Part shown: in pieces, positions 1 through 64,000 of the stretch
Numbering within the stretch: position 1 is the stretch's first letter
Layout: each line of letters starts with the position of its first letter
Source of the DNA: Fasciolopsis buskii
Taxonomy: Eukaryota > Platyhelminthes > Trematoda > Plagiorchiida > Fasciolidae
Direction of reading: 5' to 3'
Assembly: GCA_008360955.1 (NCBI GenBank)
Contig: LUCM01004329.1
Coordinates: 3,495 to 67,494, forward strand
Length of the DNA stretch: 64,000 bases
Program-made: the position numbers and the translations under genes
The notes under the pieces: model-generated
The model's input: the letters and a program-made list of their open reading frames with translations, nothing else
What the model was told of the DNA's origin: nothing
Databases searched by the model: none

Positions 1-1
1 A

Positions 2-488
2 GACCAAAACAACTGCATCTACAAAATCAGTCGCAAGCAATTCCTAGCAGAATACATTGGACAAATCAGCAGACAACTGATGACACTGATAACAGAACAC
101 AGAAGGAAAGTAAAAGTGCAGACCTTCATATAAGGCGACCTTATCAAACCTGAGCGCGATTCAGCCATCGCTCTGCATGCCATAGCAGTGAGACAACATA
201 TATTATGAAAACACAAAAATGCTCCAACGTGGATTCAAAGCCTGCACTGAACGTAAAGTTGCCGAGGCTCTAGAAATAAGCACTCACCACACATGCATCA
301 ATCGGAACGACGGAGCAGAGATTTCGGAGATATGGACAGCCCAAACATCTTTAAGAAGCAAACATTCCAAAGTCACCACGCTAGTTGACCCCATCACCAC
401 GGGGATGCATGACGTGAAAGACAACTATTCCGTCACCCTATCCAAAGTTCAAAGTACACATACTCACAAACACACACAGACAACTTAA
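2..488 (+). pseudogene. Penelope-like element, C-terminal GIY-YIG endonuclease (frameshifted)
   Basis: Remnant of the endonuclease that Penelope-like retroelements (PLEs) carry after their reverse transcriptase; it nicks target DNA for insertion. Reading from base 2, the first frame shows CIYKI (the GIY half), then YIGQ, then SRQLMTLITEHRRK, the order typical of GIY-YIG domains; it hits a stop at 131-133. Homology continues in another frame, where LQRGFK, ERKVAEALEI and CINRNDGAEISEIW (219-345) match the conserved tail that follows the domain in PLEs. The element enters from the left edge, so the reverse transcriptase is outside the window. A frameshift and stop separate the two halves, so this copy is dead. 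It is followed directly by a hammerhead-like terminal repeat at 521-660. Confidence 0.75.
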
Positions 489-520
489 TATCAATTGGCA
501 TGTGAACGTTCCCACAGTCA

Positions 521-660
521 TTTGATTGTAAGACTTGCCTTGAGAAAGACTACCTACGGTGGCCGAAACGTTGGCGCATTACATCTACCGACAACGCTGT
601 TATTAACGTTATATCATTCACTATTTAAACCAATACGTGGCGCATTGATTTGTCGATAGA
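521..660 (+). repeat. PLE terminal repeat, family A, copy 1, with hammerhead-like motif
   Basis: Follows the PLE endonuclease tail. It contains TTGAGAAA, a 7-bp hairpin (one mismatch and one G-T pair here), then GAAACGTTGG. The same unit recurs at 27675-27812 (+) and 34088-34205 (-). PLE terminal repeats are known to carry minimal hammerhead ribozymes; here stem II and GAAAC are present but the CUGANGA box is replaced by TTGAGAAA, so activity is doubtful. Confidence 0.6.
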
Positions 661-3600
661 CTCCCTGCATCATTTGGTCATGATATTTACTTCATTTCTA
701 TTTTACCTCTCTATCCAACTTCGCGCTTCCGCCAAAGTTCATCACATTTGACGCCATCCTAGAACTCGCATAGGTTTCTTTTTCGGATTTCCATAATGAG
801 CTGTGCTATCTAACTCCTTGCACCTAAGTGCGTTTCAGCAAAATATACCAGGACCACGCAAGGAAGTCGCAAATATTATGTCAATCTCCAACGGAAATCT
901 CAACCGCAAATAATTATCCTCAGAATACATCCCAAAAAACCGAAATGAAGCTATTTTTCCAATCTTCAAAATGGGAAATCAACATGTATCGGACAGCAGC
1001 AGACCACTAAGTCCCACTGGTTTCCCTTGTGACGTCTTTGAATGAACTAATGAGTCGGCTATCCCTATCCATTTTGGTAATCACGGCTCCCATCGTCCTT
1101 CCAATTGTTTTTCCTTCCACAAAGTTTGCTCGTCAACAATAGGGTTATTGTTATCGACTGCTCCACCCTGTCCAGTATCCTATCTTCCCCGTCTCTAAAT
1201 CTGTCCTTCAGAGTGTCCATCCCCCCTCCAGATATTTGTTTTCAATTCCTGTTACATCAAGGATAACCTTCAAATCTCACTACAGGCTCCAGCCCGAAAA
1301 TCACCCCATTATCATTCAACTTGCACAATTTCCATGGAATTGCAATCCCGAATGTGTAACAGACACTTACTATTATCCTCCCATGCCACTCATTTGGCCT
1401 ATATTAGAGAAAATGTGCCTGCTCCTTGATCTTGAACCTGTAAAGCCCCTTCGATTCAAGTGAAACCTTTCATTGTTATTTAGTCTTCGTCATAATAATG
1501 TTTGTTCTGCTAAAATCGTCAGACTTGGCGCTGTTGGGCCCTCGTATCCTTTTCGTAGCCGACACTACTACTACCTTTGATTCGGATATCGATAAAGACA
1601 AAACTATTCACAGCTTCTTGCTCCACAATGTGGAACAAACCCTCTAGTTTGCTGCGATGATGCCCAAATGTAGCCTATTTTAAGGCACAGCTAGCGAAGC
1701 AACCATATGTTCCGCTCTTAAGTAACTAGAAACAAGCCTACATGGGACTAAACGAGGCGTATGGATATGGGATGGAATTCTAATTCATGACAGGCCCTTC
1801 TCTACTCTTGCCACCTGTTTTTGGAATTTGGCATCACCTTTTATTACCCCACCTTTTTGCACCTCCAGTTAATGTTTTATTTGACCTCCTTTGCTCTCTG
1901 TAATGAATGAGCCACTGCTACCATTGGCGTCCGTAACTAACCGATGAACCGCTCTTAACAAGTTCTCAACGAAATATCAACATACTATTAGATAGATCGG
2001 TGCTCCTATCCCACTCTTCGATTTTATATAAATTCAGCTGATCTATTTCATCATTTCAATGTTGCCTTATCCACCTCACTGGCTTAGCGGGGCGGAATAT
2101 ACCGCTCCTGTTACCCGAAGACTCTCAGCTATCCCTAAAACTGCTACTAATCGCTCAGATCTAGTTCCCAACTTTTACGCAACAGAAGCATTATTTTGTA
2201 GATCTCTAGAGTTTATTTTAGCAGATAAATTCACAGAACCTCTGACACCAACGACCTGATCAATAAACCATCTGCAAAAATAGACCCACCTCTGCTGCAG
2301 CCAACCTTCTTCTGTGAATTGCAACAAACCATCCCCGCAATTTTCTAATTTTAGTCCCATTTCTTTTACTAGATCAACGGCGCAGAGCAGTTGATCGTGG
2401 CACATTTCGACCTTTAAAGTTGCCGAAAATAACAACCCGGTGCTCCGGAATAGTTCCCTTCTTTTTGCAGCTGCATTACTTTTCGTCTCGATGACAACCT
2501 CATTGATACTTGTTCTTTTTTCAGAACGGCCCCGGTTAACCATATCACTTGAACCCCCTTACGGTTATTCAGGGCACCCATTCTATCACCGACAAACCCT
2601 GACAGAATTCGCTTAAGTCCAGTTCACCTTAGCACTTTATCTTATGTACTAAATCTTGGTCTTTTAAACTGTCCCTTTTATTTCAAGGCTGCCTCGCGCG
2701 AATTCCCTAGGCAAAAGCAGGAGAATATTTGCAATCCGCCCTTCTAATAACAATAATATTGCATATTTCTCCATTTGCGAGAGGCATGTGCAATGCAAGA
2801 TCAAATTTTGTAAGGATGATGCACAAGAAATGCAAATAATAGAAAGCGAAAGGGATAAGGGGATGAGATCAACCTTGAGTAATTGCAGAGGCACACTGGA
2901 ATGTGAAATGAGATACTTCAAAGCAATAGGGAAAGTATAAGTATGCCAGCTAAAAGCAAAAGAATAGGAAACTTAATTTTCAAGACCAAAAGAGTTGCCC
3001 GGGACTGTTTGCAAACAGCGGACTACGAGTCATTTCGTGTTTAAGTGCACTAAATGTGCTCATTGTAGGCGCACAACATGGGCGGGACCCAACGATGGAT
3101 ATCGATGTGTGGCTAGAGACACCTAACGTCCGGAGCGTTACGTAATCAAAGGAAACGTGAGGCTGAAAAGATGGCAAGCAGTGGTAATGCGATACTTGGA
3201 TGGAAGTGGTGAAAATCAGGCAGAACGTCAGGCAAATTGGATGAGACACGTAGTTGGCAACAAATGACCAAAAAATGCTGAGAGCGGAGGAAGATTGTCT
3301 CACACTATCTGGAGGAAATTTGTGAAGCTTGGAATATGGAACCCCAAGGATATTGATTATGTTTACATGCGGATGGCAGTAAGCTGTACCGGGAGGCGCG
3401 TCAGATAAGAGAAATGATGTGTATGAACACTCCTTGAATACACACGCCAAAAATGTCCTTTATGCTTTCATTTACGTTGTCGCATCTTTTGATCTTAGTC
3501 AGCAGTACGGTTGGGGAATATGAGGTGCGAAAGCCCTTCCGCAGACAGCAGCGATTGCGGTTTTAATCGATCGCACAAGTGCGAGTTTGGATATCCAGTG

Positions 3601-5690
3601 CGATAATCCGCGTAGTTACCGCTTACCGTGTCAGAACTCGGGCGCCAGTTCTGGCTAACAGGTTCCTCGCAGGAATGATAGGGTAGCAGACTCGGAATCG
3701 CCATTACGAGAACGAGAGCGTTAGCAGCGCGTTCGCTGCAGATGCGAGATCTGAAACGCAAGAGAAAAGTGGTCTGGCTTGGGTGCCAGCTTGGGGTTAT
3801 GTTGATTATTGAATCATGACAACAAACCAGTAACATGGTGCATTTATTCCGTAAAATTTGGTAACTAGAATTGAGCCTTGATAGCAGTTTTACTGGTAGT
3901 TGAAGAACTGCCTATTCAGCCTTGCCAAGCTAGTAAAGAGGATATGATGGCAAGAAGAGCGAGGAGTACAGAGGCTGAAGGTGTTTAAAATCACGAAATG
4001 CGATGAAAGCATGGATCCGTCATGAAGTGCGTTGACATTTTCGTCCGCCCATATTGGGAGGATTTCTAGAGTTAATTGCTCAAGCCACTGTTGAAGAGGG
4101 TACATCACTACAAGGACGGTCAAAACGTGCATTAGCGCGGACGTGCGAGAACGTGTGGAAGAAAAACGTAAAGCGGAATTCCTGATAGCGATCTCATCAA
4201 AGACCTCGTCACGAACTAAAATACTCTCCCATGTTCGTAAGCCTCGTCTAGTCCAGTGTCAGCTCGTGTCAGGTTAATTAAAACCTGGACATCCGGTAAC
4301 TTTTCCAGCTAGGCATTCAACTGGGATAAATTTGTGCAAGACCGGAGGGAACTAGGGAATTTGGTCCACAATTTGGAGTAGGCACCTTTGAAGAATTTAG
4401 CCCTGATCGATAGTCGAGTCGGGGGTATTCCTAACAAGTAGTATCCATTACGAAGTGGATAAGAGGGACTGCCAGCGTCATGTATGACGTTTGTAGTAGA
4501 GTGAACATTATTACGGCAAAGAATAACGAGAAATGCAAAGTTTAATTTGACTCGGCGAAGCCACAATTGTTCACGTCCAAGCATACGACCAAATTCAGAT
4601 CGGGTGCTGTCTCCATTTGTTTCTGATTGATTATTAAGACCAATCTGACATGCAATTCAGACTACCTCTTCCTTTCATGTTTCAGATCACAGAAGGAGGC
4701 TTTTTTGCCAATGCCGCTTCCGCAATGCTACGGGCAACCCTTTAATCTATTGGCTTTTCACTTCCTCCGGGACGCTGCTAGCTCCGAGTGTTTGTCCGTT
4801 CTATACAAAGACAACCCAAACCACGCAGGTGATTGTCTTGGTTACTCCTACTCATATGGACCTTCAGGATTGAGCAAAAACACGCTCACTGCTAGCACTG
4901 ACATGGCGTGCACCCCCCCTCGACTTCTGGACCCGTGCTGCCCGATAGGACCAAAATTCCGACAGCAAAGGTGACAAAATACATGGCCGGTGTATTTAAG
5001 AAACGTTTTTATTTGCTGCACGAATTCATCACACCTCTCAGACCATTTTGCCGCCACCCGCGTATAAATGCAACCAGCAGACGCGAAAGCTCAGTATTCT
5101 CTGCGCATACTCTCCCATAAAATGTTATTCATTAAATGGCCTAACTCCACCTTTATTAGCCCTTACTGTTTTTAAAGCGACTAGTTTAACATCAACGCAT
5201 GAAGTCTCGCTTGAATTTGACTAATCTTTATCTAATTACTATATCTTCATTGCTCTATATCTTCTCAGCTTAGCTTTCCTGTACGTTACGTAACGTTCTT
5301 GACATCCGAGGACCCCGATAATATTTCCATATCCGCCACTGCACTCCAGCCAGGGTTTGTTCCAGCGATACGCACGTATGGTGCGCTCAAACACGAAATG
5401 ACTGACAGTTAGGTGCTTATGAATAATCCAAGAAAATCAAGTAGAACTATGTAAAACGATCGATTCCACTCTGACTGGTTTACTTATCTACTGCTTGACA
5501 CATTTTAGTCTGATGATGCTTCCAAGAGTGTTTCTCTGGTTATCCAAGTTGGCACAAATCCGCATTTCCATTTTGTTTCCTGTTATTTGCGTTTCATCAG
5601 CGAAATCCATGCATAAATTTTACCATGCCTTGGACATGCCTCTTGGAAATCTAGAAATATACATTATTACCGAATTTATCAATTAATACC
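661..5690. other. Long stretch without a recognised gene
   Basis: Open frames here are short and overlap on both strands. The longest are 2980-3450 (-, 156 codons), 2175-2543 (-, 122 codons) and 3495-3836 (-, 113 codons). None shows a domain I recognise or splice sites that join it to a neighbour. The stretch around 2960-4600 is richer in G+C and may be a decayed mobile element, but I found no transposase or reverse transcriptase motif. Confidence 0.4.
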
Positions 5691-7110
5691 ACGAAATTTT
5701 CAAATCAATTGCGTTCGGATTCCGGATTCGAATTTGAAAATGAACTGCTCAAACGGCAGGTACGTGGGTGGTGAAATTGGAGGATTTTGTCGCAGCAAGG
5801 TATTCTAAGGCCGCTAACCTGCCTTTATCGCAGGATAAACTCGTTATGAAAGTCAAATTTGCAACTGGCTCATGATTTTAGTTTCATGAAGCTGTTCTGA
5901 ATGTCATGGAGCAGATTTCTTGAAGGCAGGTAACCTTGCGTTTGAGACTTGCCCGTCCTTTCCGTGATGCCGGGAACGTGGCTGATCAGTCGGCAGCTCT
6001 CCAAGTGGCGGAATCGGATTTTATTTTTAGATAATGGAATGGTGATCAAAGTCTTCTAATGAGTGGGCACCGTACTGTTTCTCATTTCTAGAGTGAGGAG
6101 GTTTAAAAGGGAAAGAAAGGCATTTGAATCGTCAAAGCTGATAACCGCTGGGAGTGGCCACTCACCCAGACACGAAAAAGGGCTTCCTTATAGCGACGAG
6201 ATTGCCAGTGGAAGTTTGGTAAAAATCAATTTTGAGACTTTTGGGGGGTTCTGATGGGAGAAGGAAGTGAATGAGGGCAATGTGTTCTGTGCAGGTCTGA
6301 AGAAAACTGGTTAGTATTGGACCCTGCTGTCTTTTTTACTGTCCGCCTTTGGTGCACCTGGAGTTCATGAGTTTTGAAAAATCTTGAGGATTTTACGTGA
6401 ATCTTGCCTAGGGTAGGTTGGAGGTTTCTTGCAATTTATTTTATCAGCAGGTGGAATTTGGTTCTTAGAATATTAGATGATTTTCTTTAGCCGGACTTTG
6501 GGATGTTTTAATTCCTTGGTCTTGCTGGATATAAGCAAAGTCTTCTGTTAGATGAAACTTGATCTGAGGTAGAAATATTTTGTACTCCATGGCGGTACGC
6601 CGATGAATTCTGGGCCTGTGGTTTTAATGGCTTTGCATGTTGAGGCTGGGGCAGCAGGAAGAAAGTTGTTATGTGCATAGTCAGTTGCTCCTTGAGGGTT
6701 TAGGCTGAAGAAGTAGTCTCGGTTCAGGGTGTGAGTTTTGGTGGGGATTGACACCCAGGTGGAGCGAGGAAAGTGACGAGTGTGGTACAGTTATGGAGTT
6801 GATGCGCCATCCACGCAAAGCTGAGTAGCGCGCATTTGTGATCACAATCCTTGAAAGTTTTCGCTGTACCGGCTCTGCCGACAACAATACTGAGGGTATT
6901 AAGGGCAGAAGATTAAAATCACCAGCAATGATTTCAGCGGACGATGGGTGGCCTGGTACCAATCAAAATGAATCAATCATAGGGTCCATATATTGCATTT
7001 CTCTCCTGCGGGGCGTCAAGCAACAGATATTTCCGGGTCTTTGGTAACAGTCGTCATAAGGATTCATAACTGTTGTCCTGTGAATTTGATGGATGATGTG
7101 GAGCAGAACT
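5690..7110 (-). mobile_element. Possible decayed LINE (endonuclease and RT fragments)
   Basis: On the minus strand, 6962-6681 reads through a peptide with PGHPSSAEIIAGDFN; GDFN is the catalytic motif of the apurinic-type endonuclease found in LINEs. Further along the same strand, near 6050-5890, are weak matches to the RT region that normally reads YRPISL..ITK (here CRLISHVPGITER). Stops and frameshifts interrupt everything. The order, endonuclease first and RT later, fits a LINE running right to left, but the matches are short and the call is tentative. Confidence 0.35.
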
Positions 7111-8799
7111 CAAGCATAATTACCAAGCTCCCGAGGCCCTCGGGGATAAAAACCGGCAATTTCTTGCGCAGTGCGCTTTACTTCATAACGCATTTTGGCG
7201 TCGAAGAGAAAACTCGAACTGGGTCGTATGAACCTCTGATAAAATAATTTATAATAAGAAAATGCGGTAGCAACGAACAGCAACAGTTGAGCCAACCGAG
7301 GGTTAGACAGAATTGGTTTATTAATCTATGGTAAGGGCACTTCATCCGTTTCAGCGACCAGTGTCAGTCGGACGTGAACAGGGGAATAATATTGATGTGA
7401 CGTGAACCTCGTTTTCTGCAACCGGAACAAACTGCGGAGTGAGCCGGGTAAGAGAGTAGCACCTGGAACGTATGGTCACCGCATGAACAAAACAGGCTTG
7501 TAAAGGAGGTCCTCCGGGAACGACGATAATAATACGTATTTCCCAGTTTATGAGAAACACTTCCCTGGTCAGGATCAAAGTAAGGCAGCGAATCAAACTT
7601 GAGAAGCAGAGCTAAATACTGGCAAGAATATGCCCGCATTAAAATGAGTGAGAAATGAGAGCAGGAATCCATTCCGCGCACTTATAAGCAAACACCACCA
7701 CTATTCAAGAAAAACAGAGGGTAATATAAATGATCAAAGCGAATTAAACGCAACAGCAAAATGTTCAATTGCATAATATATCATATTTATGCAGGTTTCT
7801 TCGAAGAAGGATATTTAGCATAAGTGTTGCACGGTCAAGAAGGCCCAAATTGACAAGGCGCATATTGTTCATAAAGGTAAGCTCTAAGACGCACTCTGCA
7901 TTGCATTCGCCAGTCCGTGTTCGCCATTATTGGATGATTTGAAAGCCGCCAACGTTATAGAGATTACGACTTGAAGGAGCTGTGTACAAAGCATAAACGG
8001 CCTGGGTCTCTTCTTGATGTTATGCACTGGAAACAGAGGAGAATTGAAGCAAACCTTTGGGGCTATGAAAGACTTTCCAGGCAAAAGGGGTAGCGATCTC
8101 TCAGAGTCTGCAACTATGTGCGGTACAAAGGAACATAGGCTGAAGCTAAATGGTAGTCACGGTAGTTTAATATTGACAGCGAGGGTTATTTCCATCTCCG
8201 TTGGGCTGCCTTCGAGCAGATAACACGAGGATGCTGATCGTGACACTATAAGACCGACTGTCCTAGCGCGGATCTCGTATTACGTTTGCTTGCCCTTAAT
8301 CACTGTAACCATTTTTGCTTCACGGTTACTATGACAACTGATCGGTATTAATAAAAGACAGTCGCTGGCGGTAGAACATAAAGAATATTTTGGACAGGAC
8401 CTCGCAAGTTGAGTGTGCATGGGCAACGCACAAGTGGCGACGGCTCCGGGCGGTCAACATTCGGTTAAACGTACGATCCGGGGAAAAATCCATGTTTCGC
8501 TACAGAAAGTCAGTAAGTCCTTAGAACGGGTTCAAAATCTATGAATGCCTGCAGTTTTCCAGGGTCTGAGAGCTCGAATGAAGTAAGGAATCTTTTCTCC
8601 TTTGTGCGCAACATCGCGCACTGGCCTGCTGGCTCATGCAAGATGATCAATAATAAAGAATCTGGGGACGTACGCAGGCGATCGGAAATAATGAATGTAT
8701 CAAAGTGGGAGAATGAATAGTTTTTCCTCCCAAACGACCGCTTTTCCCGACTCGGGATGGGAGTGAGTGTCTTTGCCTACAATGTTGCTTGAAGCAAAG
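7111..8799. other. No recognised gene
   Basis: Only short overlapping frames on both strands (for example 7364-7681 minus, 105 codons). No domain, RNA gene or repeat shared with other parts of the window was recognised. Confidence 0.4.
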
Positions 8800-8878
8800 C
8801 TGCCACAACCTATGGTAGGCCGACTAGGAAGGAATCATAGGCTAGAAGCTCAGTGCGAAGCCCCGGACAAGGCACGAA

Positions 8879-9088
8879 GTGTGGGAGACCTACTTGCCCA
8901 AAAGCAAGGTGGTGGCAGAGACTCAGCGTGACGCGTGCAGCCAATGGTACCACTGTGCGTGTGGAGGTGTTAGAAGAGATATTTGCGGGCTGTACTGTCA
9001 GTGCGACAAGCTAAGCTCAGTTTGTCCAATTTGTAAAAAGCCAATACAAAGTGCCATCCTGGGGAACATCCAGTTACGCCAACTGTAG
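8879..9088 (+). pseudogene. ORF1 fragment with Cys/His zinc finger (CR1-like LINE)
   Basis: A 69-codon frame with spaced cysteines and a histidine: DACSQWYHCACGG, then CGLYCQCD, then CPICKK. This resembles a PHD or related zinc finger, which some CR1-type LINEs encode in their first ORF as a nucleic-acid-binding module. The ATG is arbitrary; the frame is open upstream of it. Position just before LINE endonuclease and RT remnants supports an ORF1 origin rather than a host zinc-finger gene. Confidence 0.5.
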
Positions 9089-10869
9089 ATGACTGGGGAA
9101 GGGTCGAGCTGGGCGGAACTGTTCGCAACCGTTTACTAGAGGCCGCAAAAGGTAAAGATAGCCATTCGCGCAACAAAGAGAAGGAGGCTGTGGCACCGGC
9201 ATTGAAGGCGACCACGAGCGTAGGCTCTGCAGGACGGAGGGGGTCGAAAGTCCCGAAACCCTCGAAGAATGGGCGCATGGATGGCGAAAAAGCGGAAGTA
9301 CTATCTCCGGTGGGGGAAAGATGCGAAGGAGAGGAGTGAATCGAGATCAGAACAGGAGGCGAAAAAGGGTCTTTTGAAGAGGGGGCGCAGGCGCCCAAAC
9401 ATAGAAAATCAAAAGTCACCGAACCGGCCACGAGGTACTCGGAAATAAGCGCAAGGCTGAAGGATGTAGGGCAAGCCCTGCATCAGAGGAGCTGGGGGCT
9501 AAATGGCTTGCAAAAGTCCAGCGACATTGCATTGGGTAGAAATCGCAGTGTCACTACCCACGGGGCTCCGGAGCCCTTCATGTAGGAGGGCAACCAGAGG
9601 GAAAGGACGGTAAAGCACCATGTAGTAAATTTGCTCCGAAGGGTTAAAAAGTCGCAATATGTTGCTATCAAAAGGGTACCTCGCCTGGGGAGATAGTGAA
9701 GAGCCAGTGATCTGGATGCCGGGACCCACGACTAACGCCTGTGGAGTTCGCCAATTCACGGCATAGGGCAAAGCTGATAGAATAAAGACAACCACCAGAG
9801 TGATGATTACCAGAGAGGTGGATGAAACTGCAATAAGCAAGATCGAGATTAAGGATGCTAATGGGAGCTCACCAGGATTCAATGCCGCGAGGCTGCAAGC
9901 CCCCGAACCAAGAATCCAAGTTAGGTGAAGGAGGGCAACTGAATGCCCTTCGCGCAGCAAGGCTGGCGGCGAACGCCGTAGACGGGCGCACCTTAGGCCA
10001 CTAAGTCTGGACCCGATACTAGTGACTGCCAAACCCCGGATGAGCCAAAATGAGGGGGCTGGGACCGCATGGGTAAAGGTGGGATCTCGACTAACGGGCA
10101 AGGGCCTCGAGAGTAAGTCCCGAACACGCGGCGCTATCGCCCGTTCAGCGGCCGAAATGACGGTGGGGAAGTTACACAAATACTGCAAGTGTGAACAGTT
10201 CGTGGCCGGACCCACAATCCAGGACTCTGGATGTACATGTGGTGACTGTCACGGAGACATGGTTGTGGCCGGGGGCGAGTGTCTTCATTCCATAACTTGA
10301 TGCTATCGAGAACGTCGAACGTTATAGGAAGCCTTGAGTTGGAAGAGCCAACGGGTAGGAGCTACCACTTCGTAATCCGTGTGACTGAGCCTGCGGGGAC
10401 TGGTAGCCCCCGGCAACAATGACAGGAAATTCTCAGGAACGGATAAAAGTAAACTGCTGGATTTGGGTCTCCAAACTCGGTGGACAAAGGTAGTAACATC
10501 GTGGATCGTCGGTGGGAGGCAGTTAAGAACAACCAGTCAGTAATAAAAGGCTTGGTTGCTACCCTCCAAAGAATCGAGTGAAAAGGCCACCGCCATGGCG
10601 GAGGAGAAGGATCACGGGAACCAGAAAACGGGAGCAGGAGTTTCATAAGATATAAGAACACACAAGGCTACCGAGATTACCCGAGATACATAGCGGAGAG
10701 GAAGAGAATGTTCCGCGTCCAACGACCAGGCCGAACCGCCTACGAGAAGCGGATCGCCGGGGCCACTAAAACCAACCCCAAAACCTATTACAATTACGTG
10801 CAGTCTAGGGCTGCTTTTCGAACGGCCGGAGGTGGGGAGGAAAGCCACTAGATGATTGCCACCGGATGA

Positions 10870-11246
10870 TTGCAACGCGGCAGGGTCCCTCAGGGGTCTT
10901 CCCTAGGAGCACCGCTCTTCCTTATGTATGACAACGACACAGCTAATGGATTGGAAAATCCGTGTATCGTGTTTGCTGACGATATCAAAATACTAGGGGT
11001 AGCAAGCATTGAAGTTATCCATAGAGATTTGGCAAAGCTTTCCGGTGGCCGGTGAGCTGGGATCTTTCGTTGAACTTGGACAAATGTCAGCGACTCATAG
11101 AAGGAGGAGCGAATTTCCCTGGCCGCATGGGCCCACCTGGGCATGGAGTCGCGACGGAACGAACGCAGAAAGCAACAGGCTTCGGGATAGTTGTGATTGC
11201 AACGCTCTTAGAGGGAACGGGAAAACAGTTGTGCGGGCGTAATTAG
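10870..11246 (+). pseudogene. CR1-like reverse transcriptase core, frameshifted
   Basis: The first frame (10870-11055) reads VPQGSSLGAPLFLMYDNDTANG, then NPCIVFADDIKIL. VPQGS.LG and FADD are RT motifs; the two aspartates of FADD bind catalytic metal ions and are intact. The frame then stops, and the natural continuation (SWDLSLNLDKCQ) lies in another frame at 11052-11246, so a frameshift sits near 11050. The expected dipeptide YVND is changed to YDND. This is a dead copy. Confidence 0.75.
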
Positions 11247-11847
11247 CCACCGGGTTGAGGAGCATATAGTTTGCCGTACGCTTGATGAATGATTTGAACA
11301 AACTACCGGAGGAAGTGGCCGAGGTGCGCGAATCCAGAGGGAGACTAGACAATGCATGGCTAGCTGTGTTTGGAGAGGTCAGTATGTGAAATGTGGGGCT
11401 GAGGAGATGGTCAAGAGGAAAGCGTTTCATTGTTTCCTCCCTTGTATTAACTGAATAGGATTTTCCACTCTCCCCTTGTCAAAGTTTCGTCTGTTCCAAG
11501 AGCTCTCGGTGCGATAACCCGGAAGATCAGGCATCTCGCTGTATAGTTCTGGGATCTAACTGGAACTGGAACTGTATGTTGGTGTATAATGTCTAAGTAA
11601 GCATGCTTTTGGACTTGATACTTCGCCAAAACCTTGCCTTTCATCAAAAGCAGAACTTCAAATCCAATGAAGACAAGGAAAAGGCCAAGGACTCACAGTT
11701 GTTGTCATCCGTTTTTTGGTTGAGGTCACCTTTGACCTGTGAAAACTAAACTGAATTGAAGTTGGTTGAACAGTACTTCAACAGGAGCGAACTGTTGTTA
11801 CTGACCTTGAATATCTCGGAGCGTCATTTGGAATAATTTTCACACAC

Positions 11848-11850
11848 ATG
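11848..11850 (+). CDS. SNAP25: SNAP-25 exon 1 (start codon only), probable
   Basis: Exon 2 opens with Ala and has a stop in frame just upstream (TAG at 11888-11890), so the start must come from an upstream exon or from a later Met. An ATG at 11848-11850 is followed directly by GT, and a pyrimidine-rich 40-nt stretch ends in AG at 11890. Splicing gives Met-Ala-Gln-Glu in frame. Micro-introns of this size are typical of fluke gene 5' ends, and intron 2 here is 37 nt. A further upstream exon cannot be excluded. Confidence 0.5.
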
Positions 11851-14800
11851 GTGATTCTTTTTTTCGTTCTGTTACTTTGTTTCATGATAGGCTCAAGAAC
11901 CAGGCAGACAGCCGACGGAGTTGGAGTTACTCCGGATGCAAATGAATCAAAAAACGGACGAGGTCTGTTACTGTACGCTATATAGACGTTTTTATTCAGA
12001 GTCTTGAAAGTACTCGGCGTATGGTTCAGATGTGTGATCAGGTAAGTTTCGCCAGTGGAAATATCACGGCTTACCTACGGTAAAAATGTTTGTTTAATAT
12101 CCACCGTGCATACAGCGGTAGTCAGCATGACAGGTGATAAACCATCATTTTGTTGGGTTGACTGTGTGAGTTGTGCTAACGCTAGAAACAGAATATTGGA
12201 TACTGGTTCAGAGAAATCCACCTCAGTACATCCAGATTAATAAAATTTGTTGGTGGAATCATGTGTTATTCAACGCAAGCACGCCTACCTTACCATACTG
12301 TTTTCCACCCCTCCCTCGGAATGAAAGAAACTATGTGAAGTTAACAGATGGCACGGGAGCTGGGAATGAAAATTCAGATGATTTATTTGCCTCATGCCTT
12401 CTTTCTTGAGGTCAAAATATCCCTTAACCAAATGGTTGAAGACATTAAAGGACATTACAAGGAGCCGTATCAGAATAGTTAGATTATCCAACAAGAGAAC
12501 CATGAATTTCGACAGATCGCCGAAGATGTACAGTTGGAAAATAGGGTAGCTAGCCTGTATGGTGAACCCTGTATGTTTTTTTTATTCTTTCCCAATTGTT
12601 TTTGTCCTTCACCGTGTCCAGTCACGGGTGATTCTGATGGTGTACAGTTCGTATACAGATTCGTGCAGTGATAATAACGTGTTGGTGTTTCATTCCCTGT
12701 TCACCTTGCCTATTTTCTCCGGTGTACCCCACCACGTGGTGTGAAAGGCATCGAGTACGCACGGCAGCAGGGGGGTCGGTATTACTCTGCGGACCCGAAA
12801 AATGGCGGTTACATTCAGATATGAACACCATTGTGTTCGTGATGTTAGTGAGATGTGGTGGGAGAGTTCTGTAAGTAGCTCGGAATTTAAACGTCAGGTA
12901 CTGGGTCCTAGGATTATAGTCCTCAGAACCGAATAGTTTTAGGTGGTTGGGACATGTTTTGTGCATGGCCACAAAACGACTGTCCGACTCGTACGCTGTT
13001 CATTGAAGCAGAAAGTGGTTGGAGGATCTAGCTGGCCAGTCGATGATGTGAGGGAAAGTATGAAGACTTTAATCGGCAGTCAGACTATCAGGATTGGGTC
13101 CACGAGACCCTCCGAAGGGAGTTGGGGACAATGGGTGATATGGCTCAGTGATGCAACCAGGATGTTCTTGCATTCGCAAACATACTTTTGTACTGTTTAT
13201 CAACTTTTCGTTTTCACCGTCGATCTTCACTGTTCCTAATTCTTTTTCTGCCTGAGCAGGTCATCCAGGTCGAGGTTGTATCCGTCACTTGACGGTCCTG
13301 GTTTTCCTTTTTTTAAAAATGCCCTCTGTTCAGTCTACCCTGCTTCGGTGTTCAATGTTGTTCCTCAAAAGAGTATGACGGACGTTCGTCAACCTGCTGC
13401 GAGCAATGTGCTTAAACAACTATGACTGAGTAAAGTGTACGGTGAACCATGAAATTCATTCGAAACAACTAGTAGTGTCCCAAAAAGGTGTCCCGTCTCC
13501 CCGTTCTTGTCCTCACCATCATCATCGTTCAGCGTTAAACAGCAAGGCAAGCCTCTTTTGCGTCTGCCTTTTCCCCACAGTTACATGTTTCTACAGAAAG
13601 AGTGAATATCCAAGGGGAACAGGGAGTGGAACTACACAGCCGGGCAAAGATGAGAATGCTGCCGCAGCCAACACACGGAGCACAGTCTAACTGTACAAAC
13701 GCACGTGTTTTCAATCATTCTGATTCAATGGAAAATGACAGCACGATCGCCACTGTTCACGGTTCACTGCCATATCCTTAAGTGTCTCCAGCCAGCTAGT
13801 TGACGAGTCTTTCGGACCCCAACCACGAAGGCGTGAGACACCTACATCACCTAAGTTCGCTGTACATTTTCTCATCCCACGTTGCCACGTCATCTGTTGG
13901 CCTCCACATGGCTTCTTCCATTCCTTAGGAGGAACAAAAATAGGGCTGGATATGGTCGATGAGTGTTCGTCATACGCAACACGTGACCCAACCCCAACCA
14001 GCGTAGTCTACTAAGTTTCATACGCTGAAACAAGCTATTCTCAGAAGTGGCACCGAATACCAAATTCCTAACCTCAGTATTACTCACCCGGTTACTCCAT
14101 CCAATCCCAGCCATTCTACGTAGACATCGGTTGTCGAAAACCTCCAACCGACGAACATCGTCCACACGCATACTGCATGTCTCACAACCGTACAGCAGAA
14201 TTGAACGCACTGCGGCTTGGTATACACGACCTTTCAACTTCAGTGAAATATCAGGCCGACGCCACAAGTGCTTCAATCCAGCGTAAGCTGCACGAGCCTT
14301 GGATATACGGATATTTACCTCCAATCCCAAGCTACCATCGTTGGGCACGCAGCTACCAAGGTAGGTGAAACGATTCACAGTCATTAGTTCCTCTCCATCC
14401 AGTATCAAATTCGGAACTACTGTCGTCCAGTCCTGCAACAGCACTTTTCACTTCGAAGGTGCAAAGCACATGCCAAACCGAGCAACTGATCTCCAGAGTC
14501 TATCTAGTGCCCGTTGTGTATAGTCCGCAGACTCGAACGGGCACACGACGTCGTCTGCGTAATCTAGGTCATATAGCTTCTCTCCACTTCCCAGTTCGAC
14601 TCCTACATCCCGGAGTCCTCCTAAAACATCTTCCATCACCTCGTCCATGACGAAGTTGAACGGGAATGGAGAAATGAAACACCCTTGTCGAACGCCACTA
14701 GTCTTTCGAATGAACGTGACAGTTCACCGTATACCCTAACGCGACAATGGGTATGCGAGTACAATGCTTGCAACAGGTTCACAATCCTCGTTGGCATACC

Positions 14801-17800
14801 CTTCCGGTGGAGAGCACTGAGTAGTGCTGGTCGATCTACGGAGTGGGTAAGCACCTCTCAAGTCGGGGAAGACTATGACCGTAGGGCGGCGGTGTGTGTG
14901 GCGCGTTTCGAGCATCTGTCGAAGAGTAAATACCTGGTCGATGCAACCTCGACCTGGCCGAAATCCGGCCTGTTGTTCGCGGATATTATTCTGGAGAATC
15001 GGTTTCAAACGGCGCAGCATTATCGAAGCTAACACCTTAGTAACTATCGGAATTAAACTAATCCCACGATGATTGCTACGGTCACTCCGTGTGACCTTCT
15101 TGAAGATGGGTATAATAAGTGACTCACCCCACGAAAGCGGGATACGCTCCTCGTTCCAAATATCACGAAGTAAAGAGGTAAGTGATTTCATCAGAACTTT
15201 TCCACCCAATTTGAAAAGAACTGGGGGAAGGTCGTCGGGACCGGCAGCTTTTCCCCTCTTCAGAAGCCGAATATTCGACTCCATTTCCACCTCCGTTGGA
15301 GGACCAAGTGACACTTCCCAAGGATTCACAGCTGCAGAAGTCAGACTAAATACGTTAGCGCGTGGCCAGCTAAACTGATCCTTGGAATGCTCTGCCCAAC
15401 GGTCCGGTCTTTCCTGTCTACCATGAATGAGCTCTCCACTCCTATCGCACACGACTTCACTAACCGAAGTTCGCCGGTGTCGCCCACCGCTGTCGCGTAT
15501 AAGCTTAAACAGTCTTTGGCTGTTACCTGAAGCGGACGCTTCCTCCATCTTCGTGGCTACCTCAACCCGTCAGTTTTCACGGTCACTTTTAAGGCTTATG
15601 ATCAACTGACGCTGCAGCTATCGACGCATCTTATTCACTTGCTGGTAGTTAGGTAGCTGGCGATTTTGCTCCATTAGATTTAGCGACGCTTGCGAGATCC
15701 AGCGTCTTTGATGAATGCTAGATCTGGGACCACAGGCGAAATTTGCTGCCAAATGCATCGGCTGCTTAATTTGATCCCACTGTTCGTCTACATTGCTGCC
15801 CGTCGAAGTTCTTAGTCCCTCGAGTAGTTTCTACTTATAGCTGTTGAGAACAGCCGAATCAGACAAACGTTCGACAGCCAATCGGGTTTGTGGCTTGCGT
15901 CGATAGCCATTCAGCTGCAGCCGAAATCGCATTAAACTAGCACATGGTCCGATTCGACGTACGTGGTCCAGTATGATCTACAGTTCTGGACGGAATCGCA
16001 TCAACGGTAACTTACTACAATATGGTCGATCTGAATTAGACTACCTCCTGATTTCGGGCGGCATTTTGCTAGATAGGAATAAATGATTGCCTGCACAAAA
16101 CTTGAGAAGTCCTTCCTCGTTATCTGTTCGCTGTGAGGGCAAGGCGCATCGCCCACCTAAACAGGACTCCGATGCATCAGGTTTTTCGAACTTGTGCATT
16201 AAAATCACCTGCTACCACTACAATGTCACCCTTTGCTCTTCTGAACAAGAGTGACGAGGTTATCATAAAACTTGTCTTTATACATGTCAGTGCTTCAGTC
16301 AGTGTGGGCCTATGCCGAGATGACAAATAAACTACGATTAACACTACTATCCTTCCGGAAGCCTACTGATCCCTCCAGTCTCACGGCACACAAGCGACTG
16401 TTGACTGGGATCTAGTCTAAAAGGGCTGCTTCAGCCTTCTCACTCAAGACTATTCCTACACCACGTTGACCCACAGCTTGAGCTGCTGCGTCTCCTGAAG
16501 TGCGAAGAAAATATCTTGATGAGACGTTTGGCGCAGTTAGCTGAATTACTCTACTCGAATCCTGAATTCGTGTTTCGCTCACGCAACAGACATCAATCGA
16601 AAGTGAGTCCACTGTGAGAGCCAAACACGCCTGTTATCCAGCCTGCATTAAAATGCGCACATTGAAGGAACCCAGATGCAGAGGCTGACGAGGCTTGAGA
16701 ACATGTAAGCTGACAGACTGAAAACCACCTACTACACTACTTGACAATGAACCGTTTTGAGTATCGGGCGTGTTATCAGCGAGGACACTATGGGTAGGCA
16801 GAAGGGTCAGAGAGATTCGGTTGGAGACAGAAGAGACAGGTTGAACAAAAGAGAGGAACCTCTGAGCAGTAGCATACTTATCCCTACCCACCCCACATGC
16901 GCACGATGCAATGGGCAGCGTTGTCCTGATTATCCTGCGCGAAGACCGATGCAGTATGGAATTGTTTGTAGGCGTGTAACTCATGCAGATTGGTGGACGA
17001 AGAGAGTCAAGCAGCTAAGGAGGTTTCTCAACCAAAGCCTTTGATTCTGACAAGAACCTGATCGCAGAGCAGCGGGTACAGCTGAGTGGAAGCCCATCTA
17101 CTTGGGTCAATTAGTCTTCTATCGCTTTTTCCGACTGAGCTGCCAACTCAGATCAATTCCTCACTGGGAGGACCAGAGACTACTTCGTCAAGTCTCTACC
17201 CATTGACCTTCTAGGCATAGTTAGATCTTTGGCTTGAGATAAGCCATCCTGTATAGCTCGTTGGATCATGGAGGCACGCAAGCCGTCATACCAAGTCAAA
17301 GCGTAGTCTCGTTGTGTCAGTTAGCTGGATACAACAGCAGACGGTGAACAGGGGCGATAGTGTTGTCATTTTCTGATAAGTGAGAATGAATAAAAGTTTG
17401 CGTTTGTACAGTTAGACCGGCTTTCCATACAAAGTATGGCAGGAAAATGTTTCTTAACGAATTCAGGAAAATAAGAGGTATGTGGGATTTTTTAACACAG
17501 TGTTTTACATGTGTATGTGGTGATGCACTTTTAACTGTCTGAAATCGTTAAGCTAGCTCTCATCTGTGACACAGATACATTAATGCTTTGAAAGGTGAAT
17601 TTGAACTTTCGCCAGGGACCCCCGATTTACGTCACGTAATTAACGTTAGTTACGAGAACCATGGAAGGTGTACGCATGTGGTTGTTTTCAATATTATGTA
17701 GGTAAATGATTTACTAGTTAGCTTATGAACAGCAGTCAAAGTGGTTGTTCTAAAGTCTGTTTTATCTGCGCAATAATTAATTTAATGCAAGTCTTCATTT

Positions 17801-20800
17801 TTTTTCCATAATTTCTAAACAAAATCTTCAGAATGCCGCTCCATATGATATTCTCATTCATACCCTTTCGTAGTATGTAAGATGCAGTAAGCTGATGGAA
17901 CTTACCACGGTACATTCTACACCATTCGATAGACAGAATGACTTGGATAGAAATTGTGCGATTTTTGCCTCAAATCTATGATTACTAATTTTCCTACTAT
18001 CACTGACTTCTACATGAATTACGAGTGGTCGTTACTTTGTTACTTGCCTAGAGTCAAAAAGTTGGCGCAGCTACAATGGAACAACTTCAACATCAAGGAG
18101 GTATGTTGCAATAGTTCTGTTCCCATTTACTTTATTTTCGATCTGTATGCTGCAGGAAATGGTTCTAAGAGTGAGCTTAGCTGATTATGTTACCTGCAGT
18201 GGGAACCAATCATGTGGATATCTGAACTACAGTGCAAGTAGACTTTTCGTTTTGCAGTTCTTACGCAGCAGATTCCTTTGTCCTATCTAATAAGCAACAG
18301 CTTTTTCGTCCATCATTATACATAAAGCGACTGACAGCATAAGGGATAACCCCCATAATTGAATGAAATACAGTAAAAGAGGGCTGTGTAACATTCGCAC
18401 AGACACCGGTTTTTTAGTGCTTCTAAGGTGTAAGCTATTATAGGTGAGCGGAAAATTGCTATAGGGAAGATGTTCCATAGCATCTCAATTTCATGGAAAA
18501 AAGAGGACCAAAGGGGAGAGATGCGACACGTATGAATACAAAGCTAGTAAGAATAGCAAAAATTCCTTAAACAGCTAGCTTCCTTCATAGGTAGAGTGAA
18601 TATCGGTACAATCTTCGAGAAGCAAAAGCCAAAATGATACCAGTAGAAAAAGGAAAACCGTCCGACAGTGGATTGCTGACCGCTCTTGCAGAGAAATCAT
18701 AAATAGAAGATAGCTTGTTGGAAAAACTTTGAAAATCATCGTTGTTCGAAACGGCTTGAGAGAGTGCAACATCAGCATACTTAAATAGATGATAGGGTGA
18801 GTTAGGTGATAAGTCGCTGATGTAAGTAGAGAAAAGAAATGGTGAAAGAAGAGCACCCTGTAGCACTCCCGAGTTGTTAATCAACGGTTTCGAAACTTTA
18901 CCATCCATTCGTGTGCACTGGGTTCGGTTAGTGAAGTTATCAGATAATCATGCCAATAAAGAACTGGAACAACCAAATGTTTGCAGTTTGTGAAGTAGAA
19001 GAGACCGTGGGACCGAATCAAATGCCGACGAATAGTTCAAAAAGCCGCAACGCACAAACTTCATCGATGCGTTTAAGGACTTACAAATGTGGTGAATGTG
19101 GGAGGCGACAGCTTCCAAAGTGGACTTGTTAGATCTATAAGCAAACTGAAAAGGGTCTTCAGGAGGATACATAGAAGAACACAGGCTCTTCAGTATAGCA
19201 CACTCCGTCAGTTTAAGACCAGAAGACGTTAAGTCGATGGGGCAAAAACACTTTGCCAAAGCAGTAGAACTGCTACATTTTGGGATGGCAACAATAGTGA
19301 CGGGTCTCCAACAGTCAGGGATGGAAGAGGAGACTAATGACGGGTTAATTAGTGAAGTAAATGCATCGGTCAGAACCACAGCACCATGTTTTAAAAGGAC
19401 TGAAGACGGACTGTCAGGACCAACCTCTGTGGTAATTTTAGTAGTGCGGAGAAGGTCGAGCACCTTTTCTTAAAAAAACTTGTAACTGTCGTATTATCAC
19501 CCTGTCCAAATATGACTGGGATATAAGTGGACTGATGAATGAGAGCATGATTAATGCTGTCGACATCTGCAGAAGTTTTCGCATGTATCTTCTTTTTCCC
19601 ACATAACATAGGAATCGATTGTTGTTGTTACCAGTCAAGAGTTGGCTGAAGAATGTAGTGTCGATGCGTTTGATTTAAGCTTTTATTAAGTTCGAAATAT
19701 ACCGCACGTTTGATTTATTACTGGATTTGTAGAAGTGCTGCTTGCCTGTTTTTAGAGATTTCCGTTTCTTGGTGGATACGGCCATCTGAGACGTATAATG
19801 TTTCTGAGGGGCAGAAGATGTCGAGTATTGGGTTGGTCATCGCTGTGAAAAGTTTGATATTGTCATTGAGGATGTGTTCGAAATAGAAACAGATAGATGC
19901 GAGTGGAAGGGATTTCTGAAGAAGAATAGGGTTGTTATGTGAAAGGCTATGGAGGCAAACTCGGATTTGATTTGTTCGCCTGAAGTAGTGGAATGCTGAC
20001 CTAGAGTATATTGTGAGCCTTAACAGAAGCAGACAATGATGGCTACTTGAAATAGGAGCACGCAGTTTCAGGGAAAATAAGTCAGAGTGGTTGGCAATAA
20101 CTATGTAAAATGGAACCGCTTCTTGTGGTAGAAACGCAGAGGTCAGTCACATCAAAAACAGTCAGTGGTAAGATAGATGGATGATTGAAATCACTCACAG
20201 TAATATGCAGATTGTCCTGAAGAAGAGGAACAATAAACGCTAGAAAAGGGTCAAAAAAGATGCGGTATTTTGTTGCGATGTAAAAGGGGCAATGTATAAA
20301 TTGGTTATGATAGTGCTGTTATGATGAGAAAACCTAGGATAACATTGTGTCACGAGACAGTCAATTCCGTTGAGCGAGTACTATAAACAACTTCGGACTT
20401 GACAGACCAGATAGAGTTTACATATATTGCAATGCCACCTCAAGTCTTCTTCTTGTTCGAAACTCTCTCCTGCCGATGGAGTGTGAAGCTGTCTATCTAT
20501 ACGAGTGAACCAGCGATATCCGGGTTCAGCCACAATTCTTGTATGTAGATGACACACGTGTGGACATGGATCGGTGATTGAAGTGTGAGGGACAGGTCCG
20601 ACACTTTCGTAAACCGAAAGCCTATGTTGGTAATCAGCAAAGTTGAAGAAGCCATGTGGAAGTCAGCAGGTGACGTGACAGCGTGGAATAAGAAAATGTA
20701 CAGCGAACTTATCTGAAGTGAGTGTTTCACTTGTTCTTAGTTGGGCATACAAAATATCCGTCAGCCATTTGACTGGAGACACTGAGGGATTTGTCAACGG

Positions 20801-23800
20801 ACGGTGAACGGTGGCGATCGTGTTTTCATTTTCTGTTAAGCAAGAATGATAAAGTTTGTGCGTTTATACAGTTAGACTGGCTATTACGATATTCTTTTAT
20901 ATTCCCTCTCCCAGTTCTTCTAGCATATTCCTTCTTCCTATAGCAATTTTCACCTCTAGAGAAAAAGCAGTCGTCATTTTGCTTATTTTGCTTTTCAAAA
21001 CTGAGCGAGGATAGTAATGTCCAAAAATATGGTCGGACTGAAAGAATTCCGGTGCGTAAGACGGACGTGCGGCGGTTTCCCTGTAATGAGCGTATATATT
21101 CGAGGGAGGCTGCTATATCATTTGAAGTTGGGTAAGCCGTTGGGAGTCTGCCCGGTAGCCGAGTGGCTAAGTAGTTCAGCTGAAAATCGTTTCGGTTTCG
21201 TGTCCCACTTCGGGCATTGCCGATGATCCCTAACAAGGATGAGACACCTGGGTAGTGCTTCCATGGTTTCGTAATGGTTATTTCGGTGTTGGTATCTTAC
21301 TAGATAATTTCATGAACGTAATTATTCATTTATATATGTATAATATAGAGTGGTTGGTGGCAATTCGCTGCCAGCTGACCTGTTAACACCAATGTGATTC
21401 TGTGCCAGTTCCAAATTTAAAATGTTGGTTGGCGGCTCATCGTCCTCGTATGTAGTGGACACCAGCGGAGGGGCATGCTCCCGCTACTGTACTGATACGT
21501 CAAAAAGGTGTTTAACATTCATTAAAAATGTGGCTTTCGAATTCCCATTTTTGTCGAGCCGGAGTAACGTGTTTCACTTGTGTTGTTTTGAAGCATATAC
21601 TATGCAGTACATTGGGGGGGGGATTGCGGCGTCTTTTTTAATTGCTGAATAGTGAAGTGATTGACGGTGGAAGAATTTGATTTAGAGACACTTGCATGAT
21701 AGATCGCATTTAGCCGCGAAATCGGTGGTAATTCTCTTTTCGCGTGATTGTTTTGTAGAATGCAGTCACTTGAGCTTAATGTGCTTTAAAGCGGCTTTAA
21801 TTTCTGACCACTCCCCGGATTTTTCCATATCGAGTTTCCTTATAATCGAAAATTGATTATTTTCTTACTAATCACGTAAACTATCGAGCCGTGCATTGGT
21901 GCAAGTTTTTCTGTGATTCAACTTGATCTTTAAATCTTTCATTTATTCACTTCAGAGCAGTTGCGCCGTGTTGACCAAAACATGGATACGATCCACGAGG
22001 ATATGAGAGTTGCAGAGGGACAGTTAGAAGAGCTAGAAAAATGTTGCGGGCTGTGCGTTCTACCGTGGAAAAAGTAAGCTCTTTTATCCGATCTTGGTGG
22101 CTATTATTTCCTCATTTCCCATAAGAACCAATCTTAATCGTTGTGTCGTGTATAGAAACACGGTTTTTAATGTTCACCAAGTATGACAGTTCAATTCAAG
22201 TTCATTTATATCGTGTTGTTTCGTTTTTGTTGTACGCTATCACCCAAGAAGCTTTCAAGTCCCATATCCTTGATTTTGCGATTTCTTTTTGATGATGCGT
22301 AATTCATTGAGAAGTGCACCGCGGCCGTTGAAAGACTGACGAGAACGAGGAAATTGACCGGCGTCAAGAAAACTGGAACAAACGACAGTTTGGTTGAAAT
22401 TCCGCGGTATCGAGTGCTTGCTCATCGCTAGTTAACAACTGGGTTGCTGTGGGTACTAAACTACTCTAGGGCAGCTCATGATTTGATTGTTGTTGAAACA
22501 GTACTGTTCGTCATCAGCAGAGACAGAAAAGATGCAGATTATCCAATAAATGACGTTTTTCCAAATCTGCAACTGACTTCGATGTATTGTACCGGTCAGA
22601 TTAGTCAAATGGAAAAAGGACTCCGTAAAGAGGATGTGGCCCATTGAACTTTCCTATGGACCTCTTTAGCACATTGTTTCAAGGGCGTGTCAGCAACTCA
22701 AAGACGCACTGTTCTATCTTTTATGACATGCCCGGAGTATGTATGTAGTGAAAGAGACTTACCCCATAGCCACTAGGGACCACTGCGCGGGTAAGGAGAA
22801 CCGGCAACCTTGACCCTGAGACTTAGTGGCATGGAACCACATAAGGTTTCAATAGATCAGGTGTGGTAACCAGCCGGGGGTAGCGAGTTGCATCTACCAC
22901 CAAAGTGATCAAAAGATCTGGGATTCGGATATCATCCTACGGACAACAGATGCTTAATCCACACACCGGGTTGAGGACCAGTTTGTTACTGGCTCAAAAA
23001 CCGATATAGAATTCCACAAAAATATCGGATACAAATACGGGAGGACAATAAACAACAAATTGCATTTTTGGCGTCCACGTTTGGATATTTTTAGCTGCCC
23101 TTGTTATTATTTGCGGAAGATGAATACCACAAATGAGCCGTACAGCATTCAGGCAAGTCACTTCGGCTCTGAGTCCTCTTATAGTCTTTGACCAACAATT
23201 GTCATTCTTTGTTTCAGCCAGGAAGACGAGACGCATCAGCTTGGTCTGTTTCCTAATGCTCCTGCGCCAACTCATCTTCGTCTCCATCTTCCAAAGTAGA
23301 TGGTAGATGGGGCCGCGCCTCGTCTTAAGCAGCTTCCAGTAGCATCCGGCTCACCCATCTGCCAGTTTTCACCACTTCACTGTCTTACCGTTGAGACATC
23401 GCTTGAAACCAGTTTCGCTTTGCTCTTCTACAACAACAGATGAGAATTGATTGGAGGGGGTAGTTGCGCATTTGCAAAAATAATACACTATAGAAAGACC
23501 CGTCAGTTCACTCTTCTGCAGTATGGGGCTGTGTCCACGCGTTCGGTTGCAACCAAGTAGCGGGAACAATCCTATGGGTTTCGGCTCCGAACCACTAAGA
23601 ACCTCCTGGATGGGAGTAAATTCCAGCGGAATCTCCGGTAGATAACAGAGTACAATTTGAGCAATTGTAATCGATCTTCATAGTTGACTCCGTGCAGTCC
23701 ATGTGGCGTGACGCCCTATACGTTCTAAGTTCATCACCTCAGTGGCTATGCATAGAAATGCCGCAGATCCACCATGTTTGAGCTGTGACCGAGCAGTTTA

Positions 23801-26800
23801 TTGAAAGCCGCAATGGACGAACTACCAGAAGAGCGCGGATATCTCCCAGCACGTTTTATCAAAGGCACAAGCCCTACCGACTTAAGACTGTGTTTTCGTT
23901 GAAGAAATGTCGTCACCGCACGATCTCTTAGCGTCTACTGACTGCAAATCAGTCTCACCATAACTGTAATGCATCGTTGCATTTTCCTTCCCCAATGCGC
24001 CTATGCTTGGACCTGGAAAAATGATGGACCTTTCCCACATCTCTGCTCACCATTCAAATCATTCTGGACAATCGTGACATCCATCGGAGTGTGGATGATG
24101 TGCAACAGTTTCAGTTTGTTGATAGATGGCATTTCGCTGTCACCCGGCTCTTTACTATACCTGACTTATTGGGACTTTAGCTGCTTCTATTGCACTCCAC
24201 ATTTCAGGCTCACAACTGATGGTTCCCTCCCATCTTCTGTGTAGTAAACCCTAGAGGCTGTGGAGCATGTCATTTCTATGAAACCTACGTGTAAAGCCTA
24301 GTATAATCAAGCATCATCAACGTAAATCTTGTAAGGAGACGTGAATGATAATAGTAAACCAAGCGATGACCTTGGAAAGACAACCAAACCCAGAATGGAT
24401 GTCTGCGAAGCGACAAATACCATGGGCTCATAAACATTAGAAGAAAGCCAGGCAATCAACTGTATCCATTAGGTCCCTTGGGAAGTGTTCGTGTTCTAAA
24501 TAGCAATATCTATTGACCAACCTAACGTTAGATTCATTGAAGTCCACCATAACTAGACACCATCCATTGGAAGTCCGACGGCTCAGTTTGTCTAAAGTGA
24601 CTATAGTTCCAGCAGCAGGAGGTCTATAGCAAAAGTCGGCCGTCGTAGTGTCACTTCTTGAGAGTTCGAGTTTGCATCACGTCGATTCGACGAGGCCATT
24701 GGAATCAGCGTGATTCCGGGACTAAGGTACAAAGGAAAATGTCCCGAACGGAAAGCTTGTCAGCAACACACTACGTTGAAGTTATTCGGACACCGGAAAG
24801 CCATGTAGCCCGAAATGTCGACTTCAGAATCATTCACAGCTGGCACGGGCCATGTTTCCATGGGCACAGTTACCACTGAGAAGCGATTTAACACAAACGA
24901 TTCAAGGTCGTGACATTTGTTTTCAAGAAAGCGAACGTTAGTCGTCAAGATTCTGGGTTAGCTTGGACCTTTCACGTCACCAGAAGTTTCCAACTATTTT
25001 TGACTCTCCGTCCTACATATCTAGATCAGGTTTTCGTCTGTTGCACTCGGGGAATTTCTTAGACAGTTTATGTAACATCTACAAGCACCTCCCTTTATGT
25101 TAGGATTATAGGTGGAATCTGTTATGGTCGATGACTAATCCAAGGTTTTCGGAACCGCAGATTTCATTCCTACTATTATTTTTCTAAAAGAATCTGTCCT
25201 TTTCTCAATATTTCGAAATTGACGTTATTTTATATATTGCGCGGATGAATATTTTTATATGTCCGCGAAATGATTCGTAAAAGCCTGTTCTGTGATTGGC
25301 CAGTCCACACATCGATCAAGGCCACCCAACAAAACTATATAAACGATAGAGCTCACTTGAATTCTGACTTGTGTTGGTGGGTCACCAATAAACACACGGC
25401 AGTACTCTGTGTTCGTCTTCTCTCTTCCGCTAGCGGGCTGGGCTAGCTGTTCGTATTTCGCGCCGCTTATTGTTCCGTGTGGCTGCTCATTCAAGGAGCA
25501 ACAGATCTGTCCCATTCGTTGTGCGACTACGGGCCTTGAGTCTTGAGCCCGAACTTTTTGTGTCTCCAACCTGTGTGTGTGTGTGTGTTCGTGTCCTACT
25601 AGACTACAGGCTGTGCTCCTGGGATATAGTGCACTGCGAGTACTTGTGTCTTGTGTTTCAGTGTGTGCATAGAACAACCAAACACGGCAACATAACAGAA
25701 TCTCCCCCTCGCCATACAAAAATTCCGAGTGGACGAATTTTCCAGTTCTTCACTGAATGCTTCCGCAACTCGTTGATTTCTTGTTTCATCTTCGGACGGT
25801 CCTCAGGGTCGGGCGATATTACCTGGATGCCACGAGCGTCGGGGTGGGTGGGTGTGTTGGTGGTTCATTTGATGGCCTGGGCGACTTTCATAATTCGAAA
25901 CGAGCAGACTTCGCGAGTCTTATCAGAATACAACACAAACCTTACACGAGCTGCGTCATGAACGCTTCCTCATCTGCAATCACCTCAAAGATTGTGCATC
26001 TCTTCAGGAAATCGAATTCCAGTAGTCTCTGAGCAGTAGGCAAAAGCAATTGGGATAGTCATTCTCAGGGAGCACTAAAATCTGGTTGATGTAGACGGCC
26101 TTTGAGCAACCAGGACATGCACTCCAGGCGTCCGTAGACGTCGGGAAAAATCTGGGGCTGCGGAGGTAGGCTGCGCCAAGGCCGGCAGTCGGGCACGCGC
26201 TTCCGATACCCTAGTTTTCCTTGATCGAAAGCGCGATCTTCCGCGACATATCCCGATTATTCCGAAGTGTAAGTTCAGCAGAGGTGGTCATTGATGGTGA
26301 TTTTAACGCCAAGTTCAAGTACTTATCGGAGACAACCACACGTGAAAGGCGGGTTTCCTGTCCCCGCTAATCGCATGGACGACGGTGACCACTTCACCTA
26401 GGGAAGCACACCACCGGTTTCGCTGTTATTACCGCTTGTCAGGTGTGCATACTCTCCTCCCCAATCATTTCTGTACTTGTGCACTCCTTTATTAATTTCT
26501 CACTGGAATCTCATTTGAATCATCATATTCTGCATTACCTGACCGACGAAAAAATTCCGGCTGATCGCCCTGTGATTTTTGAATGGGCTTATCATCCATT
26601 CACGCTCCTAATTGTTGAACTGAGAGTCTTGTGATAATGGCAACTTATTTGGGTTTTCATTCCGCATCCCAAAATCACCCGTATGGTATAAATCGGACGG
26701 TTTTGTACACGAACAAATATCATTGTCCTCACACCAGAACTCAAGTGAAAGACCACAATAAGCACAAACTCATGTTTGACTGTTTGAGTGCAAGAATTGA

Positions 26801-29800
26801 GTAAGGAAAGTGAGTTTCTTTGGCAAACCCTTCAGTGAAAGACATCATCGGAAAATCGCACGACTGACTGAACCGAACGTCGCCTTCAGACCAAGGAAGA
26901 CAGAAGTCATGGGACTACGGGAAATGAATCTGCGTTCTAAAATTTGTCGCAAAGTTAAGATTTGGTCAAGAAAATCCCTACCGAGGCAGAAACCGGCTCG
27001 ATTTGCACGCATACATCTTTCACAAGTACTAGATAATCAGCGGAGGATAATGCCCGCAAATAGCTTAGACGCGAAGTTTAGGAGACTAGTTACTCTGGGA
27101 TTTTCACAGTAAAAATTGTCATCTTCCTTCAACTACCATTGATTCTTCCGAACGTTATCTTAACCAGATTCATCCCATGAGTTTTGTCATTTCTGCTGCT
27201 GGAATCATGCATGAATAATGATGGAGGCTGTTCTTCTGACGTAGCAATCTTGACGTGGTGTGATGGCTTGCGTGCCTCCATGATCCAACGAGCTATACAG
27301 GATGGCTTATCTCAAGCCAAAGATCTAACTATGCCTAGAAGGTCAATGGGTAGAGACTTAACGAAGTAGTCTCTGGTCCTCCCAGTGAGGAGTTGATCTG
27401 AGTTGGCAGCTCATTCGGAAGTAGCGATGGAAGACTAATTGATCCAAGTAGATGGGCTTCCACTCAGCTGTACCCTAATCGTTCTTCTGCCTAGCAGCTG
27501 GACTCCCTAGAAGCATTTGTCCATCAATCTGCATGAGTTACACGCCTACAAATAATTCCACACTGCATTGGTTGTCGCACAGAATAGTCAGGACTTCCCA
27601 TTGCACCGAGTGGGGCGGGTAGTGATAAGTATGCTATTGTTCAGAGTTCCCTCTCTTTTATCCGGACCAAACGACGTAAGGAGTGTATCGAAAAATCGAT
27701 GCGCCATGTATTGGTTTTTTATTGTGAATGATATAATATTTGATTGTAAAACTTGCCTTGAAAAAGACTACCCACGGTAGTCGAAACGTTGGCGCATTAC
27801 ATTTCCCTCTCTTTTATTCAACCTGTCTCTTCCGATACTCATTGTCAAATAGTGCAGTATGTAGTTTTCAGTCTGCTCACATTTTCACAAGCCTCATCAG
27901 CCTCCGAATCTCGTCTCCTTCAATGTGCGGACTTTAATGTAGACTAGTCATCAGGAGTATTTAGCGCTGATAATGGGGGATTGATGTCTGCTGCGTCAGT
28001 AAAATACGAATTCAAGATTCGAGTAGAGTGGAGTTATTTAACTAACGGTTTTGTCCAGAACTGTAGGTCGTACTGGACCAAGTACGTCGAATCAGACCAT
28101 GCTTTGGTTTTGATGTAAATTTTGCTGCAGCTTAACGGCCATCGAAGTGGCTGTTGAATGTCTGTCTGACTCGGCTGTTCGCAACAGCTATGAGTAGAAA
28201 CTGTTTGAGTAACTAAGAGGTCCGATGAACAGCGGGATGAAATCAAGTAGGTGATACATTTGGCAGCAGATTTTACCTGTGGTCACTAGGTATAATGGAG
28301 CAAAATCGCCAGCTACCTAACTGCCAGCAAGTGAATAAAATGCGTCGATAGCTGCAGCGTCAGTTGATCATAAGCCTTAAAAGTGACCGTGAAAACTGAC
28401 GGGTTGAGGTAGCCACGAAGATGGAGGAAGCGTCCGCTTCAGGTAACAGCCAAAGACTGTTTAAGCTTATACGCGACAGCGGTGGGCGACACCGGCGAAC
28501 TTCGGTTAGTGAAGTCGTGTGCGATAGGAGTGGAGAGCTCATTCATGGTAGACAGGAAAGACCGGACCGTTGGGCAGANATGTAGCACACAAAAGGCTCA
28601 CCCTTTCACGTGTCTGAACATCCAGTTGTAAAGCTGATCCGATGGCGATTCAGCCTCGTTCGTGGGCGTGGCGCAGACGCATCTTTAGTGCTGCAGCAAA
28701 CTGGAGCCACACCAGGTTGGTTCTTGGTGTTCCATGCGATTTTCAGTATTAATTTGTGCTACACCAACGTTCCATAATCTGTCTTCCTCATTTCTCACTG
28801 TTTCTTCTTCTGCACAGATCGAAACGAACTAACACGAACGCAGCTTTTAAATCTACACCAGCGAGAGGCGAAACTCGTGGTCCAGCCGCGACAACAGTCC
28901 AACAGCCGAGAGTGAATGCTAATTCTGGTCAGCCGGTTATTCCAGGACAAACCAACTATATTACTCGGTACGTTTCAGCTTGTTTGACGTGTTCACACGG
29001 CTTACATCAGCGCAAGTATGTTGGCCTGATTATTCAACGACATTGTTATATTTTTCTCTTTTTTAGTCTAATCGCAAGCAAATATTGATTTAGTTCATTA
29101 AACGTTTACTGATGTGAAATCTTTGCTTGGCGTTCCAGGTTCAAGGATCGCCGATTATCCCTAACAGCAGCCGAAAGAAGTTAGTCCCATATATATATAA
29201 AACCGAACGGAACTAGCGATCCCATTCAATCACTCATTCACGTTTGACAACAAGTCTTAGTTTGGATCGAAACGTCACGATAAACGTATTAACTCAGTGT
29301 ACGCCTTCTCAACTCTAAAAATATATATATATCCGTGTCCCTACACCTCGAAGTGGTTGGATGGCTTGCGAGCCTCCATGACCCAGCGTGCTATACAGGA
29401 TGGCTCATTTCAAGCCGAACATTCACTCATGCCTGGAAGGTCAATAAGTAGAGGCCTGACGAAGTAGTTTCCTGGTCCAGTTCTGATGCTGACTTGCGCT
29501 GGGAACTAAATCGGAAATTTGAGTGGATGAATAATTGAACCAAGTAGATGGGCTTCCACTCAGCCAAACCCCGCTGCCTTGTGGTCGGGTTCTCGTTGAA
29601 ACCAAAGGCCTTGGTCGAGAACCTTAATTGTCCACCCGCTTAGTGGCTAGACTCCATAGCAGCACTCTTCCGAAATCATAATGTATGGTACTGTCGTCAC
29701 GCAGGATAATCAGGATCCGGCTTTGCATTAATGACACTTGTCTCATTTCGTATTTCTTCCTTCTTTGAAGGTAGGAGTAGGAATAAAAATGATCATTAGA

Positions 29801-30479
29801 TTTCACAACGAGACTGCCCGTTGACGTGGTATGACGGCTTGCGTGCCTCCATGATCCAACGAGCTATACAGGATGGCTTATCTCAAGCCAAAGATCTAAC
29901 TATGCCTAGAAGGTCAATGGGTAGAGACTTAACGAAGTAGTCTCTGGTCCTCCCAGTGAGGAGTTGATCTGAGTTGGCAGCTCAGTCGGAAGTAGCGATG
30001 GAAGACTAATTGATCCAAGTAGATGGGCTTCCACTCATCTGTACCCGCTGCCTTGTGGTCAGCCACTGTTTACACATACCGGCTAAGAAAAATCCCCTTC
30101 AGGTTGCAACAGCTTCTAATTCTTGGGGACTCGCGGGGATCTTCGCCACGATTGCTTGTAACTGAATTTGGAACCCCCAGGTCCTTTAAGTTTCTCCCAG
30201 TTGCAAATAAAGGTTAGTTTTGATTCAGTTTCATCTTTCAATTAACAGCGCCCCTGCAAAGGCGAGCTTTGGTTTTGTTACTAATTCACAGCTAAGTTTA
30301 TTCAAAAGAAAACGAGGAAGCAAAGTGGTAGAAGACCAGCTGGAGAAAACTAACTTGAACAGCTCATTCACGTTTGAAAACAAAACCTAGTTTGGATCGA
30401 AACGTCGCAACAAACGTTATAACTCAGTGTACGCCTTCTAACCTCTAAAAATATGCAACTTTAGCTGCAGATATTCTCA

Positions 30480-30530
<51 letters not shown>

Positions 30531-33500
30531 TTATGCCCGTGCAATGGGCCCTAGTGTGTGTATGCCCATTCTGCTACATTCTTGCTTCAAACATGTAGCA
30601 CACAAAAGGCTCACCCTTTCACGTGTCTGAACATCCAGTTGTAAAGCTGATCCGATGGCGATTCAGCCTCGTTCGTGGGCGTGGCGCAGACGCATCTTTA
30701 GTGCTGCAGCAAACTGGAGCCACACCAGGTTGGTTCTTGGTGTTCCATGCGATTTTCAGTATTAATTTGTGCTACACCAACGTTCCATAATCTGTCTTCC
30801 TCATTTCTCACTGTTTCTTCTTCTGCACAGATCNNNNNNNNNNNNNNNNNNNNNNNNNNNNNNNNNNNNNNNNNNNNNNNNNNNNNNNNNNNNNNNNNNN
30901 NNNNNNNNNNNNNNNNNNNNNNNNNNNNNNNNNNNNNNNNNNNNNNNNNNNNNNNNNNNNNNNNNNNNNNNNNNNNNNNNNNNNNNNNNNNNNNNNNNNN
31001 NNNNNNNNNNNNNNNNNNNNNNNNNNNNNNNNNNNNNNNNNNNNNNNNNNNNNNNNNNNNNNNNNNNNNNNNNNNNNNNNNNNNNNNNNNNNNNNNNNNN
31101 NNNNNNNNNNNNNNNNNNNNNNNNNNNNNNNNNNNNNNNNNNNNNNNNNNNNNNNNNNNNNNNNNNTGTCACTTGGTCCTCCAACGGAGGTGGAAATGGA
31201 GTCGAATATTCGGCTTCTGAAGAGGGGAAAAGCTGCTGGTCCCGACGACCTTCCTCCAGTTTTTTTTTCAAATTGGGTGTAGAAGTGCTGATGAAATCAC
31301 TTACATCCTTGCTTCGTGATATTTGGAACGAGGAGCGTATCCCGCTTTCGTGGGGTGAGTCACTTATTATACCCATCTTCAAGAAGGTCACACGGAGTGA
31401 CCGTAGCAATCATCGTGGGATTAGTTTAATTCCGATAGTTACTAAGGTGTTAGCTTCGATAATGCTGCGCCGTTTGAAACCGATTCTCCAGAATAATATC
31501 CGCGAACAACAGGCCGGATTTCGGCCAGGTCGAGGTTGCATCGACCAGGTATTCACTCTTCGACAGATACTCGAAACGCGCCACATCCACCGCCGCCCAC
31601 ATCGTTCTAATGTTTGTCGGCGAGTAGTTTTCGTCTTCTACAATGCTTTCATGGCATTGTTTTATGTGGAATATCTTATGAACCACACAATTGCTTACGT
31701 TAAAGCAATTAGCAAAATTTGTTCTCGAAATTCGTAGATATTGTGGAAACGAAATACTACGTTTATTTTTTATGGCCAGGTAACGGAAATCTTTGAATTC
31801 GCTGGTGCTTTGCTCTGTTACACGATTGCATTACGAAATTCCAGTAAATAACATGCAATTGAGCTTGAATCCGAGGTTTATTTTGTGGCGATTTCCATCT
31901 TTTTTAATTTGGTCATTGATCACTTCAAATGGTATGTAATGCGGCATCTTTTGGTTATTAAAAAACCTCGTGACGCGGAGAAAGGCTGACTGTGATAGCA
32001 TAATAGCATGAAGACTTCTGTTGAACAAGTGATCTTGTTTATCTATGCAATCTTGGATGAATAACGAGGTCCTCCCTACTAATTTTGTCATTTACGCACT
32101 TTGTCAGGTCTCATCATACCATATTCAGTTTGGTTTATCATAATGACCAAGGTTGTATGTTGATGTCTAAATAATGTGGTATAGGATAGGCTTTGATAGC
32201 GGGTGTCTGTAAATTCATTCACAATGCTTGCTGGTGCTGTTATATGCTATATGTTAGGGACAGTAACCTACTCACTAAAAAAATTTTGGCATGCATCACA
32301 AACAGTGGTGATCAGAAAGTCAATGAAATTTCAGCTTGAAGGTTGCGAGTTCAATTTCTCTGACCACCAGTCAAATTCCCTACTTGATAAACTTAGCCAG
32401 TGATAAACGACGACTCACTGTCGCCCTTCTTGTTGCCACATCTGACCTATTGAGATCCTATGTCGTAAAGTCTATCAGTTTTCTCTCCCTCATGTAGTGG
32501 GCCCTAGTGTTAATGAGATACGATCCTTCCATTACCATGCCATAAAAACTCCACTCTCAGAATGATGTGCAGTACTAATAAAAGAAATAAAAAAGAGTCC
32601 GCTACTATCCTCTGTCGCTTGGGTCGTCTGTCCTTCTCTCGCTCTCTCTCTGTACATATTTATTTTTGTAGTTTCCGGCGTGAGTTTGCAGTCGGAAATG
32701 ATGATTCTTCTTGCTTTTCCGTTTGTTTCTGTTCCTGTAAAATTTTGAGCTTCAGTAGTTTAGCGTCCATATATTGGTGTCACTGGATTCTTTTTTCGGA
32801 CATTACCCATGTCTAGCCATAGAGTTAAAGGCACAAGTTTTCACGTCAGATCTGAAACGGTTCCAGTCACTCCCGAAAATTGTAAACGGCATGTGATGAG
32901 GTCAACTAATTATGTGGTTATAGGCAGAGTTGTTCGAAACCTGCCTGCGATCTCGACTTTTCCCCCAGTTGAGGTTACCAACAAACAAGAGGAATCTTCT
33001 GGATATCTGTGATGTCGGAGACAGTATAAAGGCTCGTCCAACAGTAAGCCATCACGGTTTCACTTGGACCTAAGAATAATAATATTCAGTTCACAGGCTG
33101 GAAATGCGTTTGTCGAAATTTTAAAAAGTTTTCCAGTATCAAGCGAGCGCAGGTATTCCGACGTGTATTTTCATAATTTTGAAACTACTTCACCAAATGA
33201 AATAGCTGAGTCTATTCAATAAGATGTTCCCTTAAAATGCAAAAAGTTCAACTAGCCGATGCGGCTCATCACAGACCAATCTATTCAAACCATTCTCTCA
33301 TACATGAACTTATTCGTGGGATGTGACCACTGAAAGATCGCAGGACTGATCAATGCAAAGATGTCGGGTCGCTTTAGAACCTCAATGACAGTTTTGAAAG
33401 TTCAGGGCATAAAGTCTCCTATTCAGACAAATAGAATTCGTGACGTGAATAGGCATTTTACTTATGTTATCGCTTTTTCAAAGGGGTTGCACATGCGAAG

Positions 33501-36500
33501 ACCTGGGACTTGTCAAGTAGTCAAAAACCCCACCGACCGAAGTTCTAAGAAATGACATACTGAAAACGCCAGAATTCTTAAAGGTTAGAGATTACGTACC
33601 AACGCTTTAAAAGGTTTTGCGAGGTTGGTTCCTGGGGATGGACCAAGGATTTCATATCCAGTGTTAGGTAAGGGTCGTTGATTAAATGAATAGAAGGTTT
33701 TGCGAGGTTGGTTCCTGGGGATGGACCAAGGATTTCATATCCAGTGTTAGGTAAGGGTCGTTGATTAAATGAATGACGTTACATTCTATCCGGTCAAGAA
33801 ATGAATCATGAATACGAAGCCCGTTGCCGCGGCAGTCGAGCTTAGGTCGAATTTGGGCCCCTTACAACAGAGTACGCTACCGAGACGTGAACAAACACCT
33901 AATGCATGATAGAAAAAGACAACAAGCAGGAAGAATGCGTTTGAGCACCAAGTTTTGCGGTGGGATTGCTGAGAACCGAATGAAATGGATGGGCCTGTGG
34001 TGAAGAAAGTAGCCATTTCAAAATTTGAGATCAAATGAGAAAAGAATTACGTAGTGAAGAAATCAGGCAGTTTCTTTGAAACAGAAAAAAATACATTGTG
34101 AATGATATAATGTTAATAACGCAGCGTTGTTGGTAGATGTAATGTGCCAACGTTTCGACTACCGTGGGTAGTCTTTCTCAAGGCAAGTTTTACAATCAAA
34201 TACATGTGCACAGGTTTGTCCGAGGTTAAAACTAGGAGACTCATCGAAAATAACAATCTCGCTCAGTGTTGGTAAGAAAAGGAATGGTGTAGGGCGACAT
34301 CATCGGCAAAAGAACGTTCACGGATACGAGTCGTGGATCCTAGATCTCTAAAGGGCAGTATGGAGTAAGTAAAAGTAGCGCATCTTGGCGAACATGAATT
34401 TTAAGAGACGGCTGTGGTCGAATGTTGTGGACCCTGGCAAAAACGCCTTTGTCTGGTATAGGTGGCAACCCGCTATCACTCAGCTCGTTACCATACCTGA
34501 TTTACTGAGACCTTATTTGTTCCTATGGCACTCCGCGTTTCAAGTTCATGGTTTCCGATTCTCCTCCCCGTGTAATGGATCCTAGCAGTTGTGGCGGCAT
34601 GCCGCCTCCACTACGCTTATGCTCTAAGCATTTCATGGAAAATAGAAAAGACGAATGTTGTTTTGATCGCAACTTCGTACAAAGTACGATTAAAATAAAT
34701 TCGACAAAAAGTGTTTCTCCCAAATTAGGGAATACTTGTAGTCATAATCGTAGAACGAAAATAAAAATCACTAGATGGAAAGTTTATTTGGCCGAACTCA
34801 ATAGTGGCGATCTCCCAGTAATCCTTTGCATTCAAAGGATTGGCGTAATTGGCCCAAGGTATCAGATTTCATTATCTTCAGAATGTGGAACTTAGGGGAG
34901 ATATAGCAGGTGTTCTTAACGTCAAAAGAGTTATCTCTTCTGTGAGTAAGAAATGTTTCAAGAAAAGGAAAAAAAGTTTTTGAAGAATGGAAAAAAGTCA
35001 CAAATTCATGGGTTATTTTGAAGACCCTGGGCAGAATGCTACGCGCCTTATGTTTTGATTTTCTGCTCGTCGGTAAATATATTTCGTTGTGATAACGGAT
35101 GGGAAAGAAAAGTTAGTTGTTGAGGTTGGAGGTGGTGAAATACAAGCGTCAGTTGTGGTAAAATTAGAAAAGTACCGGATGGCCTTAGGGTCGGGTTTCT
35201 TATCAGATTTACTAAGAAATCACACGTTATTAATCGAGGGATGAAGGTTAGGAGTTCTACAAATTACTGTAAACGGAATCAAATTATATTATTAATATTA
35301 TTATTATTATTATTATTGTTATTATTATTATCATAGTGGATGAAACCGTCCTTTCTGTGCATTGGTGTCAATCTCACCGAGTTAACAACTCGCAATATCT
35401 TGGAACCTACCTAATCTTTTTCAAAATTCAGTACGGTCATAGTTTGCGCGGCTGTCACTTGCAGTAAACGCCTCCGGAAATACTCCCGATCGCCCGTTCC
35501 TCTAAACGGTTCTGCGGAGGCAGTCCACCTCACATCTGTCAGAGGTGTTGTTTTTAAAATCTGAAAGAGAAGGCTAACGGACGGCGGGCTGTCGAGATGT
35601 TTTATTGTTCGTTGTCGGTCTACAGCAGTTGGCTAGTCCCTGACCCAAAGACACTTACGGGCAAAGCAAGAAGCTCAAGCGCCTGTGACGAAAGGATTCA
35701 CTGAGTCACTTGCTCCCAGTAGGTTTTGTGACTCTGCTACCGTGTGTATTGAATTGTTTAGTCAAGTGTTCAAGGTTGGTCGTCCTAAGTAGACCTTCTA
35801 CTTCGATTTTGGTAGCTGTGTAGTACGATGCCCACTGACAGACCGGGGATCATAATGACCACCAAATAAAGTTAACAAAAATAGTTTATATAATGCTCCA
35901 TTGGATTCCATCGGTCGTTATGAAGTTATTTGGAGTTTCTTCAGGCTTTTTGCGATTGACTCAGTGACTTCGACCAGTGCTGCCGAAGAAAGTTCCCTTT
36001 TGCATAGTTAGTATGCATGAGCGAGTCGCGAAGTGTCTGATGGTGGCATGTACATCATTTGTCCATTACCTGCCAAGTGGCTAGGTTGATCTTCCTCTTT
36101 TCCTCAGAAGCAGTCCTGAGAGTTGAAAATACATGAAAACTATTAGAGCTCGTGTAACAATTGGCTGGCCTCATTTTTCTGAATATAGTTCAAAAATTGT
36201 GTCACCGGTGCTTTGTCAGGTGTAGAGCGTTTCCAATCAGCAACCACTTGATGCGTGAGCTGACTAAAACGTTCATTTTGTCTGCAGACCTCTTCTTGTA
36301 CACACATCTTCCGGGCCAAGTTTTATGGCCATGTTGATTTCATTGTTTCGTGATACGACTTATATAATTGCGAATCTAAATCAGCGGTCTTGATCGAACA
36401 GAAATTACAATTGCGGCTTGAGATTCACGACGTCTACTGACTTTAATGGTTGAGGATATTCGATGCCGTTAACTAAAGGTACATAGTTTTTCCCAGAAGT

Positions 36501-38264
36501 TCTGTGTTTTGTCTGCATCTGGTGCCTTCACTTTGATTTTTTCATCATCCCTTTTTGCTTCCTTTATTGACAAAACAACACTGTACGCCATTTTTCAGGA
36601 AGAGTCGCGGCCAAGTGAGGAATTTGACCAGCGTTTGGAGGGTTCATATCCAGTACCTTTACGTCCAGGTTCCACTATCTTATTCGCTTGATTACTGCCG
36701 CTTGTTTCATTAGGAGTTAGCAACTAAATACAGAACAAAACCATTTTGGGTTAATAGTTGGTGAAACTATGGTAGGTTTATAGATCCCACTTCCCAGTGG
36801 TCAGTGAAATTGTATCTGAAAGTATCTCCGATATCCGTAAGTGTTCACACTGATAACTATAAAATTGTCATCGTTATATGTTTGGTTAGCTCATATCCTG
36901 TGGGTGACTGTGATAGTCACATTCGGGCCACGGCAGTTGAAATGTCCGGACCCGACGGCTGTGAGCGCATAGGTCGAGAATTAACTTCGTGATCTCTGTA
37001 GCTTCAGCTATCGACAGTGTGCGCAGCTGAACGGTTTTATATTTGTTAACGGTGACGTGGTAGGCAACGCTGAATTAATTCCTTGCTCAGTATCAACTAA
37101 GTGCGTTAAGAAAGCGCCGTTTATCGGTCCGTGAGTTAGCCAATCATATAACCATAAAGATTTAACTAGCATAAATCGCTGCCCGTGATCAGTGCTATTC
37201 ATCTCTAACTGCATGACTTGGTGTTTTCCCTATGTGATTTGTGAACTCCGTGAGAATCGCCGGACTGTTGTTATACATGTTATCATGGGCATCTTTCAGA
37301 CATATTCCACCATCGTGTTTTTGTTGATTCTCGCTTAGTTTGGTCGGGCAACCGATATCATCAGCGTGCCTTTTTTTACATTGATCCATGCAACTAACTT
37401 CGATTTCAGGATTACTAATGATGCGCGAGAAGACGAGATGGAAGAAAATTTGACACAGGTTGCCGCAATGGTGGGTGAATTGCACACTATGGCCGGCGAC
37501 ATGGGACAAGAAATTCGCACTCACAACCAATTGCTTGATCGTATCGACCGCAAGGTGAGTTGTGAATTTTAAACTCTCACTAGGTCGTTCATGTTTAGCA
37601 TCGGCACGTCGGTCCTTCAGCATTATAGATGCATATTTTCGTTCAACAATTCAGCCGTATTTCAAGCGTATTGTCGTCAAACTAGTTCGACTAATAGTTG
37701 GAATCCGTTGCTTTTCAGTACTTTGTTTTAAAGGTCGCTGGCTTCACATTCTTCCATTTGGTGACACGTGATTTTCTGCAATACTTTGAAAGCGTGCATG
37801 TAGGTCAGGGCTTGTCCTGTCGAACTTACTTATACCTTGGCATTTGAATCCAGTTCTACTCAGCAAAAATTACAGTGGTTAATCACTAGTAGTTTAAACT
37901 GATATGAATTTTTTTTATTTACTATTCTCCGCTTCTGTTCAAATTCTTTTTCTTTTGCTTTCAGCCATTTTGGCCTAGTTGAATTTTAAAACGTGGGCCT
38001 AGTAATCAATGAACGATTATCTCGATTAAGTTATTACTTCCGAATCGCCGCTGATTTTACCGAAGCATTTTGCTCAAGCGATGTTTAGTTTCACCTAGCC
38101 TCAACCAAGACAGTTGCATGCACTATTTTCCGTTGGTGATCCGACGCTTTTCACCAAGTTGACTGTGTTTTATGACGCATGAAAGGGAAGAAGACATCTG
38201 CTCTGGTTTCAACTTGTCAATCGATAATCGATTTTATTTCCAGCTCCCGCTAGTTCTAGTTCTT

Positions 38265-38297
<33 letters not shown>

Positions 38298-41200
38298 TAG
38301 CTAAATTAAGCAGGCGCAAAAAATTGGTTTATTAATCAAAATCAAATCAATTATATTGGTTTCCGGTGGTTAACACTCACTAATCGCTCAACTTATCGAG
38401 TGGTGTAATCGATGCGATATCATCACAATTGCGTTGATCTTTGGTTAAAGTGATGGATGTGATGGCTTACTGCCCTTACAAAGTGTTCTTTGGTAGTCAC
38501 TCTGGGATAGATGGCTAAATGGTGATTACAGACCAACTTCGGCCGACACGAGGAGCGCAGAACACTGTTCACAGGGATATTTGATGGTGGGATGTACTTG
38601 GTACTGAAGAGCATATGATCAGTCACCAGTCACTCATTCCCAGCGTGCTGTGTGATCCTCAGATCGTCCTGTAAATCCGGTTCAGTTTTGACGACATCCA
38701 ACTTCAGATAACGCACTCTGACGTTCGTTGTTGCCTCACGGAATCGAACAATAGTGAGAGAAGATTCATGAGATCGTAATTGAAAAGAACTATAGGAAAG
38801 TGAAAATATATCGAATACGGGGACATCAATGACCACCGCATTTGGCAATATCATCCAATAACTCTGGTCACCACGTGAACCTCCAATTCGGTAGCCTAAC
38901 TCGGCACAGTGCACTGATTAAGGTTCCCATATCTTTTCGCCATCTCATGAACTGGTCTCCTTGATCCATCTTCCTGCGGTGGTGAATAGCCTATACAGAG
39001 GGAGCCGATCTGTGAGCATGCGTAATCCATGCTTCAATCACATCAATTAAACCTCATTCCGCACCTGTTCGATCAACAAAGTTCTGCGACCCAATATCCT
39101 TCACCTAACCTCAGTTGCTTAAAGAAAATTTCTCACCGTGTTCTGTGCAGACGTGCGATCTGGAAGACAGAAAATCCTCGTACATCTCCCTTCTAAGACC
39201 ATACTGCTGATTTGTATAACGGGATCGACCTTACCGCCGCAGTTTATACTCAACTGCTGATCCATAACCGAATGTTGCGCCGTCGTCACAGATGTTTCAA
39301 AGTGGTAAATACCAGTCGAGCATAAGCAAAGACACTCCATCCGATGTGCAGCCACCTGCTGAGATGCGACAGTCCAAGTAACAAAACTCACTTGCTACAT
39401 CCAACTCCTATCCTTCAAAGACAAAGCAAAACTTGGAGTCTCCTAGAACCAGCCGTAGCCGGACACAGCGAATAGTCGTTTATCACCACTGCACTCATGT
39501 ACAAGCTGTTCTTTCTAAAACGTGGAGTCATGTCCTATGTACCGTATGACGGGTAAACTTTATTCGTCTGTCGCCTATCCGGTAGCTTAATGGCTAAGGT
39601 GTTCGACTCAAAATCGTTCGTCCCTGGTTCGCGCCCCAGTAGATATGCACCGCTGACGATTCCTAAAAAGGACGAAACAGCTGTACAGTGCTTCCATGGT
39701 TTCTTAACGGCGAGTTGAGTGTTGATATCACGTGAATTTTTTCATGAAGATATATAGAGCGATTTTTGATTCATAAGATATTCAGTTGCATCCTATTTTC
39801 ATGCGTTTTTTAGGATTCATATAATTTTCATTTGAATCTCAGTCTTGGTGACATCTCGAGTGAATTCCGTTAGCATGGTCTCGTTGTAAGGCACCTACCT
39901 TTATGAACTGATACATGCTTGCCAAATTTTGTATCTTAACGGAAAGTGAGATTTTCTACTGCGTGCTCACATTGGCGTTGTCGGAAAAGCTTGATTCATA
40001 TTTTCGAAGGCCTGCTACATTTTGGAGCAGTATTGGTAATCTCCAATTTGAAACTTGCAGCGGAATGGATTCACCTGGGACTCAGTAACTCAAGCTTAGT
40101 AATGGGCCGGACCACTGCGAACTCTCATCCGTCATCAAAGTCACCTGCGGTGATAGAGGTCGGATTTCTGGCCTTCGGGTTGTAATAATCGCCATTTAGT
40201 GACTGAGGTTGAATTTTGAAACCAGTGAATAATATTGGCCTTTAGATGCAGCATTATTATTATTATTCATTCACCCTAGTAGACGTTAGTAGTACTTTCG
40301 TTTAATGTGTAGCAATTAGAATCATGCCCATCACTTTCGATTGACATAAAAGATCATACCATCCACACGGTTTCTTATGTTCGCTGACCGTCCATCACAA
40401 TTTGCATCTAGATGAACGATACCACCATCTGTACCTTTCCGTAAATAACCAATTTGGAGAAAAATCCTCAGAATTAATTGTGACCACAGATAATTTCAAG
40501 AAATATCCCTTACTCAAATGCAAGCGCACTCTGTGTTTCGCCCACACGATACGGATCCTAATGTCCCTTGATCTCTATTGGGGCGTAGACGCGTAGTCAT
40601 TCGCCTTCCTAAAGTTAGAAGTATGCAGATTACTATGGGGTTGCAAGAACCTGGTTTTTGACTTGCGTCATTGATACCGCAGTCTTACTTGTGGTTCATG
40701 GCGGTCCGGTGTCGTACGCAAAGCACGACCAGATTGGAAGCAATACTGGTGGGTTCAAATTAGGACTCTGTCACTTGTCCACTCTCATTTCACTAGTGGC
40801 ATGAAGACGTACTAATCAAAAAACCGGCTCAGTTGCATTCAGAGTAGGGTTGTAATTAGCATGGCAATACAGCTCGAAGACGAATTTTATTGTGCACGGT
40901 TATCGATCGCATTCGTAACGTGTCGACCAGAGCGAGAAAATGGCCTGGTCGGTGTGTGGCCTATTATTGCGTCGGGAATCGGAAAATTCGTCTGGTTCCA
41001 CAGATCTTCTCACAAGTCAGAAATGAATTAAATGCTTGCAAGGTATCTCCGCTTGGAATAGCGATTCCGGCTGAAATAACTATACAGTGAAATTGAAGGG
41101 ACTGTTACCAACTTTTGTAGACGAATTGTTGCCCGTGATTTTCGCGTCCGACGGATGCGAATAATAACGAACAGTGCTTCTACCAAGAAGTCCCACGAGA

Positions 41201-42523
41201 CAGTTCGAAACTGCTCTCGTTTTCGGATGATCATGAATTCAAAACTAATCTCCTTGCGAAAACCCATAGTATTACGGATGCAGTCGACTTCTTACCATCA
41301 TAGTTTACTGATATGTTCTATAGGGTGGTAACCGACTTTTGCCGTTCGCTTAACGTTGGGATGGGTGACAATAGAAAACCCTTAATCACCAAGTAACCAA
41401 TAGCAAGCAAAGTCGATTTTCCTTGATGCTCTAGGAAATTTTTTCAACTCTGGAACTTGGATAGTTCCAGAGTTTCCCTTAAATTGTACCTTCATTTTTA
41501 AATTCAGCCGTTATTTTTGAGTGGAATCTCTGACTTATCACCAGTTGTTAGCGGCTATTTTTTATTGTTTGAGATTTTCCAATTTCGTTGGGAACTACTT
41601 AGCACCCGATCTGAGGCTCCGACGTGAACTTATCTACCTATTTATTGATTTCGATTATTATCTCTGATTCGGTTAACTTTTCATAGTTACTTATCCGTCT
41701 TTTTGCGTCACTGTTTTCGCATAATATGGTGCAACATTGATCGATTAAGTGGTAGAGTCGTACCACTATTTGTTTCGGTATTGCTTATTCTAATCATCTT
41801 GAGTTTAGTGTACTCCTCTCGGGTCAGCGTCAAATTGAAAATCCAGTATTTCATCACTAATTGCATCGACCTTCGTCGCTGCATGTAAAAAAGACGGTGG
41901 AAACTGAACAATATAAAGTGGAACAGTAGATATTCTAAATTAGTTAGTTTCTGAAATGCTGACCTAATTTCCCTTCCATGTACTGACTCCTAGTTAAAGT
42001 ACTTTGCAGTGGACGTGTATCGAATTTCGTATATCTTGGCCATTCAGGTCTGTTTGAGTATTGGGTTTATCCTTCACACTGACTACTCAGCAGGCTTTCC
42101 TACTGGTCGGTGATGAAGTCGGTCTGTAGAAAAGTTAGATTTCGCACGTCTTCTTAGAACGTATTGATAATTCCAAATTTTCAACACTTGATTCGAAATC
42201 GATTTAGACATATGGATAGGTGAAAAATCTCATTGGGAAATAACGTGGAAACAAAATCAGCGATACCAAAATCTGATCATTTGCATCAGACCGCCAGCCA
42301 TCGATATCTATCTGGTTCTCTGCCAAGTAGTCTTTCACTGCGGAAATTGTTTTGGGTCCAATTAACTTGATATTTTTTGTTTTCTTTCGCATCATATTCG
42401 GCTCTGTTCAGGACTTGACCGTTCGTGTTCCTGTGATTTTTCCGTACTTTTTTTCTCCAGGCTGATGCTAATCAAATAACCATCAATGAGGCCCAAGTCC
42501 GTGCAGAGCGAATTGTTGGGTAA
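11848..42523 (+). CDS. SNAP25: SNAP-25 (synaptosomal-associated protein 25), 8 exons, 213 aa
   Basis: SNAP-25 gives two of the four helices of the neuronal SNARE bundle, pairing with syntaxin and synaptobrevin to drive vesicle fusion at the plasma membrane. Exons: 11848-11850, 11891-11962, 12000-12041, 18052-18100, 21956-22073, 28818-28967, 37410-37554, 42461-42523. All junctions are GT-AG and frames join without a break. SN1 covers roughly residues 10-75, with [14 protein letters not shown] and ionic-layer Q54 in [18 protein letters not shown] (84-95) gives three cysteines for palmitate anchoring, the invertebrate form. A basic, polar linker spans 96-144. SN2 starts at [14 protein letters not shown] (146-159) and ends RAERIVG. 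The ionic-layer Gln of SN2 is His183. The single-codon first exon is the least certain part; the 213-aa total matches the family length of about 206-212. Confidence 0.9.
11851..11890 (+). other. SNAP25: SNAP-25 micro-intron 1 (40 nt)
   Basis: GTGATT donor, long pyrimidine tract, AG acceptor next to an in-frame stop. Depends on the exon 1 call. Confidence 0.5.
11891..11962 (+). CDS. SNAP25: SNAP-25 exon 2
   Basis: Twenty-four codons, phase 0 at both ends, residues 2-25. [17 protein letters not shown] matches the N-terminal start of SN1 (TELEEL... in insect SNAP-25). Followed by a 37-nt intron (11963-11999). Confidence 0.88.
11963..11999 (+). other. SNAP25: SNAP-25 micro-intron 2 (37 nt)
   Basis: GTCTGT donor and TATTCAG acceptor between two exons of certain identity. 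At 37 nt it is close to the lower limit for spliceosomal introns and fits the small 5' introns described for flukes. Confidence 0.88.
12000..12041 (+). CDS. SNAP25: SNAP-25 exon 3
   Basis: Fourteen codons reading [14 protein letters not shown] (residues 26-39), flanked by ATTCAG and [14 protein letters not shown] is one of the most conserved strings in SNAP-25/23 proteins. A 6.0-kb intron full of retroelements follows. Confidence 0.93.
12870..13260 (+). mobile_element. RTE-clade LINE C-terminal remnant
   Basis: Translation near 12938-13000 gives [22 protein letters not shown], then KWLEDLAGQ, and near 13090-13120 [10 protein letters not shown]. These match the C-terminal tail of RTE elements (RWLGHVLRM ... 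GWGPRDP), as seen in the better copy at 13711-14000 on the other strand. Several stops. It lies inside SNAP-25 intron 3. Confidence 0.6.
13890..14648 (-). pseudogene. RTE reverse transcriptase palm (YADD) and thumb
   Basis: 14648-14448 reads [17 protein letters not shown] sequence and [20 protein letters not shown] (14561-14550) is the RT active site and is intact. 14444-13890 continues with [73 protein letters not shown], the RTE thumb and post-RT region. A stop separates the two frames at about 14446. Confidence 0.85.
14736..15548 (-). pseudogene. RTE reverse transcriptase, fingers and palm (N-terminal part)
   Basis: The longest intact frame of copy A (270 codons). It shows [57 protein letters not shown] and [11 protein letters not shown], the ordered RT blocks 0 to 3. 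In the last block the usual VFLDLRGAFDS is altered to [11 protein letters not shown] by point change and frameshift; the catalytic Asp is kept. The RT continues in the frames 14854-14636 and 14648-14448. Confidence 0.85.
16412..16984 (-). pseudogene. RTE endonuclease N-terminal part, in two frames
   Basis: The first frame (16984-16634) ends in [16 protein letters not shown] is the catalytic Asn motif of the LINE endonuclease. The second (16624-16412) carries [13 protein letters not shown], whose Glu is a metal-binding residue, and [13 protein letters not shown] break of about 10 nt with a frame change separates them. The next endonuclease motif, GDFNAQ, is in yet another frame near 16215. Confidence 0.7.
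17336..17416 (+). repeat. RTE 3' terminal segment, orphan copy
   Basis: Matches the terminal 80 bp of copy A but in opposite orientation (GACGGTGAACAGGGGCGATAG ... TGCGTTTGTACAGTTAG). It sits just upstream of the 5' end of copy A, so the same 17-bp string flanks copy A in inverted orientation (13687-13703 and 17400-17416). Confidence 0.65.
18052..18100 (+). CDS. SNAP25: SNAP-25 exon 4
   Basis: Forty-nine nt between TGCCTAG and GTATGT; reads [16 protein letters not shown] (40-55) and leaves one base that forms Glu56 with the next exon. It contains SN1 ionic-layer Gln54. This stretch is more divergent than its neighbours but keeps the spacing to QGEQL. Confidence 0.88.
18585..20730 (-). mobile_element. 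Second minus-strand LINE (CR1/jockey-like), decayed
   Basis: Runs right to left in SNAP-25 intron 4. At the 5' side (20730-20497) a frame ends [15 protein letters not shown], matching the TETWL..DI endonuclease block. At 19463-18948 the RT start reads [49 protein letters not shown] and LDYSSAFDS-like sequence. At 18908-18585 it continues with [20 protein letters not shown] and [11 protein letters not shown]. The protein differs from the RTE copies and is closer to the CR1/jockey type. Frameshifts at about 19450 and 18940 and loss of one active-site Asp (YADD to YADV) make it inactive. Confidence 0.75.
20791..20880 (+). repeat. RTE 3' terminal segment, orphan copy
   Basis: ACGGTGAACGGTGGCGATCG ... 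TTATACAGTTAG, matching 17336-17416 (+) and the end of copy A. Only the tail of an RTE element is present, as expected after 5'-truncated insertion. Confidence 0.6.
21150..21320 (+). repeat. tRNA-derived SINE, copy 1 (ribozyme core mutated)
   Basis: Head 21150-21215 has TAGCCGAGTGGCT (A box) and pairs GCCCG with CGGGC at its ends. The tail shares the hammerhead-like segment, but the core reads CCGATGA and GAGA instead of CTGATGA and GAAA, so it should be inactive. Lies in SNAP-25 intron 4, about 640 bp before exon 5. Confidence 0.65.
21956..22073 (+). CDS. SNAP25: SNAP-25 exon 5 (cysteine cluster)
   Basis: 118 nt, reading [16 protein letters not shown] and ending [12 protein letters not shown]. 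It completes SN1 and holds the membrane-anchoring cysteines (85, 86, 89). From memory, the alternatively spliced exon 5 of vertebrate SNAP-25 is also 118 bp with the same phase, so the gene structure appears ancient. I saw no second, alternative copy of this exon in the flanking introns. Confidence 0.95.
22850..22990 (-). repeat. Second tRNA-like repeat family, head region (weak)
   Basis: On the minus strand this reads GTGTGGATTAAGCATCTG and then a degraded B-box-like CCGAATCCCAGATC, similar to the head at 47820-47920. Confidence 0.35.
22991..24120. other. Intronic DNA without recognised features
   Basis: Part of SNAP-25 intron 5. A 97-codon minus frame (22994-23287) and smaller ones show no recognisable domain. 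Confidence 0.4.
24122..24280 (+). repeat. Interspersed repeat (CACCCGGCTC...TGACTTA...GCACTCCA family), copy 1
   Basis: Shares the order CGCTGTCACCCGGCTC, ACCTGACTTA, GCACTCCACATTTCAGGCTCA and CCCTAGAGGCTGTGG with copies at about 32400, 34460, 46310, 46700 and 48950. The better copies start with a tRNA-like head, so this is probably a SINE family distinct from the ribozyme SINE. Confidence 0.5.
24281..25258. other. Intronic DNA without recognised features
   Basis: Intron 5 of SNAP-25. Only short frames; nothing recognised. Confidence 0.4.
25259..25697 (+). mobile_element. Possible solo LTR
   Basis: Starts TGTCCGCG and ends CATAACA. Contains a CCAAT box in reverse (GATTGG, about 25293), TATATAAA near 25336 and AATAAA near 25389, the spacing of promoter and poly(A) signals inside retroviral-type LTRs, followed by a pyrimidine-rich stretch and a short GT run (25576-25590). 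No second LTR or gag/pol was found, so this is an inference from architecture only. Confidence 0.3.
26080..26430 (+). mobile_element. LINE endonuclease fragment
   Basis: Around 26280-26390 one frame reads [27 protein letters not shown] followed by a L.YL.ETE-like string is the endonuclease block of LINEs. Flanks are broken by stops and frame changes. Confidence 0.5.
26440..26600 (-). repeat. Unknown repeat with conserved PF.NH...FVG frame, copy 3
   Basis: On the minus strand this reads [18 protein letters not shown], matching the frames at 47502 and 61004 on the plus strand (VIPFKNH..., VIPFLNH...). Shorter and more decayed than those copies. Confidence 0.45.
26800..26920 (+). pseudogene. 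Possible Penelope-like element fragment
   Basis: The frame reads [30 protein letters not shown]. In PLEs and related elements the stretch between RT and GIY-YIG has the form PF..GLSERI.R.L.P.N..VAF.P..T. The match is short and has insertions, so this is tentative. Confidence 0.4.
27252..28578 (+). mobile_element. RTE-clade LINE copy B, left part
   Basis: Begins with the same leader as copy A (27252-27480, homologous to 17300-17085 minus). A PLE terminal repeat (27675-27812) lies inside. SFNVR-like endonuclease start is visible near 27910-27940, and 28040-28578 matches copy A at about 16030-15391 minus. The last part, including [22 protein letters not shown] and RPDRWAE, is virtually identical to copy A. 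The copy stops at the N at 28579 and resumes at 31167 after a loss of only 76 nt relative to copy A. Confidence 0.75.
27675..27812 (+). repeat. PLE terminal repeat, family A, copy 2 (best hairpin)
   Basis: Perfect 7-bp hairpin at 27766-27782 (GACTACC, loop CAC, GGTAGTC) followed at once by GAAACGTTGGCGC. It is preceded by GCC and TTGAAAAA; GCC can pair with GGC after GAAACGTT, the geometry of a minimal type I hammerhead, but the CUGANGA box is not intact. The left 50 bp is the reverse complement of the right flank of copy 1 (about 605-660). Confidence 0.6.
28579..28579. other. Single ambiguous base, likely contig junction
   Basis: One N. Sequence to its left belongs to RTE copy B; sequence to its right is the start of a 241-bp repeat that leads into SNAP-25 exon 6. 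Confidence 0.7.
28580..28820 (+). repeat. 241-bp direct repeat, copy 1 (upstream of SNAP-25 exon 6)
   Basis: Identical by eye to 30593-30833, offset 2013. It includes the pyrimidine tract and acceptor of SNAP-25 exon 6 and the first three exon bases. Confidence 0.9.
28818..28967 (+). CDS. SNAP25: SNAP-25 exon 6 (linker)
   Basis: 150 nt encoding residues 96-144 ([17 protein letters not shown]... to QTNYIT), the flexible linker between the SNARE motifs. It joins AA|A (Lys95) and CG|G (Arg145) in frame. The linker is unlike vertebrate sequence, as expected. The exon lies just after a single N at 28579, in a segment whose left flank is repeated at 30593-30833; see findings on assembly. Confidence 0.9.
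29176..29340 (+). repeat. PLE-like terminal repeat, family B, copy 1
   Basis: Contains CACTCATTCACGTTTGACAAC, then TAGTTTGGATCGAAACGTCACG and a short AT run. Same order as at 30355 and 44930. The TTGANAAC - hairpin - GAAACGT layout resembles family A. Confidence 0.5.
29345..29740 (+). mobile_element. RTE leader fragment, divergent copy
   Basis: GGATGGCTTGCGAGCCTCCATGACC..., AAGTAGATGGGCTTCCACTCAGCC: a more diverged version of the RTE leader seen at 27252 and 29822. No coding part follows. Confidence 0.6.
29822..30060 (+). mobile_element. RTE leader fragment, near-identical to copies A and B
   Basis: Starts GACGTGGTATGACGGCTTGCG and runs to the TCTGTACCCGCTGCC string, matching 27252-27475 and the start of copy A with few differences. 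It then changes abruptly to unrelated DNA, so only the 5' 240 bp is present, unusual for LINEs, which are usually truncated at the 5' end. Confidence 0.65.
30355..30460 (+). repeat. PLE-like terminal repeat, family B, copy 2
   Basis: CTCATTCACGTTTGAAAAC, CTAGTTTGGATCGAAACGTCGC, AACTCAGTGTACGCCTTCT, then an AT run at 30483-30527. Confidence 0.5.
30483..30527. repeat. (AT)n microsatellite
   Basis: Pure AT dinucleotide run of about 45 bp next to a family B repeat. Confidence 0.95.
30593..30833 (+). repeat. 241-bp direct repeat, copy 2, ending at the gap
   Basis: Same sequence as 28580-28820, ending at the same base (TGCACAGATC) where the N run starts. A second copy of exon 6 could therefore be hidden in the gap, or the two are one sequence placed twice by the assembler. 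Confidence 0.9.
30834..31166. other. Assembly gap (333 N)
   Basis: Run of N. Left edge is the exon 6 acceptor repeat; right edge is inside RTE copy B. Confidence 0.98.
31167..31606 (+). mobile_element. RTE-clade LINE copy B, right part (RT)
   Basis: Resumes at [13 protein letters not shown] and continues as [49 protein letters not shown] and [26 protein letters not shown], almost the same as copy A (15313-14880 minus). Homology ends near 31606 before the catalytic palm motifs. The short KLGVEVL stretch has frame slips relative to copy A. Confidence 0.8.
31640..32300. other. Intronic DNA without recognised features
   Basis: Part of SNAP-25 intron 6; only short frames. Confidence 0.4.
32305..32530 (+). 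repeat. Second tRNA-like repeat family, copy 2
   Basis: Degraded head with GGTTGCGAGTTCAATTTCTCTGACCACCAG, followed by CGACTCACTGTCGCCC, ACCTATTGAGATCCTATG and TAGTGGGCCCTAGTG, the order of the family described at 24122. Confidence 0.5.
33611..33774 (+). repeat. Tandem duplication, 83-bp unit, two copies
   Basis: AAGGTTTTGCGAGGTTGG ... TTGATTAAATGAAT occurs at 33611 and again at 33694 without visible differences. Two copies only; a recent local duplication in intron 6. Confidence 0.92.
34088..34205 (-). repeat. PLE terminal repeat, family A, copy 3
   Basis: Minus-strand copy with a perfect hairpin (34157-34173) followed on that strand by GAAACGTTGGC. Same flanks as copy 1 (TTTGATTGTAAAACTTGCC upstream, CTACCAACAACGCTGC downstream). 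Confidence 0.6.
34455..34640 (+). repeat. Second tRNA-like repeat family, copy 3 (tail)
   Basis: GGTGGCAACCCGCTATCACTC, ACCTGATTTACTGAGACCTT, GCACTCCGCGTTTCAAG, CCTAGCAGTTGTGGCGGCATGCCGCC, in family order. Confidence 0.6.
34641..35280. other. Intronic DNA without recognised features
   Basis: SNAP-25 intron 6. Short overlapping frames only. Confidence 0.4.
35281..35332. repeat. (ATT)n microsatellite, imperfect
   Basis: ATTATT-type triplet run with a few interruptions. Confidence 0.9.
35333..37409. other. Intronic DNA without recognised features
   Basis: End of SNAP-25 intron 6. 35360-35830 is richer in G+C and may be an old retroelement piece, but no motif could be named. Confidence 0.35.
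37410..37554 (+). CDS. SNAP25: SNAP-25 exon 7 (most of SN2)
   Basis: 145 nt, residues 146-193, between TTTCAG and [23 protein letters not shown] is the near-invariant start of SN2. The ionic-layer position (Gln174 in human) is His183, codon CAC at 37522-37524; hydrophobic layer positions around it (Ile180, Leu187, Ile190) are kept. Confidence 0.95.
38264..38298. repeat. (GA)n microsatellite
   Basis: GA run with one AA interruption, in SNAP-25 intron 7. Confidence 0.95.
38299..39570. other. Intronic DNA without recognised features
   Basis: SNAP-25 intron 7. Small frames on both strands without recognisable domains. Confidence 0.4.
39573..39750 (+). repeat. tRNA-derived SINE, copy 2 (ribozyme core nearly intact)
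   Basis: Head with TAGCTTAATGGCTAAGG (A box), CTCAAAA anticodon-like loop and GGTTCGCGCCCC (B-box region). Hammerhead segment 39647-39691: CTGACGA (39653-39659; fits CUGANGA) and GAAA (39674-39677), stem I GCACCG against CAGTGC with one C-A mismatch. Lies in SNAP-25 intron 7. Confidence 0.75.
39751..42460. other. Intronic DNA without recognised features
   Basis: End of SNAP-25 intron 7. No repeat shared with the rest of the window and no domain was seen, apart from short ATT runs near 40255. Confidence 0.4.
42461..42523 (+). CDS. SNAP25: SNAP-25 exon 8 with stop codon
   Basis: Follows CTCCAG; reads [20 protein letters not shown] and then TAA at 42521-42523, ending within a residue or two of where SNAP-25 normally ends. 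The stop sits inside a perfect donor-like string (GG|GTAAGT at 42518-42525), so a splice that skips the stop is conceivable. I saw no canonical AATAAA in roughly the next 2.5 kb. Confidence 0.85.
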   Translation, partial: ADANQITINEAQVRAERIVG

Positions 42524-44870
42524 GTTCATTCCGTTTATCAGATGCAACTAATTATCGTTGCAACTTGCTTCTCCTCAAATGTACAGCCCATGCACTGCGA
42601 GCCTTGTCATAGACACTGTTCATCAGTCACGAAAAATAGCCCTACAGCTTTCAGTCTGATTCAAATTTAGAAAAAAATTTTCTCACTGTCTAGCTCGTTA
42701 TATGTTGTAGGGGGCATCCTTATGGAATCTCACGGACGCTAACTACGCGGGAACTGTTCTCTCATCAGTACTGGAATCATGTCCATAACTCATAGTAGCC
42801 AGCGTTTCACGCGCACTAGCCCACATGAGTATGTGGTCCAGTAATTTTCCACTGTCGGTGCTCTCTCCGAGATCCACCCAATTTGGCTGTCTGATCATGA
42901 AGTCAGTTCAATGACGTGACCAAAAATATCAGTCAAAAACATGATTTCGTTGACCTCATTACCATAATTCACCACACAACACCTGGGACGAACCTGCCGC
43001 ATGGTCTATTTGGGTCCTGGTGATCATTGTTTATTCGATTTCAAACGCGTCATTCCGTGTCCGGAAGTGTTTGTGGATGCGTGAATTATTATCTGATTAT
43101 AAGTACAATTTGCGTATTATAGGTGCATCAAGCCTTTGCGGTACGCAATGTGTAAACCATCAGTAGTTCAGCATGAGTATCTTCACAGCACTCCTCGAAG
43201 TTCACTGAAAGACGGTCCACAACTTTTGACTAAGACATTTTAAACGGGATACCTAACCGAGACTGGTAATTCATTTGAGGTATATGCGCGGTCTGCGTTG
43301 CGAGACGCGCTAAGTTATTCGGTACTTTATATCGTGAAAGGGAACTGGAGTCTTTTCAGATAGCCTTGTTGGCTGAGGTCAACAAAATATGATAGTTTTA
43401 TGGTTAAACATGTTAATACTTTCCTCGACGAAGTTTCATTCATAATTGCGAATGAAAAACGCTAATTTTCGTCATAATTGGAATTTAGCTTCTATCGTGG
43501 TGTTTGACACAGCCACTACAAAAACCCTTCTTTAATATGATGGCAATAATCGACTTATCAGCGAGGAGTCCAGCTCGCAATGCGAAGTCTCGGAGAACGG
43601 AATTCGAAATTCTCAGATAGGCGTTATTGGACCATGTTCCCACGGCCTTGGTAAAGAGTAGTCTTAGCGCGCCATTTACAGACCCCTGCCTTCGGTGGTA
43701 GACCAGAGGACGTGTTCGCGAACAGTTGTCGAAATGGCTGTCGTGGGAGATCAGGTAAACTTTCAAGCTCAGTATGCGTCACCGTTGTCGCTCGAGGACA
43801 GGCGTACAGTTAGCGCCATATGTTATTCCGCACCAACCCACTGATTCCCTGGCGGTGGCTCGCATACAATGAAACACTTAGCGGGAATTTCCAGCAATGA
43901 GGAATGTTGATGATTGAAGACGCGGGGAGATATGGCTCAGTATCGGAGTCGGTGGCGCGGTCTGTAGAACTCGTTCCCTTCAACTAACCACCGAAAACAA
44001 AGTGCAGAATGTGAATGGTGAAAACAGACAAAAGAATTAATTGGTTTGTCGTTGTTTATTATTATTCCTCCCTCTTATCCACTTTCCCTATTATGTATAT
44101 ATACCCTGCATTTGGAACGCTAAGCAAAAATGGTTTCCTTACTGTCTTGTTAACAGGCCCATGTTTAGTAGCTAATAGCGATGTGGTTGGCCTAGGCTCA
44201 TCTTCAACTCGATGTTCTAAACGCAAGCTCAGAAAGCGTTCCTCGTTTCTGATTTACTGGGTCTGCGACCTGAAAGCGTTCGCGGGCTCTAGTTTCTCAA
44301 GAACAGTCAATTTCCTCTGACGTTCCTACAGTCTGCTTTAGTTTGCGGAGTAGATTGTTTAGATTTTGCTTCAGCATGTTCTTGAGTGGGTGCATCAGGC
44401 CCCGATTTGACTGCTCTCCCTGGGTGTCTCTCGAAATGCTTTCAGGTGCATCTCAAATATCCTCTACTTAGTGGATGCTATACACTGCTTTCTCGTGATT
44501 ACGAGTTTTCACCAAAGTGCGGGGACGGGGGCGAATGCCCAGTGCTCTCAACCGATTAACTGATTTGGGGTGAGTAGTCTACGTTAGATAACGAATTCCT
44601 GTTCCCAAACCAACCACGGACAACTCAATAAGTATACGACCGTTTGCTCACCAGCCTATGTTGTAGCGGAGGGTGAATTGGATACCTAGGATGTCTCTTC
44701 TCATCCGAAGGTCGTATAAACTAAGCCGTCAGTCACCAGCTTCCAATAAGCTGCGAGATCATTAAGTCGTTCTACTGCCTTTTAGGTTAGTCCGCTTGGT
44801 TGCACCTCTTTTTCTCATGTTTTTCTCCTTCGGCATGGCTTCGATGGCACGTGGTTTGTGCAAAGATTTG
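42524..44870. other. 3' flank of SNAP-25, no recognised gene
   Basis: Probable 3' UTR at its start. 43480-44010 is a G+C-richer island with a 93-codon minus frame (43485-43766); it resembles the mobile-element-derived stretches in texture but has no motif I can name. Confidence 0.35.
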
Positions 44871-44876
44871 TGAATG

Positions 44877-44878
<2 letters not shown>

Positions 44879-44912
<34 letters not shown>
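44879..44912. repeat. (AT)n microsatellite
   Basis: Pure AT run preceding a family B terminal repeat. Confidence 0.95.
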
Positions 44913-44915
<3 letters not shown>

Positions 44916-44929
44916 GGTTCTAAAAGCAC

Positions 44930-45170
44930 TTTGTTCGACGAACACTGCGATCGACAAACATTGAGTCACCCTGACAAAATCAAACAAGACTGGTACCGTA
45001 CGATAAAGGAACAGGCAATGCACTATATATAAGCACATGCTGAATTGGTCGTCTCATTCGCACATCAAATCACTCACGTTTGATATCGAGTCCTAGTTTG
45101 GATCGAAACATCACAATAAATATTTCGCAATTCATTGTACACCTTTATTCTTTTTTCTTCAACATATATA
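44930..45170 (+). repeat. PLE-like terminal repeat, family B, copy 3
   Basis: TATA-like ACTATATATAAGC near 45022, then CACTCACGTTTGATATCGAG, CCTAGTTTGGATCGAAACATCAC and AATTCATTGTACACCTT, the order of copies at 29176 and 30355. The first AATAAA seen after the SNAP-25 stop lies in this repeat (about 45113). Confidence 0.5.
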
Positions 45171-46300
45171 TATGTGTTCAAAGTTATTATTCCTCGCTGG
45201 TACCAACATGCTTCATTCTGTTGTCGGCATTTTCAGCTTGCTCTTGTCCGGGTGAATTTCATACTACTACGTTATTTGTTAGGGTACAAGACAAACGTGC
45301 TCCTCAGAACGGCACAGAACGGGGGAAGCTGAGCACAACGATAACACCAGGTAGTCGACGCTAAAGATCTCGGTTTGCAGGTGAGATAAGTCTGGTAGGT
45401 ATTAGTTTGATCGGTATCTGAGTCCTGCCGGATGTTTGTATCCGTGTGCGACTCTCACCTGCTTGTCTATTTAAGTGCTGCAAGGCGCGAAGCATCTCTC
45501 GTAGCAGCTATAACCAGTAACCCATTCAAAATAACAGTCTTACAGACCTTGAAAGCTGCCTGCCATTTTCACAATTCTTGCGGCTTTGCAGTGCTGCCTA
45601 GTCTTATCACAATGGTATCACTGTACGTTAATTCCCAGATAGTTAGTTCTACTGTTTACTCAAAATATCCCCGGCGATTGTGTGATCTGCTTGTTTTCAA
45701 TAGTTTGTTTAATTTTGGACCATTGGCAGCATCTTGAGCCGCAGCTTGGGAATACTTGACATTGTTGGTAAAATATGTTCCGTCAAGTTAGACTACCGAT
45801 TTCTGTCCGCCTTTTGTTTAGCCGAGAATTAGTTCCCCCTTGCTTCCCCGAGAAAACTAACTCTCAGTAAATTTTGGTTAATATATTGCGTACTGCTCTA
45901 ATAACTCGCGATCCGAATTTTACCAATTCCGGATAACAAGCAAAATGAGGTAATCACGTGAGTTCAAATTTTTCTGGTTTGGTTCCGCTCCGCCTCGCTC
46001 TTTCTGCTTGGTGCACACTACGATCGTATTCATTAGTTTTTTAAAGTTCCCGGTTGAGGGGATTTTTACACTTCGCACATGGTTTCATGAGTGTTTACCA
46101 AGGGGCGTTACTGTGTGTGCCTGTGTATGCAGACTTGCGGTATCTATTGAATGTCATGAATGCCCGGATTGGCATTCTATCCGAAAAAACGTTTTCTAGT
46201 CTAATTTCGAATGTGCTGAATCTTTCACATGTGATTTGTTTGTGCACCCCAACACAAGGACTTCACGTGACCCTAGCATCAGATTCTTAACGTGTGATCT
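45171..46300. other. No recognised gene
   Basis: Short frames (up to 101 codons, 45432-45737) with no domain, splice context or repeat identity recognised. Confidence 0.35.
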
Positions 46301-46304
46301 GTCC

Positions 46305-46500
46305 ACTCAAAATTGGTCTAAATATCTTCACCTTCAATTCGCTGCGGTCCGGCTCGTTAACACACTTGGCTTAATTTGACCTTATGTGCTTCTACGCCAC
46401 TCGAAGGTTCAGGCTCATGGCTGCCTGTCCTTCCTTCACGTATTGAGCCTTAGCGACTGTGGGGTTCTCCCCTTCCGTTGCGCTCATGCTTGGAACATGT
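46305..46500 (+). repeat. Second tRNA-like repeat family, copy 4 (tail)
   Basis: ATTCGCTGCGGTCCGGCTCG, GCCACTCGAAGGTTCAGGCTCATGG, AGCCTTAGCGACTGTGGGG, CGCTCATGCTTGGAACATG; family order kept. Confidence 0.55.
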
Positions 46501-46639
46501 AATAAAAAGTAAGTTTATGGGGACTTGCTTTTATGCAAATTGATAAGATCTATCTGTGGTAAGGATATGGGTAGACTTTTACAGCCCTGTTCGTTATCTT
46601 TCAATGTGTCTTGATGATGTGCAGCGACTATACGTCGGA

Positions 46640-46915
46640 TGAGATAACAAGCGCTGGCCAATTGGATTAGGCCTATGTCACCCCGAACAGATCATATGTT
46701 CCAACCCCAGATCCGATCATCACTTTGATGGTGGGTGGCAACTCGCTGCCACCCAGGTTGTTATCATACTTGACTCACTGGAATATTATGTGGTCCTCCA
46801 TGCTTCCACGTTTCGGGTCGTGATTGCCGGTCCCCCTATCGTGTAGCGGCCCCCAGGCGGTCTTGTGACTTGCCCCTTCGATTACATCCATGCATCAGGT
46901 GTTATATGGAAAGGC
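46640..46915 (+). repeat. Second tRNA-like repeat family, copy 5 (head and tail)
   Basis: Head GCTGGCCAATTGGATTAGGCC and B-box-like GTTCCAACCCCAGATCCG, then TGGTGGGTGGCAACTCGCTGC, TGACTCACTGGAATATTATGTGG, TTCCACGTTTCGGGTC and the GGCGGTCTTGTG tail. Confidence 0.6.
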
Positions 46916-47006
46916 CTGGCGATATCCAATTTGCATATACAACTGCCTTGCATTCAATCAGTTTTAGTTCTCACAACTAGTGCAACTATACCACTTCAAG
47001 ATTTAT

Positions 47007-47447
47007 TTCAGAACAAAATACATTGAAATAAGAAACTGTAAAGCGAATGTTGGAAGCTGCATGTTTAATTTGGGAACAAGAGGCTGTGCTAAATCTCCCT
47101 CGCTCTTGATGTTTCTCATCGACCAGTTGAACACATCATTCACCAATCCATGATTCGTCGCCTGTCTCTTCACTGTTCGTGAAAAGAACTAACACAAGCG
47201 GCCGTGCCCCTTGGTCGACTCGCACAGATTGGCGTACGGCATAGCATCGCACTGTGTTGGCGCCCGTCCATTAGCGTGCATGGTGATGCCCGAATGAGGT
47301 CTGCCCCAGCTCTTGTGAAGGTTGTGAGGGGATAGGCAACTAATCATGGTCTGGTGACTGATGTGTTCAACTGGTCAGTGAGAGCACAGCTTCTTGTTCT
47401 CAAATTAAACTTACAGTTTCTCGTTACAATATTGTTTTTTTTCTGAA
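47007..47447. mobile_element. Foldback element with ~100-bp inverted arms
   Basis: Begins TTCAGAA and ends TTCTGAA. Left arm 47007-about 47130 and right arm about 47345-47447 are inverted copies: TTCCCAAATTAAAC / GTTTAATTTGGGAA-type, GAACACATCA against TGATGTGTTC, CAGCCTCTTG against AAGAGGCTG. The middle (about 47165-47340) is G+C-rich and has no open frame of note. This is the structure of a MITE or foldback transposon without its own transposase. A clear target duplication was not seen. Confidence 0.65.
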
Positions 47448-47489
47448 TTCAACGTCTAAATCTCACTAGAATCTCGTTTGATTCGTTAG

Positions 47490-47690
47490 GAGTGTGAATG
47501 GATGGTGATTCCATTTAAGAATCACATGATGATTCGTCGGAGGATTTTCGTCGGTCAGGCAAGGCTAACTTTCAGAAGGGGGACACAAAGCCCAAAAGTA
47601 TTGGTTTTTCTTCTTAGTTTTATACTTCGCATGCGGATGGATGAACAAAATTTCTCCGGAAGCACACGACCGGTTATAGTGCTTGAGGCA
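47490..47690 (+). repeat. Unknown repeat with conserved PF.NH...FVG frame, copy 1
   Basis: Frame from 47502 reads MVIPFKNHMMIRRRIFVGQARLTFRRGTQSPK. The copy at 61004 gives MVIPFLNH...FVGRTYLTFRKGTQGPK in the same frame. Conservation of the peptide frame in two diverged copies suggests a coding origin in some mobile element; I do not recognise the family. Confidence 0.5.
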
Positions 47691-47819
47691 TGCTTGCAGT
47701 GTGAGGGGCATGCTCCAGTATCACAAGAACCTCACAATATGGGAGCAGGGGAGCTGGAAACCGTGGCACTGATACTTGGAGTGGCACAAAGCCACATGAA
47801 ATCTCAGCAGGTCAGATGC

Positions 47820-47925
47820 GGTATCGAGCCGGGAGACAGCGTGATCGGCGGATCTGACATTCGAACCTCTGATTTTTTGGAGTGGCAGACGCTTAATCCA
47901 CGTAACCACTGCTGGTTGCTGCCTC
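47820..47925 (-). repeat. tRNA-like head of the second SINE family
   Basis: On the minus strand: GTTACGTGGATTAAGCGTCTGCC (A-box region) and GAGGTTCGAATGTCAGATCC (B box GGTTCGAATGTC). This is the clearest pol III-type head of the family. Confidence 0.5.
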
Positions 47926-48119
47926 GCGTCATCGAATAGTTGTGAAATGAAATTCGTGAAACCATGGATGAGAACAACTGTAGAAAAGCCACTGCTTTTC
48001 GAGTGCAAAACAACGCTGAATATGACACTTAGCTATGCCATCCGAGGTCTCCAACCATGGTGCTGGTGGGTCTCGCACTCCACCTCGTTTACCTAACTGG
48101 ACCTATTTGAGAAACCTCA

Positions 48120-50140
48120 TCTTGATGTGTTGTGATGGCTTGCGCAATACCAAAAGGCGATTCAGTCGAAGATTCAGTCACGCCTCAAAAATTCATAAGT
48201 GCAGTACTAAAGAACTAATCTCCTAGTCATCCCAGCTGGGGATTGATTTGCACTCGTAACTCAGTTGAAAAATTCTATGAATGGTTTCTAATCCCGTGCG
48301 TTTTATCAAACTTCATCGACCTCTGAATCTTAGCTCTTTTAATTTACATACTCTCATGCTAATCAGCCAATGGAATCATCGGAGGTTGATGTTTTCTGCA
48401 TCAGTGTGACGCGAATTCATGATTCCGGTAGTACAATTCAAGTAAATGCATCGCGTATCTTATCGTCCTATTTCCTTCGCGCATCGAAAAACAAAGCAGC
48501 TCGCGCTGCGGGTCAAAATGTTTCAGGATAGTCATGACTGACAGAGCTGAAACGATTATTTTGAACTGAATCTCGTTTAATAGTTATACGCCGTAAGACT
48601 GTAGGGGTCACTTGACGTTCGGAAGAACCTTTGTCTTATGCATAGCTTGTTTGTCGTCTCGACATTTGCTCCAACAGACAGTAGCACGGATATGCAGAAG
48701 AAGGAGTTCTAAAGCGAACTCGACACTCAGTCGTGGAATTAAAAGCTCTAACATTTTGGTGCGAAAACGAAGTGTACCTTGTTTTGATGGGCATTCCTCC
48801 TTGCCCGCTTAGTATACAGATAACGCTAGGCTTCTCCAGTTTTGTACAGACAATTGATTATTCCTACCCAGTGCTTATTTCCGGCACATTAGTCTCTAAG
48901 TTTACAGGAATTTTCTATCAGGTCGAGGTGGTCAATTAGATTCGGCGTCTGCCACCAGAGGGTCAGAGTTCCGAATCCAAGATCTGCCCGTCACTGGTGG
49001 TAGACGACAACTCGCTGTCGTCCGGTTCGTAACCATAACTGCCTTAGTGAGATCTTACATGGTTCTGTCCCACTCCAGGTTTCAGGGTCAACATTGCCCC
49101 CCCCCCGTCTAGTGGACCCTAATGACTAAGGGGCATGCCTCTTCCACTGCACTCGTGTTTCAGGCAAGTCAAAAAAGCGGCCACTGGTGCAGTTTTGTAG
49201 ATTCTTTCGGTTCACCTATATATAATTGGACTGTGTTGGTTTTAATGCTGTTTTATCTTCAGCTCATTGGTCATCGACACAAACGGTAAACTTGGTTCGC
49301 CGTGCGATGTCTGCACGATCCAGATGTTCGAACCAGTTGCCATGATCAACTGTCAGACGAGCTTGAGAATGCGATATAGATGACTACTGGAATCACACCA
49401 AACGAGCAGCACACTTGGCAGCAAGTTTCCTTTGGGGCACTGGGTCCGTCAAACTGTACGGAGGTGATACCATGATATCTGCAGCGTCAAGTAATAACAA
49501 GCCTTGTGGAAGATCGCGATAACTGGTAGGTTAAGGTAACCGAATAAATAGAATTAGCAGTTACTTCAGGTAATAGTTCATAACTGTCTAAGCTTATTCA
49601 CGATACCGGGAAGACGAACTTCGGTCAATGAAACGGTTTGGAATGGAAATGGAGAGTTTATTTATTGTATACACGTAAGACTCAGCCGTTGCGCTGAATA
49701 ATTCATGGGGTATTTTTTGGCCTCACGCTAATACAGTTACTCTCACACGAACAGCTGTGAATCCTTGGGAGCTGTCACTTGACATTTCAAGGGAATTGGA
49801 AATAGAGTCGGACATTTGACTAAACAGTTGGTCCCGATAAACTCCCTTCAGTTTTTTTCGAACTGGGTAGAAAAGCCTTGGTTGTGACACTTACCTCCTT
49901 GCTGACACTTAGGATGAGGAGCGTATTCCGTTATCATGGAGCCAGTGACTTTGTATTAATGTTTCAGAAGGGAATGTCCAGTGACTGTTGTAACCATCGT
50001 GGGTCACTTTAATTTCAATGGCTTCGATAATACTGCGGCCTTTGACACTGGTTCACGAGCAGCAAGCCGGATTACGTCCAGGTCGAGCTTGCATCGGTCA
50101 GGCTTTTGCTCTCCGCTAATTATTCAAGACGCGTTACACA
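48120..50140 (+). mobile_element. Old RTE-clade LINE copy, heavily decayed
   Basis: All parts of an RTE element in order: leader-like GTGTTGTGATGGCTTGCG (48126); endonuclease start LNLSSFNLHTLM and DVFCISV.RIHDSGSTIQ (about 48318-48450); RT region 49555-50130, where AACTTCGGTCAATGAAACGG, TGAATCCTTGGGAGCTGTCACTTGACAT, GGAATTGGAAATAGAGTCGG, ATGAGGAGCGTATTCCG and GCAAGCCGGATTACGTCCAGGTCGAG-like strings align with copies A and B at roughly 70-80 percent by eye. A tRNA-like repeat (48925-49170) is inserted in the middle. Stops and indels everywhere. Confidence 0.7.
48925..49170 (+). repeat. Second tRNA-like repeat family, copy 6 (most complete)
   Basis: Head GTCGAGGTGGTCAATTAGATTCGGCGTCTGCC with B-box-like GAGTTCCGAATCC, then CACTGGTGGTAGACGACAACTCGCTG, CACTCCAGGTTTCAGGGTCA, a C9 run at about 49101, GGACCCTAATGACTAAGGGGCATGCC and CTGCACTCGTGTTTCAGGC. 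Inserted within the old RTE copy. Confidence 0.6.
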
Positions 50141-50144
50141 TACC

Positions 50145-51735
50145 ACTGTCAGAGTCATACTTTTTCTCGACTAGAAAGGAATCTTGTAGATTTCTTTCCA
50201 TTTTAACCTGTGGTATGGCCAGAAACGCAAGTATCGGAGCGCCTCTTCCTGCTTTTTAAAGGTAAATAATGGCCGATAATGGTAAAGCCCATTGGTTGAG
50301 GTTTTCATATAATTTCGCCACGTTATGGTTTGATCATCTATACTCCTCTTCCAGCCGATGAATACTTCAAACAGCAATGCATACCGAGGATGTCGTTCTG
50401 CGAGCATGCGTAACACGTATCCAGCGCCTCAACGTGCTCAAATCAAATGCTTTTTCGATTGACTATACCAATGCCCTACGTGTCACTTGTGGTATATTAA
50501 GACAATATTCCCACCTCAGTTGAGTGATACTTTCAGGCACGAGCGCTCCGACACCGATAGCATTCGGATATCTGTTTTTACCGGCTGGGTTTCTGAGCCA
50601 TGTTGCAACAATCTTGTAAATGTAACGTTAGCTCGACCTTTAGTCAAAAGTGGAACGTCGTGCCGACACCACAGATGAATGGTAAACACCAAGTGATCCT
50701 TCTGTATTTGCGGCGGCGCTTCATCCAATTTGCGCTATTGTTTTCATCTTCATGACATCCGGTAATCGACCGGAGGTCGAGTTTGGACAGAGATAGTAAG
50801 ATCTCTCCTGACATATAGCTAACAAATAGAGTAGTTAACAACAGGTGTCCGAAGATTGTCTGTGCTTAAATAACAATGTTTGCTTGGCATTGGTGGGATG
50901 TCGTTAGAAAATTCCCTTGGCAACTCTGAGGTTAGATGTAAATTACTATTAGGTCACATATCTTGTACGGTCGAAAAGACACATAATTCGATTCGGTTGA
51001 GGTGATAGGGATATGTATGACATCCATCTCCGGATCCACTTCCTCTGTATGAGCTTTTCTCCGAGGCAAATAGTGGATAGGAGATGAGTTAAGGACGTCT
51101 GTCAATGGACGTGACTGCGAAATATTAAAACTGACCAGTAGACTATTCCGAATAGGTCGAACTAGGCTAATGGGTCTGCTTTCAAGTGGTCACACTTGTA
51201 ATCAATCTGGTCATGACAGGCTATCAGAATGAATGTCGAAGTCGGGAATTAATCTCGTCTACTCAACTTAATTCCAATGTCGACAAACCGTTTAGGCCAA
51301 GGTTTCGGATGGTGGGGTATCATGCACTTTCGCTAAAGCATGCTCTGATTTTGGATTTCGCCGAGTGGTTCCACTCAGTCTAATAAACTTCCGTGCAATT
51401 GAGTTACGTTGAGAAAACCTGTAATATAGAAGTAGCCAACATCTGTCACACAACACGAAAAACAAATTATTCCTGCAAAGATTATGCTAGGTTAATTAGA
51501 CTTCGAGCCTCAATGTATCTTTGATGTGAATATCGCTACGCAGTAGCAATCAGACAATATCAAGATGCAGTCCGTTACGCAAGGCTGAAAATGCTCGCAT
51601 AAAAATGAGAAAGTGACGGTAACACTTGCGGCTCTTTGTAATCACCAAACCTGACGTTTAGATCCCACATGTTTTATCATCAACAGAACTTCAGTTGTTG
51701 ATGAAGCGTTTTCAACGTAAACGTCATTTTGGTAG
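50145..51735. other. No recognised gene
   Basis: Short frames only (up to 81 codons). Nothing recognised. Confidence 0.4.
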
Positions 51736-51739
51736 TAGG

Positions 51740-51878
51740 AGATTGAATGTTTTCATGAAATAATTCACCATGTGATATGATCGCTCAACTGACCATAAAG
51801 AAACCATGGAAGCACTGTACGGCTGTTTCATCCTTGTTAGGAATCACCAGCAGCGCATATCCACCGCGCCCGAACTAG
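51740..51878 (-). repeat. tRNA-derived SINE, copy 3 (5'-truncated, core mutated)
   Basis: Minus-strand tail portion: core reads CTGGTGA in place of CTGATGA, while GAAACAGC and CAGTGC are kept. The head is lost. It abuts a plus-strand tail fragment at 51882-51925, giving a short palindrome. Confidence 0.7.
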
Positions 51879-51881
51879 GAA

Positions 51882-51925
51882 TTATTTCATGAAAACATTC
51901 AATCTCTCCTACTACTAAAATGTAT
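51882..51925 (+). repeat. SINE 3' tail fragment
   Basis: GAATTATTTCATGAAAACATTCAATCT... matches, in inverted orientation, the far end of the minus-strand SINE (51736-51767). Confidence 0.6.
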
Positions 51926-52100
51926 CAAGTAATCAAGCTCTGTAGGTCATATCCAAAGCCTTCGTCGTACTTAGGCTACCTGCAGAGAAGTCATCTATCA
52001 GTAGGGGTCGATCGCTTGATCTAACGGACAGTAACCGTGCAAATCAGTGACGGATAGGTGCAACATCATGTGGTGAAGTTGAACAAACCGTTCAGAGCCT

Positions 52101-52290
52101 GCCCGGTAGCGTAATGGCTAAGGCGTTCGACTCAGAATCGTTCGTCCTTGTTCGGGTTCGCATCCCAGTTCGGGCGCGGTCCATATGCACTGCTGATGAT
52201 TCCTAACAAGGATGAAACAGCTGTACAGTGCTTCCATGGTTTCTTTATGGTCAGTTGAGCGATGATATCACATGGTGAATTATTCCATGT
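52101..52290 (+). repeat. tRNA-Leu-like SINE, copy 4 (intact head and ribozyme core)
   Basis: Head 52101-52175: terminal GCCCG pairs with CGGGC; A box TAGCGTAATGG (52107-52117); anticodon-like loop CTCAGAA (52131-52137; would read Leu CAG); B box GGTTCGCATCC (52155-52165, one mismatch). Length and the extra bases between anticodon and T arms fit a class II tRNA such as Leu. The tail holds the hammerhead at 52181-52239 and ends in the A+T-rich string TATCACATGGTGAATTATT. No protein is encoded. Transcription by RNA polymerase III is inferred from the boxes. Confidence 0.8.
52181..52239 (+). ncRNA. Predicted type I hammerhead ribozyme in SINE tail
   Basis: On paper: stem I CCAT/ATGG plus GCACTG (52187-52192) / CAGTGC (52226-52231) with an internal loop between; core CTGATGA (52193-52199); stem II TCCT (52201-52204) / AGGA (52209-52212); GAAA (52214-52217); minimal stem III AC/GT (52217-52218 with 52223-52224); cleavage expected after A52225. 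All invariant core bases are present. Weak points are a U-U mismatch at the base of stem II, where G-C is usual, and a very short stem III, which in known minimal hammerheads often needs dimers. Schistosome SINE-like repeats (Sm-alpha) are known to carry hammerheads. Confidence 0.7.
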
Positions 52291-52299
52291 AAACGTCAT

Positions 52300-53300
52300 T
52301 CTCAGCTTTTAAAGGACCACCAATCTGAGCCAGTATTCAAAACCATTGACAATCGACCTTACTTTTTGGTGGTTGAGCATGTCAGCTGTGATGACCTGTA
52401 CAATTCATTTCTGCCTGATTGCGATCTGAGGTAAACCTAGATTAACTCTACTTTGTCATCTGTAAAAAGCTACCGAACTAATCCCATCTGCTCATCTCAT
52501 GCAATCGATACACTTATTGTTTACCCTAGTAACCCGTCTCCAAAAAACTGCGTCCGTCCTCAGTCAGCTAGAAATGGTGGCTGCTCCGCATGACTCCCTG
52601 GTGTGTCTGTCTGTCGGTAGGATAGTGGCAATTCCCAGTGGATGTCTGTTGTCTTAGTCCCTGCATGTCGTATCGTGCCATGTCAACGTGGAACTGAAAT
52701 TCCGCTCACTTTTAATCCCAATCTTGTCATTTATTTGAGCCTAATTTCTTCCACTAGCACCGTTTGGTTCCGATTTGCTTTTTTAAAGGGGTTTCCAAAT
52801 TGTAAGATGTACACAAGCATGTTTTCAGTGGGTCTATTCTTTCCCCAATACTTTCACTTTTATGACAATGAAACTCCAGTTGATAGAAGGTTAAATTTTT
52901 GATAGATGTCAAATTCAGTCAGAAAAACGGTAAATGAATCAGTTATTGTCAACAAAAACAGTCGAACAGTTTAATTAGGCCATTTCGTTAGTAAGCTTGC
53001 GTCACTTAAACGTGCGTTGCATTGTCAGTCGCTCACGAGAAAAGGTATAGTGCTTGAATTACTTTCCGCTTTCAGTAAAGTTCATAGTCACAGAGGCGAA
53101 TAAGAATTGCTTTGACAGGTGACAGTTCCCTCAGCTTGATTACTCTTGGCACGTGATGTATGCTTATGTCCGGCACCGCCTACAGATTTGCACATCTATG
53201 CCGAAGACACTTGACTGCGTTTGTAACGAGGTGGAATTCAACTCCGGTGTTCGACGTTGCTTTATGGTACACTTTCCTTCGAATAGAGAGACGATTGTAC
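52300..53300. other. No recognised gene
   Basis: Short frames only, no shared repeat recognised. Confidence 0.4.
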
Positions 53301-53302
53301 AT

Positions 53303-53304
<2 letters not shown>

Positions 53305-53336
<32 letters not shown>
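53305..53336. repeat. (AT)n microsatellite
   Basis: Pure AT run of about 32 bp. Confidence 0.95.
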
Positions 53337-53338
<2 letters not shown>

Positions 53339-56300
53339 TTTAATGTCCAACAGCACGTATCCACCAAATCAAGAGAAGTCTCAGCAAAGTCAGTTATCAC
53401 CTCCACTTTAGTTCTCTCAATTTTATTGCATTATGTTGCTATTGCGTATGCTTTCTCTTATAGTTGCAGTCAGCAACACACGTTGTGCGGGTTATATGCT
53501 GACTAAGGACTGCATATTTCAAATGCAGTGACCTCGCTGAAGTGTTGTATACATTAGCTCGTTCCTGTCTTTCATAACCTACTTGTTTGATTGGTTACTT
53601 TGCATGGTTCTTGCGATTGTACGTTCTTCTCTCAGAAGCCGTGTGATATGTTTGAATGAAATGAACTACAAGTTGTGAGCTGCTAAGACTGCACTGCTCT
53701 TTTGGACTAAACATGTATTGTCCTTGACTGATCGATACCTTGGATTCACAGCCAGATGTCCTGTGTAACCGATGGTAGACATATCGAACTAGTGTGATCC
53801 CACTTGGTGTTTTCTAACGAACACATTCTTGACTAGTGAGTGGCATCATCAGAGTGAGCATTGTGATGAAGCTTGGTTTAATAAGGTTAGGATTGTTCCG
53901 TTTCGTTCTTGTGCTTAGATACATCTCTCATCAGGAGGGTCGTTGCTACGTGCGTGTAGCGCTTTTAAAGTGGATTTTAAGTGCACAAATGGTGGACGTA
54001 TGTGTCCCATTCGTAAATGAAGCGAGTAAGACGTATGCACCGGCAAGAAATCGATACCATCTAACTGAATCACAGTCCGTACTTCTATACTGTTACTATC
54101 TCGCCGGTGTTTACAATTTTTCCGCCTTGCTATAAGCGTTTGGATGTAGTTAGTATCTCGAAGCAACAATAATGCCTGGATCGGGAATGGTTCTCCTCAA
54201 TTAGACTCGTAGCAGCAAATGGTTCTTGGCTTTCATCTCATTGTTATCCACTGTCGCCGGGTTGAGATTAGCTGCGTTTGCGTGTCTGTCGGCTGGTATA
54301 GCGTCTGAACCAAAGGTAGTTTTGACATTCGGTTGATCTTTCGATTTACTGGAACGTTCTTCGAGGAAATCGTTGAGACGAGACCAAGTCAGTCGAGAAT
54401 GACATTCATAGTCCAGTAATGCATTAACCGATATGCAAACCCGTTAAAATTAGCTCCCGTACAAGAATGTAGAAGTCGAATGCAGGATTTGACCACTTTC
54501 TATCGTTCACGTGAATGTGAGCACCAAATATCGAAATTCCCTTGATCGATATACTTCTCCCACTCTTTGCTTGGTGAGCCACTGTTCGAAATCATCGCGT
54601 TTGTCTTTTACATCTGGCCAGTTACGTTCTACTGGTTGTGCGACAAATTGTTTTCTCTTACAATCATGGCTGTCTAGCAAGCGGTTGACTGATAATGTAC
54701 TAATTGTTGCACTAACAATTTTAATCTCCACTTTTATTTTCGGTTGAGTTGAAACAATCTGGGTAGTCGCCGATTATGGTGCACAAAGTTTGGACATAGT
54801 CACCGAATCTTCGAAAAATACTTACTTGCTTCATGCTCCGATTTGGCAATAGTTGGCATATTTTGATTTTTATTCCCAGGGTCCGAGAAAGATAATTCAG
54901 ACACTAAACAACACGTTTAATGTTGTATGACAGCGTACTCTTGGTCTGTTTAAGTCATGGTTTCCGTATTCATCCAGTTCTTCATAATGAACTAATTGTC
55001 AAATGGCAAGCGAGCACAATATCCCCTACGGAAAAACCCGCCCTGGGTAGCAAGTGGCAGCCCACCAACGAAAAACAGTAGCGATTCATCGGCTCACCTG
55101 TCAATCCGATCACGTCTATAGGGCTGAAGTTGTCCAGCGGTTTTCAGGCTCAGAGATCAAAAAGACGAAGAAATAGAATAGTAAGGTATGCATTCTCATT
55201 TTGAAAATCTCTGTCACTTGCTGACCAGATAAATCTACGGTTCGGATGCCGATACGCTTATTTCTGCCACAGCACGCAGTCAGTTGTCAAAGCTAAATCT
55301 GTTTTATGAATCCCAGCTAGCCATTAAATCGGAGTTTTTTTTGACGCAATCACTGTCCAAGTATCCGTGTTTCCCGTTATCCCGTTTCTAATGCCCATGA
55401 AACGTGCTACATTTAGCCACTTGTGAGGCGTCAAAAACAAGGTCGTTTGCTGCTGTCTCAACCGGGTCTTTTTCAGGAATCATAATTCATAGCGGCTAAA
55501 ATGTCTTGATCGAAGGCTATAAAGCCATGAGTGGAAGACAAAATCCATGGATGAAGATTAAGGCCTATGCGTTAGGACTGAGTATCCACGGGGAATACTA
55601 GATAAGTGGGGCTTGCTATAAAGGAGTTTGGCATTAGGGATTGAGAAGGTCAAGTTTGTTATGGTCTGGGCTTATCCTAATATCGGAAGTGGACGGGTTA
55701 TCACATACTCAATATGTCAACTACGTTATTTAGGCTGGCCTCTTGGTGATTGGACCAGGTTAGAATGAATGTATGCACAAACTGTGAGCTCAAAGATAGC
55801 TTGCACATGCACTAGCCCTACTTTGACATTCATCGCTAAGTGATTCCTGTAACCAAGAAGTCAGCTGACACAGGGCCCGTTCTTCTTTTGTTTACGTTCA
55901 GTAGGTGCGCAGAATCATAGATATTCTATTAACCAAGTATCCATATGGTATGGTCATCTCCCACCTATTTTTTTACCTCCTTTCTACTGTCTTCAATTGT
56001 TCAGTGATTTTCCATGTCACATCTTTCAACTTTCTCAAATGCAATGAAATTTTATTTTCGCTTGCCAAAGGCGCCTGGCCGCTTTCTCTGAAGGATGTAC
56101 GTTCCCTACGTTCTATTAACGATTCGACAGTTCTCATAGTGAAATTAGTGCTTGCTCATTAGATCTTGATAACCTCGTTTGTAGTTCAAAAGGCAATACG
56201 CCAGTGAGCATCGTATTGAAAATCCTTCTTCCGAGATCAATAAAGGGACATTCTGTTTTGACTTTACCACGTGATGTCCCATTCACATTTGATTTTCGGA

Positions 56301-59300
56301 TAATTTGCCGCAGTATGTGCGAAATTCTTAATGCTCCAACCCTTTTCTGTATGCCTCATTTGCGTAGTCAGATTTACTGTGTTGTATTGGCTTGAATATG
56401 AATCACTGGGACTGAACTCGTTCTCTAATTTGGGTTCCTTAAATATGCTCTGTTTCCGATGTTTCGCACACAGACTTGGATCCATCGAGTGCACTTATTT
56501 ATATCATTCACGTATACAATCTACTAACCAGTGCCTCATACCACCGGTTCTGGAAACTGTTGTTTTGTTTTGCTGGCTGGAGAGACCGATTTTATTTTGA
56601 TCGTTTTTCTTAAACCTCATGTTTACGGATCTCCATTGAAAAAAGGCAGTGTTTTCCACCCTAAATCTCATGTCACGTGACGTCCCGGTTAGCAGTTTCC
56701 AATTCGCATTTATTAATTCTCCGACTATCGATCTGTACTCGAGTTTCTATCATAGCAGCATAATTCGTGGTATTTTTGCGAGCATCTTCATCGTCATTTG
56801 TTGCTTACTGGAAAGTCTACCTCCGGAATTCAGTTTCCCTATGATGCTACCCGAATGGAATCTGTAACAAAACACAATGAACAGGGCAGCTCTCCAACTG
56901 CGTGATTCAGTGCGAAGATTGAACGATTCGAGTTCATCTCATTTACTACTCAGCTTAGTCAAAGCAACTTTTTCTTTCAAAATATTGTTGTTGCGGTACC
57001 TATGTTATTAACTCAAATTCTGATCAGATTAATACTGGTAGGTGCAAGCACAATTCACTGAACTACACTAATCGGAATTGGTTTTCAAATTCAAGCTTGG
57101 AACAAGTTTCGGATAGTCCAATGGTTTTCGACAGGAAAGCTTCCTGGTTATGTATTGTTCAATGACAGTGATCTGTTTCATCTTCCAATCAGTGCTGACT
57201 GCTTTTACATTCTCGTCACATGCTGAGCCAGGAAGAGAAGAGTCAGAAATAATATTGTCCTCAGTATAACGATCTCCAGGTCGATTGGCCTGATATTGGG
57301 CAGAAACGTTTGCGATACAGACGTTCTGTTGGCAACATTTGCCGCAGTTTTTCGTCTGTTATCACACCCGCAGTGGCCCAACCTCAGTCATTTTTCTATG
57401 GTTGTTATTTTGCTCAAAAGTATTAAAATTGTTTCCTGTCTTGCTAACAATGTTTGCGCACGGCTTTCTTTCGCTGTTTTTTTGAACAATCATGGTTTTA
57501 CACGTTCGTGAATTGTAATCCTTTTTCTACTAGGCGATCAACCGTCATTTTGTTTTCCATCTTATATTGACATGTCTCTGCAGCAGGCCACAGAAGGAAC
57601 CGACCATGGCTCCAAGTTCAACAACTATGGGTATGGCGGCAGCAAAAATGTTCATGAAATAGTATATGGTCGTCGCCCAATATCCTACCCATCCATTTGC
57701 ACCAATTCATTCGGGCGAATTCGCGCGGCGTTCATTGCCTTCGTATACTTATCGAAGCGTTCATTCCATGCTGGCATAGAAATACACGTCTGTCGTTGGA
57801 CCCGTTTTGTGAAACTCACTTAGGTCGTTCTAATTATTGTTTTGCCCTTATAAAACCATTTCTCTACTCTGAAGGTTCTCATCTTTTCTTCCGAGTTGCT
57901 GGCGCTCGAACATCGATTTCAACACTGCCAGTGTGGCAATAGAAGAGGATTATGGAATACCGAGTGTCTTTTGTCCACGTGGCAAACGCCTTATCCGTCT
58001 GCCCTGAATAACACACTCATTTTGTATGACTGCTTTTTCACGGTGCCTGTAACACAAATTGAGGCTGTTTATTATTTTTGTGATAATGTTTCTGCTTTTG
58101 TAGAATGGTTGTCTGCCTTGTTTATCATTCTCCAGATTTTTCCTCTTTCGGGTTCTCGTTGCCAAACCACCCACCTGTGCCTATCAAACCCCGGACATTG
58201 CTGCTGCTACTGGGGTTGCACCTTAGGCTGTGCTGTTTCTCTCCATTTTCCTACCTCTCTTACGTCCATGTGGAATTTCTTTTCTTTTGGTAAACGTGTG
58301 CGCTTTTTCCGTTCTATTTTCTTAATATGGTCACAGCCAGTCGTCTGCAAACTGTCCTGCTTTCTTTTCGTTCTACGGTGTGTGGTTTACCACCGTCAAA
58401 GTTACCACTAATCTGTTTTCACTCGACTGAAATTTATATACTCATATTTCGTGCTGAATTATTGGAGCGCCGAATAGTGTATCTCAATTTCTTGGTCTAA
58501 ACTGAAAGTGGATTCTTTCTCTCACTCTGTCACACAATTTGCTTTATTGTATTCTTGTCCTGAGACCGTATTCAGTGCTCATACCAATTCCAATAAAAAC
58601 CTCCGTCCGTTGTTGATTTTTTTCTACACCTTTTTTGTTTCTCTGCTCCCTGACTATGATCGTCACATCGAACGTCCTGGCCGGTTGATTGTTCGCTCGC
58701 GTGTTTGTGTGGGTAGTATGAATTTGGTTCCAATTCCTTGCTTTCTTATGTCGTTCATCTCTTGATTTGAGTGATCAATAAGCACAGTCGGGCAAGAGCC
58801 ATGTCGTTTTGCGCGTCTCTACATTTCTTTTTCATTGTCTGGGCTGAAAAATTGCGTCTGTGATATCTCTTTGTTGCCTGGAGCAAGTTTTTTGTCACAT
58901 AGAAAGGGAAGTGATTCGGCCACTTTTCATTCTCGTTCTGCCTCCCATTCGCTGCGAATTGTAGTAGCTTCAACTCACCTGAAGTCGGGAAATCCACGTA
59001 ATATCTCTGCAACGGTTTTTGGTTGTTTAATTCAAGTGCCTTCTGGGTGAGGTAGGCTTTTTGCCGAGGCATCTCTTTCTGAATGTCCCGCATTCGAAGG
59101 GCTCTTAAGAACCTCGTTTGATTTGCTCCTAGCTTCATCTTACGGACTGCCAAATATGAGTAGATAAGATCGTACATATGTTCTGTCATGAAACTAGCTT
59201 CTTACAATCAAAACCAGACCATGGCAATGCCGAGCCTCGTTTATGAAATCCATTCAATGGATGTTTCTGCAAACCAGAATACCGCGACCATAATATCCCA

Positions 59301-60980
59301 TCCCTAGCAGTTTCGTCATTCTGTATTGCCTACTTGGAGCGAGTGTGATGCATTAATCATAACATGTCTCAAATTTCCTTTAAGTTATAAATAATTCAGG
59401 TATCGTGGAAATTTTAGTGCCCTTTTCGGAATAAATTCTCGTTTCCTACTCGGTCCGTTGCATCATGGAATCTCTGGATTGTGGATTTGTATCGCGTAAA
59501 TTTGTTTCGTTTTTCGATTTTTAGGGTCTGTATGTGTTATTTTGACGCGCCAACCCACGATAGTTTGGGTTATAATGGAGTATTGTACTTCCTCAACCTG
59601 CGAACCTGAGGAAAGATAAAATAACAATCGTTGGCCTGTCGAACATGGCAACTAACTAATCAGAATAACGATGCACAGACTGTTGAAATCGATTATAATT
59701 CGTTGACGTGGCAATTTTGTGTAAAACCCAAAAGTTTAAAACTGGTAAATTTTTGAATGAGATTAGTTGCCTAAATTAGGAAAGGAAAATACATCGCTGA
59801 AAGAGTTGTTGGAATGTTGATTCTTTGTGTATGATTATGATTAAAGTGAAAAACGCAGTATCCGCGGGGAGGTCGTGAGTGTAGTGTAATTTCTATCTTG
59901 TGCTTCAACAGAAAAGTCATTTCCGCCCAAAAGGTCATCGAAGAAAATTTCGGATTATCTTAAGTGTGGCCTGCAAATCGCTACCGGGAAGATAGCATTC
60001 ACTTTGTTTTAGGAGGTGAAATTTCGTTTGCTGTTTGGAAAGCACTTTGAGACGTTTGTCACAATTTTTTTAATTATGAGGCTTGTCAGTCGGATGTGTC
60101 CTTGTTTAACAGACTGAAAGTTGATGCAAATTTATGGTTCAAACCAGAATTTACCGTGAATTGTGCATGTTCGAATTCTATTTCGCTCAGTAAACACGAC
60201 TTTCGCTTCGAGGTCACACGAGCACGTAATCTATTTTGTTTTATTTTGCAAAGAGAGGAATGTTTTGAAAACCAGGGGTTCCTATTAACTTTGAAGGCAT
60301 CTGTTCATTGGATTGGCTATGATTGGGCTTTACTCATGCGGGAATTCAAATTTCCACCCATTAGTCACTAAGCCTATGCCGTCAGAACAAGACGATAAGT
60401 TAGGTGTCAACAGTTCATAGGCTTTGGTGCAGTTATCGGGATAAAAGAAATCCGAAATAGTGCCAAGTCAGTTCAGTGAAGTCTAGCAACAAATACCGTT
60501 ACTCCGTAATCATGACCAACGAAACAAAACGAACTGTTCTAACATTTAGTTGCCAAAGCCATTTATCATAGTGATGGCTTTTGAATAGATTTAGTTGTTT
60601 GATGTGCTGTACAAATAAGGTTGAACGAATCACATAAACGTTACCATTGATCCGTGCTCTGAGGAACTCATTCCTTGGGTTGCATTGCTATTGAGAACAT
60701 CGGAGCAAACATGTCACGATCAGTCTCGGTTTGAAAGCGCTGCCATTGACTTTCTTGAGACTGCAATCTACTCGGGTTTGTGTTATCGTTTTAACGAGTA
60801 TCTTGGGAATACCTTCTTGCTGTGTTGAAATGCTTCGCTTGGGGTTGTTTACTTTATGATCAGCTTCGTTGTTGGAAGTTTCTAAGGCAAGGGATCCATT
60901 AAAATGCCAACAGTACATTAATATGAACAACCCTTATACTGAATATTTGAAAGTGATTAGGGGTTACATTAGACCTCATC
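53337..60980. other. Long stretch without a recognised gene
   Basis: T-rich on the plus strand in many places, especially 57530-58780. The longest frames are 57896-58411 (+, 171 codons) and 58755-59189 (-, 144 codons); neither shows a domain. A well-formed acceptor occurs at 57583/57586 and AATAAA at about 58591; see findings for a possible alternative 3' end of SNAP-25. Confidence 0.35.
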
Positions 60981-60989
60981 CGAATTATT

Positions 60990-61200
60990 AAGAACGTGGA
61001 TGGATGGTAATCCCGTTTCTGAATCACACGGTGTTCCCTTGGATGTTTTTCGTCGGTCGGACATATTTAACCTTCAGAAAAGGGACACAGGGTCCGAAAT
61101 TGAGATTTTGTAGATACCATGTTTCGCATGCGGATAGGCGAGCAAAATATTCCCGGAAGGACACGATCGGTTCCGCGGTTACTGCCGCTCGTTAGGCATG
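60990..61200 (+). repeat. Unknown repeat with conserved PF.NH...FVG frame, copy 2
   Basis: Frame from 61004: MVIPFLNHTVFPWMFFVGRTYLTFRKGTQGPK, in register with the copy at 47502. DNA homology continues through CGCATGCGGAT and AGGACACGATCGGTT to about 61190. Confidence 0.5.
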
Positions 61201-64000
61201 CGTGCCGGATACTTCCTTGTCCAACCGTACTCACACCTGTTTAGCAGAAATTAGCTTTACCTGACCGATGAACCATCGTGTGGTTCTTGAATGAATTTAT
61301 CATTTTATCACCCTCCCGATGATTTGTGTGAACCTAATGAAGGGGTGTACAACTATAGATATGGTTGAATTGGAGAATACCGTGTATACTCATCTGACAA
61401 ACGGCAATAACCCCTTTCGAGTGAATTTCGTTCATCCATCCGTAACTGAGGCATTCTACCGACAACTGAGGGATGCTGCGTAACTTTCTTGGTCATCGGG
61501 CTATGTAAATGAGCTCCTCAAGTAGATTGGAGAACACTTAAAACATAGAAGTGTAAGAAAAACTTGACTCCTTGTCATTATACTTTACATGGCCTGGAGA
61601 ATGAGTAGTTTTTCATCTTTATTTCCGTAGGTCCAAATTTCACCACAGCCGACTTTTGTCGGTTCTTCCTGTTGGCACAGCTGCTCTCCTATTGCGTTCA
61701 CACGGCTTGCATGTACTTTTGAAAAAATACTCCACGTGTTACCACAAAACTTTCCACCTGTAGATGGCTTTCATTTTTCCATATGAAATTCATGGTATTC
61801 GTGGAGTTAGAGGGTATCCCTTGTTTCGTTACTCTTAATTACGATAATGCAAAATACTGTCCTCGCTGGTCTGTAATCAAGCGTCGCATTCCTGCATTCC
61901 GTCATTGGGGAACAAAAATCTAAATACTTGTTCTTCATCGTTTCACCGTAGGGGTATGCGCACACGCACAGAACGTGAACCGATTCCATAAGAAATGGTA
62001 TTTTCCACATTCTGGTAGAAGTTTTCCGCGTCAAGTTTACAAAAGGACGGGCACACCGATGAGTCCGTTCGAGATCGTTTTCGAATTGGAAAGGGTAGTT
62101 TTATTCAGCCATCTATTCAATATTTAGCAAGTAAGTAGACCTGTCTACATCGTCACCTGATTGGGTTCGAAGGAGGTCAGGTAACTACGGCTATCCACTT
62201 CCGGGGTACATGAGATTTGTTTTGCAAACTATGACAGAACTATGATGAAATTGAATCAGCTCTCATTTATTTATTAAATAGTCCATCAGAACTGTATGAT
62301 AGCCAAAACGATTTGTCAGAGTAATAGTTGGAGTTGTATCGAATTGATCGCACTTCAGTCGACATCCGAATGCGCGTACGTCTGTAGTGCTTAGTTCTGT
62401 TTCAGTTTGAGTCGTTTTTATCCCATGGTAGTATCTTTATAGTTCAAGATTGACTTTAAAAGAGATCGCACTGCGTTAGTAAGTAGTCCAAATGAGAAAC
62501 TCTGTTTGATTTGAGAATCAAACACTACAACTTGTTTAACCCAAATGTAACTCACCTCCTCTGGTAATTGACCTTCAGAGCGACTGATCTATGTCGCCAC
62601 TTCCCTGAACATTATTTGTCGTCTGAATGGAATGTAAAGTCAAGACTGTTATATTCCAGTGAAATGGGAGTGATGATTAGCAGACGTTGAGGTTCGTTTC
62701 CATTTGCACCAAATCAGTTGAAGTCTATAAATCTAAAGTCGAACTGATAGTTTCTCGAATTTATTTGCTTATTTCTGGTTTCAGTACGACTTCTTCTGGA
62801 AGCAATCTTGAATTTATGCAATGGATGTTAATGCTTCTTACCACTTAGTTCTCATTTAAATTTCCTCATGAGGCATCTGATTATATCACATTCAACGTAA
62901 TTAAGGTGCATAACGGCTAATTAGCTTCATGTCAAGGTTCCCTTTTGTTATCCCAATACTCGCCTTGAGCGTTTGCTTTGGCGATCACGGATATATACAG
63001 TTGACTTTCCGTACGCTCCTTACGTTGACAAAACTCTTCTTTGAATACTTCTAATTGATCACAACCAGTAAGGTGAACAAGGATATTCCTCTTAAATCAA
63101 TACTTCTGCCGACAATATATGTTAACTGGACACTTATTCGCATCCGGTTTGCCAGCCTTTTATCTTTTGACCATGTTCTGTGGGGGCTATCATTACTTTC
63201 AGTTCAGCCACTCCCTTGGGGAGATTTTATCTTTCAGATGGAAACGACAGTAGAATTAAATATTGACAACCAAGGTTCCGTAAGCGCATCAATACAATTT
63301 CGTCCTATGGTAACCACAAGACACCTGAAGTGTTTTGTTTGTTGGTGCCTCATCACAGTAAAAGTGAAATTATTGGTGCACAGGTGACAATCACTGTGTT
63401 CCTCTGCATTTTCGAAATTGCAGCCGATAATATTCAATTGTCTGGGATGCGGACTACAAGAAGTTTTCTTTTTGTACTGTTTAATTTTCCCTAGGGTTTA
63501 TTAGTGCACCCGATCAACCGCAAATCTTTGATACCCTCAATAAGACGAAGCTTAGCTTGGATAAATATCCTCGTGACTTAGATGCATAGTGTCTCCGATT
63601 GTGCTGATGATATCAGCCTAGTGGAAATTGGTAATCAAATTCTCAAAATCCAATGTCTGGTGTTTCTGGGACCCCTACCGTGAACTGTAATCATCAATAC
63701 CATGTGAAGAAACTGTGGTAATTTCTCTTCTTGGTTTTACCATCAGTTTTAAAACAAGCCCTATAGTGTGTAAAACTACCTAAGAATAGGCTGTCTGAAA
63801 TGTTTCTAAAATGCCATGTATAAACGCAATCTCTCACAGCCCCCGTTTGATTAGTGGTACTTTATATCTGTTTGTCACTTCCTGATGAGGACACTCGTTT
63901 AGATCACTGAAATATCTCAAGCACAGGATAATTTTGTTTGACTTAATGATTAATGATTAATGATATTTCGATTCTGACAGGTGACGCGAAGTGACATGTA
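61201..64000. other. No recognised gene to the window end
   Basis: Short frames. Near 63600 a frame reads DCADDISLVEIGNQI, which could be a worn RT active site, but flanks do not support it. Confidence 0.35.

Follow-up and report, generated by a model that had tools for sequence, protein, structure and literature searches.

A hammerhead-bearing, tRNA-headed repeat of Fasciolopsis buskii with the insertion structure of Penelope-like elements

In this study, we report that a hammerhead motif found in 64,000 nucleotides of the Fasciolopsis buskii genome (the window, by which we mean the whole stretch of DNA analysed) lies in a large repeat family, and that its sampled copies show the insertion structure published as characteristic of Penelope-like elements (PLEs). 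The plan of the repeat unit is that of a metazoan retrozyme and is like that of the schistosome SM-alpha element. Our preferred reading, to which we give a probability of about 0.7, is that the feature is a non-autonomous retrotransposon of the metazoan-retrozyme type. In this reading, its unit of about 400 nt combines a type I hammerhead with a tRNA-derived head, the likely promoter for polymerase III; multimeric or circular RNA would serve as the template, and PLE machinery would carry out the insertion. Animal retrozymes make abundant small circular RNAs, and the enzyme that moves them has so far only been guessed. The insertion scars of ribozyme repeats are a clue to the machinery that moves them in animals, and retrozyme copies with a PLE-type scar make the question of the mobilising enzyme testable with one protein and one RNA.

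Results

A hammerhead behind a tRNA-like head

The initial annotation had proposed, directly after a tRNA-like head, a hammerhead with GCACTG/CAGTGC pairing and a U-U mismatch at the base of stem II, and the letters bear this out. Indeed, GCACTG, CTGATGA, a hairpin, GAA, ACAGCTGT, A and CAGTGC follow one another in that order at 52187-52231 (+), giving the core CUGANGA / GAA with three stems, of which stem I is the open one; where the usual G-C pair (10.1-11.1) would stand at the base of stem II, the window copy has U-U. A tRNA-like stretch precedes the motif. The parts are as follows:

52187-52231 (+): type I hammerhead, from its layout, the Rfam match and an alignment of 144 copies
52187-52192/52226-52231 (+): stem I, GCACTG/CAGTGC
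52193-52199 and 52214-52216 (+): core, CUGAUGA and GAA
52201-52203/52210-52212 (+): stem II, with U-U (52200/52213) below it
52217-52218/52223-52224 (+): stem III
after A52225 (+): cut predicted from the motif layout
52101-52176 (+): tRNA-like head (cmscan tRNA 17.8 bits, below the gathering score of 29)
52107-52117 (+): A-box-like TAGCGTAATGG
52155-52165 (+): B-box-like GGTTCGCATCC

The last two stretches resemble the consensus of A and B boxes. The tRNA derivation of this SINE head is also apparent in other copies: the head of one older copy (L076) scores 34.8 bits, above the gathering score, and ARAGORN calls a tRNA-Leu in one of 20 loci (L044).

A comparison with the Rfam hammerhead models, which the initial annotation had proposed as a check, returned a type I match (RF00163) at 26.7 bits (E 5.5e-4 in a scanned stretch of 1.2 kb) that lies below the gathering score of 34. 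This score was reached neither by the diverged copy at 39647 nor by the best of 20 loci scanned (33.8 bits), and a scan of the whole window gave no Rfam family at or above its own gathering score. With up to three mismatches, the 45-nt motif occurs twice in the window versus never in 100 shuffles. In predicted stability, the fold of the window copy is unremarkable (z -1.33; 19 of 200 shuffles equally stable). The motif is real, and its place inside a tRNA-headed, SINE-like repeat is supported by the thousands of copies and their core, described below, and by the tRNA score of L076.

Chance probably accounts for a weak HH9-like match at 26392-26460 (-) (22.5 bits, E 0.45), which overlies a different repeat: its CTGACAA stretch is part of that repeat, which recurs near 47486 and at 61326-61411.

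The window element and its family

The hammerhead belongs to a two-armed element bounded by a direct repeat, and two further copies of the family lie in the window. Unit coordinates (u1-u400) are those of one natural unit, from L009.

51717-51728: left target-site duplication (TSD) GTAAACGTCATT, a 12-nt direct repeat with 52289-52300, exactly at the element ends
51729-51879 (-): inverted arm, whose outer (3') end is the long, tail-bearing one (BLAST to the natural unit, u243-398)
51812-51856 (-): second hammerhead copy, with CTGGTGA for the CTGATGA core (3 mismatches to the motif; Rfam HH9 18 bits)
51877-51880: head-to-head junction of the arms, where the minus match ends and the plus match starts
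51880-52288 (+): direct arm, a little longer than one 400-nt unit (u357-400, then u1 to about u374), with the short 3' end
51892-51924 (+): tail segment; the long start site for reverse transcription lies at its 3' end, as placed from the 3' ends of sampled elements, and is read through here into the next unit
52289-52300: right TSD, the same 12-nt direct repeat
39573-39746 (+): diverged repeat copy (BLAST 79%)
39647-39691 (+): hammerhead in the diverged copy (RF00163 29.6 bits)
21123-21296 (+): older, decayed copy with core changes (BLAST 70%)

The window element thus has its long end on the left and its short end on the right. Elsewhere in the window, at 33611-33774, an 83-bp stretch stands in exact tandem duplication.

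Across the assembly (703 Mb, 6974 contigs), the hammerhead core pattern occurs at 2,308 places and the tail pattern at 5,029, the reversed control giving zero in both cases. The unit measures about 400 bp and is tandem in places, with four units on C6344 exactly 400 bp apart and four on C6002. In the L009 unit, the A box lies at about u185, the B box at u235 and the hammerhead core at u273, with the cut predicted after u305; TTTT is absent from the sense strand of this reference unit. Viral contigs gave no matches to two exact patterns (the window motif and a schistosome-type motif), and a phage collection gave none.

State of the ribozyme across the family

The 144 aligned copies were retained from 210 matches, 66 partial ones having been dropped for low coverage, and the set is partly motif-selected; with that selection, the core is intact in 101 of the 144. 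Stem I pairs are formed in 126 to 142 copies and stem III pairs in 136 to 141. The covariation analysis advised by the initial annotation shows pairs conserved among copies, and we claim no covariation because copies so much alike leave compensating changes invisible. The outer CCAT/ATGG pair of the same annotation holds for a minority of copies and fails as a general trait: its outermost two pairs are formed in 56 and 52 of the 144, most copies having GG, with which an alternative GGA/UCC pairing is possible in 83 and 87. G/C exchanges are frequent among the copies (GG/CC at u261-262, G/C at u275 and u332).

U-U is the family state at the base of stem II. It is present in 136 of the 144 aligned copies, a standard pair being found in five, and a hand count gave U-U in 91 of the 100 core-pattern matches listed, both positions being free in the pattern. 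A search of the literature on 10.1/11.1 mismatches returned nothing relevant. Self-cleavage of this variant at A52225, as predicted from its sequence, is doubtful.

It is a serious possibility, to which we give a little less than even odds, that the hammerhead has lost its cleavage activity and persists as a passenger or relic, the family spreading through uncleaved RNA. The prevalence of U-U speaks for this, as does a G5 to C change of the core in 23 of the 144 copies, including the tandem units of L018. Moreover, there is no accumulation of insertion ends at the predicted cleavage site: among 15 usable arms, a single one (in L124) ends within 3 nt of it versus 1.1 expected. It also agrees with a biochemical precedent, since an anole PLE can insert, in vitro, RNA whose hammerheads are dead and PLE insertion proceeds without hammerhead activity (PMC11167929, in excerpt). 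Against a relic, core positions other than G5 vary little among the aligned copies, yet young copies are expected to be conserved even without selection. The older copy L076, one of the rows dropped from the alignment, keeps G at 10.1, where it forms a G-U below stem II, and reaches 33.8 bits with RF00163, which also speaks against a relic.

Insertion structure of sampled elements

We analysed 91 elements, chosen by an intact hammerhead core and not by similarity. They come from 96 of the 100 core-pattern places listed in contig order, together with the window element, after removal of five duplicate loci and three elements cut by locus ends.

Two arms joined head-to-head were found in 48 of the 91 elements and one arm in 43, and no element was tail-to-tail. 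At the junctions, gaps range for the most part from -6 to +9 nt. The 3' ends gather at two sites about 30 nt apart, 54 of 139 falling at u360-379 and 57 at u390-409; measured downstream from the predicted cut, the sites lie at 68 and roughly 85-105 nt. The 5' ends are dispersed along the unit; 38 of 139 lie at u240-279, an excess that core-based selection would favour. Among the 34 head-to-head elements that could be classified out of 48, 29 combine a long and a short end versus five with equal ends (17 expected, binomial p 1.9e-5), so that the tail of about 30 nt is carried by one of the two inverted ends.

TSDs of at least 8 nt flank 22 of the 91 elements versus 83 of 8190 mismatched control pairs (1%), and TSDs of at least 10 nt flank 15 versus 17 of 8190. 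These counts are automatic; the GTAAACGTCATT duplication of the window copy was found by eye and stands outside the 22. TSDs of at least 8 nt enclose the whole two-armed element in 19 of the 48 head-to-head cases versus three of the 43 one-armed elements, a disparity that counts against the PLE reading.

These features bear on the view that the inverted junctions are artefacts of assembly or amplification. Amplified DNA can also give junctions with an overlap of few bases, and the assembly is fragmented. Such a process is nonetheless scarcely credible as the source of 48 head-to-head arrangements with no tail-to-tail one, of outer ends at set sites, or of duplications that enclose both arms.

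SINEs commonly use LINEs, and RTE-like reverse-transcriptase fragments do occur in the window, at 13890-15569 (-) and 30766-31737 (+), the RVT_1 test having covered the first. The closest named matches of these fragments are in flukes; for one RTE-like ORF they are Fasciola hepatica (64%), Echinostoma caproni (62%), Opisthorchis viverrini (47-64%) and Schistosoma rodhaini (58%), with a few insects as well. That the repeat is an ordinary SINE moved by a LINE, with inverted arms left by LINE twin priming, is nevertheless improbable. Of the two ends left by twin priming, one is a true 3' end and the other is internal, whereas in the present family each arm ends outwards in a 3' end of the element itself, placed at one of two set sites, and the tail is one-sided; a tail in common with the RTE copies of the window was not found.

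The arms of an element do not generally resemble each other more than they resemble other copies. For the 41 arm pairs sharing at least 60 columns, the median arm-arm identity is 0.902 versus 0.906 to other elements; eight pairs are distinctly alike, with L038 and L039 apparently a single duplicated locus, and 33 are not distinctly closer mutually than to other elements. Because arm-arm identity equals identity to other elements, the two arms would usually come from different RNAs. In 21 of the 91 elements, the window copy included, an arm extends beyond the start site into the adjacent unit, which indicates that the template was a multimer or a circle. Tandem neighbours are distinctly alike in nine of 20 comparisons, consistent either with repeated reading of one circle or with a local array.

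This last figure, like the 400-bp arrays on C6344 and C6002, is what one would expect of satellite DNA spread by unequal crossing over and not by retrotransposition. We regard this origin as very improbable, given that short elements are dispersed, bear TSDs and have fixed 3' ends with variable 5' ends.

Penelope-like elements of the same genome

The genome also holds a large PLE family of like structure. A search for GIY-YIG found two places, and the ORF of L133 matched the Pfam GIY-YIG domain with 28.6 bits. Through this ORF we recovered a PLE endonuclease family, with 150 matches scored among 3,598 candidates; within these 150, six opposite-strand pairs lie within 3 kb of each other and all are head-to-head. 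A one-sided tail is present in the three readable pairs (C6338, C4434 and C2400, the long end being somewhat shorter in C2400); of the remaining pairs, C3827 has one arm broken off early, and C1979 and C2633 are unreadable. In this family, two classes of 3' end occur, about 40 and about 92 nt past the presumed cut, and (TA)n follows. A minimal hammerhead pattern lies 3' of the endonuclease, read by eye and not reported by Rfam. L135 (C6338:92300-95700) and similar loci display head-to-head PLE copies with (TA)n ends and this minimal hammerhead.

Between the 3' region of this one PLE family and the retrozyme, we found no similarity beyond chance (best E 1.8) and so no sequence shared with an autonomous PLE. 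Most listed retrozyme target duplications are not (TA)n, unlike the ends of the PLE family, and the actual partner may thus be another PLE.

Discussion

We can propose the following course for the movement of the element. Transcription, presumably by polymerase III, would start at the head and continue through tandem units. The hammerhead may then cleave this RNA, with re-ligation of the products to circles, or the RNA may remain uncleaved. A PLE enzyme would open both strands of the target DNA 8-16 nt apart, as the lengths of the target duplications indicate, and each exposed 3' end would prime reverse transcription at one of two internal sites, the ends that we observe marking where priming may occur. 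One strand would usually take the long start site and the other strand the short one. Finally, two cDNAs, usually from different RNA molecules, would join head-to-head at a variable point with short overlaps, as seen at the junctions. This two-template, one-long-one-short pattern bears on PLE insertion itself, which is poorly known.

More tentatively, and with odds clearly below even, animal retrozymes as a whole might be the SINEs of PLEs. A PLE ribonucleoprotein, probably a dimer, would bring two retrozyme RNAs to a staggered break, where one would be copied per strand, from the long and from the short start. The hammerhead would make circles or monomers from tandem transcripts and would work here with its U-U, perhaps helped by the PLE protein.

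In the open-licence literature we found no description of this Penelope-type signature in retrozymes. PLEs have been named a strong candidate for moving them (PMC7229834, in excerpt), and no motif is said to reveal their partner in the excerpt of another account (PMC7761336); a 2024 review still gives LINEs or PLEs as the movers (PMC11722881, in excerpt).

Comparison with known systems

The initial annotation spoke of a related or distinct ribozyme SINE, which is right in kind; a metazoan retrozyme with Penelope-like insertion structure describes the repeat better. SM-alpha and Sj-alpha are SINE-like elements of schistosomes, reportedly described by Ferbeyre in 1998 and Laha in 2000 (as cited in PMC8490949). 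The present family resembles them by its fluke host, its SINE-like plan of a few hundred nucleotides and its type I hammerhead and, in a comparison made through the Rfam consensus only, resembles SM-alpha in its stem II letters. It differs from SM-alpha by the U-U at the start of stem II and by its unit of about 400 nt, the SM-alpha monomer being of 335 bp (PMC8490949, in excerpt).

Metazoan non-LTR retrozymes are described as non-coding units of 170-400 nt with a type I hammerhead, arranged in tandem and flanked by TSDs of more than 4 bp (PMC7229834, in excerpt). The family has all of these traits, with a type I hammerhead in units of about 400 nt, some of them tandem, no coding region and TSDs of at least 8 nt in 22 of the 91 elements. 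Its tRNA-like head, head-to-head arms and one-sided tail set it apart from retrozymes as described in that excerpt. Metazoan retrozymes are expressed as linear and circular RNA; the present comparison was made at the level of DNA.

PLEs have inverted pLTRs placed head-to-head, one of which may carry a 31-bp tail, and TSDs of 8-10 bp (PMC3846280, in excerpt). Both DNA strands are cut and extended, and two internal start sites explain the tail; in the anole PLE, the start lies at +111 to +118 and the cut at +26, that is 85-92 nt apart (PMC11167929, in excerpt). The corresponding distances are 68 and roughly 85-105 nt for the retrozyme and about 40 and 92 nt for the PLE family of F. buskii. The retrozyme differs from PLEs in having no coding region and a canonical instead of a minimal hammerhead, and from the PLE family of its own genome in the dissimilarity of the 3' regions. 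It is like PLEs in its head-to-head arms, its tail of about 30 nt on one arm, its short TSDs, its tandem units and its hammerhead placed upstream of two start sites.
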